64,000 nucleotides of DNA from positions 186,001-250,000 of the IMG/VR virus record IMGVR_UViG_3300005826_000294; one strand, 5' to 3'. Below the pieces are notes generated by a model, which was not told where the DNA came from, did no database searches, and worked only from the letters and a program-made list of their open reading frames with translations. This document shows, piece by piece, positions 1 through 64,000 of the stretch; position 1 is the stretch's first letter; every line of letters begins with the position of its first letter. The position numbers and the translations under genes were made by a program. The DNA is from a virus.

Positions 1-590
1 TTTTTTGGATTAAAAGCCGCTTTAATATGATATACATTATTAAAATCAAAAGCGGATAAAGGAAAAATATGATCTATATTATAATTCTCAATATCCTTAG
101 GAAAAGGTTTTAAATATTCAATAATAGCATAATAATCTATTCCATACTCATCCGATTTTGTTTTTCCATTAGAATATGTTTTAAAAGCATAATATAACCT
201 TTGTCTTAGTTTTAATATAATAGAAAATATAGGATCATCTTTCCTTTTTTTCTTATTATAACAATTCCTACACATCTTTTTAGAACATATATTTCTATAT
301 TTGCCACAAATATAACAATATCCTTTATTATTATAACAATTTTTACATATCTGGGTTTTTCTTATATGTATCTCTTTTTCATTACCACAAATAGAACATA
401 TCTTTTTCTTATATGTATATGTTCTTTTATAACAAACATCACATAATTTACTTGTATGAAGTTCCTTTATTTTTCCACATTCTATACATTCTTTTTTTTT
501 TCTCTTATATTGTTTATTATAACATTTTTTACATAACATAGGGGATTTTTTTACAATCTTTTGGCCCCCGCAAACGGAACATTTTTTCAT
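1..590 (-). CDS. HNH homing endonuclease with zinc-ribbon repeats (C-terminus outside window)
   Basis: An open frame starts at the ATG at 590-588 (AAAGGTG six bases upstream) and runs off the left edge with no stop, so the C-terminus is missing. It encodes a Cys-rich N-terminal half with repeated CxxC pairs (CSVCGG, CIECGK, CSICGN, CYICGK, each followed by a CxxCY) and then a segment with NIDHIFPLSAFDF, the first half of an HNH (DH..P) nuclease motif. The layout matches the protein at 20274-20918 closely: a zinc-knuckle array, a basic helix, then HNH. By family this is a free-standing mobile endonuclease gene. The DNA target is unknown. It lies downstream of the capsid gene, next to a second endonuclease gene. 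Confidence 0.75.
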   Translation of the reverse strand, partial: MKKCSVCGGQKIVKKSPMLCKKCYNKQYKRKKKECIECGKIKELHTSKLCDVCYKRTYTYKKKICSICGNEKEIHIRKTQICKNCYNNKGYCYICGKYRNICSKKMCRNCYNKKKRKDDPIFSIILKLRQRLYYAFKTYSNGKTKSDEYGIDYYAIIEYLKPFPKDIENYNIDHIFPLSAFDFNNVYHIKAAFNPK

Positions 591-612
591 GAAAGCACCT
601 TTCAGGTTAGAG

Positions 613-637
613 TCGTCGCGACGAAAATTGTCGACAA
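613..637. repeat. Two adjacent perfect palindromes
   Basis: TCGTCGCGACGA (613-624) and TTGTCGACAA (628-637) are perfect inverted repeats three bases apart. They are GC-rich islands in the short AT-rich gap between two endonuclease genes. No T-run follows on either strand, so a terminator is unlikely. They could be a protein-binding operator or a recombination site; the function is not known. Confidence 0.5.
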
Positions 638-658
638 AAAAATGAATAAAAATTCTAA

Positions 659-1591
659 CTATTCAAAATTATTCAAATTTTTTATTATTGTGTCTCTAAT
701 GTTCGTATCTCTATAAGATATTATAATATAATTGAACTTATTATCATTATAATACTTTATTTTTTCATTATTATCATATGGGTATTTTCTGCTATTTTTC
801 ATTCCATCTACTTCAATCCAAATCCCATCTGTATAAAAATCACAAGTCCAAGACCTATTATTACAAACTCGCTTTTCATATTCGTAATTTTTTATTAATC
901 CTTTATTCTTTAAATCAAATAAAATATCTCCCGTTTTCTTTTCTATGGAAGATAAATATTTATTGCCATCATTACCCTTATGAATATGTCTTCCATAGAA
1001 AATATCTTTGGTTTTATAATTTTTATCAATTTTCTTCATAATATCTTCCCATAAAATATTATCAAATTTCTTTTTTATAGTATTACAACTATAAGGAAAC
1101 TTACCATTTTCTTTTGCCTTCCTTATACTCCAATACTCTAAACATCTAATATTATTATTTTCTCTATACCATTTTTTTAGAGCATTTATAATATCCTGTT
1201 TATCTATATTTTTGGCATTTATGACAGGAATTTCAGCCTCTAACAGTAGTTTAGTCCAAGACCCAAATATTTTTTTAATTGTTAAAGAAGTATATCTAAT
1301 ATTAGAATATGTAAAATATTCTTCCTGAGATGGAGTTTTACCTATTTTATTATATACATTTATTAAATCATCAATAATATTTTTTTTAGATTTATTTCTC
1401 ACCTGATTTGGCTTCATACCAGATGATAAAAGAGCAATCTCTAATGATCCAAATGCTCTTTTATAAGCATTAATACTATACTTACTACCATTCTTTAAAC
1501 TTAAATCTTCTTTCTTTGGTGTCCTTCCTAAACTATATTTTAAACTAATTAAATTATTAATTAAATCATCATCACTTATTTTATTAGACAC
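659..1591 (-). CDS. Free-standing homing endonuclease, HTH repeats plus PD-(D/E)xK-like nuclease
   Basis: 310 aa. Start is GTG at 1591 with GGAGAAAAA directly upstream. The N-terminal two thirds hold about three repeats of the type LIxxYxxxGKTPxxxEYxxxxxxxxxTIKKxFGSWxxLL, matching the homing-endonuclease-associated DNA-binding repeat. The C-terminal part has WTCDFYTDGIWIEVDGMK followed by NYIIISYRDT, a pattern like PD-(D/E)xK or Vsr nucleases (catalytic Asp, then E-V-D). It follows the capsid-gene terminator. It has no intron signature of its own, so it is probably a solo mobile endonuclease. The family call rests on the repeats and the nuclease core; the cleavage site is unknown. Confidence 0.7.
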   Translation of the reverse strand: MSNKISDDDLINNLISLKYSLGRTPKKEDLSLKNGSKYSINAYKRAFGSLEIALLSSGMKPNQVRNKSKKNIIDDLINVYNKIGKTPSQEEYFTYSNIRYTSLTIKKIFGSWTKLLLEAEIPVINAKNIDKQDIINALKKWYRENNNIRCLEYWSIRKAKENGKFPYSCNTIKKKFDNILWEDIMKKIDKNYKTKDIFYGRHIHKGNDGNKYLSSIEKKTGDILFDLKNKGLIKNYEYEKRVCNNRSWTCDFYTDGIWIEVDGMKNSRKYPYDNNEKIKYYNDNKFNYIIISYRDTNIRDTIIKNLNNFE

Positions 1592-1600
1592 TTTTTCTCC

Positions 1601-1628
1601 AAATAAAAAAGACCCGATTTCTCGGGTC
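1601..1628 (-). terminator. Rho-independent terminator after the capsid gene
   Basis: Stem GACCCGA/TCGGGTC (1611-1617 with 1622-1628) with a four-base loop. On the minus strand it is followed by TTTTTTATTT (1610-1601). It lies 28 bases past the capsid stop codon. The plus strand also has a T-run (1629-1633), so it may work in both directions. Confidence 0.85.
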
Positions 1629-1655
1629 TTTTTAAATATTACTTATTTGGTTTTA

Positions 1656-2189
1656 TTAGCCTACGGCTACAGACTTACGACCAACAGCAACACCTCTTGG
1701 GTTAACAACACCAATTCCTATGATTTCCGATACAACCCATCCAAGCTTTAACTGTTTAGGTTCATCGGCTGGTAGTACCTCGATGTCCTGACGGACAGGC
1801 ATTACACCTACGAACTCTGGATCGGCAGCACCAAAAATAGTTCCAGGTGGAACAATCTTGGAAACGATGATATCCGCACCCCAGATATGAGCATATAGCC
1901 CGGTCTGAAGAACTTCTCTCATTGTTACTGGATCTACCTCACCACCAGTAGCGCCCTGACCACCACCAGTAGCCCAATTTAGAATATCATTAAACTCAAT
2001 AATATTCATGAGGAACTTTGTAGTTACAAGGTCCCAACGATCAATCTGAACCTTGATCTCGGAGAGATCGCGTTTCAGAAGACCAGCATCGGCAACATCC
2101 TGAGCAGTGTTTTCACCACCGAAGGTTGCGTCAGCAGAAAAGTCAAGAGCTGCGAAAATATTAGCATCTTCCTGTGCCTGAATCTCTTG
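1656..2189 (-). CDS. Major capsid protein, exon 4 (C-terminal half)
   Basis: This exon encodes the last 177 residues of the major capsid protein, starting QEIQAQED and ending VAVGRKSVAVG. It includes the region GADIIVSKIVPPGTIFG and PVRQDIEVLPADEP, typical of the axial domain and P-domain end of HK97-fold capsid proteins of large phages. The exon begins directly after the intron-terminal G at 2190. Joined to exon 3 (ending ...QKAR) it reads through in frame: CGT|CAA GAG. A TTG three bases upstream could be mistaken for a start, but no ribosome-binding site supports it. The bidirectional terminator lies just downstream. Confidence 0.88.
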   Translation of the reverse strand, partial: QEIQAQEDANIFAALDFSADATFGGENTAQDVADAGLLKRDLSEIKVQIDRWDLVTTKFLMNIIEFNDILNWATGGGQGATGGEVDPVTMREVLQTGLYAHIWGADIIVSKIVPPGTIFGAADPEFVGVMPVRQDIEVLPADEPKQLKLGWVVSEIIGIGVVNPRGVAVGRKSVAVG

Positions 2190-3204
2190 CAAATTGTTAA
2201 TAATTCTAAAGAATTATCCTAATTTCTTAGGTCTACATCTCTCAATGTAGTTCAGACTATATCATCATCCTTTTTCAAGGAGCTTGGCGTTTAGTCGTTG
2301 AGGAGCGAAAGTTTATAACCCATTGAAGGTATAATATAAGGTTTAATTAATTTAGAAAGTTTTATACTATTTTCTTTATTAAAAGTTAAGTAATAGTATT
2401 TCTTTTCCCTATTATTATATTTATAAACATTACAAATTATGTCAAATTTATCAAATATTTTAGTTAAAACTTCATTTTCTTCTTTTGTAAAACTTTCTGT
2501 ACAAAGTTTCATATTATATTTTCTTGTATTACCATCATCCATAAACCATATAGCAATTGAATAAGGTGTTATAAGATTAATTAGTTCTTCTTTGATTATT
2601 TTTTTGTCTTTATAAAATAAATTGTGGAAAAACTCAAAATCTTTATGTCCAATGGTAGTAATACTATATAATGTTGAATTTCTTGTTTTTTGTATTGTTT
2701 TATGAATATCTGTTGTGATAAAATTAGATAATAAATCTTTTTTATATTTAAGATAATCTAATTGTTTTTCACCATGACATACAGCAAATCTTTTTAACTT
2801 TCCTTTGCTAATATGCCCATCACCTAATAAAGATCCTATAACAAATTCTTTTTGTTTTTGTGTTAATGGAACTTGTCGCAAATGATAATATTTTCTTTCA
2901 ACACTGCGAATAGGTTTAATTTTATATTCCTTGAACCATCGGTTTATTGTTCTTTCTCCAACATTATATTGTTTTCCTAATAACTTTATACTTTTTATAG
3001 TTGTTATATATAAATCTAACAACTCTTCTTTTGATGGTTTTGACATAATTTCCTTTCCTGCTGATTGTCTGTTTCATTTTAACAATTTTAACTTTATTAT
3101 CTTTCTAAATTAGCTTCTGTGCTTAATTTATTTAATTAACAAAGTATGTTAAACCTTCAGATGTTCCAGCATACAGCCAAGTTTAAAGCCCGCCGTAGAG
3201 ATTA
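2190..3204 (-). ncRNA. Group I intron 3 in the capsid gene
   Basis: 1015 nt between exon 3 (ends ...GCCCGT) and exon 4 (starts CAAGAG). Group I signs: the 5' exon ends in U and pairs over nine bases with an internal guide (exon AAAGCCCGU with intron GCGGGCUUU, terminal U-G wobble). Other signs are a Q-like element AATCAGCAGGAAAG near 3055, an R-like CGACTAAACGCC near 2292, an S-like GATATAGTC near 2260, and a terminal G. The intron begins TAA, like the other two. The LAGLIDADG ORF lies between Q and R, in the P6 region. Confidence 0.88.
2291..3046 (-). CDS. Intron-encoded LAGLIDADG homing endonuclease
   Basis: 251 aa, starting at ATG 3046 behind GGAAAGGAAATT. The N-terminal ~45 residues look like a helix-turn-helix (LYITTIKSIKLLGKQYNVGERTINRWF). 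Two LAGLIDADG-type helices follow, FVIGSLLGDGHISKG and AIWFMDDGNTRK, each with its acidic catalytic residue, so it should act as a single-chain double-motif enzyme. It closely resembles the ORF in intron 2, including the YYYLTFNKENSIKLSKLIKPYIIPSMGYKL tail region. It lies wholly inside group I intron 3 and presumably mobilises that intron; it may also act as a maturase, as some relatives do. Confidence 0.9.
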   Translation of the reverse strand: MSKPSKEELLDLYITTIKSIKLLGKQYNVGERTINRWFKEYKIKPIRSVERKYYHLRQVPLTQKQKEFVIGSLLGDGHISKGKLKRFAVCHGEKQLDYLKYKKDLLSNFITTDIHKTIQKTRNSTLYSITTIGHKDFEFFHNLFYKDKKIIKEELINLITPYSIAIWFMDDGNTRKYNMKLCTESFTKEENEVLTKIFDKFDIICNVYKYNNREKKYYYLTFNKENSIKLSKLIKPYIIPSMGYKLSLLND

Positions 3205-3413
3205 ACGGGCTTTTTGCTGAGCTCTGTCGATAACATTAAACCGACGTCTTCTTACCTCAGCAATTCTTACAGTTGGGTTTGAAACAACTTCAAACTCAGG
3301 AACGGTGACTCTGTCACCGAAGACACGCGATTCAGGAGCAGAACCATTGCTGGAAACAACAACGGCCGCTACATCAATATCACGATCATAGACTGGGAGA
3401 GCACCTTGTGGTA
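3205..3413 (-). CDS. Major capsid protein, exon 3
   Basis: 209-nt exon with no start codon of its own. It encodes PQGALPVYDRDIDVAAVVVS through to VRRRRFNVIDRAQQKAR. The first two bases complete the Leu codon of exon 2 (CCG T|TA CCA), giving the VVDPLPQGALP run typical of large-phage capsid proteins. The frame then closes at TAA in intron 3, so the protein can only be made after splicing. VFGDRVTVPEFEVVSNPTVRI fits the N-arm/E-loop side of an HK97 fold. Boundaries were placed by the group I rule (U before, G after) and by reading frame. Confidence 0.88.
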
Positions 3414-4575
3414 CAATATGTTACTCGTCAAAGACGGACCAAATATTTCTATTTGGTTCTTTATGTTTCCATAAAGTTCAGACTATATCATCACCTTATA
3501 AAGGGCTTAGCATTTAGTCGTTGAGGAACGGCAATTTATATTTCATTGAATCAATAATATATTCACTTATCAACTCACATAATTTAATGGAATTATTTTT
3601 ATTAAACGATAAGTAATAGTATTTTTTACCGCGTTTATTATATTCACAAACTTTACATCGTATTTTAAAATTTGTAAAAATTATATATTGAAGAATTTCA
3701 TTTTCTTTTTTAGTAAATCCCTCTGTACATATTTTCATACAATATGGTTTTGCACTTCCATCATCCATATACCATACTGCCAAAGCAAAGGGAGTAATAT
3801 AATGTATTAAATCATTTCTTATGATTTTTTTTCCATTATCATAAAACAATTTATAAAAAAAATTAAAATCTTGGTGTCCTATAGAAGAACAATGTATTAT
3901 AGTAGAGTTTCGAGAAGATTGTATTTGCTTATAAATATTATTTGATAAATTTCCAATAATATCTTTTTTCCAGAGCAGATAATCAAGTTGTTTAATACTA
4001 TGACCCATTCTTAATCTTTTAAACTTTCCTGATTTTGTTAATGAGCCATCACCGAGTAAAGTTCCTACAATGAACTCTCTTTGTTTTTTTGTTAAGGGAA
4101 TTTTTCTTAGAATATAATATTTTCTTTCTACGTTTGATATTTTTGAAATATTATATTCTTCTAACCAATTATTAACAACTTTTTTCCCTACTCCATAAAA
4201 ACTTCCTATTTGATTAATTGTTAATAATTCTTCGGTATATAGTTTTAAAAGTTCTTTTTTTTCAGGAATATATTTTTTTATATTTCCATCTTTTAAAATC
4301 TTACTAACTTTTTTTCTACTAATCCCAAGAATATTACCAATTTCTCGCATTGTTTTTCTTTCACTACAATACATAATTTTTATTTTTTCAAATAATTCCA
4401 TTTTTGCCTTTCCTGCTGATTGTCTGTTTCATTTTAACAATTTTAACTTTATTATCTTTCTAAATTAGCTTCTGTGCTTAATTTATTTAATTAACAAAGT
4501 ATGTTAAACCTTCAGAGTTTCCAGCATATAGCTAAGTTTTCATTTCTAAATCACTTTAGAAAGCCGCTACTCTTA
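3414..4575 (-). ncRNA. Group I intron 2 in the capsid gene
   Basis: 1162 nt between exon 2 (ends GATCCGT) and exon 3 (starts TACCAC). It begins TAA and ends in G. The guide GCGGC pairs with the exon CCGU. Q-like AATCAGCAGGAAAG near 4410, R-like CGACTAAATGC near 3515 and S-like GATATAGTC near 3487 are present. About 120 nt of its 5' half (around 4400-4525) nearly match intron 3 (around 3050-3172), so one intron probably arose from the other. Confidence 0.87.
3514..4401 (-). CDS. Intron-encoded LAGLIDADG homing endonuclease
   Basis: 295 aa, ATG at 4401 behind CAGGAAAGGCAAAA. Two HTH-like segments at the N-terminus (MREIGNILGISRKKVSKILK and INQIGSFYGVGKKVVNNWL) precede the LAGLIDADG helices FIVGTLLGDGSLTKSG and AVWYMDDGSAKP. 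The C-terminal half is strongly similar to the intron 3 ORF, and the extra HTH explains the greater length. It lies in the P6 region of group I intron 2. The predicted role is cleavage of intronless capsid alleles to drive intron homing. Confidence 0.9.
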   Translation of the reverse strand: MELFEKIKIMYCSERKTMREIGNILGISRKKVSKILKDGNIKKYIPEKKELLKLYTEELLTINQIGSFYGVGKKVVNNWLEEYNISKISNVERKYYILRKIPLTKKQREFIVGTLLGDGSLTKSGKFKRLRMGHSIKQLDYLLWKKDIIGNLSNNIYKQIQSSRNSTIIHCSSIGHQDFNFFYKLFYDNGKKIIRNDLIHYITPFALAVWYMDDGSAKPYCMKICTEGFTKKENEILQYIIFTNFKIRCKVCEYNKRGKKYYYLSFNKNNSIKLCELISEYIIDSMKYKLPFLND

Positions 4576-4643
4576 ACGGATCTACAACAAGAACTCTTCT
4601 TCCTACACCCTGATAATCAAGGTTTCTTCGAATTGGGTTTGCC
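4576..4643 (-). CDS. Major capsid protein, exon 2 (68-nt mini-exon)
   Basis: A 68-base exon encoding (M)ANPIRRNLDYQGVGRRVLVVDP plus the first base of the next Leu codon. This is the N-terminal capsid signature (R-x-L-DYxGxGRRxLxVDPL) seen in T4-type and other large-phage capsid proteins. It lies between introns 1 and 2. The 5' boundary at 4643 is chosen so that all three introns start with TAA and have aligned guide sequences (GTGGCTTT, GCGGCTTT, GCGGGCTTT). One base of slip (ATT|GCA instead of AT|GGCA) is also possible and would give Ile for Met. Confidence 0.82.
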
Positions 4644-5890
4644 CATTTATGTTACAGTTTTCTAATGAAAACGGCTAAAACATTTCTGTTTAGCTCCACA
4701 TTTTTCAACATGGATCGGACTATATCATCATCCAAAAAGGATGTTTGGCATATAGTCTCTGAGGATTTTGAGGTTATTCTTTTAAATTCAATTTGTATTT
4801 CATTGAATCAATAACATAATCATCTATTATATTCTTTAAAAGCCAAGAATTTCTTTTATTAAAGTTTATATAATAATATTTTTTATCATTCCTATTATAT
4901 GCTCCTATTTTAACATTTATATTAAAACAAATTTTTAAAGCATCTTTTAAAATGATATGATCTTTATAAGTAAAGTTTAAACTACATATTCTTAATCCAT
5001 AACCTTTTTCTTCACATGATTTACGATTTAAACTTCCATCATCCATAAACCATATAGCCATAGTAATTGGATTTAAAAAAAGAGCGATATTTTTAGGAAT
5101 AATTTTTACATTATTATCATAAAACATATCTGCATAAAATTTAAACTCTGAATGTGCTATCGATGTAGCTTTTAATTGATTATGGGTTTTTCCTAGAATA
5201 TTTGTTTCAGTTTCATAATATTTTGTAATAAAAGGTTTTAAGTTATTAAATTTCCATAAAAAATATTCTTTTTGTTTTTTTGAATGACTTAGATAGTATT
5301 TATACATATTATTTGTGTTTTTTCTTTGTTTATATATACATCCATCTCCAAGTAGAGTTCCAATTATTATGTTTTTATGATTTTCCGAAAAAGGTATTTT
5401 CCTAACTTTATCGAATTTTTTACTTGAATAGTTGCTTTTACGACCATATCTTTTTAAGATTTTACTTATTGTGTGTCTATCTACTCCAAAAATTTCTGCT
5501 ATTTTATAAACTTTTTCTCCATTATCACATAGTTTAATAATTTCATTAATTTGATGTTCAGAGAATTTTGTAAAAATAGATGTTTTAAATTTACCATAAT
5601 TTGATATACAAAATATTACTTCATCATAAGTTATGTTAAATTTTTCAGCAACTTGATGTGGAGTAAGACCTTTTGTAAAAGCATCCACTACTATTTTTTT
5701 ATCAACTTTCATAATAACCTCAATCTTTCCTGCTGATTGTCCGCGTTTTAAGCATTTTTACTTAAATTGTTTAGATGAACAGACGCTGTGTCTTGCCCGT
5801 ATGATATTTAAGTAGCTTAAACTTTCGGATGTCCCAGCATATAGCCAAATTATTCGATTGGGATTTCTCCCAAAAGCCACCGCTTAGTTA
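4644..5890 (-). ncRNA. Group I intron 1 in the capsid gene
   Basis: 1247 nt, starting TAACTAAG and ending in G. The exon end GGCCAU pairs with the intron guide GUGGCU. The Q-like element GACAATCAGCAGGAAAG is at about 5725-5741, the R-like AGACTATATGCC near 4757 and the S-like GATATAGTCCG near 4722. The 5' half differs more from introns 2 and 3 than they do from each other. The endonuclease ORF again lies between Q and R. Confidence 0.87.
4774..5712 (-). CDS. Intron-encoded LAGLIDADG homing endonuclease
   Basis: 312 aa, ATG at 5712 with GAGG upstream. The N-terminus has two HTH-like stretches (TPHQVAEKFNITYDEVIFCI and KVYKIAEIFGVDRHTISKIL). The LAGLIDADG helices are IIIGTLLGDGCIYKQ and AIWFMDDGSLNRK. 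It shares the closing KKYYYINFNKRNSWLLKNII pattern with the other two intronic enzymes but is clearly more diverged. It lies inside group I intron 1 of the capsid gene and presumably mobilises it. Confidence 0.9.
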   Translation of the reverse strand: MKVDKKIVVDAFTKGLTPHQVAEKFNITYDEVIFCISNYGKFKTSIFTKFSEHQINEIIKLCDNGEKVYKIAEIFGVDRHTISKILKRYGRKSNYSSKKFDKVRKIPFSENHKNIIIGTLLGDGCIYKQRKNTNNMYKYYLSHSKKQKEYFLWKFNNLKPFITKYYETETNILGKTHNQLKATSIAHSEFKFYADMFYDNNVKIIPKNIALFLNPITMAIWFMDDGSLNRKSCEEKGYGLRICSLNFTYKDHIILKDALKICFNINVKIGAYNRNDKKYYYINFNKRNSWLLKNIIDDYVIDSMKYKLNLKE

Positions 5891-6111
5891 ATGGCCTGAC
5901 CCAGGGCAATCTTACCTTCTTGCGTCATCATAGCTCGCTTAATGAGCTCATCTCTCTGCTGATCAGTATAACTGGGGCGCTGAGCTAAACCAGTATTAGC
6001 TGGCTGAAGCTCTTCTAGCACGCTAGCATACTTCACAATCTGTGAAAGAGCATCGCGGACATTACTACCATTAAGCTGTCCTTGCTGCCCATGAGTACTA
6101 AATAAAGACAT
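5891..6111 (-). CDS. Major capsid protein, exon 1 (start of gene)
   Basis: The capsid gene starts at ATG 6111, with AGGAGGAC upstream, and encodes MSLFSTHGQQ...MTQEGKIALGQA in this exon. Splicing exons 6111-5891, 4643-4576, 3413-3205 and 2189-1656 gives 1032 nt: 343 residues plus stop, with no internal stop. That is a normal size for an HK97-fold major capsid protein. Unspliced translation would stop after 75 residues, inside intron 1. The protein would build the head shell. The upstream neighbours are a probable decoration protein and, further up, scaffold/protease genes. The fold is assigned from remembered family motifs rather than a search. Confidence 0.85.
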
Positions 6112-6143
6112 TTTATCTTTGTCCTCCTTGTTAATTTACTTCC

Positions 6144-6174
6144 AAAAAAGTCCCTCCCCAAAATGGAGAGGGAC
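6144..6174 (-). terminator. Terminator hairpin between decoration and capsid genes
   Basis: Stem GTCCCTC/GAGGGAC (6150-6156 with 6168-6174), with further internal pairing, followed on the minus strand by TTTTTT (6149-6144). It ends the decoration-protein transcript just upstream of the capsid ribosome-binding site. It may act as a partial terminator or as an mRNA-stabilising hairpin. Confidence 0.75.
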
Positions 6175-6191
6175 GAAAAACATAACTTTAA

Positions 6192-6845
6192 TTAACCTTC
6201 TACATTATACGAAAAAACTGCTCTCACTGCCGCCTCAGTTGCACCAACTAGCGAAGGTGGTGTAGTAACCAAGAATGGCGAAGTCTCGAACTCAAGAAAA
6301 CGGCCAACAAGCTCGGTGGTACTGCCACTTGCAGAACGAGCAGATGTTGGAGTTAATAGGCCAGCAGCAGTAGCATATAGAGCTGCACCTGGATCACAAC
6401 TAGCATTAGCCATTACAAGACCTAGAGTTGCATGAGTATCTACAGCGTCCATAGAAACAGCATAAAGACCTGGCTTATCCCAACAAGTCATCTTCCCACT
6501 TGCGGCTGCGGTGTGAGGACCAAGATTGGTCCCAGTTGTTGAAAGGCCAACAGGGGTCCCAATTACCTGACCAAATAGAGTTCCATATCCAGTTGTACCA
6601 TCATCAAGTAACCATAGTGGGCGAAGACCAGTTGAAATAGTAGTAGTTACAACAGTACGCTTCACATCAGTAAGATTGGTATAACCATCAAGAACATCAA
6701 AAGCTGCCTTTTCAGTTGTACTGTTTGTACGTGCCGCAGCAGTAACAGTACCAATTTCTCCACCCTTAACGGATGAAAGTTCAGTATCCAGCATATCAAA
6801 CTGTCCTAGGGGCTGGACTCCTGACTGATAAATATAAAGAGCCAT
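6192..6845 (-). CDS. Probable head decoration protein
   Basis: 217 aa from the ATG at 6845 (MALYIYQSGVQPL), which has GGAGG nine bases upstream; the in-frame ATG at 6860 lies on that ribosome-binding site and is not preferred. The protein is rich in Ala, Thr, Gly and Ser, has no charged clusters, and ends AAVRAVFSYNVEG. The composition and the position directly before the major capsid gene, set off by its own terminator, resemble the capsid-decoration or stabilisation proteins of large phages. No motif proves the function. It could also be another minor head protein. Confidence 0.5.
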   Translation of the reverse strand: MALYIYQSGVQPLGQFDMLDTELSSVKGGEIGTVTAAARTNSTTEKAAFDVLDGYTNLTDVKRTVVTTTISTGLRPLWLLDDGTTGYGTLFGQVIGTPVGLSTTGTNLGPHTAAASGKMTCWDKPGLYAVSMDAVDTHATLGLVMANASCDPGAALYATAAGLLTPTSARSASGSTTELVGRFLEFETSPFLVTTPPSLVGATEAAVRAVFSYNVEG

Positions 6846-6924
6846 TTTAATTTCCTCCATGAAATATTGTCTTTGATCTTATCCTCTTATGAGGGTTTTC
6901 AAATCTATATTTTATTATTAGTAG

Positions 6925-6933
6925 ATTATATCA
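6925..6933 (-). promoter_or_regulatory. Candidate extended -10 promoter for the decoration/capsid genes
   Basis: The minus strand reads TGATATAAT, a perfect extended -10 (TGnTATAAT), about 80 bases upstream of the decoration-gene start in a 116-base gap. No good -35 is visible. This would give the two most abundant head proteins their own promoter. Support is the motif only. Confidence 0.35.
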
Positions 6934-6961
6934 TAAATTTTAATTAGTTAGATAGGTTGTC

Positions 6962-8197
6962 TTAACTAGACATATTTCTTTCAATAATATCAATTACTTC
7001 TCTTAATGTTTCTGGGCTACTTGTAAGTTTTCCATCCTGAATGATGTTTGACTCTATAGGTTTTTTAATTTTTCCCATCCTATGTAATTGTTGAAGAGCC
7101 TTATTTAAATCAATTTCTAATGCTTCTAAATCTGTATAATTCTTTCCTAAAAATGTAAAAGAATTTAGTTTAGATTCTATATCTAGTCTGTTTAAAACAT
7201 TCTGTTCAATTCTTTTTGCGTTAAAAACATACTTTTTTGCTTCTTTAAATGATTCTTCCAAATCTTCAAATTTTTCATCAATTAATTTATAATCTTCAAA
7301 TCCAAAAAAATCTTTTGTTTCTCCCCACATTTTTGAGAAAAAACCAGAACGCTGTTGAATGTCTTCACGAATAGACATAATAAGAAGCTTAATACGATTA
7401 AAAACAGGATCTAATTCTGAAATTGTTTGAGCATATTTGTCTGAACCTTCCTTGGTACTTAAGTCCATTTGATTTAATTTCGGTAAAAACGAAGCAATTA
7501 ATTTTGCTGCAGCATTTGCAGATTTAGAACGATTACTTTTATCTATTAATGCTTCATATAAATCTACCATATCTGTTTTTAAATTTTCTTGTTTGCTTGT
7601 AAGGTTTTTCCCAAACATTTTAACTCCAGCAAAACCTCCAGATAATAATATAAGATTTTTCCCAAACATTTTAGCTCCAGATAATAATAAAGGAAGTAAA
7701 AACCAACCAGATTGTTTGTGTAGATGGCCCTTAGAAAAAGGGTAAGATATTTTCTTAATTGCTTCATCAACTCTACTTGCTTCTTTTATTTTTCCTTCAT
7801 CTTCTAAAGAATTAGCAAGTTTAACAAGTTCTGATATGATATTCGCATGAACACCAATAAGAGTACCATGTGGCATTTTAGTAGCAATTTCAATATCTTT
7901 TTCTTGTTGTTCTTTAATATTTTCTACCAAACTTCCATTGCCCATACTATGTACGGGAGTACTTTCTTTGGCCATCCACGCCTGCTCTGGGTGAGCTTTT
8001 TCTACAATATCTTTTGGTTCAGTTTTTAATCCATATTCTTCTGTGGGTTCATTACGAGTATATCCCTTTACGGGAGTTTCTTTTGTAGGATTGCCCACGC
8101 CTTCTTCATGTTTTAAATCAGAGTTTATAAGGCCCGACTTTTCTGCAACTTTAAGAAACTCTGACATAACTTCACTGCCATTCCATTCTCTACTCAT
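6962..8197 (-). CDS. Hypothetical membrane-associated virion-region protein with helical-hairpin module
   Basis: 411 aa. ATG at 8197 overlaps the previous stop by ATGA, with AAGGAGAGG upstream. Residues ~1-110 are polar and low complexity. A helical hairpin follows (ELVKLANSLEDEGKIKEASRVDEAIKKIS), the module shared with many proteins here. Next is a hydrophobic stretch (WFLLPLLLSGAKMFGKNLIL) in which a short segment is duplicated (GAKMFGKNL, then GVKMFGKNL; a near-perfect DNA direct repeat around 7605 and 7656). The remainder is predicted helical and charged. It may be a membrane or internal head protein; I do not recognise the family. Confidence 0.7.
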   Translation of the reverse strand: MSREWNGSEVMSEFLKVAEKSGLINSDLKHEEGVGNPTKETPVKGYTRNEPTEEYGLKTEPKDIVEKAHPEQAWMAKESTPVHSMGNGSLVENIKEQQEKDIEIATKMPHGTLIGVHANIISELVKLANSLEDEGKIKEASRVDEAIKKISYPFSKGHLHKQSGWFLLPLLLSGAKMFGKNLILLSGGFAGVKMFGKNLTSKQENLKTDMVDLYEALIDKSNRSKSANAAAKLIASFLPKLNQMDLSTKEGSDKYAQTISELDPVFNRIKLLIMSIREDIQQRSGFFSKMWGETKDFFGFEDYKLIDEKFEDLEESFKEAKKYVFNAKRIEQNVLNRLDIESKLNSFTFLGKNYTDLEALEIDLNKALQQLHRMGKIKKPIESNIIQDGKLTSSPETLREVIDIIERNMSS

Positions 8198-9297
8198 ATG
8201 CGTGCCTCTCCTTGTAAAAGTTTTCTTAATCTTTCTTCATCATTTGGTTTAACATTTGATTTAATATTTGGTTTCGGCATCTTTGATAAAGGTTTTTTAG
8301 GTTCAATTTTATCAATTTTAATTCCATCAACCTTTACACTTTTTAATAGAAATTTAGCTACTTGCTGAACATTTGGAGCAACAAATGACTCAAGATTATT
8401 TACAACTTCAATTGGTGCCCAGTTTAATTTTGCTATATATTTTTCTAATAATGACCAACCTGGAGCATTCTCTAAGGAAATAGGAAGTTTATCTGGATTT
8501 GCTAACCGTTGAGATCGCATAAACCCAACAGAAAAATTGGCAATTGTAGCATTTAAAAATGATATTAATGTATCTTTTACATTTTTATTAACATTATTGT
8601 AATGCTTCATATTCGGACCAATTGTAGGTTTAACAGGTTTATCTTCTTTATGCTCTGTACGATGTGTTTTCCATCCCATAAATCCTGCAACTCCAGCTCC
8701 AATCCCTAATGCTCCCATACCTTTAAGAAATATCCATATTAATTTCATAAGTAATCCAGATATTATTGTTCCTTTAGTAGAACTTTTCCAAAAACTCATA
8801 AATTTTGATATATTAGGCTTAGCAATCTTTATAATAGAATTCCCATATAAAGATACATAAAATGCTGAACGAATATCATTATCATTAAGATTTCCCTTTA
8901 TTTTCTTAATATCCGTAATTGTAGAAGAAAATACAGATTTAGTCCAAAATGATAGTTTTGATGGTAAATCCTGAAATGTTTTTAATATTGTATCAGTAAC
9001 AGATTGGGCTGCTCCCTCAGAATTAGATTGAGATAAATTCATTTCATCAATACTTGTAGATCCATTTCTTTTAAAATAATCATCAATAAGTTTACCGATA
9101 TATCCCGGACCAAATCCCATAAGTTCTGAGGCAGTAACCAACATACCTATAATCCAACCAAATTTAAAAGCATAACCAGTTCCTAATGTACTAAAAATAG
9201 TTTCAAATGGTCTATTTTTAAAATCAAATTGATCTTTGACTTGTTCTAATATTGAAGAAACATTAGCTTGTTTTATAATAAGGTCATCATATTTCAT
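8194..9297 (-). CDS. Hypothetical protein with hydrophobic segments
   Basis: 367 aa; ATG at 9297 in an ATGA overlap with the upstream stop, with AGGA upstream. Hydrophobic segments at roughly residues 44-66 (FKFGWIIGMLVTASELMGFG) and 185-212 (IISGLLMKLIWIFLKGMGAL, then GIGAGVAGFMG) could span a membrane. The C-terminus is basic and Pro-rich (KIEPKKPLSKMPKPNIKSN). It begins MKYDDLIIKQA, a short start like that of its neighbours. It is translationally coupled to the proteins on both sides, so the three may act together. No known family recognised. Confidence 0.65.
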   Translation of the reverse strand: MKYDDLIIKQANVSSILEQVKDQFDFKNRPFETIFSTLGTGYAFKFGWIIGMLVTASELMGFGPGYIGKLIDDYFKRNGSTSIDEMNLSQSNSEGAAQSVTDTILKTFQDLPSKLSFWTKSVFSSTITDIKKIKGNLNDNDIRSAFYVSLYGNSIIKIAKPNISKFMSFWKSSTKGTIISGLLMKLIWIFLKGMGALGIGAGVAGFMGWKTHRTEHKEDKPVKPTIGPNMKHYNNVNKNVKDTLISFLNATIANFSVGFMRSQRLANPDKLPISLENAPGWSLLEKYIAKLNWAPIEVVNNLESFVAPNVQQVAKFLLKSVKVDGIKIDKIEPKKPLSKMPKPNIKSNVKPNDEERLRKLLQGEARI

Positions 9298-12200
9298 TCT
9301 ATAATTCCTAATTGTTGTCCCATAGATAAAAGTGCTCTATTAAACATAGAAAGAAATTCCTCAAGATCTTTTAAGGTTCCAGGATCTTTACGCCTAAGGT
9401 TTCCAGAAACTTTATTAAGACCAGCTAAAATCTCAGCTACTCTTCTCCTAAGACGATTAAAATAAATTTTTCCTGCTTCTTCATATGTATTCGGAAGTTT
9501 TCTTGGACCACCTTTTTGACTTAATTGAGAATAAGCAAATGTCTTAAAATTATCGACAGTACTAAACCAAGTTCCACTCGGTAAATAGTTTATAGCCTGT
9601 TTTATATCATCAAGATTATCTAAAGTTTTTGGATAAAATAACCCTTTAATCCCAATATTTTTTGAGCCTGCTTGAAAATCAGTTCTTTTTTGATATGGCT
9701 CCTCTGTAACATTTGTTTCCCTACCTGAAATATTTTTTTCCATGCCTGGAACATTAGACTTTTGCCAAGGATAAGAAAAATGTTTCTCTTCAGTAAATGG
9801 ATCTAATAGTTCATTTTTCTGTCCAGATGGAGATTTTTTTTCCTGTAATAAATATTTTTGAAATTGATTGGTCAAATAATCAATTTGTTTTCTCCATTTT
9901 TGAACATATTCTGGAGCTTTCTTCACTATATTATATTCCTTATCATATGTATAGTCTAAAAGTTCCTTTAAATATTGTAAAGCACTACTGGGAGGAAAAG
10001 GTCTAGATCCTAATTTACCTTGCATATAATTTACAAATACTCTTGGATTTAATAAAGCTTCTAATGGAACATTAATTCCAGATTCAAGAGGAATAAAAGA
10101 AGTTCCTTCATTTTTTTTTCTTGAAGATATATAATTTATAATTTTAGAAGCATAAGATATTGAATTAGGTCTATCTCCATGTCTTTGACCTTTTGGATTA
10201 ACAATAGGTTTCATATGTTTTACTACAACAACAGGTGCTCCAGACAAAAAATTATTCCAAGCAATAGCAGTTTTTGGCCCCCAATATCCATCTATTGTTC
10301 CAGGATCAAAACCAGCACCTTTAAGGGCTTCTTGTAACTTTATAACATTTTCATCATTTTCTGGTTTTATATATTTTTTCTTCTGTTTTGAAACAGGAGT
10401 TGTTGTATTTTCTTTTGTAGTTTCTAAACTAAAACTAGGAGCACCATTACCAGCATTTTTAATAGAAGATGATTTAGTTATACTCTTTAATTTATTAAAA
10501 TAATCAGTTAATTCCTTAATGCTTTCATCATTAAGTTCAACATGATATGATTTATTAGGAGTACTTGTTACATTATATTTTCGTTCGTCTAACCATTTTG
10601 CTAATTTATCAACTATTTCATTTCCTTTTATTCTATCTCCTTTACCTAATTTTTCTGATATGATTTGATGATTTTTAGTAATAAAATTACCAAAATTATT
10701 TAAAATTTCTACATATTTGTTAATTCTATTTTTTTTAAATTTAATTCTTTCTTGTTTAAGTCTCTCTATAACATTCGTTGGTTTTTTAGATTCAGTTTCT
10801 GGTTTTATTAATTCTAACTTACCATTAAGTAATTTAATATATACTAATAATGATACATGATTGTCCTGATCAGATGAACCTAAAGCCTCATACATATTTA
10901 TTCCAATAGTTTTTGTTATTATATAAACAATGGCTTTTTTTAATAAAGCAACATAATTAGGTTTATTTAATGCAGTTTTAAAAAAACTTAAAGCAGTAGA
11001 ATAAATATGTTTAAGTTTTTGTCCCTCAGTATTATTTTCAAACAAATCTCTATCAATTACCTCTTTAAGTTTATTAATTATATCATTAGTTTTATTATAT
11101 ATATGTTGTGGTATAACATTTGGACTTGCCATTTTAATAGAATCGTATTCTACGGTCTTAGTCGAGACTTTCAAATCTTTGGAGTTAGCCGTCTCGGGAA
11201 CTATACTCCTATTTCCGAAAGGGAGCAACTCCGCGATTGTTTTATCAACAATCTGAGCTGCCTTTACATTTCCCTCATTCTCTAACTTATTGGCTGTAGC
11301 AATTAATTTTCCAATTACTTCAGCGACTTTACCTGTAGGAGCCTTTGTTGCTTTATCAACAACTTTCTTGTGCTCTTCTACAATAGTTTCAACCTTTCCA
11401 CCTTCATCAGAGGCAGGAGCCAATGTTGGACCACCACCAGGATGTGCCTGATTAATTAAATCATCACCAGTTTCTCCAGTAATATCATATAATTTTCCCG
11501 CAGCCTCGGAATATAATTTTGTTTGCCTATCAACAGCAATAGCGGCCTTTTCATTTCCTAACTTATCTAAATCATTAGCAAGAGAAATAAGCTCATTTAC
11601 AACAGAAGCAGTAACATCATCGGCTTTTGCCCAATCGGGAATTTTAAGATCCATAGAAGGCTCTCTGGTTTCTTTTTGTTCTCTAATTTGTTTAAGAGCA
11701 TTCATATATTGACTTCTATCTTTAATAGGACCACGAAGACCTTCACGTCTTAATTGTCTCATAACTGCTAAATGTTCACCTTCAGTTACTCCCTCAGGAA
11801 TACCTTTTACTTTATACTTGGTTTTCCAGTTTGGAGAAACAACAATATCACCAGGTTGTTGGCCAGGAATTTTATTTAAGGTACGATTTATTGTATCTTC
11901 AGTCATTTTATTAACATCAACATTTATAGGTTGATCAAGTTTAGGCATAGATTCAGCCCAATCAGCATAAGGATCCTTTGCATCATTGCTCATCATTTCA
12001 ACATTTCTTTTTCCTTCTGGATGCGTTTTCCATAAATCCATATTAGGACCTTTATCTTTCATCTCTGGTTCCTTTGTTAAAATTTTTTCTAAAGTTTTCA
12101 AACCATCTTCCCAAAGAGAAGCACTTCCCTCTGGAGCATGAATTTTACTTCTAACATCACTAATTTGTGGAATAAATTTTGAATAAGAATTTACAAAGTT

Positions 12201-12458
12201 ATCATCCATTAATACATTTCGTATAGCATCTAATGCGTTTTTTGAATTTGTTCCAAAAATTCCATCAACTTCTATAGGAACAAGAAGATCCAAAACAGGA
12301 TTAAATGATTTTAGATATTCTCCAACACGATTAATTAATTTTTGAATACTTTCAGCAAGAGTTCCTTTAAACATGGCTTCCTTTAGGGTCCACCCCTTTT
12401 CTTTGGCTATTTTATAAAATTCATCCATCCAAGATCCACCAAGATTAATATTTCGCAT
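9294..12458 (-). CDS. Large virion-region protein with two peptidoglycan-binding domains
   Basis: 1054 aa; ATG at 12458 behind GGAGG, starting right after the previous stop. Two PG_binding_1-like domains are visible, one near residues 30-85 (VDGIFGTNSKNALDAI) and one near 720-760 (LQEALKGAGFDPGTIDGYWG then PKTAIAWNNFL). Between them lie two copies of the helical-hairpin module (ELISLANDLDKLGNEKAAIA and KLIATANKLENEGNVKAAQI) and a long helical region. The role is probably cell-wall contact or a head-internal protein delivered at entry. No catalytic wall-hydrolase motif was seen. Translationally coupled to the membrane-segment protein downstream. Confidence 0.7.
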   Translation of the reverse strand: MRNINLGGSWMDEFYKIAKEKGWTLKEAMFKGTLAESIQKLINRVGEYLKSFNPVLDLLVPIEVDGIFGTNSKNALDAIRNVLMDDNFVNSYSKFIPQISDVRSKIHAPEGSASLWEDGLKTLEKILTKEPEMKDKGPNMDLWKTHPEGKRNVEMMSNDAKDPYADWAESMPKLDQPINVDVNKMTEDTINRTLNKIPGQQPGDIVVSPNWKTKYKVKGIPEGVTEGEHLAVMRQLRREGLRGPIKDRSQYMNALKQIREQKETREPSMDLKIPDWAKADDVTASVVNELISLANDLDKLGNEKAAIAVDRQTKLYSEAAGKLYDITGETGDDLINQAHPGGGPTLAPASDEGGKVETIVEEHKKVVDKATKAPTGKVAEVIGKLIATANKLENEGNVKAAQIVDKTIAELLPFGNRSIVPETANSKDLKVSTKTVEYDSIKMASPNVIPQHIYNKTNDIINKLKEVIDRDLFENNTEGQKLKHIYSTALSFFKTALNKPNYVALLKKAIVYIITKTIGINMYEALGSSDQDNHVSLLVYIKLLNGKLELIKPETESKKPTNVIERLKQERIKFKKNRINKYVEILNNFGNFITKNHQIISEKLGKGDRIKGNEIVDKLAKWLDERKYNVTSTPNKSYHVELNDESIKELTDYFNKLKSITKSSSIKNAGNGAPSFSLETTKENTTTPVSKQKKKYIKPENDENVIKLQEALKGAGFDPGTIDGYWGPKTAIAWNNFLSGAPVVVVKHMKPIVNPKGQRHGDRPNSISYASKIINYISSRKKNEGTSFIPLESGINVPLEALLNPRVFVNYMQGKLGSRPFPPSSALQYLKELLDYTYDKEYNIVKKAPEYVQKWRKQIDYLTNQFQKYLLQEKKSPSGQKNELLDPFTEEKHFSYPWQKSNVPGMEKNISGRETNVTEEPYQKRTDFQAGSKNIGIKGLFYPKTLDNLDDIKQAINYLPSGTWFSTVDNFKTFAYSQLSQKGGPRKLPNTYEEAGKIYFNRLRRRVAEILAGLNKVSGNLRRKDPGTLKDLEEFLSMFNRALLSMGQQLGIIE

Positions 12459-12818
12459 TTATTTTACCTCCAGCAATAAAGCTTTAAGTTCCTGTATTGT
12501 TCTCTCTACCCTATATGCGGCTTTAATATTAGATAAATCTGCTAATTGTTCAGCTATTTTTTCTAAACCATAAATAAGTCTATTATTATTAGCAACTATC
12601 ATTTCTTTTTCAAAAGAATTATCAAGCAATTCATCGGCCGCATCGACAAGTTTCTTTTCATCACTCCAATCCTCCTCTTCCCACTTATTTTCATCTGTGG
12701 TAATAGGTTGATATGCCTCTGCTGAAGGATTTAAAACGTCATCAGCAAATTTTTCAAGTTCTTGCATAACTTCGCTCTTTTCCCATATAGCTCGATCTTC
12801 TCTTGAAAAAGTCATCAT
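12459..12818 (-). CDS. Small acidic protein ending in the helical-hairpin module
   Basis: 119 aa. ATG ATG at 12818/12815 behind TGGAGG; the second ATG has the better spacing. The protein is acidic and mostly helical, and its C-terminal 50 residues form the shared hairpin (GLEKIAEQLADLSNIKAAYR then VERTIQELKALL). An HNH endonuclease gene was inserted directly upstream and its TGA overlaps this start. Function unknown; probably a minor virion or scaffold-associated protein. Confidence 0.65.
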   Translation of the reverse strand: MMTFSREDRAIWEKSEVMQELEKFADDVLNPSAEAYQPITTDENKWEEEDWSDEKKLVDAADELLDNSFEKEMIVANNNRLIYGLEKIAEQLADLSNIKAAYRVERTIQELKALLLEVK

Positions 12819-13966
12819 GCCTCCAGTAAATTCTCAAATTTATCTATATATTTATATTCAATTCCAAATGTTTTCTTATGACATTTTATACATAAACATA
12901 TTCCATTATTTATATCATATTTCTCATCTTTATTACAATCTCTAAAAGGCTTTATATGATGTGCTTGTAGCTTAATTCCTGTATTGTCAATAAATCCGCA
13001 CTCTTTACAACAAAACCTATCTCTTTTTAATATCTTTGTTCTCCAAATACCTTTTTTATCTAATGCTTCAGGTAAAGAAAACTTAATATTAAAACATCTC
13101 TTAAAAGTATTTTCATCTTTTTTTAACTTTAAACATTTAGATTTATTAACTATTTGTTTTCTAGTTTTATTAGGAAATAATATTTCTAATTCATCTATAG
13201 TATTGGAACTATAATTATGTTTTAATAATGATATTTCTTTATTACTCCAAAGCAAACTTTGTTTCTTTAATCCAAGTTTTTTAGCCATTCTTCTTATTTG
13301 CCTTCTACTTCTATCAGGCAAATTTTTCATTAAAAAAATATAATGTTTATTACTATAATTATTCTTTAAAAAAATAATTTCTTTATTAGTCCAATTATTC
13401 CTTTTATTTCCAAATAATTTGTTTCTTTTGGTTTTTATAGCACAAACACTTCTATTTAACTTTTTAGAAATCTCTTTATCGGTGTATCCTTTTTTCAACA
13501 AATTCTGCAATAAGTTAATTTCATTTTCTTTCCAATTTCCCTTAGAAAATTTATAAATTTTTATTCTTTCTTTTATTGTTTTCTTTGTTCTTCCAAGATA
13601 CTTAGATATTTCATCAATAGAAATGTTTTTGTTATAAAGATGTTTTAATAATAATATTTCTCTATTTTCCCATTTTTTTAATTTCTTTAATCCTAATTGC
13701 TTTGCCTTAATTCTAATAGATGTAATACTACGATTTAAAATTGAAGATATTTCATTTCCAGTCATAGATAAATAATTTTTAACAAGAAAATCAATTTCTT
13801 CTTTATTCCATCTAGAGGATTTTGCTCTATTAGATAAATCATTATTTATTATTAGATTTAGTTCTTTAGCAATATTATAAAGTTTATATATTGAAATATT
13901 TAAATTATTTGATAATTCTTTTCTAGACATACTATTCCAATTAGACTTTATATAATCTATAACCAT
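12815..13966 (-). CDS. HNH homing endonuclease with repeated Myb/SANT-like DNA-binding helices
   Basis: 383 aa, ATG at 13966 overlapping the upstream stop by 10 nt. The N-terminal ~270 residues repeat a W-x-xx-EI-x-LL-K-x-xY pattern about every 45 residues (SSRWNKEEIDFLVKNYLS, KWENREILLLKHLYN, NWKENEINLLQNLL, NNWTNKEIIFLKNNYS, LLWSNKEISLLKHNYS), giving a tandem HTH array. The C-terminus is an HNH nuclease with zinc ligands: FCCKECGF, LQAHHIKPFRDC, NNGICLCIKCHK. It fits between two coupled virion genes without breaking either, as expected for a mobile endonuclease. Confidence 0.88.
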   Translation of the reverse strand: MVIDYIKSNWNSMSRKELSNNLNISIYKLYNIAKELNLIINNDLSNRAKSSRWNKEEIDFLVKNYLSMTGNEISSILNRSITSIRIKAKQLGLKKLKKWENREILLLKHLYNKNISIDEISKYLGRTKKTIKERIKIYKFSKGNWKENEINLLQNLLKKGYTDKEISKKLNRSVCAIKTKRNKLFGNKRNNWTNKEIIFLKNNYSNKHYIFLMKNLPDRSRRQIRRMAKKLGLKKQSLLWSNKEISLLKHNYSSNTIDELEILFPNKTRKQIVNKSKCLKLKKDENTFKRCFNIKFSLPEALDKKGIWRTKILKRDRFCCKECGFIDNTGIKLQAHHIKPFRDCNKDEKYDINNGICLCIKCHKKTFGIEYKYIDKFENLLEA

Positions 13967-14649
13967 AAAAACTCAATAGAACCATCTAAAGCACTAGGAG
14001 GTCCTACTACCATAGCAATTCCTGGATGGTTTTCCGTTAGTTGTCTAGTAGTAAGTTTCCCTTCTTCATTAACAAAAAGTGTAGCATTTAACGGGTACCT
14101 CTGTAAGGGATCAAACTGATCTGTAGAAAAAATACCTCTTTGAAACCATATCGTAACTCTATTGCTACCTATAGTCGTATCATCACCTGGTAAATTAGGA
14201 ACTTGATAAACATAATTAATAATAGTTTTTACACTATCATATTGTCCATCACTATTTTCATCCCAGTTTAATTTGCTTCCAGCAGGAAGAGTAACAATTC
14301 CATTTATTGGATTAAGAATTAAACCTTCATAATCAGCAATAAAACTTGAAGGCATAAGCCCAGCATTATTTAGTTCTTGTTTAGCATCTTCACCAGTATA
14401 AAAATTATAACCATCTGTCTGAATATCTACACCACGAATAATAACTATTTCATTATAAATTGTTTGTGTAAATGAATGGGTACGAATATCATCAATTATT
14501 CCAATTGGAGCTTTCCCGTCTGAAAGTCCAACAACAATATCTTGTCCTATTAATTTCATCTGACCTATCTGACCAGGTTGAAACGTAGATGAAATATCAA
14601 CGGGATAGGAAATTGGAAGGCCATTACCAGACTGGATAATCTTAAGCAT
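13957..14649 (-). CDS. Beta-rich virion protein, possible head fibre/decoration
   Basis: 230 aa; ATG at 14649 behind AAGGAGTAAAA. It begins MLKIIQSGNGLPISYPVDIS and is predominantly beta-like with many Gly and Pro turns. LNWDENSDGQYDSV resembles a Ca-binding DxNxDGxxD loop. It has no transmembrane or coiled segments. The shape and position in the head operon suggest an exposed head fibre or decoration protein; this is inference. The reading frame ends inside the inserted HNH gene's start (10-nt overlap). Confidence 0.55.
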   Translation of the reverse strand: MLKIIQSGNGLPISYPVDISSTFQPGQIGQMKLIGQDIVVGLSDGKAPIGIIDDIRTHSFTQTIYNEIVIIRGVDIQTDGYNFYTGEDAKQELNNAGLMPSSFIADYEGLILNPINGIVTLPAGSKLNWDENSDGQYDSVKTIINYVYQVPNLPGDDTTIGSNRVTIWFQRGIFSTDQFDPLQRYPLNATLFVNEEGKLTTRQLTENHPGIAMVVGPPSALDGSIEFLWL

Positions 14650-14658
14650 TTTTACTCC

Positions 14659-14862
14659 TTATTTATTAGGGCTTTTTGTCTTACCATAACGCTTATAAAT
14701 CTGAACACGTTTTTTATCACTTAATTCATTATCCCAAATATCCCCAACAATCTTATTAACTCTTTTCATAGAATAATCTGGGTTTTTCTTTTTTACTTCT
14801 TCTTTCATCTCATCAAACCATCCCTTTGGAGCTTTATGCTCAGCACCTACAGGACTTTTCTC
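14659..14862 (-). CDS. -1 frameshift extension (67 aa) of the upstream protein
   Basis: This frame has no usable start at its beginning. It opens right after an A10 run (14872-14863) in which the upstream gene reads ...CAA AAA AAA AAG AGA. The heptamer A AAA AAG is the dnaX-type slippery sequence. A -1 slip continues as EKSPVGAEHKAPKGWFDEMK and closes at TAA 14661-14659, adding 67 residues with a compact W/P/Y-bearing domain (GWFDEMKEEVKKKNPDYSMK then RVNKIVGDIWDNELSD). An internal ATG at 14808 could give a 49-aa product but has no good ribosome-binding site. Transcript slippage (A11) or a sequencing error would have the same effect. Confidence 0.6.
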   Translation of the reverse strand, partial: EKSPVGAEHKAPKGWFDEMKEEVKKKNPDYSMKRVNKIVGDIWDNELSDKKRVQIYKRYGKTKSPNK

Positions 14863-15557
14863 TTTTTTTTTTGAGCTAATTTTGTTAAAGCTTCATCAAT
14901 TAAATTAGCAATATCATTAAAACCTTTTCCATCAAGGATATCAGCTACTTTAACTAAATGATTCATAGCAAAATCGGCAGCAACCATAGACTTTGCATCC
15001 CATGCCATCTCTACGGGCTCTTCATCTTCATCCTTCTTTAATTGACCACAAAGAGCACAAGAATCATCAGCAGGAACTACGGTTCCAGGCATCCCGTGAC
15101 CTTTTAGTTCATTAAACTTAGAATTGGCAGCTTCTTCAGCAGATTCGGCCTGGGCATCAGACATTCCAGGTTTATATGTATTTAATAATTCCATTACTTG
15201 ATTAGCATCTTCAGCTCTCGACAATAAATCCATAAATTGAGAATATGGAGTCTGATCTGAAGCATCATTAGTCATAGGAATAGTAGTCCCTGGACCACCC
15301 TTTGCAGATTCTCTTATTCTTACAGCTTCTTCAATAGTTCCGGGAAAAGAATTTTCCTCAGCTTCTAATTTTGCTTGATATTTATTCCAAAACTCATCAG
15401 CTTTTCTTGGATTTGTTTCAATAACTCTTTTAAACTCAACTAATACAGGACCACCTGCTTTTTTATCAAAAGCCTGTTTTACAAAATCTGCTCCAAGAGC
15501 ATTAGCCATGGCTTCAGCAATTTCGTTTGCGTTTTCAATCTTAAGACTGGTAGACAT
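14847..15557 (-). CDS. Virion-region protein with CxxC pair and helical-hairpin module, frameshift donor
   Basis: 236 aa in the zero frame; ATG at 15557 behind AGGAGG. It is acidic and helical, with short Gly/Pro patches of the kind PGTTIPM and PGTVVPADDS, a CALCGQ pair, and at the end the shared hairpin HLVKVADILDGKGFNDIANL then IDEALTKLAQ. The zero-frame tail is KKKRKVL after an A10 run. A -1 slip on A AAA AAG would replace the last four residues with a 67-aa domain, giving 299 aa in all. Function unknown; likely a head or scaffold-associated protein by context. Confidence 0.72.
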   Translation of the reverse strand: MSTSLKIENANEIAEAMANALGADFVKQAFDKKAGGPVLVEFKRVIETNPRKADEFWNKYQAKLEAEENSFPGTIEEAVRIRESAKGGPGTTIPMTNDASDQTPYSQFMDLLSRAEDANQVMELLNTYKPGMSDAQAESAEEAANSKFNELKGHGMPGTVVPADDSCALCGQLKKDEDEEPVEMAWDAKSMVAADFAMNHLVKVADILDGKGFNDIANLIDEALTKLAQKKKRKVL

Positions 15558-15574
15558 TTATGCCTCCTATTTGT

Positions 15575-15964
15575 TTATTTGCAATCTTTACAATCTGTTA
15601 ATGTAGCAAATTTTTGAAGAGTTTTATCTAAAATATTGGCAACTTCTACAAAACCTTTTTGATCAAGATCATCGGCAATTTTTGCTATACATTGTATGGC
15701 GAATTCAATTCCAGCTGTTTTATCATCAGCTTGAGAACCACATTTTGATTTAACTACATAATCATAAATTTTCTTTTTCTGGAAATCTTCGACAGGAACC
15801 CTAGCAGCAGAAGGATCATGATTTTTTAATGTTTCACAATCTAATGTATCTAAAAAATTTTTATACTCATCTAAAGAAATATATGTAATTTTAGCAGTCT
15901 TTTCAAGACTTTTTTCCATATCATAAAGAAGTCCATCATAATTTTTAGAATATGTATTAACCAT
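15575..15964 (-). CDS. Small protein ending in the helical-hairpin module
   Basis: 129 aa; ATG at 15964 overlaps the upstream stop by 8 nt (ATGGTTAA). The N-terminal half is mixed. The C-terminal half is a clean example of the shared hairpin (QCIAKIADDLDQKGFVEVAN then ILDKTLQKFA) followed by TDCKDCK, a Cys pair that could bind metal or form a disulphide. It sits directly upstream of another hairpin protein, also with Cys pairs. Function unknown. Confidence 0.65.
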   Translation of the reverse strand: MVNTYSKNYDGLLYDMEKSLEKTAKITYISLDEYKNFLDTLDCETLKNHDPSAARVPVEDFQKKKIYDYVVKSKCGSQADDKTAGIEFAIQCIAKIADDLDQKGFVEVANILDKTLQKFATLTDCKDCK

Positions 15965-16136
15965 CAGTTTTATCCGCCTTTTTTCTACTATTAATTATCA
16001 TAGTTTTTCTTTTGGGTCGCCCAGGAGACCATATTTTATCATAATAGTCAAAATATCCTTCAATCTCTTCTGGTAATAACCCAAAATCTTTCAAAGATAT
16101 TGCATCTAACGCTCTTTCTTTTTTTGTAAATCTCAT
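15957..16136 (-). CDS. Small basic hypothetical protein
   Basis: About 59 aa from ATG 16136 (MRFTKKERALDAISLKDFGL), chosen because AGGA lies seven bases upstream; the ATG at 16148 has no ribosome-binding site. The protein is basic and Tyr-rich, with IEGYFDYYDKIWSPGRPKRK. It follows a strong hairpin and is coupled by overlap to the next gene. No family recognised. Confidence 0.5.
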   Translation of the reverse strand: MRFTKKERALDAISLKDFGLLPEEIEGYFDYYDKIWSPGRPKRKTMIINSRKKADKTDG

Positions 16137-16164
16137 ATCAGTCCTCATTTTTTTATAAGGAAAT

Positions 16165-16194
16165 AACCTTGGGAGTTTTTACACTCCCAAGGTT
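16165..16194 (-). terminator. Strong hairpin after the scaffold gene
   Basis: A perfect 12-bp stem (AACCTTGGGAGT pairing with ACTCCCAAGGTT) with a six-base loop, starting eight bases past the scaffold stop codon. On the minus strand it is followed by ATTTCCTTAT rather than a clean T-run, so it may be a weak terminator or an mRNA 3'-end stabiliser that sets scaffold apart from the genes below. Confidence 0.6.
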
Positions 16195-16201
16195 TTAGAT
16201 A

Positions 16202-19200
16202 TTAATCAAATAACTTATTAAGTTGCCCAGTTAAATCAACTGAATCACTTGATACTTCACTAAAATCTTCATTAATTCCAACATTTAATGCTGGAGAGGC
16301 AGTTTTAGTAGAAGTTGGTTTAGATACGCGAGCTAAGGCTCTCTTAAAAGATTCAAAACTCTTATCATCAAAATTCATAATCTCATCAACCTGAGCATGT
16401 AATGCAGAAACATCACTAGCAATAAGTTCTTTTTCCTGCATACTTAGAGCAATATCATAAGCTCTACGCATTCTAATCTTTTCTTCATCTAAACTTGCTT
16501 GAACCTTCTTTTTAGTAAACTCTTTAGTAAGTTCTCCACCAAATTCAGAACTCTTCTTATCTCCCTCTCCAAAATAACCTTTCCAATATTTTGCAGCCTC
16601 AGGATCAACAGCAAGTGCCTTTAGTTTTTCAACATTATCAAGTTCATTCATATTAAGTTTTCCAGACTTTAATAAATTACCGAGATGATTCATTGCTTCT
16701 CTTACTTTTGGAAGATTTTGAACCTGCTTTAAAATTTCTTCATGCATCTCTACAATTCCCTCAACAACAGCTTCATTACTATTTATATCAAGCTGTCCAA
16801 GTTGCTGACTTCTACCAATAGGCATATCAGTATCAACGGTTGTCTGAGAATCTAATGAAAGTTGATATTTTGCACCAACCTCAGATGCTACTTTTTCACG
16901 CCATGAACGACGAGCAGAAGCAGACTTACTACACATCTCTTCTTCTTCTTCATCATCAGCCTGAAAATCATCAGCCTGAAAATCATCAAGCATTTGGGCT
17001 AATTCCGCATCTAAAGCATCCATGTCCATATCTTCTGCTTTTTCTTGAAAGATCTCTTCTTCATCAACTTCAAGATTTCCAAGACCATGTTCTTCTTCTT
17101 CCTTTTCCTTAGCAACAAACTTTTCAATTCCACCAAATGGAGAGAAAATCTCATCTAATATTTTTTTAACTTCATCTTTTTTTACTTCATCAATACCAAG
17201 ATCCTCTTCTCCCATAGCTTCTTTAGCAAGTTTACGACGATTATCAGCACGAGCTTTTAAAAGATCTTCTACTAGTAATTCAGCTTTACTCTTCTTGCTC
17301 TTCTTTTCTTCTTTTACTTCTTCCTCATCTTTTTTACTCTTCTTCTTTGGAGGAAATGTTTTCTCTTCCTTATCACTCTTCTTGCTCTTCTTTTCCTCAT
17401 CCTTCTCACTCTTCTTGCTCTTCTTTTCCTCGTCCTTCTCGTCCTTCTCACTCTTCTTGCTCTTCTTTTCCTCGTCCTTTTCACTCTTCTTCTCTTCTTT
17501 ATCACTCTTCTTGGCTTTCTTTGCTTTTACAATTAAAGAAGCCTGACTACGAAGTTCTACACTTGTATCAATAGCTTCAGAGGTTAAACGAAGTAGTTCG
17601 GAAGTAATAGGATCATTAGCACTCTGGCCACTCTTTACACGACCCTCAAGAGACTCGGCAAGCATAGCAAGTTCATCTGCACTTTCATCAAGACCAGAAT
17701 AAAGATCCTTAACATCTTCTTCATCTTCATCATATTCTTCATCATCTGCTTCAGAAATACCAGAAGTATCAAGATCAGCATCCTCACTCTTCTTACCAGA
17801 AAGTTCTTCACAAGCTTTCTCTAGATCACCAAGAGCTTTCTCAACTTCCTCAAGATGCTCGCTGGCGGCACTTAAAGCTGCCTTTACTGGATCTTCATCC
17901 TTATCACTAGGCATTTCTTTTTCATCTTTTGGCTCTGGTAGAGGCATTGGTGCTTCTGCTCCAGGCATAGGTGCTTCTGCTCCAGGCATAGGTGGCATCT
18001 CAGGAGGTGGTTGTGCTTCTTTTGTTAAAGTAATACCTTTAAGATAATATGCTACTTTACCAATTCCATCCTCACGGATTGCACGAAGAACCTCACGACC
18101 CCACTTTTTACTGGCCAAAACTTCCCAATTCTCATTTAATTCATCCTCATAAATCTCTGCTCCAGTAGCCTCAAGAATCTTTTCTGGACCAGCATAAATC
18201 TCCCAACGAGAATTTGGCTTATCAATTATAGTTTTATCTTCATTTTTATAAGCAACAACAAATTTGGCACGAAGCTGAGCACGAAGTAGCTTTTGTTTAA
18301 GAGCTTCTTCATTTCCATAACTTTCATAGCCAGGATGCATACCATCACTTCCAGATTCCATTCCCTGACCTTCCATTTGCTTATCACCCTTAGTTTTCAA
18401 CTGATCATTAGTAGGATCAACTGAATAGGTTTGAGGCTCATTTACACCGCCTCCACCTTGCCAATATGCTTCTTTCTTTGTGGTTTTTCCAACCATCTTT
18501 ACAAGATCTCTCGCATGTTGAATAACAGCATCATCTACAGCCTGCCAAGTTCCATCATTACTTAATGAGATAACAGTACCATCAGGAAGTTTTGCTACAG
18601 TTTTAGCTCCAACTTGTTTTGACTCAAGTTTTTCAGCTTCTTCAGCATTCTTCATAAGAGAATGTCTTGCATTCTTACGTTCATCCAATTCTGCTCTTGA
18701 AAGCATTTTCTTTAGATTTTCCTCTGACTGACCGAAACTATCATACCCAGGGTGGAGGCCCTCGCTTCCAGGCTCCATTCCCTGACCTTCCATTTGTTTG
18801 TCGCCCTTTGTTTTCAGCTGATCATTAGTAGGATCAACTGGATAGGGAGTAGTGGCAGGATCATTTACTCCACCGCCGCCCAAATGATAGGCGCTCTTAA
18901 ACATAGCACGTCGGGCTGCAGCCCTTTCACGAAGCTCTTTTCCAGACATTGATTGCTCCTCCTTGTTTGTTGTAGCTTTCTGGGCACCTGTCGCCATATC
19001 CCGAAGTGCAGTCTCCATAGCGCCCAGTTTTTTATTAATATTTGTAATAGTATTTTCCAAACTCACATTAGCAAGTCTGTTTCCTTCCATAGACCACTCG
19101 GGTGGTCCCGTATCATTTCCCTGTCCTGTATAACCTTTGCCAGTATCTCCCATTTCTGTTGTGCTTTGAGTAGCACTGGCTGGCTCTACTTCAACAGGTT

Positions 19201-20263
19201 TTTCATCAGTTAATAATTTATCTAAAGCTTTAAGTAAATTGTTTCTCGCATCTTCAGATAAATCTGGATTTTGTAATAAAGTATTAACTCTTATTGCTTC
19301 ATCAAGATTTGTGCTATTAAATGAAGCGACTCTATTTATAGCACTATCAAAAGATCTTTTAAGATCTATAAATTCATTTTCTAACCGCTCAAGTTCACCA
19401 GGAGTGACACATCCGGCAGCTCTAAGCATTTGAATTCTATCATTCTTTTCTTCCGAATATTTATTTAAACTCGCAATAACATTTCTTAATTTCGCTTGAG
19501 GATCTGCTCCTGTCACTACCAAACTTAATTCAATAGGAGAGAGATCAATATTTATTTCTCCATAAGTAGTCCTATTACGAACATGATCACAATAATCAGA
19601 TTCTACTTTTGCTATATTACCACATTCATAACATATTGACTTACCAACTGCAGTACCCATAGAAACATTATTAGCATATCCAGAAGAAACTTTTCGTGCT
19701 AAATCAGGATAATTAATTTTATCTAAAGCACAAAGTCCAATTACTCTTTTATATTTATCATCATAATAAGTATCTACAATAATTCCTCTAATTCCATCAA
19801 CAGAAGAACTTTGATGATCTTTACATAAAGGACGACCAATCCATTTACGATATGCTTTTTTTAATTCTGCTTCTGGGAAAATATCCCCATTGTTATTTTT
19901 ATATGGTCTTAAATTTGGATCCGAACATTTCCATTTCCAAGAACCAGTTTTTTTATCTATGATCCATTCAGCTTGAACAGGATTTCCTGAAGCATCCTTT
20001 TTTATTTTACCATCAGAATCAACAAGAGAAGCTTCTGAACTATGAAGCATAATACAACTAAAATAAATAAAATCTTTAGCTCTTGGAGCTACTTTTTTGA
20101 GATTATTAGCAAATTTCTTAAATCTAATTTTAACTTCATTATCAAGATCCGAGATTTCTGGATTAAAAAGGCGATTTTTTAAATTATTTTTTTTATCCAA
20201 AAAACTACTAGAATAAACCTCTTGAAGTGTAAAATTAGATTCAGCAAATTTAATTATTGACAT
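16202..20263 (-). CDS. Scaffold/head-core protein with N-terminal prohead-protease-like domain
   Basis: 1353 aa; ATG at 20263 behind AGTAGGAGA. Residues ~90-280 resemble a prohead protease: GRPLCKDHQ (His150), a beta-rich stretch, then YANNVSMGTAVG (Ser201), and later LSPIELSLVVTGADPQA, the order seen in S78/U35-type proteases. CYECG and CDHVRN nearby could bind zinc. After ~300 the protein is helical and acidic, with a ~55-residue cassette present twice (GGGGVNxP, DPTNDQLKTKGDKQMEGQGM, HPGY). There is also a low-complexity KKSKKSEKDEE block near residues 920-990 and a helical C-terminus. A scaffold fused to its protease is the best reading. The protease call is by motif only. Confidence 0.6.
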   Translation of the reverse strand: MSIIKFAESNFTLQEVYSSSFLDKKNNLKNRLFNPEISDLDNEVKIRFKKFANNLKKVAPRAKDFIYFSCIMLHSSEASLVDSDGKIKKDASGNPVQAEWIIDKKTGSWKWKCSDPNLRPYKNNNGDIFPEAELKKAYRKWIGRPLCKDHQSSSVDGIRGIIVDTYYDDKYKRVIGLCALDKINYPDLARKVSSGYANNVSMGTAVGKSICYECGNIAKVESDYCDHVRNRTTYGEINIDLSPIELSLVVTGADPQAKLRNVIASLNKYSEEKNDRIQMLRAAGCVTPGELERLENEFIDLKRSFDSAINRVASFNSTNLDEAIRVNTLLQNPDLSEDARNNLLKALDKLLTDEKPVEVEPASATQSTTEMGDTGKGYTGQGNDTGPPEWSMEGNRLANVSLENTITNINKKLGAMETALRDMATGAQKATTNKEEQSMSGKELRERAAARRAMFKSAYHLGGGGVNDPATTPYPVDPTNDQLKTKGDKQMEGQGMEPGSEGLHPGYDSFGQSEENLKKMLSRAELDERKNARHSLMKNAEEAEKLESKQVGAKTVAKLPDGTVISLSNDGTWQAVDDAVIQHARDLVKMVGKTTKKEAYWQGGGGVNEPQTYSVDPTNDQLKTKGDKQMEGQGMESGSDGMHPGYESYGNEEALKQKLLRAQLRAKFVVAYKNEDKTIIDKPNSRWEIYAGPEKILEATGAEIYEDELNENWEVLASKKWGREVLRAIREDGIGKVAYYLKGITLTKEAQPPPEMPPMPGAEAPMPGAEAPMPLPEPKDEKEMPSDKDEDPVKAALSAASEHLEEVEKALGDLEKACEELSGKKSEDADLDTSGISEADDEEYDEDEEDVKDLYSGLDESADELAMLAESLEGRVKSGQSANDPITSELLRLTSEAIDTSVELRSQASLIVKAKKAKKSDKEEKKSEKDEEKKSKKSEKDEKDEEKKSKKSEKDEEKKSKKSDKEEKTFPPKKKSKKDEEEVKEEKKSKKSKAELLVEDLLKARADNRRKLAKEAMGEEDLGIDEVKKDEVKKILDEIFSPFGGIEKFVAKEKEEEEHGLGNLEVDEEEIFQEKAEDMDMDALDAELAQMLDDFQADDFQADDEEEEEMCSKSASARRSWREKVASEVGAKYQLSLDSQTTVDTDMPIGRSQQLGQLDINSNEAVVEGIVEMHEEILKQVQNLPKVREAMNHLGNLLKSGKLNMNELDNVEKLKALAVDPEAAKYWKGYFGEGDKKSSEFGGELTKEFTKKKVQASLDEEKIRMRRAYDIALSMQEKELIASDVSALHAQVDEIMNFDDKSFESFKRALARVSKPTSTKTASPALNVGINEDFSEVSSDSVDLTGQLNKLFD
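17290..17520 (-). repeat. Low-complexity Lys/Ser/Glu/Asp repeat in the scaffold gene
   Basis: Repeats with a unit encoding KKSKKSEKDEE run through this stretch of the scaffold gene. They produce long false open frames on the plus strand and in a second minus frame. It is probably a flexible charged linker inside the scaffold, and it is prone to copy-number change. Confidence 0.75.
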
Positions 20264-20273
20264 TTAAAATCTC

Positions 20274-20918
20274 CTACTTATTAGACTTCTTCAAATTTTC
20301 TTCTTTTGTGAGCCATTGATGATTTTCAGGTGCAAAAGCAAGTTTAATTTGCTCTGGATCATTAAAATCAAATTTGCTTATCGGTTTAATATGATCAATA
20401 TGATAATCACATAAATTTCCTGGGCAGTTTCCTAAATAAGCAATAATTTCTTTATAATTTATTTCATACTCATCAGTTTTACGAATTTTGCCTGTTTTTA
20501 AATAACTCTTAAAAGCATCTCGAACTCGCCATCTTAATCTTCTAATAATAGAAAATTCTTCATCTTTATTTGATCTCCAAGAACTATAACAATCTTTACA
20601 AACAACTTCTTTTTTTATATGAACGGATTTAAGTTTATTACAAACGGAACATATTTTCTTTTTTGTTTTATAGCATTTTTTACATAATCCATTAGAGTTT
20701 ATTAGAGACATTATATTACAACTTTTACATATTTTCTTTTGTCTATAATAAGAATTATAACATGATCTACAAACTGGATTATCTTTTCTATAAACAATAG
20801 ATTTTAATTCTCCACATTTATAACAAACATCTTTTGGTCTTTTATATCCTTTACATTTTTGACATATAGAACCACTATATGTTATATTTCCACACGAACA
20901 AAATCTTTTATATTTCAA
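20274..20918 (-). CDS. HNH homing endonuclease with zinc-ribbon array
   Basis: 214 aa. The frame opens at TTG 20918, inside the end of the preceding endonuclease gene; no strong ribosome-binding site is seen, so the exact start is uncertain. Seven or more CxxC motifs (CQKCKG, CYKCGE, CRSCYN, CKSCNI, CKKCYK, CSVCNK, CKDCYS) form a treble-clef-like array. A basic RRLRWRVRDAF helix and the HNH core CDYHIDHIKPISKFDF then PENHQWLTKEEN follow. It is the same architecture as the truncated gene at 1-590. It forms a tandem pair with the HNH gene upstream. Confidence 0.82.
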   Translation of the reverse strand: MKYKRFCSCGNITYSGSICQKCKGYKRPKDVCYKCGELKSIVYRKDNPVCRSCYNSYYRQKKICKSCNIMSLINSNGLCKKCYKTKKKICSVCNKLKSVHIKKEVVCKDCYSSWRSNKDEEFSIIRRLRWRVRDAFKSYLKTGKIRKTDEYEINYKEIIAYLGNCPGNLCDYHIDHIKPISKFDFNDPEQIKLAFAPENHQWLTKEENLKKSNK

Positions 20919-21711
20919 TAGTTTTTAGAAATCCTTCTATTTCCAACATAGATATTTTATTAACATTTGAAAAATCATTTATCTTTATTTTATTAACAAT
21001 ATGTAATTTCTTATCTTTTGACAAATTTTTTATTCCATCCCATATAGGAAATATTTTATTTGTTTTAGAAGAATTACATGATCTACAAGCCGGAATAAGA
21101 TTATCAAAACAATGCTTTCCACCTTTGCTAATAGGAATTATATGATCTAATGTATAATTATTATTTAATATCAAATCACAATAAAAACATTTAAAATCAT
21201 ATAAAAACATTATTTCAAACCATTCATCTTTCGTAATTCTATCATTTATTTTATTTTGTCTTTTAATTCTGGCGTTTGTTATTATATGAGGATTTTGTTT
21301 ATTATACTTTTTAATATAATCTTTATTTTCTTCTCGCCAGTTTTTTTGATATTCTTTTAAATGGTTTCTATTTTCTTCTGCCCATTGTTTATGATATGCT
21401 TTTAAATATTCTTTATTTTCATTTTTCCATTTATTATAATTTTGTTTTATTTTGTCTTTATTTTCTTCCGCCCAGAGTTTCTTTTTCAATTTAATATGAT
21501 GTTTATTTTCATCACGCCATTTTTTCTTCTGGGTTTTAATTTTATCAATATTATCTATTCTATATTGTTTTCTTTTTTCTATATTTTCCTTAGATGTTTG
21601 TTTTAGACAGTTTTTACAATAACTTGAAAATCTGCCTTTATTTTCATAAAACTCATTAGAGTTTTTTACATCATTACATTTAGGACACTTTTTCTTCTTT
21701 TTCTTTAACAT
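20908..21711 (-). CDS. HNH homing endonuclease with coiled K/E repeats
   Basis: About 267 aa if started at ATG 21711 (MLKKKKKKCPKCND); the open frame reaches 21750, but that part is only the K-rich shadow of a small gene in another frame. Features in order: a CPKCN...SYCKNC zinc ribbon, a repeated WxEENKxxIKxYxK helical spacer (about seven copies), and an HNH domain KCFYCDLILN, YTLDHIIPISKGG, NLIPACRSCNSSKTNK. All HNH catalytic and zinc positions are present. The insert lies at the end of the 44-aa gene at 21680-21814 and is followed by a second HNH gene. Confidence 0.85.
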   Translation of the reverse strand: MLKKKKKKCPKCNDVKNSNEFYENKGRFSSYCKNCLKQTSKENIEKRKQYRIDNIDKIKTQKKKWRDENKHHIKLKKKLWAEENKDKIKQNYNKWKNENKEYLKAYHKQWAEENRNHLKEYQKNWREENKDYIKKYNKQNPHIITNARIKRQNKINDRITKDEWFEIMFLYDFKCFYCDLILNNNYTLDHIIPISKGGKHCFDNLIPACRSCNSSKTNKIFPIWDGIKNLSKDKKLHIVNKIKINDFSNVNKISMLEIEGFLKTIEI

Positions 21712-21814
21712 CTTCTTCAATTTTTTCTTCCTTTTCTTCTTTATCATCAACTTTTTTCCATTTATTATCTATATAAATGGAGTCAATACGACCTTGGGAA
21801 TGTTTAATAATCAT
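21680..21814 (-). CDS. Small hypothetical protein (44 aa)
   Basis: ATG at 21814 starts two bases after the upstream stop, with AGGAG seven bases ahead. It encodes MIIKHSQGRIDSIYIDNKWK and then a Lys/Glu-rich tail ending KVS. It overlaps the 5' end of the HNH gene in a different frame. The good ribosome-binding site and tight coupling argue that it is real. The endonuclease insertion may have replaced its original 3' end. Function unknown. Confidence 0.6.
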   Translation of the reverse strand: MIIKHSQGRIDSIYIDNKWKKVDDKEEKEEKIEEDVKEKEEKVS

Positions 21815-21816
21815 TT

Positions 21817-22440
21817 TTATGCTCCTAGCATTTCAATAAGGCGAGCACGACGCTTAATACAACTTACCAGTTCGCTCAATTTTTTATGACCCAAAATGTT
21901 TTTTTCAAAATGGACCCTCATTTGATATTCGATAATATTTTCAATACTTTGAATAATTTTCTCTGCTTTTTTAGCTGTAAGTTTAATATCTTTAACTTGA
22001 TCTTTTGAATTAAAATCTTCAAATGTTTCTAGGAACTCTTCCATAAATTCAGCCAATTGTTGCATCGCATCTTGAAGAGCAATTTTAATTTGTCTTGTAG
22101 TAGTATCTTTTTCTAATGGATTAAGAAGACTTATAACTCCAGGGGAAATTGTTTCAAGATTTTCATCTTTTTTTCCTGCAAACATTATAATAAGATGAGT
22201 ATATTTATCTTTTGTCTCTTTTTGAAATTTGCGTAATAAATGCCTTATCTCAAAAAGAGCGGTTGGATCTATATTATCAGCTTTTTCAAGAACGTTCAAA
22301 AGACGTTCATCATGCTGACGAGCAGACCATAACTCTTTTAGAAATTTATCAAACCCTTTAATAGCATTCTTAGCCGCCTCTCGCTCTTCATCAGAAATTT
22401 CGGATGTGCGTTTAGAAAGGTTTGCAGTTTTTTTAACCAT
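21817..22440 (-). CDS. Helical hypothetical protein, N-terminal LSKRT motif
   Basis: 207 aa; ATG at 22440 behind ATAGGAGA. It starts MVKKTANLSKRTSEISDEER, carrying a variant of the LSKRA motif found at the domain junctions of the neighbouring giant proteins. The rest is predicted to be all helix and amphipathic (KIALQDAMQQLAEFMEEFLE, IQSIENIIEYQMRVHFEKNI), without Cys or membrane segments. It lies between the topoisomerase polyprotein and the scaffold. No family recognised; an internal head protein is possible. Confidence 0.6.
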   Translation of the reverse strand: MVKKTANLSKRTSEISDEEREAAKNAIKGFDKFLKELWSARQHDERLLNVLEKADNIDPTALFEIRHLLRKFQKETKDKYTHLIIMFAGKKDENLETISPGVISLLNPLEKDTTTRQIKIALQDAMQQLAEFMEEFLETFEDFNSKDQVKDIKLTAKKAEKIIQSIENIIEYQMRVHFEKNILGHKKLSELVSCIKRRARLIEMLGA

Positions 22441-22520
22441 TTTTCTCCTATTAAAAAAAGATTTTGCGTCGTAAAGTATGGGATTTTATTAATAGATTTA
22501 GGATATTTTGTATGATTTTG

Positions 22521-22751
22521 CTAGAAAGGATCGCCTGTATCAAAAAAGAATGGACTAACAGTCATACCGCCTATTGGTTCCTCTGGCTTTGTATCTCCAC
22601 GTAATCCAACAATATTTACAACGGAACTTACATCGCATTCCTCATTTTCTTCATCTTCGAGTTCAGATAGAATTTGATACACATCCATTGCTGAATGTAT
22701 AAATCCATGACTAATTAACTCATTAAAAAGATTGGAAATTATCTTTTTCAT
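22521..22751 (-). CDS. Small acidic protein
   Basis: 76 aa; ATG at 22751 in an ATGA overlap with the end of the topoisomerase polyprotein, with TTTGGAGG upstream. The N-terminal 30 residues (NLFNELISHGFIHSAMDVYQ then ILSELED) look like a degenerate copy of the shared helical hairpin. The acidic middle and FFFDTGDPF end are unremarkable. It is probably co-translated with the large protein before it. Function unknown. Confidence 0.6.
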   Translation of the reverse strand: MKKIISNLFNELISHGFIHSAMDVYQILSELEDEENEECDVSSVVNIVGLRGDTKPEEPIGGMTVSPFFFDTGDPF

Positions 22752-25700
22752 CCAACACCTCCAAATGGTGGAGTCATACTCATAATTGGATTAACATTTC
22801 TAGCAGTATCTAACCATGTTTCATATCTAGGAAAAATATCTTGGAATCCTCTTAATGGTTGATCAGTAGGAGTTGGAACAAAAGCATCTTGTTCTATAAT
22901 TTCAGGGTTTTTATATGGACAATTTTCTATTTCTTCAATTATTTTACGAATTTGTTTTGTATCTACTGGTGTTGGATCTTTTCCCATTTCACTAAACCAT
23001 TCAATTAAATTAACAAAAAAATCCTTAAAACCATATGCCTTTGCTTCTAAATAAGCATCTTTATTGCTCCATCCACCTTCTGTTCTAAAACGGGCTATAA
23101 CCCCTCCTGTTCTATCTGCTCCAAACCAACAATGAATATAAGTAGGTTTTTCTAATAATAATTCAGATATTCTATCTCCAAGTATCTTTCTTCCATAATC
23201 CTCTGATGATCCAGTTTCTATTGGAGCAGGAATATGATCCATGCCTATTTCTCCACACATTCTTCCAATTTCAGGATTATTATGTAAAGAAATAACACGC
23301 TCTACCCCCATATCTTTAAGGGTCTGTAATTGTTCTAAATTATCAATCATTCCACCACGGTATAATTTTTTAGGAACCACAATTCCAAAATTTCTTGGAA
23401 GTTTGTCAAATTTTCCTAATTTTGATAATGTTTTTCTATCTAATTTTCCGGTAGGTTTTAATCCATTAATAACCTGTAAGCAAGCAAGATTGAGAACTTC
23501 ATCCTCAGATATACATTTTGAATTTAACATTCCAATTAATTTAATAGCTTTTGTATCATTTATAGCTTTTTTATTAAACTTTATCGCATCTTTAATTTCT
23601 AAAATAACGGGATGAATTACAGGATCCATAAAAAGATCTATTCCTTTTTTTACTATATCATATTTTTTATTTAAAGCACAATATGTTGTAAATTCTAAAT
23701 CTGGTTCCGTCATTGATTCAGCAGGAAAATATTTATTTCTAATTTCATCTAATTTAAGACTAGCATCAATAGCCATATTTGGGAAAAGACCAGTCATATG
23801 TCTTTTAGTTTCTGCTTCTGTTTCAGATTCTCCTTTAAATCTATGACTAGGATTAATAATTTGTTCTGGATTTTTTTCTGGACCAATATGAACTCCCTCA
23901 TGAATTAAAGTTTCTACTAATGCTTTTTCTGTAGCTTGTTCTAATTGTTGAGCATTTGGTTGAGTAGATCCAAACATTCTCTTTACTTGTTCATTAATAC
24001 GATTTTTAAATATATGAACTTCTCTAGGATCTTTTCCAGGACCCATTTCTACATGCCCGAGTTGTCCAGGGCCTCCTTCAGGATGAACAATTATCTTTAT
24101 AATATTATTTTTTATATGAGGTGGAAGTTTAGCCAAAGCTTTTGCTACAGCAGTATCATATGGTTCTATAAGTATTTGAGCCCCTGGTGTTTTTACTTCT
24201 AAATCTTGAGCATCTTTGATAAAATACTTATTTATCCATTCAGCTCTTTCTTCAGGATCCATTTCTTCCATAATATCAATCTCATACAAAGTCATTTCAG
24301 ATCTTTTACGCTTTGGTTTGTTCTTTTTTTCTTTTTCTATTTGTTTTGCTAAATTGTCCCAATATTCTTCAAAGCCTTTCATCTCTTCATCATTGAAACC
24401 CTCAAATACTTCATCATGATCTTCATTAGCTCGTTTTGATAATTTAAAATTTGCTTGTTTTTTACCAAGATCAATCTCAGCAATTTTATCACCGCCAGCA
24501 AAAAATACTACATTTTTTGCCTTCCATTTTGGTAATTTTTCTAATGAAGGTAGTTCGACATTATAATCATCAATATAACCAATAGTTATATGAGGAACCC
24601 ATCCATGTTCCGATGGTAAATCAATAATATTACTAATAGCATCTTGAAGATCATTCTGTAAAGCATTTAATCCAACAGAATTAGGAATAAAAAATATTGG
24701 AACTCCATCATCTCCCTTAGAAAACATTCCTGTTCCCGCTATATACATAGATAATGGTTTATGATGAGAACATACTTTTTCAACAGATTTTATTATTGCT
24801 TTTCTTGTTATATTATCAATATCTTTTGCTTTTCCAAGATAAATAAGAGTTATATGTAATCCATCAGAACTTACACCTTCACCAATAAATTTATTTAACT
24901 TTTTAGGAACCATAATAGCAATCATAGCACCAGTATGTTTTTCTTTTGCTATTTTCAATAACTCTTCTTCATTATATCTATTTTTCCAAAATGAAAGTTT
25001 ATGCTCATCTTCTTCGTTTCCCCATAACAGAAGTTCTTCTTTAAGAGATGCTACTTTTCCAGATGATAAATATGTTTCTATTGTATTAGGAAGAATGTAT
25101 TGATTTTTTAGAGTACTTGGTTGGTGCCCTAGGTCTTTTGAAACATTTTCCAAAGCATTATTAAGTTCTTCCTTTAATTTTTTCTCCTTTTCTTTTTCTT
25201 CTTTTGGAAGAGTTCCTTTTCTTTGCTTTTTTAATTCTTTTTTTAACAAACTATTTGCCTCAGCACCACGAATATCTTTTGCAGTAATCTTAAATTTTTT
25301 CAAATACTTATTAACCATTTTTGGTGTAATTGTAAAAACTTTATCACCCTTTTTTTTATCTTTTATTAACTCTTTTAAAGCACTAACAGTTTCTTTATTA
25401 TTAACAATTTTTTCCTGATCTACACCAGATTTGCCGACATACTTAATTTTCGCTTTTCCACCAGAAAAAGTTATATGCTTAACTAACCAAGTTGTCACAC
25501 CATAATGTTTTCTTTCATCAGCAGAAAATTCATTACCAATTCTTTCTTTTGTATCATAAATTAAAGAAACAGCAATAGCAATCTGCTTGATTTCATCATC
25601 ATCAGATTTTAAATCTTCTTTAATCTTTTTAAGCAAATCAGAAACATTTTCTTCTAACTGTTTTATTTTCTTTTCTTTTTTCTTCCAACGCCTTTTTACC

Positions 25701-25789
25701 CACTTTTCATCATAAATATATGTAATGTTTCCACTTTCTTCTTCTCTTTTTTCAACATAATTTTTTGCTCGTTTTGAAAGATAAAACAT
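22748..25789 (-). CDS. Multidomain protein: topoisomerase IB, 2H phosphoesterase, HExxH protein, tyrosine phosphatase
   Basis: 1013 aa from ATG 25789 (TTGGAG upstream; the TTG at 25801 is part of that site). It begins MFYLSKRA. Domain 1 (~10-260) is a type IB topoisomerase: Arg83 in ERIGNE, Lys120 in GKSG, Arg174 in KDIRGAEA, His222 in DLGHQPSTL, Tyr231 in NQYILP. Domain 2 (~280-440) is a 2H phosphoesterase with LHITLIYLG and PHITIGYI. The linker NFKLSKRAN (Phe448) follows. Domain 3 (~520-700) has LIHEGVHIG, an HExxH metalloprotease-like site (His630). Domain 4 (~830-960) has HCWFGADRTG (Cys887, Arg893), a tyrosine/dual-specificity phosphatase loop. The function as a set is inferred: DNA relaxation plus RNA-end, peptide and phosphate processing, perhaps released as separate proteins. 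Confidence 0.85.
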   Translation of the reverse strand: MFYLSKRAKNYVEKREEESGNITYIYDEKWVKRRWKKKEKKIKQLEENVSDLLKKIKEDLKSDDDEIKQIAIAVSLIYDTKERIGNEFSADERKHYGVTTWLVKHITFSGGKAKIKYVGKSGVDQEKIVNNKETVSALKELIKDKKKGDKVFTITPKMVNKYLKKFKITAKDIRGAEANSLLKKELKKQRKGTLPKEEKEKEKKLKEELNNALENVSKDLGHQPSTLKNQYILPNTIETYLSSGKVASLKEELLLWGNEEDEHKLSFWKNRYNEEELLKIAKEKHTGAMIAIMVPKKLNKFIGEGVSSDGLHITLIYLGKAKDIDNITRKAIIKSVEKVCSHHKPLSMYIAGTGMFSKGDDGVPIFFIPNSVGLNALQNDLQDAISNIIDLPSEHGWVPHITIGYIDDYNVELPSLEKLPKWKAKNVVFFAGGDKIAEIDLGKKQANFKLSKRANEDHDEVFEGFNDEEMKGFEEYWDNLAKQIEKEKKNKPKRKRSEMTLYEIDIMEEMDPEERAEWINKYFIKDAQDLEVKTPGAQILIEPYDTAVAKALAKLPPHIKNNIIKIIVHPEGGPGQLGHVEMGPGKDPREVHIFKNRINEQVKRMFGSTQPNAQQLEQATEKALVETLIHEGVHIGPEKNPEQIINPSHRFKGESETEAETKRHMTGLFPNMAIDASLKLDEIRNKYFPAESMTEPDLEFTTYCALNKKYDIVKKGIDLFMDPVIHPVILEIKDAIKFNKKAINDTKAIKLIGMLNSKCISEDEVLNLACLQVINGLKPTGKLDRKTLSKLGKFDKLPRNFGIVVPKKLYRGGMIDNLEQLQTLKDMGVERVISLHNNPEIGRMCGEIGMDHIPAPIETGSSEDYGRKILGDRISELLLEKPTYIHCWFGADRTGGVIARFRTEGGWSNKDAYLEAKAYGFKDFFVNLIEWFSEMGKDPTPVDTKQIRKIIEEIENCPYKNPEIIEQDAFVPTPTDQPLRGFQDIFPRYETWLDTARNVNPIMSMTPPFGGVG

Positions 25790-25790
25790 A

Positions 25791-27233
25791 TTAATCTCCA
25801 ATAGAAACTAACAACTCAAAAATATTTTCTTTCTTATTATTTATAAAAATATCATAAGCACATTTTAAAATAATATCTTTATTAAGATTAATGAATTTAT
25901 ATTCATATTCTTTATTTAAACCTTCCCATTTATATATAATATTATAACCATTAATAGAACAATTATTTAATTTCTTAATAGTCTTATATAATAATTTAAA
26001 AAAACTACTTTTAGTTTTTTTATTAATTTTATTTGGATTAAAAAATACTGGATTGCCGTGATAAAAATCACCTAAAAATTCATAAATAGTATTTGTTGAT
26101 TTAACAAATCCATCAGCATAATAATTTATATTACTAATTTTTATATGCTTTTCTCTATTTTCTATGTTTAATTTATCTAACCAAACTTTACAACCTTTTG
26201 AAATTCTTTTAGCACATTTAGGACATCCATTTTTATTATTTCTATGATGAACATCAGAAATCCATTCATGACCTTTTTCACAAATCCACCACACTTTTTT
26301 CGTACTATTTAAAAACACATCATAAGGAGTTAAATCTCCATTTTTTTCATAATTCCATTCTTTTGATAATTCTGGATTTAGAGTTGCTAAACAATTATCT
26401 TTACAGAGTTTTCTATTACTACAATAGGGACATGAACCTTTATTTTTATAAATAATAGAACATTCCCATTCATGACCTTTTTCACAAATCCACCAGACTT
26501 TTTTTCCAGAACATATTCCAAACATTTTTGGTGTTAAGCTTTTATTTTTTTCGTAATTCCATTCTTTTGCTAATTCTGGATTTAAAGTTGCTAAACAATT
26601 GTCTTTACATACTTTTTTATTAGAACAAAAAGGACAATTCACTCCCAAATTTCTACTACTTATAAGAGCATTCCATTCATGTCCTTTTTTACATTTCCAC
26701 CAAACTTTTTTTCCAGAACATATCCCAACCATTTTTGGTGTTAAGTTTTTATTTTTTTCATAATTCCATTCTTTTGCTAATTCTGGATTTAAGGTTTCTA
26801 AACAATTATCTTTACAAATTTTCATATTAGAACAATATGGACAATCATTATAATTTCTATTATTTGGACTTTGTTTCCACTCATGACCTTTTTTACATAT
26901 CCACCAAACTTTTTTTGGAGAGTGTAAAAATACATCATAAGGAGTTAAATTTCTATTTTTTTCATAATTCCATTCTTTTACTAATCTTGGATTTTTAGTT
27001 GCTAAACAATTATCTTTATAAACCTTTCTATTACTACAATAAGGACATCCACAATTATTTGTTCTTGATTTTATTATTGCTTTCCATTTATGTCCTTTTT
27101 TACAAATCCAATATGCTTTTTTATGAGAGTGTGGAGTATAATTTTCAGGATTAAATTTATTCTTTTCATAATCCCATTCTTTACACAATTTTGGATTTAT
27201 TACTAATAGATTATATTCTTTACTTAATTTCAT
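25791..27233 (-). CDS. Homing endonuclease: zinc-ribbon repeats plus Vsr-like (EDxHD) nuclease
   Basis: 480 aa. Five or six ~65-residue repeats of the DUF4379 type (KEWNYEKN, LTP, KVWWICKKGHEW, CPYCSN) make a DNA-binding zinc-ribbon array. The C-terminus, GCKVWLDKLNIENREKHIKI then NYYADGFVKSTNTIYEFLGD and FYHGNP, has the Asp, Glu and His of Vsr-like homing nucleases of the I-Bth0305I kind. It sits precisely between two virion genes, its stop one base before the ATG of the topoisomerase polyprotein. A mobile gene with no host role expected. Confidence 0.85.
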   Translation of the reverse strand: MKLSKEYNLLVINPKLCKEWDYEKNKFNPENYTPHSHKKAYWICKKGHKWKAIIKSRTNNCGCPYCSNRKVYKDNCLATKNPRLVKEWNYEKNRNLTPYDVFLHSPKKVWWICKKGHEWKQSPNNRNYNDCPYCSNMKICKDNCLETLNPELAKEWNYEKNKNLTPKMVGICSGKKVWWKCKKGHEWNALISSRNLGVNCPFCSNKKVCKDNCLATLNPELAKEWNYEKNKSLTPKMFGICSGKKVWWICEKGHEWECSIIYKNKGSCPYCSNRKLCKDNCLATLNPELSKEWNYEKNGDLTPYDVFLNSTKKVWWICEKGHEWISDVHHRNNKNGCPKCAKRISKGCKVWLDKLNIENREKHIKISNINYYADGFVKSTNTIYEFLGDFYHGNPVFFNPNKINKKTKSSFFKLLYKTIKKLNNCSINGYNIIYKWEGLNKEYEYKFINLNKDIILKCAYDIFINNKKENIFELLVSIGD

Positions 27234-27256
27234 TACTTCCCTTTATTTTACTATTT

Positions 27257-27610
27257 TTATTTAGGTTTTTTCATTTCTTCTGGAATAGATACTATTTGTT
27301 GTTGAGTTGTAGTAAGAAGTTTTGATAATTCTACAATAACCTGACTAGTAAATGCTGGATTAAGTCCTGATAATAGATTTTTTGTAATTGAAATTGCTTG
27401 TCCTATTGAAGCTGAAGGGGGAATTTTTTTAAGTCCCAATACTCCTGGATGTATTCGAATGATTTTTCCACGTAATTTTCCCATAAATCTACTTCTTTGT
27501 TTTTCAGGAACACGATAAAATATAAACTTAATAATTTTAAACAAAGAGTCAGCGGTAAGTTTTGTAGGATCTTGAGCTTGTTTTATATGTCTTTTAGATA
27601 ATTTAATCAT
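27257..27610 (-). CDS. Small basic protein with N-terminal KLSKR motif
   Basis: 117 aa from ATG 27610 (MIKLSKRHIKQAQDPTKLT), which overlaps the previous stop by 8 nt (ATGATTAA); the longer frame from 27649 would overlap more and lacks a better site. It starts with the same LSKR motif as the polyproteins. The rest is basic and helical (FIFYRVPEKQRSRFMGKLRG) with a hydrophobic C-terminal helix. Likely a virion-associated protein; no known family. Confidence 0.6.
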   Translation of the reverse strand: MIKLSKRHIKQAQDPTKLTADSLFKIIKFIFYRVPEKQRSRFMGKLRGKIIRIHPGVLGLKKIPPSASIGQAISITKNLLSGLNPAFTSQVIVELSKLLTTTQQQIVSIPEEMKKPK

Positions 27611-28277
27611 TTTTTTTCTCAAAATGGTCCCACCAATTATTAGCATCAATGGGCAAACGATTATATTTTTTTGGAGTTGGTAATATAAATCCTGTTTTTA
27701 AAAGAGTTTCAAGTTCTTTCATTTTAGAATATTCAAAATCTGAACTATGAAGCATTCCAGAATTATATTTATTTCTTAACAGTTTAGCAATATTATAAGC
27801 TCTTAGTGCCGAAATTCCTGTTTTTAATTCCGATTCATTTACTTCAATTAACTTATCAATATCAATGTTCCTAAAAGAAAGAATATCTGGTAATAAAGCA
27901 TCCAAACGCTCTGATAAATTACTTTCTCCTTTTTTTTGAAGCAATGTTATAATTTTTCCCAATCTAATAGCATTTTCATCTTGGGAACAATTTCTAACTA
28001 CAGAAGAAATACAATTTGTGACTGCATCTGCTATATGAATTATTCCTTTACTACGAAGATCACTAGATACCTTATGCATCTCTGCAACAATATTTTCAAC
28101 GGCATGTTTAAAATATTGTATTCTTTTTTCTTCCTCATGGATTCTTTCCTTTGATGGTTTTTTTCCTCCAAACCATCTAAGAACTCTATGAGGCTTTGAT
28201 TTACTAATAAGAGCCCATTCAGTTTTTTTCGTATTTTTATTATATCTTTGAACCAACATAGAAAATTTTTCAAGCAT
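27603..28277 (-). CDS. Hypothetical helical protein
   Basis: 224 aa, ATG at 28277 overlapping the upstream endonuclease stop by 8 nt. The N-terminus (VQRYNKNTKKTEWALISKSK, then VLRWFGGKKPSKERIHEEEK and RIQYFKH) looks like a small conserved basic domain. Residues ~60-100 (MHKVSSDLRSKGIIHIADAV) match the shared helical hairpin loosely. The C-terminus has LLRNKYNSGMLHSSDFEYSK. Function unknown. It is coupled to the KLSKR protein that follows. Confidence 0.6.
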   Translation of the reverse strand: MLEKFSMLVQRYNKNTKKTEWALISKSKPHRVLRWFGGKKPSKERIHEEEKRIQYFKHAVENIVAEMHKVSSDLRSKGIIHIADAVTNCISSVVRNCSQDENAIRLGKIITLLQKKGESNLSERLDALLPDILSFRNIDIDKLIEVNESELKTGISALRAYNIAKLLRNKYNSGMLHSSDFEYSKMKELETLLKTGFILPTPKKYNRLPIDANNWWDHFEKKND

Positions 28278-29133
28278 TTAAAGCTCCAAGATTAAAATCA
28301 ATTATAATATTTATCCAATTATTCCAGATATTTATTTCCATATTATTTTTACCAATATTACAAGTTTTACAACAAGAAACACAATTATTTATAATATAAC
28401 CAATATTATTATCTACTCTATCTAAACCTATGATACCTTCTGTAATAGTTCCACAATAATTACATGGTATTTCAAAAAATAATTTAAATTCATCAAAGGA
28501 TAAAGAAAACCTCTTTTTCCTTCTTTTAGCACTCCGACAATAATTTTTATACTGCGATAAAATAGAAAATTTATGTTTCACTTCCCTATTAATTATACGA
28601 GTATTGTTATATTTATTATATATAATTATTTGATATAAATATTTATACCATTCATTTAATGACATGGTTTGTTTTGTTTTATTACATATTTTACAACAAG
28701 AAACACAATTATCTATAAAGTATCCGTAATTATTATCTATTCTATCAATTCCTTTAGATTTAGATCCACAATAATTACAAGGTTTTTGATATAAATCATT
28801 AAATTCATTATGAGATAAAGAAAACTCTAAAGATTTTCTTTTAGCACTTGATTTATATATACTATATCTTCGGTTTTTATTGTCTTTTTGTTTTAGATAA
28901 TATTCTTTACTATATTTTTTTCTATTAGAATTTATATATTGTTTATTCTTATTGTAATATAACATATTTGATTTTAAAATATTATCTTTATGTTTTATAT
29001 AAGTTTCATGTCTTTTTTCACTTAATCTAGTTTTACATAAATTACATTGGGAACATAAACCATCAGGATTATATTTATCTTCCCAAAAATTATTATATTC
29101 CTTATATTCTAAACAATTACTACATTTCTTCAT
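28270..29133 (-). CDS. Homing endonuclease with two HNH-type zinc modules
   Basis: 287 aa; ATG at 29133 overlaps the previous stop. The N-terminus is a zinc ribbon (MKKCSNCLEYKEYN, CSQCNLCK). Two homologous modules follow, each S-x-S-x-[ND]EF-x(7-8)-PCNYCG, then GIDRIDNNYGY or GLDRVDNNIGY, then NCVSCCKxCN and a trailing K. Each has the DR-D-N and CxxCN layout of this HNH subfamily, so the protein carries two nuclease-like cores, perhaps one active. Inserted between small virion genes. Confidence 0.82.
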   Translation of the reverse strand: MKKCSNCLEYKEYNNFWEDKYNPDGLCSQCNLCKTRLSEKRHETYIKHKDNILKSNMLYYNKNKQYINSNRKKYSKEYYLKQKDNKNRRYSIYKSSAKRKSLEFSLSHNEFNDLYQKPCNYCGSKSKGIDRIDNNYGYFIDNCVSCCKICNKTKQTMSLNEWYKYLYQIIIYNKYNNTRIINREVKHKFSILSQYKNYCRSAKRRKKRFSLSFDEFKLFFEIPCNYCGTITEGIIGLDRVDNNIGYIINNCVSCCKTCNIGKNNMEINIWNNWINIIIDFNLGALNA

Positions 29134-29420
29134 TTTCTATAACCAGTAGCTCTTCTTGTTAGTGATGTTCTAACAGATTTTTGATAATCTAATCCAGGCT
29201 CCCAGAAACATACAATATTATCACAATTTATATAAATTATTCCATTTTCTGGTACTTCTAAACTAATTACATTATTATTAACATCTAATACAACACCATA
29301 TAAAAATTCTTTATTAGCACTCCAAGCTTGATTGTATGTTATTGTCTCTGATATTTCTCCACAAGAAATATATAATTCTTTATCAATAAATCTGTTTTTT
29401 ATGAATTCAGCAACACCCAT
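29130..29420 (-). CDS. Small hypothetical beta-rich protein
   Basis: 96 aa; ATG at 29420 behind AATGGAGATAAATT. It has a mixed beta pattern (ITYNQAWSANKEFLYGVVLD, VISLEVPENGIIYINCDNIV) and a basic end (TSLTRRATGYRK). It follows the 2851-aa protein and overlaps the HNH gene downstream. No family recognised. Confidence 0.55.
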   Translation of the reverse strand: MGVAEFIKNRFIDKELYISCGEISETITYNQAWSANKEFLYGVVLDVNNNVISLEVPENGIIYINCDNIVCFWEPGLDYQKSVRTSLTRRATGYRK

Positions 29421-29463
29421 AATTTATCTCCATTATTTATTTTGATAATACTTTATTAATAGT

Positions 29464-32400
29464 CTATTCCAGATCTTTTCTGCGTTCTTTATCTATTCTA
29501 GAAGCATCCATTTGTTTTTTATTTAAAATAATTGCTTTAATATTTTTTTTATTTTGAAAAACAGCCTTAGATAATCTATGATAACCATCAATTAATTTAC
29601 CTTTATATAATAATATTGGATAATTAAGAGAGACTTCTTTAATTCTTTTGAACTCTTCTTTATATTTCTTTGGATTATCTAATACAATTTTAGGAGTTAT
29701 ATTTTTACCCCAAGCATTATGATCCATATTCCATTCTAATGAATTAACAGACACATCTTCAGGTTTAATATTTTCAGTCAGTTCAATTAACATATCAACA
29801 GACCATTCTCCACTATCACTAGTATATGTTTGACCTGCTCTTTTAGATAATTTAAAATCAGCATTAGATTCTTTATATTCCATAATCATCCATTTATTTC
29901 CATCTGTTTTAAATAAATTATAAGTTCCTTTTTCTTTTTTACCATTTAATTTAAATACTATTTTGTTTTTAGTTGAACTTATCTCTTCATATGTGCCAGA
30001 ATCATGAATTTTTACATCACCTGATCCATAATTTCCTTTTTCTATTTTCCCTTCAAATTTATTATATGAAATAGGATGATTTTCAGTTTTCACAGCGAGC
30101 AATCTTTCTTTTCCATTTGGCAATTTATGTTTAGGAACAGCCCAAGAAGACATAGATCCTTCATCATTTTCCAAACGCAAATCATAATGATTTCCAGCCT
30201 TTAAAGCCTTATGATTTTGAATTACAAAACGATGTTTGTTTTTTTCTTCAAGTTTTCCTTCAGGTTCAGGTGTTTCATCAAAATTTCTTTTTTTCTTATA
30301 TTTTGATAGTGAATCAGCTCTTTTACTTAATTTAAAAGAAGACTTTTTCTTTAATTCTTCAAATCCTCTAACTAAATCTTCCATATATATTAACATTTCT
30401 TCTGGATCATCACCATAATTTTGAATATCCTCAAAGAACTCTCTAAGAAGTGCCTCGGACTCTGGATCTATATCTTTCTGATTCATAAGAGCACCGACCT
30501 TAGAAAAAATTTGATGATGCGTATCACTCTTATTTCTAATATTTCTAATATTAACAACAGGTTCTGGATTATATTTCCCAGGCATAATAAGAGCTTGAAC
30601 TAAAGCATATTCTCCAATTCCAAAAGAAGTATCATCATTATTAAGAGCAACATGATAAAAATCACTATACATAATCTCACCAGAAAGATTTTCATTAGGA
30701 TTTCTTTTAGCATATTCAACAAGTTTATTATTTAATGGAACAGGAGCAGTCCCATTTACCCAATTTGGATTGGTAATAAACTTCATATATCCAGGTGGTA
30801 TTTTCCAAAGACCAATAAATTTAAGAACTTTTGGTCTTATAGACGTATGAGATCTTAATGGTTGTTTTTTAGGATTACTTCTAGGAAGAGAAAAATCACT
30901 TCCACTTGGTGGTTTATAACTTCTATATGGATTATAAGAAGTAGATTCATGATGAGCTGGAACTAAATTACATTTAAAACCAAATGAAAGATCATCCTCA
31001 GAAATTTGATCTCCAATCTTAGTAATAAAGAAAGTTCCTGGACCATTTCCATAAATCCCATCTATTTTTTGATCAGATAAAATATCTTCCATATGATAAT
31101 ATTCAAACCAATCATCACGAGATTCCATCATCTTAGAAACCCAAGAATGAAGAGCTGGAATATAAACATTATCTACTTTATCTTTTGTTGTAATTTTTTC
31201 TGTAATATTCTTTTGTTCTATATTTCCATCTTTATCTGCTATAAAACCACTATTTATATTTATATCACCTAACCATGATATAAACATACCTGGATCTAAA
31301 TGAGATGTTTCTCCTAATGTCTCATACATAGAAAGAACACGTTGTTTTGATCCATTAATTTTTGATTTTTCTATTTTTTTAACAATTTCAGTAATTGGTT
31401 TCCCAAAATTTCTTTGAATATCAATTTGTTTAGAAAACCAATCATTATAGGAATTAATAGCAATTTTATGCTGATCATTAAATATTTTTGCCCCTAAGAC
31501 AGATAAATACATCATTGTTTTTTGTGTTAAGTTCTGTCTCATATTCGCTTCTTGATCAGCTTCAATTCCTCCTAATCCTTCTTCTTCTTCTACACCAAAT
31601 TCTTCTTTTCCTACTTGGTCCCACTTCATATGTTGCCAAGGTTCCCAAAAATATCCACCTTTTCTATTTAATCCTTTTCCTCTAGCACTTCTTAATGTAA
31701 ATTTTACATAATCATGCGGACAAATAAAAGGAACATCTAATAATTCATCAGGAGGAATTCGTTGAGGTAAAATGTTAGGTAAAGATTCATCTTCAGCACT
31801 CTGAGATGAACCTACAACAATACCAAATCTTTTTTGTAAAACTACTATTGCTTTCGCACCAGCTTCTGTTTTCCAAAATTCATGATTACGATCTAAAGCG
31901 GTCATTGGAACTCTATTTCCTGGGCATCCTGAATTCGGACACCAAGTGTGCCAATATGGAACTGGTTCAGACTGAACTTGTAAACTATATTGTTTTTTTT
32001 CTAAATTATTAAGATCAAGTTTTGAATGCCTAATATCAGTACTAAGAGATATAATAGATTGTTCATATTTTCTCTTTTTATCTTCAAGTTCTGGAGTTTG
32101 ATTTTCTCCTAATTGTTCTATAACTTCATTTAATTTTTCTTGTAATTTAAAAACATCATTCTGTTTTCTAGACACATAATTTTCAAGTTTGGTAATTTTA
32201 TCTTTATTTTCTTCATATACTCTTTTACAATCTTCACAATACCAACGTTTTACAGGACCTTTTTCTTTAGAAGGGACCATAGCATTATAAAAAACATCCT
32301 TACTTTGTCTTTTTTGTTTTCTTGATTTACAATAAGCACAAACAGGAATTCTTACTTCTTTATATCCCTTATCTTGTGCTATAATTTTAGATATTCTTCG

Positions 32401-35400
32401 TGATAATGATTTATATATATATCCACCAAGTGGAACACTCCCGCGAGGAGGATCAACTCTATATCCAAATGAAAAATAAGTATTTGCGAGGTCTGTGATT
32501 GCTTCATTAATTAAAGAGATATATGCTTTTGAACTTGGAAGATCTGTTATAGGAATACCTTTTATCAATAAATCAATATCTCCTTGATCAAACATGCCGA
32601 AAGGCATACTACCGACATCTCCTTTTCTACCAAGTTTTAATTGAGAACTATTATTATCAAACCATTTCTTTCCAACACCCATAATAATTGCTGGAAGAAC
32701 CCATTTTTGTGCTATTTCAGGATTTTTTTTTAATTCTTCCCAAGCATACGGATCTTGGAAAAGTTTTGTTAAAGAAGGTCCATCTTTCATATTATCTGGA
32801 GAAAATAAATCTTTGGCATTAGCAGACATAACTGGACGCTTAATTTCCTCAGAATTAAACCATCTACTTAATACTACTCCATCTTTATCTCTAGGAGGTT
32901 CTAACTTTTCTCCAAAAATGGGAATTTTTTCTTTTGTATCTTCTTCTTCGTCTTCTTCCTCTTCTTTATATTCAGAAAGAGCTTCTCCCCATAAATCTTC
33001 CTTTTCTTCATCTCCAAGGAGATCAGAAAAATCAACATCTTTTTTTTCTTCAACTTCTTCAATTTCTTCTGGTTTTACAACTTGTTTAAATCCAAAATAT
33101 TCAGGTCTCTTTTTTTTTAAAACTTCTTCCTGTTTTTTTTCAACTTCTTCCTGTTTTTTTTCAACTTCTTCCTGTTTTTTTTCAGGAACACTTTCTATAA
33201 ATTTATCAAGTTTTTCCTGCTCAGTTTCAATCTCTTCTGGTTCTTCCTCTTGAAACTCAGGATTTTGTTCTAAAAATTTCTTAACTTCTTCATCATCCTG
33301 ACTCTCAGCTATTTTCCATAATTGTTCAAGATTAATTGGACTTTTTTTTACAGATGTTTTTAATAAATTGTTTGAAATTATATGTATTAAATTTTCTGTT
33401 TGATCTTTAATAGATGTAAATATATTTCCAGATTTTTCTACTGGCAATCCTGTCCAAATTCCATTTGCCCTTTTAACTTTACCCACAACGTCTGGATTTC
33501 CTGTAATTTTTAATCCAGAAATTATATTTGATTCTGCACCTAATAAAACAGCATTATTAATCATACCTATTGGTTTGTTTTGTTTAACAAAACTTTTTAA
33601 TAAATCTTTGACTTCTTTGTTTTTAGAAAAATTACAAACATCTTCCCCGCCACATACAATAAGGGCATCATATTGTTTAGTATTAATATCTTTTATTTTT
33701 TTCGAATTTATTAATGTTCCTTCAACACCCTCAACAACATTAAAAGTAGATATAATATGTGATTTAAACCCATATTTATTTATAAATATATTTTGTGTAA
33801 TTAAGTATTCTTTTTCAGAACACCCTGTTGGAGGAACCAAAATTGCTATTTGAGCAAATTTAGCATTAAGCATTTCGATAAATTCTGGATCAGGTTCATC
33901 AAAACCCATCCATCTTCTTTTCTCCATATGCTTTTCTAATTGACGTTCTTTTTCATTTGACTTCCAGGCATCGGCTTTCCATTCGGAAGATGGCCAATCA
34001 ATTTGTTCAAACTGAAAATTTTTTATTTCATTTTCTTGAAGTATATTATTAAATCCTTTTTTTACAACATTAGGCAAATCTTGTAGATTTTTTTCACCAT
34101 AAAATTGTATATCTGCTGGTTCATCACCTTTATATATAAATATTCTTCCCCGCCATCCTTCATTAGTTATTTGTTTTATATTATTATGTTGTGCTAATTC
34201 AATATGACCAAAATATTGTTTCTCACGCTTTCCATTGTTTATATTAAGATGATATGTAAATTTATTATTAATTTCATCCCATAACCATATATATTCTTTA
34301 TTTATTTTAGACGCTTTTAAATAAGCTTTCTTTGAAATAAAATCATCTGCCGCATTATATGCTCCTTGCTGACTATATGGTTCTTGACCTTGAGATGGAG
34401 CAACTTGTATAATATTTCCCTCTGGAAATGGAATATCTCCATAATCATATTTATTTTCATGTAAAGGTGCATTATTATAATTGTTTTCTGCTGTGTCTTG
34501 TTCTCCACCTAAAATTTTTTTAATGTTCCCATTGTTTTCTCCAAATGACTCAGGAACACGAATACTACCTTTATTATGTAGAGTGCTCACATCAGATCTC
34601 ATTCCACTTCCTTTAACAACACCAGTAGTCACATCTTCCCATTTTTCATTTAAATTTGTTAAAAGATCTTTTAATTCTTCACGCAATTTATCTATGGATA
34701 TTTCACTCTTCAATTTAAACTCTACATGAATACCAGATCCTCCACTTTGAAAAATTGTAGGAGTAGTCCCATATTTCTCTTTTAATTTTGAAGATAATTC
34801 TCTAGCATATTTTTTAGCTTTTTCTAATGGATAATTACCATGAATATCTAAATCCACGAAACCAAGATCTGTTTTGTTTCCAAATACCTGGTGAAAAGAC
34901 AAAAGACGCCGTTTAACCCAATAAAAATAATTATTAGGGTTTTCATCATTATTAGGATTATCATTAGTTATTACTATTTCTTTATCATTATGATTTCTTT
35001 TTAATATGGTTTTATTTTTCCCAACTCCAAGATAAATTAATACAGGCTTCCCTTTAATACGAGACATTATTTTCTTTCTTACTTCTGGTTTTTCATAATG
35101 TTTCCTAATTTCTCCACGAGTTAGTTTTTTGTCTTTATCAATTAAAACTTCCGACATTTTTTCTTTATCATCATCGGCAGAACTTATATTAATTGGTTCA
35201 AATTCAATAATGACAAATCTTTTATCTGGACCAAAACGATCTTCTAAAGATTTAGCCATTCTTTCACCATATGCTTTATTTATTCTTGTGATACTCATAA
35301 CTCTTTTAGTAATTATCTTAATATCAGCAATATTAGCTCCAGAATAACTTTTACATTTAACTTTATCATCAGGATTTACATTAACATCTCCTGGCCTAAT

Positions 35401-38019
35401 CGTATATGTTCTTTTTCCACTTTTAATATCTTCAGCATATTGATCAGGAAAATATATTGTTCCATTTTCAGTATATTGAGCACATTTTACAAGAATATTC
35501 CTTAATTTAGCTTCGGAAGCAAGATTTTTATATTTATTTATAATTGTATTTGTAATTGCTTTAACAACCTCTTCTTCTGTAAAATCTTTTTCATATCTAG
35601 TTTTAAAATCTTCAATAATTTCATTCAAATGTTCTTTATACCATTCGAATTCTTTTAACATTTGAGGTAAATATTTAGCATTAAATCCTTTTAATGGATC
35701 TGCTTGGGTTGGTTCTTCTTCTGGAAAACTTTCAGCATTAATTAAAAACGCATATCGCTTATCCTGAAATCCTGCTAATCCACCTTCAATGATATTTGTA
35801 GGCAATCCAGTCATTTTTTGAATAACTCCATTTGCCCTTTGTAAATAATGAACATGTGCTGGACCAAAAGGTTTTCTACTACTCAAAAATCTTCTAACTC
35901 TATATGGACCACTACCATTAGCAATAGCCATAAGTTGATACATATTATAGGCACCAGGAACATTTGGATTGTATTCATATTTAATAACATCACTAACAAG
36001 CATTCTCATTTTGTTCATAAAATCTGATTTTGAAACCCAATCAGACAAGTTCTTTAAAGAACTATTATTTCTAACACTTTTACTAGAAAAAGATCTATAA
36101 AATTTAGCTGATGTATCTGGATGTTCCATAGAAGTTATTAGTTGAGCTAAAGCACTTTTAGCTACACTTGGTGTAATATAGGTATCAGCAACATTTTGAA
36201 GTCTTAATAAATTATTAGGAGTCGGTTTAAACCCATATTTATTCTCAAGTAAATCAATATCAAATTCTTTTCCAATATATCTATTACCAATTTTTTTTAC
36301 AATCCCAGGGACATTACCTCTTGGGTTCATTTTAATTGAAGTGCCCTCTCTTCTTTTTACAACTTTATTGGGATTTTGTTTTATAAACTCTTCCACAGAA
36401 TTTTTATCGACAGGGACATTTTTCCATATATTTTCTTTGCGTATATTACGCATATTTTTCTTCCACTCATTTGAAAGTTCCTCTAACTTTTTAGGATCTA
36501 TGCCAGTTGCCTGTTCAAGTTTTGGATTTTTAGAAAGCCATTTCATAAAATATGGACCATGAACTTGAGTCAAACCAAATGAATTTCCTGAATCTCCACG
36601 AATCCAACTTTTATTATTACTTTCAAGTTTAGACATAATTTTAAATCCAAGTTCTGGATCAAAATTTAAACTTGCAGGCACCTTTGGTTCTCTAACATGA
36701 ATTGGATTAACTTTTACTTGTGATTTTAATTCTATAAGCAATTTATCAGGAGTTAAAGCTTCCGCTCTTTTTGAAAGTTTAAAAGAATTCATAGCTTTAA
36801 CCACCTTAAAATTATCAATATTTTTAGAATGAAATTCATTCATCGTAGCATCTTGGGGTTTTTTATCATCACGAAATCTTACAAACTTTTGATGCCTTAA
36901 TCCTCCAGGAACTCTTTCCTGAAATCCAATTTCAATTACAAATTTTCCTTTTTTTAATTTATCTTTTATAATTTTCTCATTTTCTTCAGAAAAATTTCCT
37001 ATATCACTAATATGATATAATTTTCCTTCATAATATTGTCCAAATAATGCTTTTAAATTACCTTTATCTGTAGTTTCACAATCATAAACTACATAATCAT
37101 CACTATCAGATTTACCAACTCCACCCTTATATTTAAACATAATTCCAGATGGTTTTGGTTCATTTTCACCCTTTTCTTTATATTCATATGGTTGATCTTT
37201 TAATTTTAATACAATTCCTTCTCCACCAGATTTAACAGCATTATTCATTACATTTTCCCATTTAGAAAATGGATATTGTTTTGTTATTAATATAGTATCA
37301 GTAGGTTTTATAATATTTTGTAATATTTTTCTTCTTTCTGAAAAAGGTTTTTTAGTTATATTATTACCTTTATACCATAAAATATCATAAAGATGTAATT
37401 TAATTTTTCCAGGTAATTCTTTCATTTTTTCTATTGCTTTATCAGAATTACTACCAGCAATTGATGTAACTTTTCCAATATCTTGTTTATTATTATTCCA
37501 ATAAACTAATTCACCTTCTACTAATGTTCCATCTGGAAGAGATTTAAGACCCCCTATTAATTCTGGAAAATTATCTGTTTTTTCATCACCACGGCGACTA
37601 TATAATTTAACTTCTCCATTTGATTTTATAGCTTGAGCTTTCCATCCATCAAGTTTATCTTCTATAATTATATTGTCTTTATTATAATCTTTTAATAATT
37701 CATCTGGATCATTAATTTGCGATAAACGCATAAGTGCCTTTGGAGATACTGAATCTGATGCTTCATTTATAGAGATATTTTCTAATTCTTTAAGACGATT
37801 TTCCATTTTTTCTATTTTTTCAGTTATAAGTGATGAAAGAACTTCATTGCCTTCAGCTTTTTCCAATCTCTCTTTTGTTTTAGGCAATTCATTTTTTAAT
37901 AAATCTTTCTCACATTTTTCGCACATTCCATGCGTTTTAGTATCTTCACTGAAATCGTCTCTTTCTTCTGAAAATTGAAATTCCTTGCACCATGAACAAT
38001 AATGATCTATTTTTACCAT
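29464..38019 (-). CDS. Giant multidomain protein: DNA ligase, AEP polymerase, LigD phosphoesterase and others
   Basis: 2851 aa, ATG at 38019 behind GAGGGAGAG. Order: C4 zinc finger (~7-38); ATP-dependent DNA ligase with Lys122 in EDKLDG, GTLVEGELVYW, GEGIVLKLK, MFKYKGG, then an OB-like part; junction FKLSKRAE (413-419); SLT/lysozyme-like domain (KLESNNKSW, GDSGNSFGLTQVHG, ~460-490); ASCH-like domain (YFPDQYAEDIKSGKRTYTIR, ~850-940); AEP primase-polymerase with VDLDIHG (~1055), SGGSGIHVEF (~1092) and GSIRVPESF; DJ-1/PfpI-like domain (~1390-1560) whose nucleophile position is Asn1488; acidic E/K linker; a long part with zinc pairs (CAYC, CEDC, ~1890-1940); junction FKLSKRAD (2562); LigD-type 3'-phosphoesterase (FVIQNHKALKAGNHYDLRLE, SSWAVPKH, YGSGDVKIHDSG); junction FKLSKRAG (2722); ParB/Srx-like domain (LLYKGKLIDGYHRL). 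The three catalytic parts of bacterial LigD are therefore present in one gene. Cleavage into parts is inferred. Confidence 0.88.
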   Translation of the reverse strand: MVKIDHYCSWCKEFQFSEERDDFSEDTKTHGMCEKCEKDLLKNELPKTKERLEKAEGNEVLSSLITEKIEKMENRLKELENISINEASDSVSPKALMRLSQINDPDELLKDYNKDNIIIEDKLDGWKAQAIKSNGEVKLYSRRGDEKTDNFPELIGGLKSLPDGTLVEGELVYWNNNKQDIGKVTSIAGSNSDKAIEKMKELPGKIKLHLYDILWYKGNNITKKPFSERRKILQNIIKPTDTILITKQYPFSKWENVMNNAVKSGGEGIVLKLKDQPYEYKEKGENEPKPSGIMFKYKGGVGKSDSDDYVVYDCETTDKGNLKALFGQYYEGKLYHISDIGNFSEENEKIIKDKLKKGKFVIEIGFQERVPGGLRHQKFVRFRDDKKPQDATMNEFHSKNIDNFKVVKAMNSFKLSKRAEALTPDKLLIELKSQVKVNPIHVREPKVPASLNFDPELGFKIMSKLESNNKSWIRGDSGNSFGLTQVHGPYFMKWLSKNPKLEQATGIDPKKLEELSNEWKKNMRNIRKENIWKNVPVDKNSVEEFIKQNPNKVVKRREGTSIKMNPRGNVPGIVKKIGNRYIGKEFDIDLLENKYGFKPTPNNLLRLQNVADTYITPSVAKSALAQLITSMEHPDTSAKFYRSFSSKSVRNNSSLKNLSDWVSKSDFMNKMRMLVSDVIKYEYNPNVPGAYNMYQLMAIANGSGPYRVRRFLSSRKPFGPAHVHYLQRANGVIQKMTGLPTNIIEGGLAGFQDKRYAFLINAESFPEEEPTQADPLKGFNAKYLPQMLKEFEWYKEHLNEIIEDFKTRYEKDFTEEEVVKAITNTIINKYKNLASEAKLRNILVKCAQYTENGTIYFPDQYAEDIKSGKRTYTIRPGDVNVNPDDKVKCKSYSGANIADIKIITKRVMSITRINKAYGERMAKSLEDRFGPDKRFVIIEFEPINISSADDDKEKMSEVLIDKDKKLTRGEIRKHYEKPEVRKKIMSRIKGKPVLIYLGVGKNKTILKRNHNDKEIVITNDNPNNDENPNNYFYWVKRRLLSFHQVFGNKTDLGFVDLDIHGNYPLEKAKKYARELSSKLKEKYGTTPTIFQSGGSGIHVEFKLKSEISIDKLREELKDLLTNLNEKWEDVTTGVVKGSGMRSDVSTLHNKGSIRVPESFGENNGNIKKILGGEQDTAENNYNNAPLHENKYDYGDIPFPEGNIIQVAPSQGQEPYSQQGAYNAADDFISKKAYLKASKINKEYIWLWDEINNKFTYHLNINNGKREKQYFGHIELAQHNNIKQITNEGWRGRIFIYKGDEPADIQFYGEKNLQDLPNVVKKGFNNILQENEIKNFQFEQIDWPSSEWKADAWKSNEKERQLEKHMEKRRWMGFDEPDPEFIEMLNAKFAQIAILVPPTGCSEKEYLITQNIFINKYGFKSHIISTFNVVEGVEGTLINSKKIKDINTKQYDALIVCGGEDVCNFSKNKEVKDLLKSFVKQNKPIGMINNAVLLGAESNIISGLKITGNPDVVGKVKRANGIWTGLPVEKSGNIFTSIKDQTENLIHIISNNLLKTSVKKSPINLEQLWKIAESQDDEEVKKFLEQNPEFQEEEPEEIETEQEKLDKFIESVPEKKQEEVEKKQEEVEKKQEEVLKKKRPEYFGFKQVVKPEEIEEVEEKKDVDFSDLLGDEEKEDLWGEALSEYKEEEEDEEEDTKEKIPIFGEKLEPPRDKDGVVLSRWFNSEEIKRPVMSANAKDLFSPDNMKDGPSLTKLFQDPYAWEELKKNPEIAQKWVLPAIIMGVGKKWFDNNSSQLKLGRKGDVGSMPFGMFDQGDIDLLIKGIPITDLPSSKAYISLINEAITDLANTYFSFGYRVDPPRGSVPLGGYIYKSLSRRISKIIAQDKGYKEVRIPVCAYCKSRKQKRQSKDVFYNAMVPSKEKGPVKRWYCEDCKRVYEENKDKITKLENYVSRKQNDVFKLQEKLNEVIEQLGENQTPELEDKKRKYEQSIISLSTDIRHSKLDLNNLEKKQYSLQVQSEPVPYWHTWCPNSGCPGNRVPMTALDRNHEFWKTEAGAKAIVVLQKRFGIVVGSSQSAEDESLPNILPQRIPPDELLDVPFICPHDYVKFTLRSARGKGLNRKGGYFWEPWQHMKWDQVGKEEFGVEEEEGLGGIEADQEANMRQNLTQKTMMYLSVLGAKIFNDQHKIAINSYNDWFSKQIDIQRNFGKPITEIVKKIEKSKINGSKQRVLSMYETLGETSHLDPGMFISWLGDININSGFIADKDGNIEQKNITEKITTKDKVDNVYIPALHSWVSKMMESRDDWFEYYHMEDILSDQKIDGIYGNGPGTFFITKIGDQISEDDLSFGFKCNLVPAHHESTSYNPYRSYKPPSGSDFSLPRSNPKKQPLRSHTSIRPKVLKFIGLWKIPPGYMKFITNPNWVNGTAPVPLNNKLVEYAKRNPNENLSGEIMYSDFYHVALNNDDTSFGIGEYALVQALIMPGKYNPEPVVNIRNIRNKSDTHHQIFSKVGALMNQKDIDPESEALLREFFEDIQNYGDDPEEMLIYMEDLVRGFEELKKKSSFKLSKRADSLSKYKKKRNFDETPEPEGKLEEKNKHRFVIQNHKALKAGNHYDLRLENDEGSMSSWAVPKHKLPNGKERLLAVKTENHPISYNKFEGKIEKGNYGSGDVKIHDSGTYEEISSTKNKIVFKLNGKKEKGTYNLFKTDGNKWMIMEYKESNADFKLSKRAGQTYTSDSGEWSVDMLIELTENIKPEDVSVNSLEWNMDHNAWGKNITPKIVLDNPKKYKEEFKRIKEVSLNYPILLYKGKLIDGYHRLSKAVFQNKKNIKAIILNKKQMDASRIDKERRKDLE
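33121..33183 (-). repeat. Three 21-nt tandem repeats in the giant gene
   Basis: Three exact copies of AACTTCTTCCTGTTTTTTTTC lie head to tail and encode EKKQEEV. They form the acidic coiled linker between the PfpI-like domain and the zinc-containing part of the 2851-aa protein. The T8 tracts (A8 in the mRNA) are also potential slippage points. Confidence 0.85.
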
Positions 38020-38054
38020 CTCTCCCTCGCAGAAAGTTATATAATTATTTTAAT

Positions 38055-39581
38055 TTATTCACCTGTCTTCTCTGCTTCATTCCATGTTTTTTTCCAATGT
38101 TCAATAGTTTTATTTCTCAGGTCAGAGTTTAATGGAAGCCAAATTTTGGAAGAGCCAGCATTGTGTCCTGGAAAAGGATTGTTTGTATTTCTTGGAAATC
38201 CATGAGGAATTGCTTGATTAAGAAACTTAATAAGTTCTGGATCTTTAATAATATTAGCTCTTTTCTTTGCTATATTCTTTTTAGCAGATGTTTCATACAT
38301 TAATACAAAACGAGACCACATATTTCCATCTTTATCTTCTCTACTAAGTGCTGGTCCTAACTCGACCCAAACACGATTTCTTGTAGATTTAGGTTGAATA
38401 AACTCTGGAGTTTTTTCTTGTCCTTCTTCAGTTTCCTCAGGAGTTTTTTCTTGTCCTTCTTCAGTTTCCTCAGGAGTTTTTTCTTGTCCTTTTTCAGTTT
38501 CCTCAGGAGTTTCAGTTTCCTCAGGAGTTTCAGTTTCCTCAGGAGTTTCAGTTTCCTCAGGAGTTTTAGTTTCCTCAGGAGTTTTAGTTTTAGTTTCCTC
38601 AGGAGTTTTAGTTTCTTTAGGGACTTTAGTTTCAAGTCCTTCTTCTTTTGGTAATTCTGGAGATTGAAATTCTTCTTTACTTTTATCTTTTTCTACTGGA
38701 GTTTGTACTGGAGGAGAGCCAACATCAGATCCTCTAGTTTTTGGAGATAAATATACATAATTTTTATCACCACTCATTTCCCAAATATCATCTCCCATTA
38801 TTTCTTTAAGTTTTCCTTTCATTGGTGGGTTTTGATTATCATAGGCACTCCAATATTTTACACCATTAGCGCCATCCGTAGATAAATGTTTTCCTAAAAG
38901 ATAATCAAAATATTTTTTATTAAATCTTAATGAACCTTTTGACGGACTAAATGCTACACTTCTTGCTAATTCATTCCATCCTTCAGAAGCTCCAGGGGTT
39001 TGCCTATCCCAAAATCCAGCCTCAGGTGCTTTTGGAACTTCAGGTGTATTTTCAATATCGGGGAGTTTTTCGAGTTGAGATTTTTCAGATTTCGGAGAAA
39101 CCTCTTCTTTATTTTTTTCACTCTCTCCTGTTAAACCAAGATACTGAACAAGTTTTCCATATGCTATATCAAAATCTCCCATAATTTCTTTTGAATCAGA
39201 TAAATTCATAGCATAAATTCCACCTCTCCATCCTTCAAGATCATGATATTTTAAATCTTTTTTAAGATTTATATATTGTTTATTTATTTCATCTATTCTT
39301 TCATCAAGACGCTCTTGAGCTTCCTGAGCTTTAGAATAAAGTTCTCTATATACTTTAAAAAATACTCTTTTTCCAAATCCAACAAGTTTTTTAAGCAAAT
39401 TACGAAAAAGGCCAGCCTGTTTAATTAAATCTCCATCGGCTTCTGACATTTTACGAATATATTCATCCATCATATTAGCATTATGATATTCACCAAGTCT
39501 ATCAAAAATATTAGCAAACATCGCCGCTTCTTTTATATTAAGAATTCCTATCTCATTCCTAGTCATTTTCGCTATGGTCAT
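38055..39581 (-). CDS. Virion-region protein with helical hairpin and PEET repeats
   Basis: 508 aa; ATG at 39581 with GGAGG ten bases upstream; it overlaps the previous stop. Near the N-terminus is a variant hairpin (KEAAMFANIFDRLGEYHNAN then MMDEYIRKMSEAD), followed by a basic helix and coiled coil (~70-125). The middle has a T/P-rich, acidic tandem repeat of the type TPEETE and EEGQEKTPEET (~315-395). The C-terminus (RVWVELGPALSREDKDGNMW, then IPHGFPRNTNNPFPGHNAGS) is a compact domain. The repeats look like a flexible spacer. It follows portal and one small protein, so a head-vertex or internal protein is plausible. Function not known. Confidence 0.65.
   Translation of the reverse strand: MTIAKMTRNEIGILNIKEAAMFANIFDRLGEYHNANMMDEYIRKMSEADGDLIKQAGLFRNLLKKLVGFGKRVFFKVYRELYSKAQEAQERLDERIDEINKQYINLKKDLKYHDLEGWRGGIYAMNLSDSKEIMGDFDIAYGKLVQYLGLTGESEKNKEEVSPKSEKSQLEKLPDIENTPEVPKAPEAGFWDRQTPGASEGWNELARSVAFSPSKGSLRFNKKYFDYLLGKHLSTDGANGVKYWSAYDNQNPPMKGKLKEIMGDDIWEMSGDKNYVYLSPKTRGSDVGSPPVQTPVEKDKSKEEFQSPELPKEEGLETKVPKETKTPEETKTKTPEETKTPEETETPEETETPEETETPEETEKGQEKTPEETEEGQEKTPEETEEGQEKTPEFIQPKSTRNRVWVELGPALSREDKDGNMWSRFVLMYETSAKKNIAKKRANIIKDPELIKFLNQAIPHGFPRNTNNPFPGHNAGSSKIWLPLNSDLRNKTIEHWKKTWNEAEKTGE
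38408..38640 (-). repeat. Tandem repeats encoding PEET/EGQEKT units
   Basis: Three 33-nt units (TTTTTTCTTGTCCTTCTTCA core, plus CAGTTTCCTCAGGAG) are followed by about five 18-nt units (GTTTCAGTTTCCTCAGGA type, later GTTTTAG). Units share CCTCAGGAGTTT, so both arrays probably grew by slippage from one motif. They sit inside the 508-aa gene and keep its frame (33 and 18 are multiples of 3). Confidence 0.85.
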
Positions 39582-39831
39582 TATCTTTGTGCCTCCGATC
39601 TAATTTATAACTGGCTCGTTTTTCGTTTATAATTATATCGTTATAAATACCTCTTAATAATTGAACCATTGATCTATCTGATTTTAATTTATCTTCCCAA
39701 ATATATAATGATTTTTTAACTTCATTAATTAATTCTTTGGCTTTTTGAATTTCTCCATTTTTAAGTAATCTTTTTATATTAGTATGATATAATTGGCAGT
39801 TTTTGCGAAACTCAATATATGAACGATCCAT
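39559..39831 (-). CDS. Small hypothetical protein after portal
   Basis: 90 aa; ATG at 39831 two bases past the portal stop, with AGGAG upstream. It is helical and basic (NCQLYHTNIKRLLKNGEIQK, LINEVKKSLYIWEDKLKSDR) and ends with RASYKLDRRHKDNDHSEND, where YKLDRRH faintly recalls the KLSKRA motif. It is tightly coupled to portal and to the PEET-repeat protein, so probably a head component. No family recognised. Confidence 0.6.
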   Translation of the reverse strand: MDRSYIEFRKNCQLYHTNIKRLLKNGEIQKAKELINEVKKSLYIWEDKLKSDRSMVQLLRGIYNDIIINEKRASYKLDRRHKDNDHSEND

Positions 39832-39833
39832 TA

Positions 39834-42800
39834 TTATACTCCTGCTCCAGGTCCAAGAGGTGGTGGAGTCATTCCGCCACCTTCAGCACCACCACCGCCT
39901 ACCATTTCACCAGGTGGTGGTGCTAGTTCAGGAAGACCACCAGGAGCCACTCCACCCATTCCTCCCGTTCCTCCCATTCCTAAATCTCCACCAGCTTCAG
40001 GAGGTGTCATTTGACTCCTTTCTTTACTATCAATTGGTTCCATAATAGGCTTCTCAGGATCAAGAGATCTTAATTCTGTTAAACTCATTCCAGATAAAGA
40101 GTTTTCTTCTCTCATTTTTATTGCCTTATCAATTGCTTCTCTTCTCATTTTTATTTTTTCATCTTCATAAGATATTCCCAAACTCTTATAAAGAGATTGA
40201 ACAGAAGCCTGCCCAGCACTAACCATTCCTGTTATATTACTAATATAATCCTGTAAATCATATAAATTCATTTGGTTCCATTCAATTTCTGGAACAATTA
40301 AATGTTTTTCTTTATTCCTGTATTCATAGAAACCTTGAATTTCACTAATGGGAGCAAATATCTTATTTATAAGCCATCTAGCAATCATATTACGAAAATT
40401 AAAATATCTTTGTCTTAAAACTTCTAATCCAATTGATGCTGAAGAGTATACAGCACTTTCAGTATCTATAACTGCAGGGGGAACCATTAATCCTGTATAA
40501 ATATTTTTAGTAATAAATTCAAGATCACTAGCAATATCTAATACTTGACCAGAAAATCCTACCCTCTCTACAGTTACACCAGCATGAGTTATAATTTTAG
40601 CATCTTTATCATATTGCGCTTCTTCAAACATTTGTCTATAAAACTCTAAATCTTCTTGAGTTGCCCTATATTCTCCTTCAGTATTTCCACCAACTTTAAT
40701 TAGTGTAACAGGATTAATCATACCATCTGCTTGAGCAAATTTGCTATTTCCCTGGATAGTCATTAATCCATTATTTCTAGTGATAAAAAGACCATTTGAA
40801 ACTTCAAAACAAAATACCCTTCCATTATAAGGAATTTTTTCAATTGAAGCTCCATTGTAATTATTATTTCCATAAATTACTGGTTCTTTTCCATAATTTG
40901 AATCAGACCAAGTAATTAAATAAAATTCTTTACCATATCCATTTTTATCTACTATTAAATGAGGAGCATATCCACACTTAAATACTATCTCTTGAATATC
41001 ATCAGCAAGCCTCTTTGAAATAGTATTATAACGATATGCTGTTGATCCATTTTTATATTTACTTTCAATCTCAGAACCATCCCCTTTAACCAAAGCATTT
41101 AATAATATTTTTAACAATCTTGGAGACAATTGCTTCGTCCAAAAAGGAACATGTTTATTTCCAGAACCATATCCTATTTCATTCATAAAATGTTCAGCAA
41201 TTATTTTTCTAGAAATAGACCAAGTTGTAATATCATTGTTAGATGAATATCCTTGTTTATTTGCCGAAACATATTCTCCACAATGTAAATTAAGCATATC
41301 TGCTATTTTTATTATAGATTTTTTAATATACTTATAATCCTTAGAGTTGTTATTTTGGCATATACTAATTTTATAATTTTGAGTTTTATTATTATAATGA
41401 ATACAACCTTCAGAAATCATATATCCAAGAAATTCTAAATAGTCTTCTATAGGAATTTTTTGATCAAATAAATTAATATTAGATATTTCTTTTCCCACAT
41501 ATTTATCAATAGAGGCTTTTGATTTATAAAAACATCCTTTTTTAACATCCTCAGCTCTTACAAACTGAAAATCATTATATCCATTATAATGTGTCTTTTT
41601 CTTCGCTAACCACATTCTATGATTTGGAGTAACCATAATATCTATTTTTTTTCCATAGAAATGATATAATTCTCCATTAAATTCATAATCCGTACGATTA
41701 ATATATTTTTGAAACTCTAATTCTCCAGTTTCTTGATTCATTGTTGCTATTTCATCGTTTTTAGAAATATCATCATAAAACTTAAAACCATCTTTTGTCA
41801 ATACCTCAGTAGATACCGGGAAACATTCTCTTAACTTATCATAAAGCATTAGGTCTTTAAAAACGCTAACAATAATACTTGTTCCTCTTACATCATATGG
41901 ACTTGATAATATTTTTAAATGGGAAATGTTAAAATTATCTAATGGAATATCTTGTCCTGCTCTAATATGATATAAAATTTTCTCTGGGATTTGTTTTCTA
42001 AGTTGAGAATCAGCAGGATTATTGCTAAACACTAATCGTTGAAGAACAGCATCAGGTTTTAATGTAATAATAGGATCACCAGAGAGAACCGTCTTTTTAA
42101 CATGAACATAATCAGGATTTTGTATTACAATTTTTGACCATTTTCCTGTATTTTCATTAAGTTCGGCAAATGGAAAACAATTATGTACTGCCACTCCATT
42201 TGCCACATATGAATGATCATCTTCAACTTCAATATCATACATAAAGTTTTCATTAAATTTATTAGTTATATCTTCAACTTTCTTTATACTTAACATTTGC
42301 CAATTTTTATAAAGACTAGAATTAGGAGAACACCATTTTGTCTCTCTTAATAAATCATTCTTATTAGTTTTTAAATATGTTTTAAATTTATATGATTCAT
42401 TCGCAACTATCTTAATTCTATATTTATCAGATATATTATCTTTAGCATTAATTTTTGAACAAGTTGGATGAATACCTAATCTTCTTAACATAAGTGTAAA
42501 CTGATTAGCAAGATTTTTGGAAGAAGTAGAAATAATAATATGACCATTGCTTTGATCAATACAACCATCACCATCTATAAAACCAGCTAATAAATGTTTT
42601 TGTAATTCAATAGGCAAAGACATTATTGTCTCGCTTAATTGTTTTTCTTTACTATATTCTCCACAATGCTCCATAAAAAACTCTGCTATTTTATGACCAT
42701 TGCGTTTTTTACTTCTTAATAAATGATCACATTTATTAGAGTTTCTACTCACATATGTTGTTCCAGAAAATCCAAAACATTTTTTTAATAAAGGAGAAAG

Positions 42801-44042
42801 ATTATCATCTATAAATTTTTTATCATAACTTGTAAATTTTATTCCATCATAATCTTTTTTAGATTTACAATAACACCCCTCAGCAAGCCAAAATCCCATA
42901 ATATAACATAATTCTGAATTAAAATTATCTTCTTCATCAGAATTAAATGGAGAATATACTATATCATTAATTTTAATATTATTTGTTTCAATAAATTCTG
43001 GACTAATATCTCTATTATGTATTTTTCTACAATTACTACATTGTTTTCTTCTTGGAAGAATTCTAATTTTTTTATTATTACATGAAGGAGTATCACATTT
43101 AATATTATCTAAACTAGTATGTAAAATTGGATGTTTTCCACTTATAATTAATGATTCAGGAAGACCAACAACAGAAATTTTATAAACTTTTAAATGTTCT
43201 TCTTTAACAACATTTGTAGGTTTGATAAATTTATTAATTACTTTCTTTTTATTTCCTAAATGGGTTAGAACAATATCACCTATTTCTATTTCAGCTATAG
43301 GCTTTACAGATCCATCCGCCATAGTAATTAAAGAAGATCCTTTTATTTTTTCACCTAACTTCCAATATTCTAAAGAAATATCCGAAAGAGCACTGACTAA
43401 GTCCATTTCTTCAATCATAGTTTCAAAAAAATCTAAAACTCTCTTATCTTGACATTTTAAATTCAATTTACTAATTGGATATGTTGAATGAAGAGTAATG
43501 GCATTTCTAACTATAGGATGAAGTTGAAAAAAGTTTCTGCACCAAGCATTAATTGTTAATTTATCTCTAGGCAAATTAAGATTTGCCATAGTAAATAAAG
43601 GACTATATACTTCTGGAGCCAAACGTTCATATGAAGACCCTGCTGAGGTCCCAACACCAACAGAACCAACTCCCGAAGATCCTAATGTGGATTGTTTAAT
43701 TAAAGTACTTGCTTTTAAAACTTCTTTTTCTATATGAGAGGCACTATGAACAATAGCACCAACAGCATTAGAGGTTTCTCGTGAAGAATAACTCCTACCA
43801 TCGGATCCTGGAAGCCAAGCACTCCTTTTTAATCCTTCATCATCCAAAGAAGCATTATGAATATTTTGAGGCATCTTGTTTAATCTACTACTTTCATAAC
43901 TTAACCCTTCCTTAATTAAACCTCTCTCAATATCACTTTCAATACTTGCTTTACGATATTCGGTCAGTCCAGATGCTCTCTTTGGATTTATTCTTAATTG
44001 CTCTTCTGAAGTTTTTGGTCTAGAACCTCTTTTAACTATCAT
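39834..44042 (-). CDS. Portal protein interrupted by two inteins
   Basis: 1402-aa precursor; ATG at 44042 behind AAGGAGTATAGT. Removing residues 232-621 and 740-1099 leaves a 652-aa portal that reads LEYWKLGE|CFPFAELNENTGKW at the first joint and LMLYDKLRE|SKFAQADGMINPVT at the second. Both match portal motifs of large tailed phages, which form the dodecameric DNA channel at the head vertex. The C-terminus is Gly/Pro/Met-rich (GGMGGVAPGGLPELAPPPGE), a flexible tail. The neighbour upstream is TerL, the usual order. Each intein holds a LAGLIDADG endonuclease. Function of the virus requires both inteins to leave, or some equivalent. Confidence 0.87.
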   Translation of the reverse strand: MIVKRGSRPKTSEEQLRINPKRASGLTEYRKASIESDIERGLIKEGLSYESSRLNKMPQNIHNASLDDEGLKRSAWLPGSDGRSYSSRETSNAVGAIVHSASHIEKEVLKASTLIKQSTLGSSGVGSVGVGTSAGSSYERLAPEVYSPLFTMANLNLPRDKLTINAWCRNFFQLHPIVRNAITLHSTYPISKLNLKCQDKRVLDFFETMIEEMDLVSALSDISLEYWKLGEKIKGSSLITMADGSVKPIAEIEIGDIVLTHLGNKKKVINKFIKPTNVVKEEHLKVYKISVVGLPESLIISGKHPILHTSLDNIKCDTPSCNNKKIRILPRRKQCSNCRKIHNRDISPEFIETNNIKINDIVYSPFNSDEEDNFNSELCYIMGFWLAEGCYCKSKKDYDGIKFTSYDKKFIDDNLSPLLKKCFGFSGTTYVSRNSNKCDHLLRSKKRNGHKIAEFFMEHCGEYSKEKQLSETIMSLPIELQKHLLAGFIDGDGCIDQSNGHIIISTSSKNLANQFTLMLRRLGIHPTCSKINAKDNISDKYRIKIVANESYKFKTYLKTNKNDLLRETKWCSPNSSLYKNWQMLSIKKVEDITNKFNENFMYDIEVEDDHSYVANGVAVHNCFPFAELNENTGKWSKIVIQNPDYVHVKKTVLSGDPIITLKPDAVLQRLVFSNNPADSQLRKQIPEKILYHIRAGQDIPLDNFNISHLKILSSPYDVRGTSIIVSVFKDLMLYDKLRECFPVSTEVLTKDGFKFYDDISKNDEIATMNQETGELEFQKYINRTDYEFNGELYHFYGKKIDIMVTPNHRMWLAKKKTHYNGYNDFQFVRAEDVKKGCFYKSKASIDKYVGKEISNINLFDQKIPIEDYLEFLGYMISEGCIHYNNKTQNYKISICQNNNSKDYKYIKKSIIKIADMLNLHCGEYVSANKQGYSSNNDITTWSISRKIIAEHFMNEIGYGSGNKHVPFWTKQLSPRLLKILLNALVKGDGSEIESKYKNGSTAYRYNTISKRLADDIQEIVFKCGYAPHLIVDKNGYGKEFYLITWSDSNYGKEPVIYGNNNYNGASIEKIPYNGRVFCFEVSNGLFITRNNGLMTIQGNSKFAQADGMINPVTLIKVGGNTEGEYRATQEDLEFYRQMFEEAQYDKDAKIITHAGVTVERVGFSGQVLDIASDLEFITKNIYTGLMVPPAVIDTESAVYSSASIGLEVLRQRYFNFRNMIARWLINKIFAPISEIQGFYEYRNKEKHLIVPEIEWNQMNLYDLQDYISNITGMVSAGQASVQSLYKSLGISYEDEKIKMRREAIDKAIKMREENSLSGMSLTELRSLDPEKPIMEPIDSKERSQMTPPEAGGDLGMGGTGGMGGVAPGGLPELAPPPGEMVGGGGAEGGGMTPPPLGPGAGV
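40746..41825 (-). mobile_element. Intein 2 in portal, with LAGLIDADG endonuclease
   Basis: 360 residues (740-1099 of the precursor). It starts Cys1 (CFPVSTEVLTKDGF) and has a block B-like MVTPNHRMWL. The LAGLIDADG-like helices are FLGYMISEGCIHY and LLNALVKGDGSEIE. It ends GRVFCFEVSNGLFITRNNG, LMTIQGN, followed by Ser+1. The residue before the terminal Asn is Gly, not the usual His, a variation known in some inteins. Joined exteins restore a portal-like sequence. Confidence 0.87.
42180..43349 (-). mobile_element. Intein 1 in portal, Lys in place of Cys1
   Basis: 390 residues (232-621). It opens KIKGSSLITMADGSVKPIAE, which aligns without gaps to class 1 intein starts (C-x-x-G-[ST]-x-[VI]-x-M-ADGS), but the first residue is Lys. 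Block B is LIISGKHPILHT, the LAGLIDADG helices are IMGFWLAEGCYCKSKK and LLAGFIDGDGCIDQSNG, and the end is MYDIEVEDDHSYVANGVAVHN followed by Cys+1. A zinc-knuckle-like insert (CDTPSC...CSNCRK) lies between blocks B and the endonuclease. The C-terminal chemistry looks intact; the N-terminal nucleophile is absent. Confidence 0.85.
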
Positions 44043-44053
44043 ACTATACTCCT

Positions 44054-45892
44054 TTAAAAATTCTTAGGTATATAAGCCAATACTGGTTTTGGAAATACTG
44101 AATTACTAGGTGTTTCTACATTAACTTTAAATCCTCTTGTTTTATCAAACTTATATGCTAAATATGCATACATTAAAGCCATAAGTCCATCATTCTGTAT
44201 TTTTCCTTTAATATATGTTTGATGAGGTTGCCCATGTCTCATAACAACTTTGCTCTCCATAGAACAACAATGAGCAACTAACCAAGAAATAGATTCATAA
44301 CTCGCCCAAGGAAAACGAAATCTACCTTTCCTTAATAATTCAAACATTTCTCCAATTATTTTATCTTTATCAATAACAACTTCTAATAAATCTCTATCAT
44401 ATTTTTGTCCGCCAGAAACCATACCAGAACTTCTAACAGATTTATATCTATCACCATAAATCCTTTTTAGCTCAATTGTAATATCATCGGCAAAACCAAT
44501 ATCGCCCATAGCACTTCTTACACCATATAAACGAAACATATTATCTACAAAAGACATTTTGCCTTGAATATCAAGTACTTTTAATTTTTTAGCAAATTCA
44601 ATTACAAATCTTTCATCATGTTCAACAGATAATATAACTCCACATGAAAATGATTGACCACGTTTAATTCCATCTATATCTGGTTTTCCTCCCCAGTCAC
44701 ATCCTAAATATACAACTTTTGACTCTCTATCTATATATTTAGACATAAATCTAGTAACATCTCTACTTGTTTGATATATTTCTTCTCTGGAAATCGGCAT
44801 TCCAGCTCCAGAATGAAACTCTCCTAAAACTTCATTATTATAAATCATTTCAGAATTTCTTGGATTATTTTCAGGTTTTTCTTTTAATATTATTTCTTTA
44901 GTAAAATTTGGAATAAGTAGTTGATTAAAATGAAATCCAACATAATCACAATCTTCTCTTCCAGGAGTTACTATCCATTTTCCTCGTTCAACAGCATGAA
45001 CTTTCTCTTGTTCACAGTTACAACTTGGACATTTCACAATATTCTCATATAACCATATATCTTTTTCCCACTTATCTGATCCAGGTGTATATAAAAGAAA
45101 ATATTTTCCGCAATCTTGACAACCTAAATAATAACGCCTCTGATCAGATGATTCCCAAAGTCTATGAAAAAATGTGCCTTTTTGTCTTGGAGTCCCAAAA
45201 TATACCTGAGTTCCACCAGGTTGAGGACCATATTGAGCATGAGTTAAACACTTAATAGTCTTGGCAATCGCAACTTCAGACATGTCTTGAACCTCATCAA
45301 AAAAACATACATCAAAAGTACGACCCAGAACTCTTGTCCCTTCATTTCCAATAGATTCACACCATAAAACATTTCCATGTTTAAATTGCTTATAATATAA
45401 ACTATCTGTTGAATCACGAAGACTATTCTTTTGAGCCTGTATATATGGTTTAAGTTTTCCAGGATGACGTGTATCATTGAAATCTTGTATTGGAGAAGAC
45501 TCCATAATCATTTTTTCTAATTTATCTTTAGAAAAGCCATGCATCATGTCTAAATGTGGAAAAGCATGTGTAACCCTTACAGGAGGAGTTCCACTAACAC
45601 CAAACATTCCACTCGCTACCATATATAATTCTAAAGCTGAAGCCATTACTGTTGCACCAACCTGCCTACCTTTTACAATAACAATAGGTTTTCCTTTTGA
45701 AGACATTGCTACTGTAACAATATGACGATATATATCAGCAATAAATTTCCAACCATTATTTGTTAATCTAAATGGTTTTCCATCTAAAGTTAAAAATGAC
45801 TCCGCAAAAGAAACGGGATCTACTTTTAAAAATTCCCGTTTTAAAGATATGAAACTATTTTCTGGAGTCCAATCTGAAAGATCACTCGCCAT
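44054..45892 (-). CDS. terL: Terminase large subunit
   Basis: 612 aa from ATG 45892 (MASDLSDWTPENSF, with GGGGA upstream); the ATG at 45904 lies inside the end of the inserted endonuclease gene. ATPase: VIVKGRQVGATVMAS (Walker A-like, ~residue 70) and FDVCFFDEVQDMSE (Walker B with catalytic Glu, ~200). A zinc pair CQDCGKY...CPSCNCE follows. The nuclease half starts YLGCDWGGKPD (first catalytic Asp) and includes AMGDIGFADD. This is the motor that cuts and pumps DNA through the portal, encoded next downstream. The Cys-x2-Cys pairs recall GpA-type large terminases. Confidence 0.92.
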   Translation of the reverse strand: MASDLSDWTPENSFISLKREFLKVDPVSFAESFLTLDGKPFRLTNNGWKFIADIYRHIVTVAMSSKGKPIVIVKGRQVGATVMASALELYMVASGMFGVSGTPPVRVTHAFPHLDMMHGFSKDKLEKMIMESSPIQDFNDTRHPGKLKPYIQAQKNSLRDSTDSLYYKQFKHGNVLWCESIGNEGTRVLGRTFDVCFFDEVQDMSEVAIAKTIKCLTHAQYGPQPGGTQVYFGTPRQKGTFFHRLWESSDQRRYYLGCQDCGKYFLLYTPGSDKWEKDIWLYENIVKCPSCNCEQEKVHAVERGKWIVTPGREDCDYVGFHFNQLLIPNFTKEIILKEKPENNPRNSEMIYNNEVLGEFHSGAGMPISREEIYQTSRDVTRFMSKYIDRESKVVYLGCDWGGKPDIDGIKRGQSFSCGVILSVEHDERFVIEFAKKLKVLDIQGKMSFVDNMFRLYGVRSAMGDIGFADDITIELKRIYGDRYKSVRSSGMVSGGQKYDRDLLEVVIDKDKIIGEMFELLRKGRFRFPWASYESISWLVAHCCSMESKVVMRHGQPHQTYIKGKIQNDGLMALMYAYLAYKFDKTRGFKVNVETPSNSVFPKPVLAYIPKNF

Positions 45893-46767
45893 TATTTTCC
45901 CCATTTATATACAACTTTAAATCCAGCGTCTTCAAAAATTTTAAGCTTTTTTATAGTATTGTCATATAATTCTCCAAAAGTTTTTCCAATTATAGGATGT
46001 TTATCATTTCTATTGTATTTATCTGGATGTCCATGCCAAAAGTATCCAAAATATTCATAAATAATATTGTTTGTTTTATCAAACCCATCAACAAAAAATT
46101 TTTTATTGTTAATATTAATATAAACTTCTGTTTGAATAATTCCAATACTTTCAATCCATTTTTTACCTGATTTTGATATTCTTTTAGAACATAAAGAACA
46201 TCCTCTTCCACGAACTCTATCTTTTATTTTCGCTATCCATTTATGATTATTTTTACATTTCCAATGGACTACTTTATGACTTCCAGGTCTTACAGAATCA
46301 GGTTTAAAATTTTTTTCATCCCATTCTTTTGATAAAGTAGGATATAAATCTTTTAAAGAATTCCCATATCCTACTTTTCTACCATTACAATAAGGACAAT
46401 TACTATTTTTTCTATGTTTTACAGATTTTTCCCAAGAATGCCCAAATTTACATTTCCACCATACTTTTTTATAACTTCCTGAACTAATACATTCAGGATC
46501 AATAATATTTTTATCATAATCCCACTCTTTTAATAAATTACTATAAATTATTGAATCTTCTTTGGAAATTTTTACTCTAGTACAGTATGGACAACCATGG
46601 CCTTTGATTCTACTATAAACAATTGCTTCCCATTTATGATTGTTTTTACAAATCCATTTAATTCTTGATCTACTAACTAAAGATGTTATATCATAATTAT
46701 TACTTAAATCATATTCTTTTAATAGTTCAGGATATTCATTTAAGTTTATCATTAATTCTTTGAACAT
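45892..46767 (-). CDS. Homing endonuclease: zinc-ribbon repeats plus Vsr-like (EDxHD) nuclease
   Basis: 291 aa from ATG 46767, or 286 from ATG 46752, which sits on the previous stop (TAATG). Three DUF4379-type repeats (KWICKNNHKWEAI...CPYCTR; KVWWKCKFGHSWEKS...CPYCNG; VVHWKCKNNHKWIAK...CSLCSK) precede the nuclease KFFVDGFDKTNNIIYEYFGY with FWHGHP. The stop overlaps the TerL start by one base, so the insertion leaves both neighbours readable. The family matches the gene at 25791-27233 with fewer repeats. Confidence 0.85.
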   Translation of the reverse strand: MFKELMINLNEYPELLKEYDLSNNYDITSLVSRSRIKWICKNNHKWEAIVYSRIKGHGCPYCTRVKISKEDSIIYSNLLKEWDYDKNIIDPECISSGSYKKVWWKCKFGHSWEKSVKHRKNSNCPYCNGRKVGYGNSLKDLYPTLSKEWDEKNFKPDSVRPGSHKVVHWKCKNNHKWIAKIKDRVRGRGCSLCSKRISKSGKKWIESIGIIQTEVYININNKKFFVDGFDKTNNIIYEYFGYFWHGHPDKYNRNDKHPIIGKTFGELYDNTIKKLKIFEDAGFKVVYKWGK

Positions 46768-48020
46768 TCATCAAATACTTTACTATTTCCATCATCATCT
46801 TCAGTAACAATAATAGTTATATATTCTCCTGCATGATTATCATATTCTTCACCAAGATCTTCTTTATTTGATTTTAAACAATATTTAATATAAGATTCTA
46901 AATCTTTATTTTTTACATCTAATTCATCATTAAATTCTTTACGAAGCCTATCCTGAATTGCTGGAAGAGAAGCAAATCCTCCACTAGTTCTACAAGCATT
47001 TTGAATAAATTCATCCAATCCTTCATATTTTTTAAATTTTTCTGGAAGTTTTTTTACTTCTTTATCTTTCGCCATTTGTAAAGATTTAATTTGCTCATTA
47101 ATAATATCAGCCTCTTTTAACATTCCTTCATTTATCAATGATTTAGAAAAAGCAACAAGTCTAACAATTTTTTGAGCGTTTTTCTCTGCTTTTTCAGCAT
47201 CTTCTTTTGTTTTATGAATTGTCCCTGGTGGATGATTTGGAGGACTATAAATGGTATAAAGTTTTAAGGGTTCTGTGTCTGAAGCATTAATAACATTGTG
47301 TTCTGTTCCAGATGGAATAATCAATGCTCCTCCAGCTTTAATACGTTTCTTTTTACCATTTAAAACAAATATAGCTTCTCCAGCCTCAATACGAAAGAAC
47401 TGATCAACAAATTTATGAACCTCAATTCCAAGATCTTCATTTGCTTTCACACTCATTAAAACTAATTGAGAATGTTCCCCAGTAAATAAAACTTTACGAA
47501 AATATTTATTTTTTAAAGTTTGCTCTTCTAATGGCCCAGAATATCCATTAATTTTTTTAGCAATCCTTCTAATATTAGCAGACGCTTTTTTTGTTTCTTT
47601 TTCTATTTCTTTTTCACTATCTTCTAACTTATCATAATATTTTCCACCATTTCCATTTTTGAAATCTTTTGATTCCTCTAAATGATCTTTTGCTATTTCT
47701 TTTGAAAGATCTTTATCAGTGGTATGTTCCATTTCTACTTTAATACCTTTTCCTAATTGATCTTTATCATATCTACTATCAGGTTGGTTATCAGCATTTC
47801 CACCAGGTATTTGATCTTTTGCCGTTTTTTCAATATTATCAAGACCAACTCGTTTTCTTAATTCTTCAACACGAGCTTCAACAGCCTCTCCATCATTTCT
47901 TAATTTAAACATTTCACGAATATCATCAAAAGGATTTCCCTCTTTTTGTAATTCATTGTCAGCAAAAGACTTTAACCAATTAGGTAAAGCACTTGGTTTA
48001 GCATATTCTCTATCAGACAT
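46752..48020 (-). CDS. Virion-region protein with cupin domain
   Basis: 422 aa; ATG at 48020 behind TAATAGGAGA. The N-terminal ~150 residues are polar and charged. Residues ~165-265 form a cupin: YFRKVLFTGEHSQLVLMSVK, GIEVHKFVDQFFRIEAGEAI, IKAGGALIIPSGTEHNVINA; the metal-ligand pattern is partly present (H-x-F-x-D-Q...H). Then comes a helical hairpin (RLVAFSKSLINEGMLKEADI then INEQIKSLQ) and a helical/acidic C-terminus. Cupins bind small ligands or isomerise sugars; which of these applies is unknown. It lies immediately before TerL if the inserted endonuclease is ignored. Confidence 0.7.
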   Translation of the reverse strand: MSDREYAKPSALPNWLKSFADNELQKEGNPFDDIREMFKLRNDGEAVEARVEELRKRVGLDNIEKTAKDQIPGGNADNQPDSRYDKDQLGKGIKVEMEHTTDKDLSKEIAKDHLEESKDFKNGNGGKYYDKLEDSEKEIEKETKKASANIRRIAKKINGYSGPLEEQTLKNKYFRKVLFTGEHSQLVLMSVKANEDLGIEVHKFVDQFFRIEAGEAIFVLNGKKKRIKAGGALIIPSGTEHNVINASDTEPLKLYTIYSPPNHPPGTIHKTKEDAEKAEKNAQKIVRLVAFSKSLINEGMLKEADIINEQIKSLQMAKDKEVKKLPEKFKKYEGLDEFIQNACRTSGGFASLPAIQDRLRKEFNDELDVKNKDLESYIKYCLKSNKEDLGEEYDNHAGEYITIIVTEDDDGNSKVFDECSKN

Positions 48021-48032
48021 AATTATCTCCTA

Positions 48033-48824
48033 TTAGGCATAATAATTAGAAGCCCACTCTCCAAATTCGTCTTTACGAGATGGATCTTCATTATCACCAA
48101 GTCTTAATCTATCTTTAAACTCTGGATACCCCATATCAGCTAAAATCTGTAGAATTTCAAGCTCTTCTCGATCATCCATCTTATATTTATCTTTTGCTTC
48201 AACCCAAAGTTCATCAATATTCCTTCCACCTGATACTTTACCATTAATAAGAGCACCAGCAATAGCTCTTTGAAATGGAGTAATAACCATTTGAAAACCA
48301 TTGAAATGTGGAGCTGTTGCTTCTTTCATCATTGTCTCATCAAAATCTTCATCTGCTCGGCGTCTTTGACGCCTTTGATTACGCCTTGTTTGCTTCATAG
48401 CATGTAATCCATCAATAGCATCTTGAAGAGCATCCATATTATATTCAACTTGCTGACGCTTTTTATCAATTTCATCACTATCTAAAGACCCCATAAAATC
48501 GCTTCTTAATGCCTCGGAACAATAATTATTTAACTTCTTCCATCTTGCCGCGGCATTTTCCATTTTTGATAAATTTCCACTAGCATGTTGAACAGTTGGG
48601 ATTTGAGCCATTTGCTCATCTAAAAATTGAACAAAATGTTCAACCTTTTTAGATTGTAACCAATTTTTTGGTTCTTCTTTTTCTTTTGGAGCCTCTTGTA
48701 AATCTTGCTCTCCAGAAATACTTGAATAATCCATTGTATATTCTGGATCTTCAGCAACACTAATAAGTTCTTTCTCTAATTTTTCATCTTCAGCTACAGT
48801 AAAAAGCCCTTCTTCTTTAGCCAT
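48033..48824 (-). CDS. Hypothetical acidic helical protein
   Basis: 263 aa; ATG at 48824 overlapping the previous stop (TAATG) with GGAGG upstream. The N-terminus is acidic, the middle helical with a very basic patch (KQTRRNQRRQRRRADEDFDE), and the C-terminus compact (HFNGFQMVITPFQRAIAGAL then INGKVSGGRNIDELWVEAKD). The position before TerL and portal suggests a head-assembly protein, and the basic patch may bind nucleic acid. No recognised family. Confidence 0.6.
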   Translation of the reverse strand: MAKEEGLFTVAEDEKLEKELISVAEDPEYTMDYSSISGEQDLQEAPKEKEEPKNWLQSKKVEHFVQFLDEQMAQIPTVQHASGNLSKMENAAARWKKLNNYCSEALRSDFMGSLDSDEIDKKRQQVEYNMDALQDAIDGLHAMKQTRRNQRRQRRRADEDFDETMMKEATAPHFNGFQMVITPFQRAIAGALINGKVSGGRNIDELWVEAKDKYKMDDREELEILQILADMGYPEFKDRLRLGDNEDPSRKDEFGEWASNYYA

Positions 48825-49042
48825 TATTCTAAACCTCCATTGAAAGGTCTTGTCTTTAGATCTTTAATAATTTCATCTAATAAACTTAATGTGGAACTTT
48901 GTAATTCTACTAATTTTTTTATTTCATTACTAAGAGAATTGTTTAAAAAATAAATATTAAAATCATTTTTAATATTATGATATGATGCTGTCTTTATTAT
49001 TATATCTTCAATATTTTCTAATTTCTTTGCTGTATTAGACAT
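48824..49042 (-). CDS. Small hypothetical protein
   Basis: 72 aa from ATG 49042 (GGGAG upstream; a GTG sits one codon earlier). Helical, with IEDIIIKTASYHNIKNDFNI resembling one arm of the shared hairpin, and a C-terminal helix KKLVELQSSTLSLLDEIIKD. Coupled by TAATG to the following gene. Function unknown. Confidence 0.55.
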   Translation of the reverse strand: MSNTAKKLENIEDIIIKTASYHNIKNDFNIYFLNNSLSNEIKKLVELQSSTLSLLDEIIKDLKTRPFNGGLE

Positions 49043-49054
49043 CACACTCTCCCA

Positions 49055-49558
49055 CTAATTATTTCCCTTCATCACCTTTGACCATAGAGTAATAAGATCT
49101 CCTAACCTCTCTGTAACCAACTTCTGGGAATTAATTAACTCAGATATTTTTTCAACTGAAATAGACTGACCTGCATTAAGTTTCCCTAATTCATCTTTTA
49201 GATCATCTGTCATTAAATCAATATTATGATGTATTGATCTTACAGTAAGCATCATTTCTCCTGGAACATACCATTTTGGAACGTGATTATTATCATATAC
49301 AGAATGTAACTCATCTAAACGTTTAACCAACTTTTCAATAACCGATAATGAATTTATTTGAGATTGTGTTAAAACACCAAAACGACCACAAGACATACAT
49401 TGCTTATGTATATCATCTAACTTTTTTGCCTGTCCGTTAACTAACTCAGCTTTATCCGTCGTTTTTCCATACTTTTTAATAAAGAACTCCACTGTTTTAA
49501 TTAATGCCCAGGCCATTGCTATAAACAGTCCTGTTAAAGCTGCTCCACCTAGTTCCAT
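49055..49558 (-). CDS. Small membrane protein with N-terminal anchor
   Basis: 167 aa; ATG at 49558 behind AATAGGGGGAAAACT. One clear membrane segment (GAALTGLFIAMAWALIKTVE, residues ~4-24) is followed by KKYGKT and a soluble helical domain with CMSCGRFG. The single N-terminal anchor and small size would fit a holin-like or spanin-like lysis protein or a virion membrane protein. The Cys pair and long soluble tail are unusual for a holin, so I leave the role open. Confidence 0.6.
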   Translation of the reverse strand: MELGGAALTGLFIAMAWALIKTVEFFIKKYGKTTDKAELVNGQAKKLDDIHKQCMSCGRFGVLTQSQINSLSVIEKLVKRLDELHSVYDNNHVPKWYVPGEMMLTVRSIHHNIDLMTDDLKDELGKLNAGQSISVEKISELINSQKLVTERLGDLITLWSKVMKGNN

Positions 49559-49581
49559 AGTTTTCCCCCTATTGTGGGATT

Positions 49582-50073
49582 TTAATACTTAACTATTTTT
49601 TCTAAAACTTTTATAGAAGTTTCTTTTATTAATTCATATACTTTATATCCAACTAAAGAAAATAAACCTAGAAAAAGATTTCTACTAGCATCATTATCAC
49701 TATAAAATCCTAAAGGAAAAGCATATAATCCAGAAAGCCCTAATCCAGAAAAACTTTGAGGATAAAGAGGACTTCCAGAAAAAGTTGGGGATTTCATTCC
49801 AGCACCAGTATCACCAAAATCACAATTCACTACTTTTTGATCATCCATAATGTCTGAAGCATATAAGCATCTATTATCTGTTTTATAATAAATATATACT
49901 CTTTTATTAGCTTTTTCAACAGCTCCTCTTTTATCCTTAGATATAGATTCTAATGGACACATATGAGTAATAGAATCTCCAGCATGATGACAGGCCTCAA
50001 TAATAGGCAAACCAAAAGGACATTTCCCATCACCCTTATCTATATCTGATCTGATCCAAGAAAATTTTTTCAT
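49582..50073 (-). CDS. Cys-rich small protein with C-terminal hydrophobic helix
   Basis: 163 aa from ATG 50073 (AAAGGAAAAGAA upstream, ATGA overlap with the previous stop); the TTG at 50097 is not preferred. Six Cys in the first 90 residues (KCPFGLPIIEAC, HMCPLES, RCLYASD, VNCDFG) suggest metal binding or disulphides. A Gly/Ser/Pro loop follows (SPTFSGSPLYPQSFSGLGLS), then a hydrophobic helix LFLGLFSLVGYKVYELI. Function unknown; membrane association is possible. Confidence 0.58.
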   Translation of the reverse strand: MKKFSWIRSDIDKGDGKCPFGLPIIEACHHAGDSITHMCPLESISKDKRGAVEKANKRVYIYYKTDNRCLYASDIMDDQKVVNCDFGDTGAGMKSPTFSGSPLYPQSFSGLGLSGLYAFPLGFYSDNDASRNLFLGLFSLVGYKVYELIKETSIKVLEKIVKY

Positions 50074-50780
50074 TTCTTTTCCTTTAACGATTTCCAATAT
50101 TTTATAAAATCTATTACTGCTTTACTAGAAGCATCTGAATCATTAGCATTCTGAGATTTTATAAATTGTAAAATAGATTTAAAAGAATCATCACAAGACC
50201 ATATATGTTTTTCTAAATTAGCAGTTTTAGGAAATTTTACAGGTTTAGATGGAAATTCCTTATAATCTATTCTATTTTTTATATCTATATCACTTGGAGA
50301 ATTTTGAATAGATCTTCTCCATTTAATCCAATCTGGTATTCCGCCTGGAAATCTTTCCATAAACTCTCTCATATTCCCTAAAAATGGAGAATATTTATGA
50401 ATATCATAATTTATATTAGGTTCCCATATCGGAGGCCCAGGCCCCCAATGAGCCTGCTTTTTTATACATTTATGAAAATCACTCCATTTAGTATTATGAT
50501 CTTTTTTAATTTTTCTTCTCCATTCAATCCAATCTTTAATACCACCAGGAAACTTCTTCATAAATTCTGATACACTGCCAAAATAAGGAGAATTTTCCCA
50601 TTCAGCATAATCCATATTCTTTCGCCATGGATTAGGAGTTTTTCCATCATTATCTGGAACATAATGAGAATGCTTTATAATAAAAGAATTATAATATACA
50701 CAAAGACGATTTAATCCTTCTATATCATTAACTTTATCTAATTGCTCAGCAAGTTTAAGAAATCTTAATAATCTTCTCAT
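50070..50780 (-). CDS. Hypothetical protein with an internal duplication
   Basis: 236 aa; ATG at 50780 behind ATAGGAGA. It begins MRRLLRFLKLAEQLDKVND, one arm of the shared hairpin. Two ~40-residue repeats follow: SPYFGSVSEFMKKFPGGIKD then WIEWRRKIKKDHN, and SPFLGNMREFMERFPGGIPD then WIKWRRSIQNSP. The repeated FM-x-x-FPGGI-x-DWI-x-WRR unit has conserved aromatic and basic residues and may bind DNA or protein. No family recognised. Confidence 0.6.
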   Translation of the reverse strand: MRRLLRFLKLAEQLDKVNDIEGLNRLCVYYNSFIIKHSHYVPDNDGKTPNPWRKNMDYAEWENSPYFGSVSEFMKKFPGGIKDWIEWRRKIKKDHNTKWSDFHKCIKKQAHWGPGPPIWEPNINYDIHKYSPFLGNMREFMERFPGGIPDWIKWRRSIQNSPSDIDIKNRIDYKEFPSKPVKFPKTANLEKHIWSCDDSFKSILQFIKSQNANDSDASSKAVIDFIKYWKSLKEKK

Positions 50781-50789
50781 TGTAATCTC

Positions 50790-51557
50790 CTATCCATCAA
50801 GTAGATTTTGAACCATGCGGTTTTTTGCTAATTCAAGAGTCATCATCCTACTTAAAGGAATAATTGGAAGTAATTTGTATTTTATTAATAAATTCAAAGC
50901 TTTTTTAGAATCCATATCAAGCATTTGATTTATTTGTTTTTTTACATGATTTGTTGATAAATTTGAAATGCTTCCTCTAAACTTTATTAGAGCATCTTCT
51001 AAATCTGGTTTTGGAGTTAAATCAAATTTTAAAATCATCTTTAAAGCTCTTAATATTCTTCTTGGGTCATAACCAATCGTGAACTCAGGATCTACTGGAG
51101 TTCTTAAAACTTTATTTTTTATATCTTTAAAAGCTTTCCCTGTAATATCATATGGTTCTTGTTTAAGATCCATAGGTTGTAATAATGTATTTATAGTAAA
51201 ATCTCTACTATATATTTCTTTTTCTAAATCAGATGGGTCTTTAATATTCATTTTTTTTAAAACATCTTCTATATTCGGCAAATTAAAATTATTTGAAAAA
51301 TCTAATCTAATATTTTTAAAATCTATAGAAGAATGTCCATCATCATATGATCTAAAAGAAGCATCATTCCAAACTCTACTTGCCGACATTGCTAAAGCAA
51401 ATGAACCTTTATCACCTGTTGTAATATCAATATCTTTAATACTATTAATAACATTAAAAGCTTTATCTCTGGGCAAACCTCCAACAATATATGGTTTAGA
51501 AATATCATAATCTTTTGATATTTTATCTAATGTTTGAAGCAACTCAGATAATTTCAT
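50790..51557 (-). CDS. Poly(A) polymerase / CCA-adding-type nucleotidyltransferase
   Basis: 255 aa; ATG at 51557 behind CCGGAGGGATA, coupled by TAATG. Class II head-domain motifs in order: YIVGGLPRDKAF (nucleotide-binding G-G), SIKDIDITTG (catalytic D-x-D), RDFTINTLLQPMDLK, YDITGKAFKDIKNKVLRTPV, and DPRRILRALKMILKFDL (the R-x-x-R of the neck). The C-terminal body is short compared with cellular enzymes (~400 aa). It would add nucleotides to tRNA or mRNA 3' ends. Which of the two it does cannot be told from sequence. Its place among virion genes is unusual. Confidence 0.8.
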   Translation of the reverse strand: MKLSELLQTLDKISKDYDISKPYIVGGLPRDKAFNVINSIKDIDITTGDKGSFALAMSASRVWNDASFRSYDDGHSSIDFKNIRLDFSNNFNLPNIEDVLKKMNIKDPSDLEKEIYSRDFTINTLLQPMDLKQEPYDITGKAFKDIKNKVLRTPVDPEFTIGYDPRRILRALKMILKFDLTPKPDLEDALIKFRGSISNLSTNHVKKQINQMLDMDSKKALNLLIKYKLLPIIPLSRMMTLELAKNRMVQNLLDG

Positions 51558-53158
51558 TATCCCTCCGGAGTTTTTGGAACTTCTGGTGTTGGGGTTTCAG
51601 GTGTAGGAGTTTCTGGAGTTTTAGAAATTCGAGGAAATATTGGTGCTTCTTCTTCAGTTACTTCAAAAGCAGTTTCCTCTGGCCCTTTACCTTCAAGTTC
51701 TCCCATTTCTATATTTGGAGGATTAGTTTTACTTTCTTCTTCATCCTCCTTTAATCCACCTTTTAATTTGTTAATAACCTTCTCAATTCTCGAACCAACA
51801 TAAATATTTAATTCCAAAGCTTTAGCCTGTGCTTCTCCCAATTCTGGAAAATGAGATGCTATATTCAATGCATCAAGCATCATATCTGCTTTTGATAATC
51901 CACGAATAAATTCTCTTTCACGAAATTTTTGTGATAATGGATTTAAAATATCTAATACATCTTGTACTGTTGCTGAAGAAAATGGATTTTCTTGTGAAAC
52001 TTTTTCTGGTTCAGGATTTGGTAATGGTTCTTCTGGAGGTAAAGGTTCTTCAACACCAGCTGGAGGAGCACCTAGTTCTTCTGAAGATGGGCCAATTTCA
52101 GGCATCTCAGCCATTTCAGTATTAGGCATTTCATTTGTATCTGTAGATGGAGGCATCATTTCTGATGATACATCCCCTTTCGGAACATCCTCAGATACAG
52201 GTTTATCATAATCTTCAAACTCTCTACCAGTAAGCGCTTTTTCAATTTCCGAGGTTATATCTCCTGGAGGTGCAGCGATTTTTCTTAACTCATTAGCACC
52301 TTCAATAAATCCATTATATTCCCATATAGATGCTGTTCGTATAATAACATCCTGCATCGAAGCAGTTGTTCTCATCATTGTTATTTCTCGTTTTAAATCC
52401 GATAATCCTTGATGAAGTCTATTATATACTTGATCAGGCCAAACATGAACAAAATTATAAAGCAATCTCTCTGCCGAATTTAATCTACTTAATAAAGTTT
52501 TTTTATAATCATCCAAAGTTTTCTCTTTTTTAATAATTGGAGGATCTGGTTGTTCAATTTCTTCCTGATTATCATTTAGAAGTTGTTGAAGATCTAAATA
52601 AGAAGCATTCTTAATATTATATTTTTCATAATCACCTTTTTCATAATATCGTGCCCATGCTTCAAAATCATTTTTTTCCATAGGACTCCATTCCTCCGTT
52701 ATTCGTTCAACAGCATTTTTACGATTTTCTCCACTTTTAGTTGCTATATATATCTGGGCAAGTGCTTGAACCCACTTTGAAATATCTCTTTTTGGTTTTA
52801 AGTTACTTTCCCCAACCCCTGATATATTTGGATAAGCGACCTTTTTCCTGTTCAATTCTCTCAAAGATTTAAGAACGGCCGCACGAATTTTAGTTAAATC
52901 AATATCATCTAAACCTTTTAAATAATTAAAAGATTTTACTATAACTGGTTTTTTATCTTTAATGTTATACCCAAATTCCTTACATATATCATCACAAAAA
53001 TGATCAAGATAAAATGCAAGATTTCGTTCTTGATCATTACTAACATTAAGATCAGATAAAAATTGAGTATCATTATCAAGTAAATCTTTTAATTCTTGAG
53101 TAAAACCATTATCGGATAAGTCCTGTATTAAATCATCTACATAATTAATCTCACTCAT
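51557..53158 (-). CDS. Large acidic virion-region protein with Pro-rich segments
   Basis: 533 aa from ATG 53158 (MSEINYVDDLIQDLSDNGFT, GAGG six bases upstream, 8-nt overlap ATGAGTGA with the previous stop); the frame to 53260 adds an unsupported stretch. It is helical to ~280, contains a hairpin-like segment (VIIRTASIWEYNGFIEGANE then LRKIAAPPGD), then acidic Pro/Glu/Met-rich linkers and a helical segment near 410-480. It ends with TPETPTPETPTPEVPKTPEG, a short tandem PT repeat. Probably a minor head or injected protein; function unknown. Confidence 0.62.
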   Translation of the reverse strand: MSEINYVDDLIQDLSDNGFTQELKDLLDNDTQFLSDLNVSNDQERNLAFYLDHFCDDICKEFGYNIKDKKPVIVKSFNYLKGLDDIDLTKIRAAVLKSLRELNRKKVAYPNISGVGESNLKPKRDISKWVQALAQIYIATKSGENRKNAVERITEEWSPMEKNDFEAWARYYEKGDYEKYNIKNASYLDLQQLLNDNQEEIEQPDPPIIKKEKTLDDYKKTLLSRLNSAERLLYNFVHVWPDQVYNRLHQGLSDLKREITMMRTTASMQDVIIRTASIWEYNGFIEGANELRKIAAPPGDITSEIEKALTGREFEDYDKPVSEDVPKGDVSSEMMPPSTDTNEMPNTEMAEMPEIGPSSEELGAPPAGVEEPLPPEEPLPNPEPEKVSQENPFSSATVQDVLDILNPLSQKFREREFIRGLSKADMMLDALNIASHFPELGEAQAKALELNIYVGSRIEKVINKLKGGLKEDEEESKTNPPNIEMGELEGKGPEETAFEVTEEEAPIFPRISKTPETPTPETPTPEVPKTPEG

Positions 53159-53897
53159 CTTCTGCCTCAACATCTTGTATTTTTTCTGCCAATGCCTGAG
53201 TATTGTTATGCATCTCAGATATACTCTCATGATTTTTCTTTCTATATGATAATTCAGCAATTTTATTACTTAATCTATGCATGAATCTAGTTGCTGTTTC
53301 ATGGTCCATTTCTTCTTCTATAGTTTCCCTTACAGCACTACGTATTGCGGCCATTTGATCTTCAATTATGGTAATATTAACATTTGTTTCTATTGTTTTA
53401 TCAGCAATCTTATCAACATATTTTGCCCATTGTTGTATTGTTGTTGTCCATCCAGCAAAATATTTATGTAAATTTGCTTCTTCATTTACAGAAAGTGTTC
53501 CCTCTGCTGCTCTGTCAAATAGATCTTCAACTCTCATTTTCACTGTTACTAAAAGTTCTTGTAATTCTTGGCGAATATCTACATGAAGATTTGCCGCCTT
53601 TTCAACAGCTTGACGAAAAGCAGGAATTCTACGTAATTTGCTTTCTTCTTTCTTTTTATCTTTAATTTCTTTTTTCTCTCTTGTTGCTTGCTTTACAGAA
53701 TCTAAAACATCTCCTTCTAAATTTAAATGCTGTTTTCTAAATTTTTGTAAAGTTGTTGGAGTAACATGTAATTTTTTATCTTTGGGATGTAGATTTTTAA
53801 GTTCTTTAGCTACAGCTCTAACCCCATGCCCATTTGTAAGCATGCGAACAATAAGATTTTTATTTGGATGACCTAAAATTTTAGAAAAAGATGACAT
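53151..53897 (-). CDS. Possible terminase small subunit (HTH plus coiled coil)
   Basis: 248 aa from ATG 53897 (MSSFSKILGHPNKNLIVRML) with TGGAG five bases upstream; the ATG at 53912 lies against a hairpin T-run. The N-terminus reads like an HTH (LIVRMLTNGHGVRAVAKELK, HVTPTTLQKFRKQH), followed by long charged helices (REKKEIKDKKKEESKLRRIP) and an amphipathic C-terminal half. HTH plus oligomerising helices in the head operon upstream of TerL fits a small terminase that recognises DNA for packaging, but no specific family motif confirms it. Confidence 0.45.
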   Translation of the reverse strand: MSSFSKILGHPNKNLIVRMLTNGHGVRAVAKELKNLHPKDKKLHVTPTTLQKFRKQHLNLEGDVLDSVKQATREKKEIKDKKKEESKLRRIPAFRQAVEKAANLHVDIRQELQELLVTVKMRVEDLFDRAAEGTLSVNEEANLHKYFAGWTTTIQQWAKYVDKIADKTIETNVNITIIEDQMAAIRSAVRETIEEEMDHETATRFMHRLSNKIAELSYRKKNHESISEMHNNTQALAEKIQDVEAEDE

Positions 53898-53912
53898 AAT
53901 TCTCCATTTCAT

Positions 53913-53963
53913 AAAAAACGCCCAATAGTGGCTCGTCTAGAATAAATACGAGTTCTATCGGGC
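53913..53963 (-). terminator. Terminator-like hairpin upstream of the HTH gene
   Basis: The arms GCCCGATAG..CTCGT and ACGAG..CTATTGGGC (53963-53920) pair with small bulges, and TTTTTT follows on the minus strand (53918-53913). It lies after the hairpin-protein gene and directly before the HTH gene start. It may limit read-through into the packaging genes or act as an attenuator. Confidence 0.7.
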
Positions 53964-53972
53964 GAGAATGAC

Positions 53973-54848
53973 TTAATTAATTCTATTTAATATACTTTGA
54001 CGACTATCATAAACTCTCATAGGAATACCACCATAATTACTAGTTGTTGGTGTTTGTGCCGATATACTCCCGCCAGGAACTCTCTGTCCTTGATAATTTT
54101 TATAACCTATTTCATAATTATAAACTTTTCCATCTATTGGACATTGATATATTCTTTCAGAAACTCTTGTAGCTTGTGTTCCATTATGATCTGGACAATA
54201 TCTTGTAGATAAATGCCCTTCATTAGGAGGTTGAATCGGATTACTATTTAATTCTTCTTCTGCTATAATATCTAATTCATTAGCTAAAAGATGAGCCCCT
54301 AATGTATCTGAAAATTCAGCTAATTTTATAATATCCATAATACGTTCTGACTTTTTTTGCTGAATTTGCTCCATTCTATTTGTTCTTTCAATAAGTCCAA
54401 ATACTAATTTTCTTAAATCCATTAATTCTGCGTTTAATCCCTCAAGAGTTAATTCAGAAGCATTCTTTAGAAAATTATCAATCTTATTTGCAAGACCTTT
54501 ATAACCTTGTTTATCTAAAGCATCAGCTAATTTAATAAGATCATTAGTTAAAATTTGAGCTTTTGCCCGTGTTGGATAAGATTGTAATTGAGCAATAAAT
54601 TTTGGTCCTATTTGCTTATTAAACTTATTTACAAAATTTCCAAAATAAGTATTATAATTAATAAGATCTTCAAATAAGTTATATATTTGTGATTTTATCG
54701 CAAAATACTCATCTTTAGTTATTCTTCCATTTACCATACTAGAATATAAACCAGATAATTTACGTGTATATTGTTGATAAGAATAAGCAGCCTGAGATAA
54801 TGTATTAAATACATTTTCCATTTCATTAACTAATTGAGTATTAACCAT
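53973..54848 (-). CDS. Hypothetical protein with two helical hairpins and a zinc-ribbon-like end
   Basis: 291 aa; ATG at 54848 behind AGTAGGTGA. A helical N-terminus (~100 residues) leads into the best copy of the shared hairpin (DLIKLADALDKQGYKGLANK then IDNFLKNAS). A second copy follows (IMDIIKLAEFSDTLGAHLLA then NELDIIAEEE). The C-terminal 80 residues have RYCPDHNGTQATRVSERIYQ and CPIDGKVYNYE, a C-x2-H...C pattern like a small zinc ribbon, then a Gly/Thr-rich tail. Probably a virion protein; function unknown. Confidence 0.65.
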   Translation of the reverse strand: MVNTQLVNEMENVFNTLSQAAYSYQQYTRKLSGLYSSMVNGRITKDEYFAIKSQIYNLFEDLINYNTYFGNFVNKFNKQIGPKFIAQLQSYPTRAKAQILTNDLIKLADALDKQGYKGLANKIDNFLKNASELTLEGLNAELMDLRKLVFGLIERTNRMEQIQQKKSERIMDIIKLAEFSDTLGAHLLANELDIIAEEELNSNPIQPPNEGHLSTRYCPDHNGTQATRVSERIYQCPIDGKVYNYEIGYKNYQGQRVPGGSISAQTPTTSNYGGIPMRVYDSRQSILNRIN

Positions 54849-54850
54849 AA

Positions 54851-56524
54851 TTAATCACCTACTAATACTTTTGCTGTACTAAAAAATGCTTCGATATGTT
54901 TCTTAGCATCTTGAGCAGCATACGTTGATCGCTTATGCCAAATACCATTATCATCTCTAATTAATTCATGAGCAGGCAAACCAAGTTTTTTATGAATTGG
55001 ATACATTGAATTTGGAGTTTTAACAAACTGATCACTATCTTCATATGCCTGAACCATTATATCTTTAGCAGATCCCAATTTAGATAAAAATCCATGATAA
55101 TCTGCTACAACAGAACGATATGTATTTTCATCATATTGTTGAGAAATAATCTCTAAAACTTCATCACAAGTATCAAAATCCCCTTTGGCAGCTGATTTAC
55201 TCATAATATCTCTAAGATTACCTAAATTCATAGAATATAATTGATTGTCTAATCTTATTGCTCCATCTGTTTTTCCGGCCTCTTTCATCGCGAGTGCCTG
55301 AAGATTTGGTGCAGTAAAATCAGCAATATAATCATTTTTAGCAAATACAGAAGGAAGTAATGGGGAATTTCCATTCATTTCAATTGGAACTTCAATTTTT
55401 AATTTTCCTTGTGGAGTATTAAGAATTGCTTCACAAATAAAACCATCATTAGTAGAAGAAGAAATTCTAACCTGAGAATTCTTAAAACCCATTGAACCAA
55501 GTTCAGAAATAATCATACGCTTTGCCATTCTAACAGATGCTTGTGGATAACCAACAGATGCTTCTAATACACTTTCTTCAATATCTGTTGCTAAAGTTTT
55601 TAATTCTGATGGGACTGGAGTTTTTGGAATTTCGACATCTTTAAGAATATTATAATCTTTTAATTCAGCAAAAGATCCTGGAGCAGATAATCCTTCACTA
55701 CCATTTGATTGTGGAAGACTATTAAATAGTTGAGCAAATTCTTCTTTTGCTGTTAACTTTGGAGCAGCCCCAAGTGCGTGATCTAATGTGTTAAGAATAT
55801 TAGAAACTTCTGGAAGATGTCCCCTATTATTAGAAGCGGAATTTAAATATTCAGATAATTTAGCAGTAGTTAATTGTTCAAAAGTATTTGACCCAACAAA
55901 AACACTTGGAAGTTTGTCTCCATTTGATTCCGCAGGAATATAAACTGGAATAGAACCACGATTAGTATCTAAATTGGTAGCAAAAACTAAAAATCTTGAA
56001 TTTCCTCCTGCTAAACGAACACGAGGATTTGTGAAACCCATTGACCTTAATTCTAATTCTACTTTTTCTTTTGCTTTAGAAGCATTCTGTGGATCATATC
56101 TATTAGATGCTTGACTAAAAAGATTATCAAACCCATCTTTGACTTTATTATCAACATCATACTCTAGAAAACCTTCTACTGGATCTCTCATTGATTCAAT
56201 ATAATTATTATTTTCAGAGTTTTTAATGTTTTTATCAGAAATTAACAGATCTCCTAAAACTTCTCTAAATCGTGTATTTGTATTTAATCCTACAAGTTGT
56301 TGATATATTTCTTCTAATTGCCCTTGAGTTATTAACCCTTGTGGATCTTTAGAACATAATTTTTCGACAACACTTGCTACAGATTTAATTACAATGTCGC
56401 CAGGATTTTCATCCGCCGCTTGACGTAGTCTTTGACTTAAATCACCAATATGAAATCCCTTTCCATGCTCAAGTTTGGCCAGCAAGTATTCTGCTTGATT
56501 TTTCAGAGCATTAAAATTAGCCAT
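54851..56524 (-). CDS. Hypothetical protein with a duplicated ~90-aa domain
   Basis: 557 aa from ATG 56524 (MANFNALKNQAEYLLAKLEH), with GGAGG upstream and an 8-nt overlap with the previous stop. Two similar domains are visible: KVELELRSMGFTNPRVRLAG with IPVYIPAESNGDKLPSVFVG (~155-245), and KRMIISELGSMGFKNSQVRI with KIEVPIEMNGNSPLLPSVFA (~335-425). Helical segments flank them. The repeat looks alpha/beta, with a conserved G-x-x-N-[PS]-x-V-R strand and a P-x-x-x-N-G...LPSVF end. Not recognised; a structural role is likely from context. Confidence 0.62.
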   Translation of the reverse strand: MANFNALKNQAEYLLAKLEHGKGFHIGDLSQRLRQAADENPGDIVIKSVASVVEKLCSKDPQGLITQGQLEEIYQQLVGLNTNTRFREVLGDLLISDKNIKNSENNNYIESMRDPVEGFLEYDVDNKVKDGFDNLFSQASNRYDPQNASKAKEKVELELRSMGFTNPRVRLAGGNSRFLVFATNLDTNRGSIPVYIPAESNGDKLPSVFVGSNTFEQLTTAKLSEYLNSASNNRGHLPEVSNILNTLDHALGAAPKLTAKEEFAQLFNSLPQSNGSEGLSAPGSFAELKDYNILKDVEIPKTPVPSELKTLATDIEESVLEASVGYPQASVRMAKRMIISELGSMGFKNSQVRISSSTNDGFICEAILNTPQGKLKIEVPIEMNGNSPLLPSVFAKNDYIADFTAPNLQALAMKEAGKTDGAIRLDNQLYSMNLGNLRDIMSKSAAKGDFDTCDEVLEIISQQYDENTYRSVVADYHGFLSKLGSAKDIMVQAYEDSDQFVKTPNSMYPIHKKLGLPAHELIRDDNGIWHKRSTYAAQDAKKHIEAFFSTAKVLVGD

Positions 56525-57929
56525 TTGTTTTTGCCTCCAAATAATTTTCAAGCGCCTGCTGATCTACTGGCGCCAATGTTTTTATATCTTTAAGAATTCT
56601 TTTCAATTCTTCAGGACTTACCAATTTAGTACCTAATTCTTCTATGTCTGAATCTGTTAATTCTATTTCTTCTGGAGCCCATTGACCTTCATCAGAATTA
56701 ACATCAGTAAAATCAAATTTATCTTCATTATCTTGCTCTGCGTATTTATTTTCAATATCAAAAATAAGTTTTTCAAGTTCATCACCACTATCCATCTCTG
56801 GATATTTTTCATTCTGTAAATCAGAAATCAATGTTTCAACTTTTTCAATTTCATCTAAATCTAATGGATATTCACTTATTAAATTTTCTGCTTTATCTAT
56901 TAAATATTCTCTATCTGCTTCAACACCTTCCGATGATTGAGAACCAGGACCATAGGTTTCCATTCCGGAATCCCAAAAAGCCTTATCTTCTTCATCTAAT
57001 TCAGCACGAACCATAAGTTTCATTTCTAAAGCTGCTAAAGCATCATTTTCATAAGGCCATGCTTCTTCTAACTCTTTAAATAGTTTAGAAATTTCTTTTT
57101 TTGGAAGATCCCCAATTGTTTCAACATTATTTTTCTCAAGATATTTTGAACGAATTTCATCAAAAACTTTATTATATTTTACACCATTATTATTTGAATC
57201 ATATTCATCTCCAAACATATCTTTTACATCATTTATACCACATTTTCCACAATGAGCTTCTTTATTCAGGTGAAGATTAAAAAATGCCAAACTCCATTCT
57301 TTATCATTATTAGCAAGATTACCAAATGGAACGGCTGGTTCTTTTTTTAAATCAACTGCTTCCTGCTCATCTTCAGTCTCTTCAATTTCAGAATCATTTT
57401 TATCAACAATTTCTTTGATCTCTTCAATAATTGGATCAGTAATATCTTTAGCTGTAATCCAATTTTTTATATCTTCTAATAAACCAGATTGCTTTATAGC
57501 AACAAATTTTTCACTAGGAAGTTCAGATAATAGTTTTAAAGCAAATTTTCCATCTGAAGATAATTTTTTATACACAACTCCTTGAAGAGATTTTCCATCA
57601 TATGGAGTTTCAGCTCCAAAATCTTTACTAGCAAGACGTATTAGCGGAACATTATTAAAAGAAATTGTAAGATTAGCATACTTTTTATCAGCCATTACTG
57701 ACCAATTAGATGCCTCTACTTTATCTTCATCTAAAGAATATGTGCGAACTAAAAATTCATTCCCATCATCATCCGCTTGTAATTGCCATAAATCATCTGA
57801 TTCATCTCCATCTATACGAAACATATCAAATGCGACTTTAACAAGTCTATGCTCATTTCCCTTTAAAGGAATTCGATTCGAATCAAGCATTTTTGCTATT
57901 TTTGTAAAGTCCACGTGGTACTTTTCCAT
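56517..57929 (-). CDS. Acidic virion-region protein, first gene of the unit
   Basis: 470 aa from ATG 57929 (MEKYHVDFTKIAKMLDSNRI), nine bases after GGAGG; the in-frame GTG at 57938 is too close to that site. Very acidic, especially the C-terminal half (TEDEQEAVDLKKEP, ELTDSDIEELGTK). HCGKCGINDVKDMFGDEYDS contains a CxxC pair next to a possible Ca-binding-like DSNNNG loop. It is first after the terminator and gene-free stretch, so it leads the virion transcription unit. Function unknown. Confidence 0.62.
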   Translation of the reverse strand: MEKYHVDFTKIAKMLDSNRIPLKGNEHRLVKVAFDMFRIDGDESDDLWQLQADDDGNEFLVRTYSLDEDKVEASNWSVMADKKYANLTISFNNVPLIRLASKDFGAETPYDGKSLQGVVYKKLSSDGKFALKLLSELPSEKFVAIKQSGLLEDIKNWITAKDITDPIIEEIKEIVDKNDSEIEETEDEQEAVDLKKEPAVPFGNLANNDKEWSLAFFNLHLNKEAHCGKCGINDVKDMFGDEYDSNNNGVKYNKVFDEIRSKYLEKNNVETIGDLPKKEISKLFKELEEAWPYENDALAALEMKLMVRAELDEEDKAFWDSGMETYGPGSQSSEGVEADREYLIDKAENLISEYPLDLDEIEKVETLISDLQNEKYPEMDSGDELEKLIFDIENKYAEQDNEDKFDFTDVNSDEGQWAPEEIELTDSDIEELGTKLVSPEELKRILKDIKTLAPVDQQALENYLEAKTNG

Positions 57930-57938
57930 TAATTTCAC

Positions 57939-58270
57939 CCTCCAACTATGTGTATAAAAAATAGTTTCTCTCTGTAATATCTGTGTATTGATAGAAACTT
58001 ACAAGTGAAATGTGGACAAGTTATAACGAAATATAATCTAAGTTTAACAAAATAGCATTATATTTTAATCAATATATAACATTTTTAATATATAATTATT
58101 ATAAGTTCTTAAAATTATTGTAAAAAAATAAATATATACTATTAATAAATAAATCTAAAAACCTCCAACAACCTAATTATATTGATGAAAAATATTTTTC
58201 CTAATTATAGAAATTTGACGCATTGAGTCGTCCTAAAATCTAGACGCACTACTCCTTCGATTTTTATAAT
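57939..58270 (-). promoter_or_regulatory. Gene-free AT-rich stretch, likely promoter region of the virion unit
   Basis: About 330 bases without a supported gene. On the minus strand several TATAAT-like boxes occur (around 58046, 58099, 58178 and 58204), none with an ideal -35; one has TTTACA 15 bases upstream (around 58098-58124). Near the terminator, TGCGTC occurs twice, about 26 bases apart (around 58218 and 58245), flanking GGACGACTC. The GACGACTC string also occurs near 611-620. It lies between an operon-ending terminator and the first virion gene. The exact promoter cannot be fixed from sequence. Confidence 0.4.
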
Positions 58271-58305
58271 ACAAATAAAAAAAGGGCCGGAGAAATCTCC
58301 GGCCC
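58271..58305 (-). terminator. Rho-independent terminator of the replication/metabolism unit
   Basis: GGGCCGGAGA pairs perfectly with TCTCCGGCCC (58284-58305), followed on the minus strand by TTTTTTTATTTG. It starts eight bases past the last gene of the unit. It is the strongest hairpin in the window. Confidence 0.93.
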
Positions 58306-58313
58306 AAAAAAAA

Positions 58314-58622
58314 CTAAAACTTAATTCCTTCTTCTTTTATATAAAAATCTATTGCTTCTGTCAACTCTTCCATAGGATTATGAGAAATAAAATAATAATA
58401 AAATTCCATTGAATCAATAGACTCTTTTGTTAAAGAAATTGTAATGCTAAGAAAATCAGGATCCCTAGACTTAATACTTATCCACATTTCTTTATTACCT
58501 TTCCAACAAGCAAAATAATGATTTTTCTTATTTATGATTTCCAATGGAAGTTTTGTAGTAAAATTTTTAACAACATTATTAGTTAATGATTTTAGCAAAT
58601 GTCTATGATTTAATAGTTTCAT
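58314..58622 (-). CDS. Small hypothetical protein
   Basis: 102 aa; ATG at 58622 overlaps the APS-kinase stop; a GAGGAG lies 14 bases ahead, rather far. It is mixed alpha/beta (IINKKNHYFACWKGNKEMWI, FLSITISLTKESIDSMEFYY). It is the last gene before the terminator. No family recognised. Confidence 0.55.
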   Translation of the reverse strand: MKLLNHRHLLKSLTNNVVKNFTTKLPLEIINKKNHYFACWKGNKEMWISIKSRDPDFLSITISLTKESIDSMEFYYYFISHNPMEELTEAIDFYIKEEGIKF

Positions 58623-59130
58623 TTTTTATTATAAACTCCTCTAGTATATTAGAAGCCTCTTCTATAGTTAAATTCTCAGTATTAATAATCAAATCTGGAG
58701 CTGAAGGTTCCTCAAAAGGATCTGAAATTCCTGTAAAATTAGAAATATGATTAATATGATCTTCAGGAAGTAATGCTCTATAATAAAGACCCTTCGGGTC
58801 TCTGTTTTTCAATACGGATAAAGGACATTGAATATAAACTAACTTTGTACAATCATATGAATTTAATTCGTTTCTTATATCATCATAAGGATTAATAGCA
58901 GACATTATACTAATTATACCATTTCTAGCTAATATTCTTCCAACAAAACCTAAACGACGAACATTTGTATTTCTATCTTTTTTTGAAAATCCTAAATCAT
59001 TACATAAGTTTAAACGATATTCATCTCCATCGATAATCTCAACTTTAAATTTTGTTCTTAATTTTTGAGAAACAAAATTAGCAATAGTACTTTTTCCAGC
59101 CCCACTCATACCAGTTAATTGATAAAACAT
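58603..59130 (-). CDS. cysC: Adenylylsulfate (APS) kinase
   Basis: 175 aa; ATG at 59130 on the previous stop (TAATG). P-loop GMSGAGKST (residues 7-15), then EIIDGDEYRLNLCNDLGFSK, DRNTNVRRLGFVGRIL, SAINPYDDIRNEL, and KNRDPKGLYYRAL...NFTGISDPFEEPSAPDLIIN, which match APS kinases position by position (DGD-x-R, LGFS-x-x-DR-x-x-N-x-RR, DPKGLY, FTGI-x-x-P-E-P). The enzyme phosphorylates adenylylsulfate to PAPS using ATP. In a phage it could supply PAPS for sulfation or alter host sulfur metabolism; this is inference. Length is close to the bacterial enzyme (~200). Confidence 0.88.
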   Translation of the reverse strand: MFYQLTGMSGAGKSTIANFVSQKLRTKFKVEIIDGDEYRLNLCNDLGFSKKDRNTNVRRLGFVGRILARNGIISIMSAINPYDDIRNELNSYDCTKLVYIQCPLSVLKNRDPKGLYYRALLPEDHINHISNFTGISDPFEEPSAPDLIINTENLTIEEASNILEEFIIKNETIKS

Positions 59131-59396
59131 TATATTTTTCTAGTATCAACATATACACCTTCTATAGATGAATATGCCCATCTTTCTCCATTATTTAATT
59201 TAACAACTGATATTAGTTTTTCATCATAACCATATATATCAGGATTCCATAAATGTAAGATTGTAGCATTTTCCTTTATTTCTAAAGTATAATCGTTTGA
59301 TTTTCCTGGGTGTAAAAGAGTTCCATGGAAAAATATTAAATGAGGACAATCAATCATATCCGAAGGAACAATACAACTATAATAAGATTTCTTCAT
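59130..59396 (-). CDS. Small hypothetical protein
   Basis: 88 aa; ATG at 59396 with TGGAG upstream and one-base overlap with the endonuclease stop. Contains PSDMIDCPHLIFFHGTLLHP and NATILHLWNPDIYGYDEKLI; short beta strands, no clear motif. It lies between the mobile gene and the APS kinase and is coupled to the latter. Function unknown. Confidence 0.55.
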   Translation of the reverse strand: MKKSYYSCIVPSDMIDCPHLIFFHGTLLHPGKSNDYTLEIKENATILHLWNPDIYGYDEKLISVVKLNNGERWAYSSIEGVYVDTRKI

Positions 59397-60679
59397 TACC
59401 CATCTCCATATGTATATATAATAAAATATCCACTATTAATTATTGCTTCTCTTCTCTTTAAAGTTCTTTCATATAATTTTTTATACTTTATCCCACTTAT
59501 AGGATGCTTTTTATTTAAATCCATATCATCTTTACCATGCCAAAAAAAATGGTCATATTCATAAACAATTTTTTTCTTCTTATCTAGAGCATCAACTCTG
59601 ACCATTTTTCCATTTTTTAATCTTATTGATTTTTCCCTATATTCTTTTGGAACTCCAAGCATATCTAACCATTCTTGACTTGCTTTAGAAACCGTATGAT
59701 TACATTTAACACATCCTCTTCCAATTAAATGATCATGAGGGGCTTGAGAAAATTCCCCATGTTTCTCACATATTATAATAACTTCAATTCTATTATTCTT
59801 ATATTCTACTTTTGAATAATCATATTTATTACCATGAATTTTCCTAGATTTTTTAATAAATTCTTTTGTGTTAGATTTCTTGGTTCCCTTACATTCAAAA
59901 CATTCATGTCCATTAAAATGATTCTTTGCGTTTTGTTCAAATTCTCCATGAATAGGACATATTATAATAACCTTTAATTCACCATTAATATATTTTACTT
60001 TCGAATAATCATATTTATCACCATGTGCTTCTCGTGATCTTCTAATAAATTCATCTTTTCCTATTCTTTTTTTACGATTTCTGGATGTTTTTCCACATTT
60101 AGGACAACCACTACCATTTAAATGACTTTTAAAATTTTGAGAAAACTCTCCATGATTCCTACATATAATAGTTATTTTAGATTTATTACAATCTGTTTTA
60201 GAATAATCATATCTATTTTTATGAACCTTTCTTGCTTCTTTTATAAACATATCATTATCTATTTTTATCTTACCATGTTTTCTAGAATATATATTAAGTT
60301 TTCTCATACACATAGGGCAACCATGATTCCCAAGATGATTTTCCGCTTTTTGAGAAAATTCTCCATGTTCTCTACATATAATAGTTATTTTTGTTTTATT
60401 ATTCTTATATTCTATTTTTGAATAATCATATTTATTACCATGGATTTTTATAGCATCTTGTATAAACTCTTTATTTGTTTTTCTTTTATTACCAAAACAC
60501 TTAAAACATCCATGACCATATAAATGACTTTTAGGATTCTGAAAAAACTCTCCATGTTCACTACATATGATGATTATTTTTGTTTTATTATTTTTATATT
60601 TTGTTTTTGAATAATCATATCTATTACCATGAACTTGTTTTGCTTGAAATATAAATTCATCTATAGTTTTTCTAACCAT
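59396..60679 (-). CDS. Homing endonuclease: zinc-ribbon repeats plus Vsr-like (EDxHD) nuclease
   Basis: 427 aa; ATG at 60679 overlaps the previous stop by 8 nt. Five ~65-residue repeats of F[IL]-x-[KQ]-[AS]-x-K-x-HGN-[KR]-YDYSK-x-[EK]Y-[KI]-N, IIC-x-x-HGEF-x-Q, HL-x-G-x-GC-x-[KM]C make a DUF723-like zinc-ribbon array. The C-terminus has SQEWLDMLGVPKEYREKSIR, KMVRVDALDKKKKIVYEYDH and FFWHGK with the Asp, Glu and His of the Vsr-like homing nucleases. It lies between the sigma-like gene and a small gene without breaking either. Confidence 0.85.
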   Translation of the reverse strand: MVRKTIDEFIFQAKQVHGNRYDYSKTKYKNNKTKIIIICSEHGEFFQNPKSHLYGHGCFKCFGNKRKTNKEFIQDAIKIHGNKYDYSKIEYKNNKTKITIICREHGEFSQKAENHLGNHGCPMCMRKLNIYSRKHGKIKIDNDMFIKEARKVHKNRYDYSKTDCNKSKITIICRNHGEFSQNFKSHLNGSGCPKCGKTSRNRKKRIGKDEFIRRSREAHGDKYDYSKVKYINGELKVIIICPIHGEFEQNAKNHFNGHECFECKGTKKSNTKEFIKKSRKIHGNKYDYSKVEYKNNRIEVIIICEKHGEFSQAPHDHLIGRGCVKCNHTVSKASQEWLDMLGVPKEYREKSIRLKNGKMVRVDALDKKKKIVYEYDHFFWHGKDDMDLNKKHPISGIKYKKLYERTLKRREAIINSGYFIIYTYGDG

Positions 60680-61127
60680 CTTCTTCGCCAGATAATTTAT
60701 TTCTCAAAAGATCCATTTTTTGTAATATCTCTAAAACATTTTCATCCTTAAAACATATTTTCTTCATTTTTTTTAATAACCCACCATATCTCTTTTTTTT
60801 ATTGTTATAGTCAATATTTCCGCGAAAAAGTTTATGAACCGTAGTTTGATGAATACCCAATTCTTTTCCTATCTCAATCTGAGTTTTTCCTTCTAAATAT
60901 AAAGTAGCAACTTCACATTGTCTTTTAGTTAATTGAGTATTTATTATTCTAACAACCTCAACCATAAGTTGTCTTTGTAATTCATAGAATTCCTCAGAAT
61001 ACTTAGATAAATTTAGTTGAGATCCAAGTCCATTGGCAGCAGAAACATCATTTAAAACATTTGGATCTACTGCTATTTCAACTATTTTATATTGATATGA
61101 GTCTGATTTATTTTTTTTACGAGCCAT
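60672..61127 (-). CDS. Sigma-70 region 4-like HTH regulator
   Basis: 151 aa; ATG at 61127 behind TTCGAGGTAAT. The centre, LTKRQCEVATLYLEGKTQIE then IGKELGIHQTTVHKLFRGN, is a canonical region 4/LuxR-like HTH (LTxRQxEVxxLxxxGxxxxEI-x-LGI-x-xxTVxKxF). Basic residues follow (KKKRYGGLLKKMKKIC). No region 2 is present, so it is not a complete sigma factor. It may redirect host RNA polymerase to phage promoters or act as a transcriptional activator. It precedes the terminator that separates early from virion genes, consistent with a switch role, but this is inference. Confidence 0.65.
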   Translation of the reverse strand: MARKKNKSDSYQYKIVEIAVDPNVLNDVSAANGLGSQLNLSKYSEEFYELQRQLMVEVVRIINTQLTKRQCEVATLYLEGKTQIEIGKELGIHQTTVHKLFRGNIDYNNKKKRYGGLLKKMKKICFKDENVLEILQKMDLLRNKLSGEEDG

Positions 61128-61128
61128 A

Positions 61129-61881
61129 TTACCTCGAATTTAAGGTTTTAGATATGTGGGTTTTTAAAATAGATACAAAATCTTTTATTGTATATTTAGA
61201 TAAAAATTCATCTACATCTTTCGAATCTGTATTTTTTAAAGGATTTGCAGCAATAATTTTAACATTTTCATATTGTTTTTTCAATGCGATTTGATTTGCT
61301 CTAAATTGAGCATCTTCTTCATTATCAAATAATAATACTATTCTATTTGTATATCTTGCTAATAATGCTATATGTCTTATAGATAAATATTTTCCACAGA
61401 CTGCTACTACATTATCTAAACCTTTTTGGTGTGGAGTAATAACATCAAAATATCCTTCAACCACAAACACTATATTTTTTTTCAAAATACTTCGTTTTGC
61501 GTAATTCAATCCAAAAAGGTGTTTGCTTTTTGAATATTTTGAATTCATATATTTTAATATTCTATTTTTATTTCTTTCTTTCTCTGATAACCGAGTTCTT
61601 CCAGCAATAGCAATATAATTATTATATACATCTTTAATTGGAAAAATTAAATCTTGGTTTTTAAATTTACTATAAGAAGCATTTTGTATAATATCTGCTT
61701 CTCTTAGATCTTTAGGATTTAAAGTAAATAAATCTCTTAAATCTTGAGGGAAAATTCCTATTTCAAACTTTGTAATAGATTCATCTGTCAAACCTCTATT
61801 TTTAAGATATGTAATAACTTCTTGGTCTTTCAGTAGCCTTTTATGACAGAACTTAGCTACTTTACTATATACATTACTCAC
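61129..61881 (-). CDS. DnaG-type primase core (Toprim domain)
   Basis: 250 aa; GTG start at 61881 with GGAAAAGA upstream and 8-nt overlap with the zinc-ribbon gene. LIFPIKDVYNNYIAIAGRT, KYMNSKYSKSKHLFGLNYAK and IVFVVEGYFDVITPHQKGLD (Toprim Glu) match the DnaG catalytic core. VLLFDNEEDAQFRANQIA is the second Toprim motif with D-N-E instead of D-x-D. The usual N-terminal zinc domain and C-terminal helicase-binding domain are missing; the preceding zinc-ribbon protein may provide the first. It would make RNA primers for phage replication. Confidence 0.85.
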   Translation of the reverse strand: MSNVYSKVAKFCHKRLLKDQEVITYLKNRGLTDESITKFEIGIFPQDLRDLFTLNPKDLREADIIQNASYSKFKNQDLIFPIKDVYNNYIAIAGRTRLSEKERNKNRILKYMNSKYSKSKHLFGLNYAKRSILKKNIVFVVEGYFDVITPHQKGLDNVVAVCGKYLSIRHIALLARYTNRIVLLFDNEEDAQFRANQIALKKQYENVKIIAANPLKNTDSKDVDEFLSKYTIKDFVSILKTHISKTLNSR

Positions 61882-62212
61882 TCTTTTCCTTTTCCTGTCT
61901 TTCTAGATGTAATGCCAATCCATGAAGAAATGCTGGTGCTACTGGAACATGAGAACCACACTTTTCACAATAAGCCTTATTATCTTTTATAAATAATGAT
62001 CTATGAGTATTACATGTATTACAATGGGCCTGAAAAGGTTTTTTCTCAACATTTCTAAGGACTTGTCCTATACTATTAAGTGCTTTTTTTGTAAATTGTG
62101 TAATATTTAGGATAGGATTCCCACAATTATCACAAATAACTTCTCCTGATATTCTATTTAATTTTGCTTCAGTTTGCTGTAAACAACCTTTTGTGGTACA
62201 AGAAATAAGCAT
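61874..62212 (-). CDS. Zinc-ribbon protein, possible primase zinc-domain partner
   Basis: 112 aa; ATG at 62212 behind CTAGGAGG. Two zinc ribbons: CTTKGC...CDNCGN and CNTCNTHRSLFIKDNKAYCE with KCGS. The rest is helical. Its stop overlaps the primase start. The primase itself lacks a zinc-binding domain, so the two may work as a split primase; alternatively it is a transcription-type ribbon protein. The function is inferred from order and overlap only. Confidence 0.6.
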   Translation of the reverse strand: MLISCTTKGCLQQTEAKLNRISGEVICDNCGNPILNITQFTKKALNSIGQVLRNVEKKPFQAHCNTCNTHRSLFIKDNKAYCEKCGSHVPVAPAFLHGLALHLERQEKEKSE

Positions 62213-62224
62213 TTTAAAAACCTC

Positions 62225-63325
62225 CTAGTTTTCATCAATATCTGCTTCATCAATAATAACTTCTTCTACTCCTCGACTTTTAGCTTCTTTTATTTTTTCT
62301 AACAATTCTTTTTGTGGAATTTTATTATTTAATACTGCTTCATAATAATTTTCTTTTCCAGAAATTTTTTCTTCATTATAAATATATGATCTATTATTTG
62401 GTCTCTCAACAACTCCATATTTAGTTGCTAAATTCGCTATTTCAACATGTTGATTCGCTATTCCTTCTACATATTTAATATCAAATTCACATATTCTTTT
62501 AGGAGGACCAATTCTATTTTTATCTATTCTTGCTCTTAAAGAATGACCTATTTGCTCTCCATTATCATTAAATATCTTACTATCTTTACTTTCAGACATA
62601 AGGAAATGAACCATAATCGAACAAAAATGCTTCCAAGCTGATCCACCAGGTGTAGAAGTAGGGTCTCCATACATTTTACCAGGATCAGTTCTAACTTGAT
62701 TAATAGCAATAAACATTACACATGTTTGGCTAAGTAATGGTGTTAATTTTCTAAGTTCTGGTGGTAAAAATCTTGCTATTAAAGCCATATTACTTTTACC
62801 CGATTCGCTAGATATTTCTAATGGAGGTGCTATTGCTGCAACACTATCAAGAACAATAACTCCTAATCCTGAGGTATCAGAACCTCCTGCTTCTTTAACA
62901 AGATCTAATAAACCCTTCTTTGATTTTGCTTTTTTTGGATCTTTATTAGGAACACCACATAGTTTTTCAAATATTTCTGCTCCATTATTAGATCTCAATA
63001 TCTTAATTCTACTTAAATCTAAACCAAGTGTTTTTGCCCAATCAAGATTAAAACCACATTCAGCATCAATAAAATATGCCCAATTATGAGAAGCTAAATT
63101 TTGCCAATGTTTAATTGCCATTAGACTCATAAATGTTTTTCCGCTACTTTCTCTTCCAGCATATTGAATAATTCTTCCTCTTGGATTCCCCCAAGGACCA
63201 ATAGCATCATCTAAAGCATAACTTCCAGTTGATAATGTCTCAACTTCTTTTACACCATCAAGACCATCATCTCCATATAATTTCTCCATTTGGTCCCATA
63301 TTTGTACCATACTTGGTTTAGTCAT
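62225..63325 (-). CDS. recA: RecA-family recombinase
   Basis: 366 aa; ATG at 63325 behind CTGGAGGAAAAG, overlapping the DnaJ stop by 8 nt. LSTGSYALDDAIG and GRIIQYAGRESSGKTFMSLM (Walker A GRESSGKT), WAYFIDAECGFNLDWAKTLG, LGVIVLDSVAAIAPPLEI (Walker B) and VMFIAINQVRTDPGKMYGDP then TSTPGGSAWKHFCSIMVHF (loop L2 and its end) cover the RecA core. The N-terminal domain is short, and an acidic tail (EEVIIDEADIDEN) ends the protein. It would drive strand exchange in replication-linked recombination and repair. Confidence 0.93.
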   Translation of the reverse strand: MTKPSMVQIWDQMEKLYGDDGLDGVKEVETLSTGSYALDDAIGPWGNPRGRIIQYAGRESSGKTFMSLMAIKHWQNLASHNWAYFIDAECGFNLDWAKTLGLDLSRIKILRSNNGAEIFEKLCGVPNKDPKKAKSKKGLLDLVKEAGGSDTSGLGVIVLDSVAAIAPPLEISSESGKSNMALIARFLPPELRKLTPLLSQTCVMFIAINQVRTDPGKMYGDPTSTPGGSAWKHFCSIMVHFLMSESKDSKIFNDNGEQIGHSLRARIDKNRIGPPKRICEFDIKYVEGIANQHVEIANLATKYGVVERPNNRSYIYNEEKISGKENYYEAVLNNKIPQKELLEKIKEAKSRGVEEVIIDEADIDEN

Positions 63326-64000
63326 TCTTTTCCTCCAGATTCTGTATCTTTTGTAATAAACCCTTTTGCTCTTCTGTAAGACTTGTTGGTAGTTTTACTT
63401 TTACCTGTAATAAATGATCTCCATATCTTTCACTTAATCTCATTCCAGCTTCTTTAATTCTTAATATAGTTTCTGGCTGACAACTTGCTGGAATTTTTAC
63501 TTTTTTAACTCCTCCTAATGTATTAACAGAAATACTTCCACCCAATAATGCTGTAAATAAATCTATTTCTTTTTGACTAATAATATTTAAAGAATTTTGG
63601 ATTGTTTTATATTCTTTATGAGGAGCATATAATATTTGAATTTGTAAATTATTAGATGGCTTCAGTTTCGCACCATTCAGTATTCCTGGTGGAATGTTAA
63701 TGGTAATCTCTTCATTTGACTCTTTTTTTCCTTTACCATTACATTCTTTACATCTATTACCTATTTGTTTTCCTAAACCCTTACAACTATTACAGGAAGA
63801 AATCATAGATATAGCTCCCTGAGAAACTCGTCGTTGCCCAGTTCCACCACAAGTAGAACAATTTTTATCACTAAGATTGTATCCTAATCCTTTACAAGAA
63901 TTACAATTTTCGGTCTCTCCAACATTAATTTTTTTCGTACATCCATTATATGCTTCTTCAAGAGTAATAGACATTCTTCCTTTTTTTACTCTGTTTGCAT
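63318..64000 (-). CDS. dnaJ: DnaJ-type co-chaperone (5' end outside window)
   Basis: The frame is open to the window edge: in-frame codons ANRVKKGR precede the internal ATG at 63974, so the J-domain probably lies upstream and outside. What is visible matches DnaJ from MSITLEEAYNGCTKKI on: four CxxCxGxG zinc motifs (CNSCKGLG, CSTCGGTG, CNSCKGLG, CKECNGKG), then INIPPGILNGAKL and the C-terminal substrate-binding domain with ALLGGSISVNTLGGVKKVKI and GDHLLQVKVKLPTSL. It recruits Hsp70 and client proteins. It could help replication or capsid folding. If translation starts at 63974 it would be a J-less zinc-finger/CTD fragment, which is less likely. Confidence 0.85.
   Translation of the reverse strand, partial: ANRVKKGRMSITLEEAYNGCTKKINVGETENCNSCKGLGYNLSDKNCSTCGGTGQRRVSQGAISMISSCNSCKGLGKQIGNRCKECNGKGKKESNEEITINIPPGILNGAKLKPSNNLQIQILYAPHKEYKTIQNSLNIISQKEIDLFTALLGGSISVNTLGGVKKVKIPASCQPETILRIKEAGMRLSERYGDHLLQVKVKLPTSLTEEQKGLLQKIQNLEEKND

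Follow-up and report, generated by a model that had tools for sequence, protein, structure and literature searches.

The peptide F-x-[LI]-S-K-R-A is strongly supported as a real tag that marks where modules start in proteins encoded in the head gene cluster of a large virus of bacteria, which is known from environmental DNA alone. The window analysed here, a stretch of 64,000 nucleotides (30% GC), comprises bases 186001-250000 of the 301,683-base virus record, and its features are collected in Table 1. The original prediction had placed FKLSKRA at residues 413, 2562 and 2722 of a giant 2851-aa protein (29464-38019, minus strand) and at residue 448 of a topoisomerase protein. All four copies are present, the last of them at residue 452 of 1017 aa (448 when counted from the Met at 25789). 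These copies, spread across two proteins, use different codons in every case, which rules out a DNA-level repeat or a recent duplication as the origin of the tag. A degenerate DNA pattern for FKLSKR found five matches (the four known sites and one other), compared with 0.12 expected.

Related motifs had also been read at the N-termini of three neighbouring proteins, and all of them exist: FYLSKRA lies close to the beginning of the protein encoded from 25801/25789, IKLSKRH close to that of 27649/27610, and ANLSKRT close to that of 22440. Comparison with relatives cast doubt on the third. Orthologues of the small 27257 protein begin FYLSKRA, FKLSSR, FRLSNR and PISKRA, whereas those of the 22440 protein read ANLPQRSS, ALLPQRSS, SYSAQRSS and similar, without LSKR. 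Since ANLSKRT is unconserved, we consider it probably not a genuine tag and took the 22440 site off the list. Outside the window, a 205-aa protein (G000 37213-37830, minus strand) starting MKKKFILSKRQ may be another tagged protein; the loci retrieved contained no homologue of it.

Table 1 Features of the window, in window coordinates.
Feature	Position	Strand	Evidence or remark
Head maturation protease fused to scaffold-like region	16202..20263	-	phrog_18299, E 1.9e-13
ANLSKRT, N-terminus of 207-aa protein (start 22440)	22405..22425	-	probably no genuine tag
Second polyvalent protein, 1017 aa	22748..25801	-	Pfam/PHROG matches
Putative zincin-like metallopeptidase module	23642..24217	-	motif: HEGVH at 23888-23902, downstream GExE
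FKLSKRA, residues 452-458, between LigT and HExxH modules	24428..24448	-	alignment
LigT / 2H phosphoesterase module, residues ~285-446	24464..24949	-	PF13563, E 6e-12
FYLSKRA at gene start, before topoisomerase IB	25766..25786	-	MIMLSKRM in G008
Small protein, N-terminus MIKLSKRH (Met at 27610) = tag	27257..27649	-	orthologues
Giant polyvalent protein, 2851 aa	29464..38019	-	Pfam/PHROG matches
C-terminal ParB-like module	29506..29841	-	phrog_17560
FKLSKRA, residues 2722-2728, before ParB-like module	29836..29856	-	motif scan
LigD_N 3'-phosphoesterase module	29908..30219	-	Pfam PF13298, E 3e-27
FKLSKRA, residues 2562-2568, before LigD phosphoesterase module	30316..30336	-	FYISKRA in G008
Degenerate tag FISKKA, residues 1227-1232	34324..34341	-	homologous position
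Degenerate tag LVKCAQY, residues 843-849, directly before module starting NGTIYFPDQYAEDI	35473..35493	-	
FKLSKRA, residues 413-419, after ligase module	36763..36783	-	same junction tagged in 8 related contigs
Portal protein with intein domains; head cluster marker	39834..44042	-	Pfam/PHROG
Terminase large subunit	44054..45904	-	PF05876, E 7.7e-16

The remaining record was retrieved as overlapping pieces, each scanned for ..LSKR., and this whole-record search, which the original prediction had proposed, gave ten sites, seven of them inside the head cluster. In the gene set used for the counts (307 genes and 94,955 aa from a simple gene caller), four predicted genes genome-wide carry LSKR within the first 30 residues, compared with 0.1 expected from shuffles. 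The head cluster, with 10,259 aa, holds 7 matches to the pattern [LI]SKR[AHSTGYDM], and the 84,696 aa encoded elsewhere hold one (Fisher p = 1.2e-6); pooled over four clade genomes, the counts are 20 in 37.5 kaa versus 5 in 174.7 kaa (p 2e-11). These p-values are descriptive because the cluster limits, 30-kb stretches around the portal-protease region, were drawn after the sites had been seen. Permuted motifs average 0.38 in the head cluster and 1.38 elsewhere, which is about chance. Outside the head cluster, the motif thus stands at about chance level, as would be expected if a short basic peptide simply recurred in a low-GC, lysine-rich proteome. Given the cluster statistics and the conservation across 14 contigs, we nevertheless consider chance recurrence vanishingly improbable; only the site at 22405-22425 still fits it.

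A terminase search returned 19 contigs at 64-88% identity, and longer stretches were taken from several of them. The close relatives all come from metagenomes, as contigs with neither annotation nor host, and their genes were called mechanically. The tag set, covering 14 genomes (the window phage and 13 related contigs), holds 55 sites after 15 weak ones were discarded. The 55 tags stand at the start of at least 14 distinct modules, and F at the outer position, which had no part in site selection, is found in 25 of them. That modules start with this tag, as had been proposed, is borne out by two homologous modules that are gene-initial or internal depending on the phage, with the tag first in both arrangements. 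In the window phage, G003 and G004, the HExxH module is internal and comes after a tag, but in G006 (MFYLSKRA) and G007 (MIPLSKRA) it opens its gene; the second module is gene-initial in G004 (MQYILSKRA) and internal in G007 (PLSRRA). The ParB-like module and its tag are C-terminal in the window phage, mid-polyprotein in G006 (residue ~1018, adjoining a DJ-1-like module and preceded by ALSKRD) and missing in G008, where the end of the protein matches in other respects. The DJ-1-like label in G006 and the ParB-like label are our readings of the sequence, the latter matched by phrog_17560, and the argument depends on neither name.

A gene-initial tag is common to at least four modules, and some polyproteins carry four or more tags, placed at module boundaries. 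Some junctions have a degenerate tag or no tag, and in a few cases the tag is C-terminal (G006 residue 2402, G007 residue 1771). Modules have evidently been shuffled at the tag points, which could mean that recombination at a shared DNA linker left the tag behind as a by-product with no protein-level function. We regard this as very unlikely, as the copies differ in codons, the same peptide is encoded in G007 despite 57-58% GC, and the tag stays while its flanks diverge. Because the codons differ and the peptide is kept at this GC content, selection acts on the protein, not on the DNA.

The giant protein combines an ATP-dependent DNA ligase, a PrimPol-like module (a weak match, below Pfam's cut-off), DJ-1/PfpI, a LigD 3'-phosphoesterase and the C-terminal ParB-like module. 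Its tag positions extend beyond the exact motif, because LVKCAQY and FISKKA match tags of relatives: the former reads LSKRANF, ISKRADY, VSKRASY and LSKRAQY in G004, G003, G006 and L100, respectively, and the latter FALSKRY in G002 and FALSKRH in G008. Weak junction look-alikes, KFAQ at 1387 and KIAE at 1569, were not counted as tags. A whole-protein search against viral contigs gave no match, and tblastn in named phages matched the ligase domain alone. Together, the ligase, the phosphoesterase and the weak PrimPol match make up the three LigD activities, with unrelated modules between them, and this trio possibly serves end joining of injected DNA. In G008 (L125, ~11.2-12.4 kb), an apparent intein interrupts the LigD-type phosphoesterase module; the window phage has no intein there.

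The 1017-aa protein joins topoisomerase IB, LigT/2H, the HExxH module and a DSP-like phosphatase. In the alignment running from LigT through the tag to the HExxH module, SKR is invariant bar one K-to-R change, and the linkers range in length from a few to ~85 residues. The residue-452 tag lies in a coil of pLDDT ~30 in a low-confidence structure model of the region. HE..H and GE.E are invariant in 6/6 homologues of the HExxH module, which thus has the HExxH helix and the downstream Glu of the zincin motif. A Pfam search of the module gave nothing significant; its structure model (pLDDT 75, plausible strand/helix order) found no significant PDB match in Foldseek. Neither of the two structure models matched the PDB significantly, and the argument on the tag draws on them just for the low confidence at that site. 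The module is limited to the tag-bearing clade and a few further contigs.

The portal gene bears Hint, LAGLIDADG and intein-splicing domains, apparently from two inteins. LSKRS in L098 and LSKKA in L103, both at about residue 51 of the portal, are chance or weak matches that other portals do not have. Between the tagged genes lies a protein (25791-27233, minus strand) with five DUF4379 zinc-finger units. At 1656-5712 (minus strand), capsid-protein homology falls in two parts, at 3414-3205 and at 2183-1689. Three ORFs for LAGLIDADG endonucleases lie between these parts and around them, which suggests introns in the capsid gene.

By analogy with the T4 capsid targeting sequence, we propose, with about even confidence, that the tag targets proteins to the capsid and probably serves as a processing signal too. 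It would mark the beginning of each cargo module in virion-destined polyvalent proteins, as an N-terminal peptide in stand-alone genes and at the junction in fused ones. The tag might dock cargo onto the prohead core or scaffold and then be cut, splitting fused precursors into separate enzymes that would be carried in the head and injected along with the DNA; the cutting enzyme could be the head maturation protease or the HExxH module. Cutting of fused genes at the tag and packaging in the head are plausible in view of the portal-protease location, the polyvalent content and the disordered linker in the low-confidence model. Head loading, cleavage and the identity of the cutting protease are what we infer. 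The prohead protease pointed out nearby in the original prediction does match PHROG head maturation proteases, and a homologue is encoded near tagged genes across the tagged lineages. It does not stand as the only candidate: the HExxH module, judging from its sequence motif, is an equally good candidate for the tag protease. The major capsid proteins that were identified among the relatives do not carry the tag, and we therefore dropped the idea of a general prohead-protease site; untagged capsid proteins fit cargo-specific use, not general head maturation.

If the tag served as protease recognition only, its gene-initial copies would be relics of gene fission. Many junctions are tagged within a low-confidence (unstructured) linker, C-terminal leftover tags exist and the cluster encodes two candidate proteases, all of which agrees with such a role. 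However, gene-initial tags persist across several phages and modules, and the orthologues of the small protein keep LS.R-type variants where cutting would free just a few residues, so that we hold processing alone to be unlikely, if still a serious contender. No conserved residue that could define a scissile bond follows the tag among the 55 sites. Alternatively, the tag could only bind a core or portal component, with multiple copies raising avidity and the polyproteins packaged and injected uncut. The gene-initial and C-terminal copies and the head-specific clustering are compatible with this, and there is a precedent in N4 virion RNAP, a polyvalent protein packaged uncut (PMC5512222). Yet a single copy should then suffice, and some polyproteins have at least four boundary-placed tags; we find docking alone improbable. 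In our preferred reading of combined targeting and cutting, targeting is favoured because a tag on module-initial genes would be pointless as a mere cut site, and cutting because many junctions bear tags.

The tagged proteins described here are a tag-delimited form of polyvalent proteins, and both carry several unrelated enzymatic domains per polypeptide. Like the polyvalent proteins known from phages and conjugative elements (Iyer 2017, PMC5512222), they are giant and multidomain, lie near head genes and contain effector, repair and metallopeptidase-like modules. Of the domains typical of the class, which include LPD, MPTase and InPase, LPD1 and InPase occur in relatives, and the window phage has the HExxH module, assigned by motif alone. 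What differs here is that a portable tag sets off the modules, and that they switch at this tag between separate genes and fusions. Term searches of PMC5512222 found no recurrent junction or N-terminal tag in the passages returned, and literature searches for the tag peptide or junction tags returned nothing relevant. Iyer et al. proposed zincin-like domains as processors of polyvalent proteins; in phage P1, packaging of the polyvalent protein DdrB/DarA is preceded by its cutting, for which a zincin-like domain has been proposed. The passages on DdrB/DarA describe no repeated tag, whereas the HExxH module here directly follows one.

No conserved Glu was found in or after the tag. The T4 capsid targeting sequence ends in a Glu-containing gp21 site, and we therefore say that the tag works like, not that it is, a T4 capsid targeting sequence. 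In T4, a single 10-residue tag plays both parts, directing proteins to the core and being cleaved off by the head protease (PMC9026906). The likeness lies in a very short N-terminal peptide common to different proteins; in contrast, the T4 tags occur at N-termini only and share no sequence relation with the tag here, which also stands at internal positions and several times in a single polypeptide. T4 tagged proteins are head-internal, a status that we infer for the proteins here from gene location. In SPN3US and phiKZ-type phages, which are likewise giant, encode their own protease and eject head-internal proteins, cleavage occurs after A-X-E and mainly removes N-terminal propeptides, those of portal and capsid included (PMC10052503). 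Unlike those sites, the tag here has a basic character and does not occur in the capsid proteins examined, and with no conserved Glu in or after it, the tag junctions lack a conserved A-X-E. With its clear consensus, the seven-residue tag brings two questions within direct reach of testing: how large phages choose their head enzymes, and whether giant polyvalent proteins get cut. It would also permit sequence-based prediction of virion cargo in uncultured huge phages, and might find use in loading capsids with proteins.

More distant huge phages carry a related tag in the same positional role. An alignment search with topoisomerase IB returned 39 viral loci, many on 100-500 kb contigs, and in most of them RVAARY, RLAAKF or similar immediately precedes the topoisomerase domain. 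This R[VL]AxR[YFW]-type position holds for gene-initial domains as well as inside proteins of 2,000-2,800 aa. The RVAxRY-type pattern has 29 further occurrences in those polyproteins versus 7.3 in shuffles, and 26/36 sites lie near BLAST module boundaries, where the permuted-motif control is noisy; the extension therefore leans mainly on the 29 versus 7.3 count and the topoisomerase position. Both tags share the core [LVI]-[SA]-x-R, and the G008 topoisomerase N-terminus, MIMLSKRMAAAYKDKKK, looks intermediate between them. A common role of the LSKR and RVAxRY tags is likely, and their common descent is unproven. More tentatively, and with the balance of probability somewhat against it, F-x-LSKRA and R[VL]AxR[YFW] could be lineage dialects of one load-and-cut code, in which a tagged enzyme would become cargo and tagged genes could fuse or split harmlessly, being cut at the tag. 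In phage LR745208 (L016), two proteins with zinc-ribbon ends (4039-5340 and 7508-8791), which we read from their sequence as OrfB-like and transposon-type, flank the terminase.
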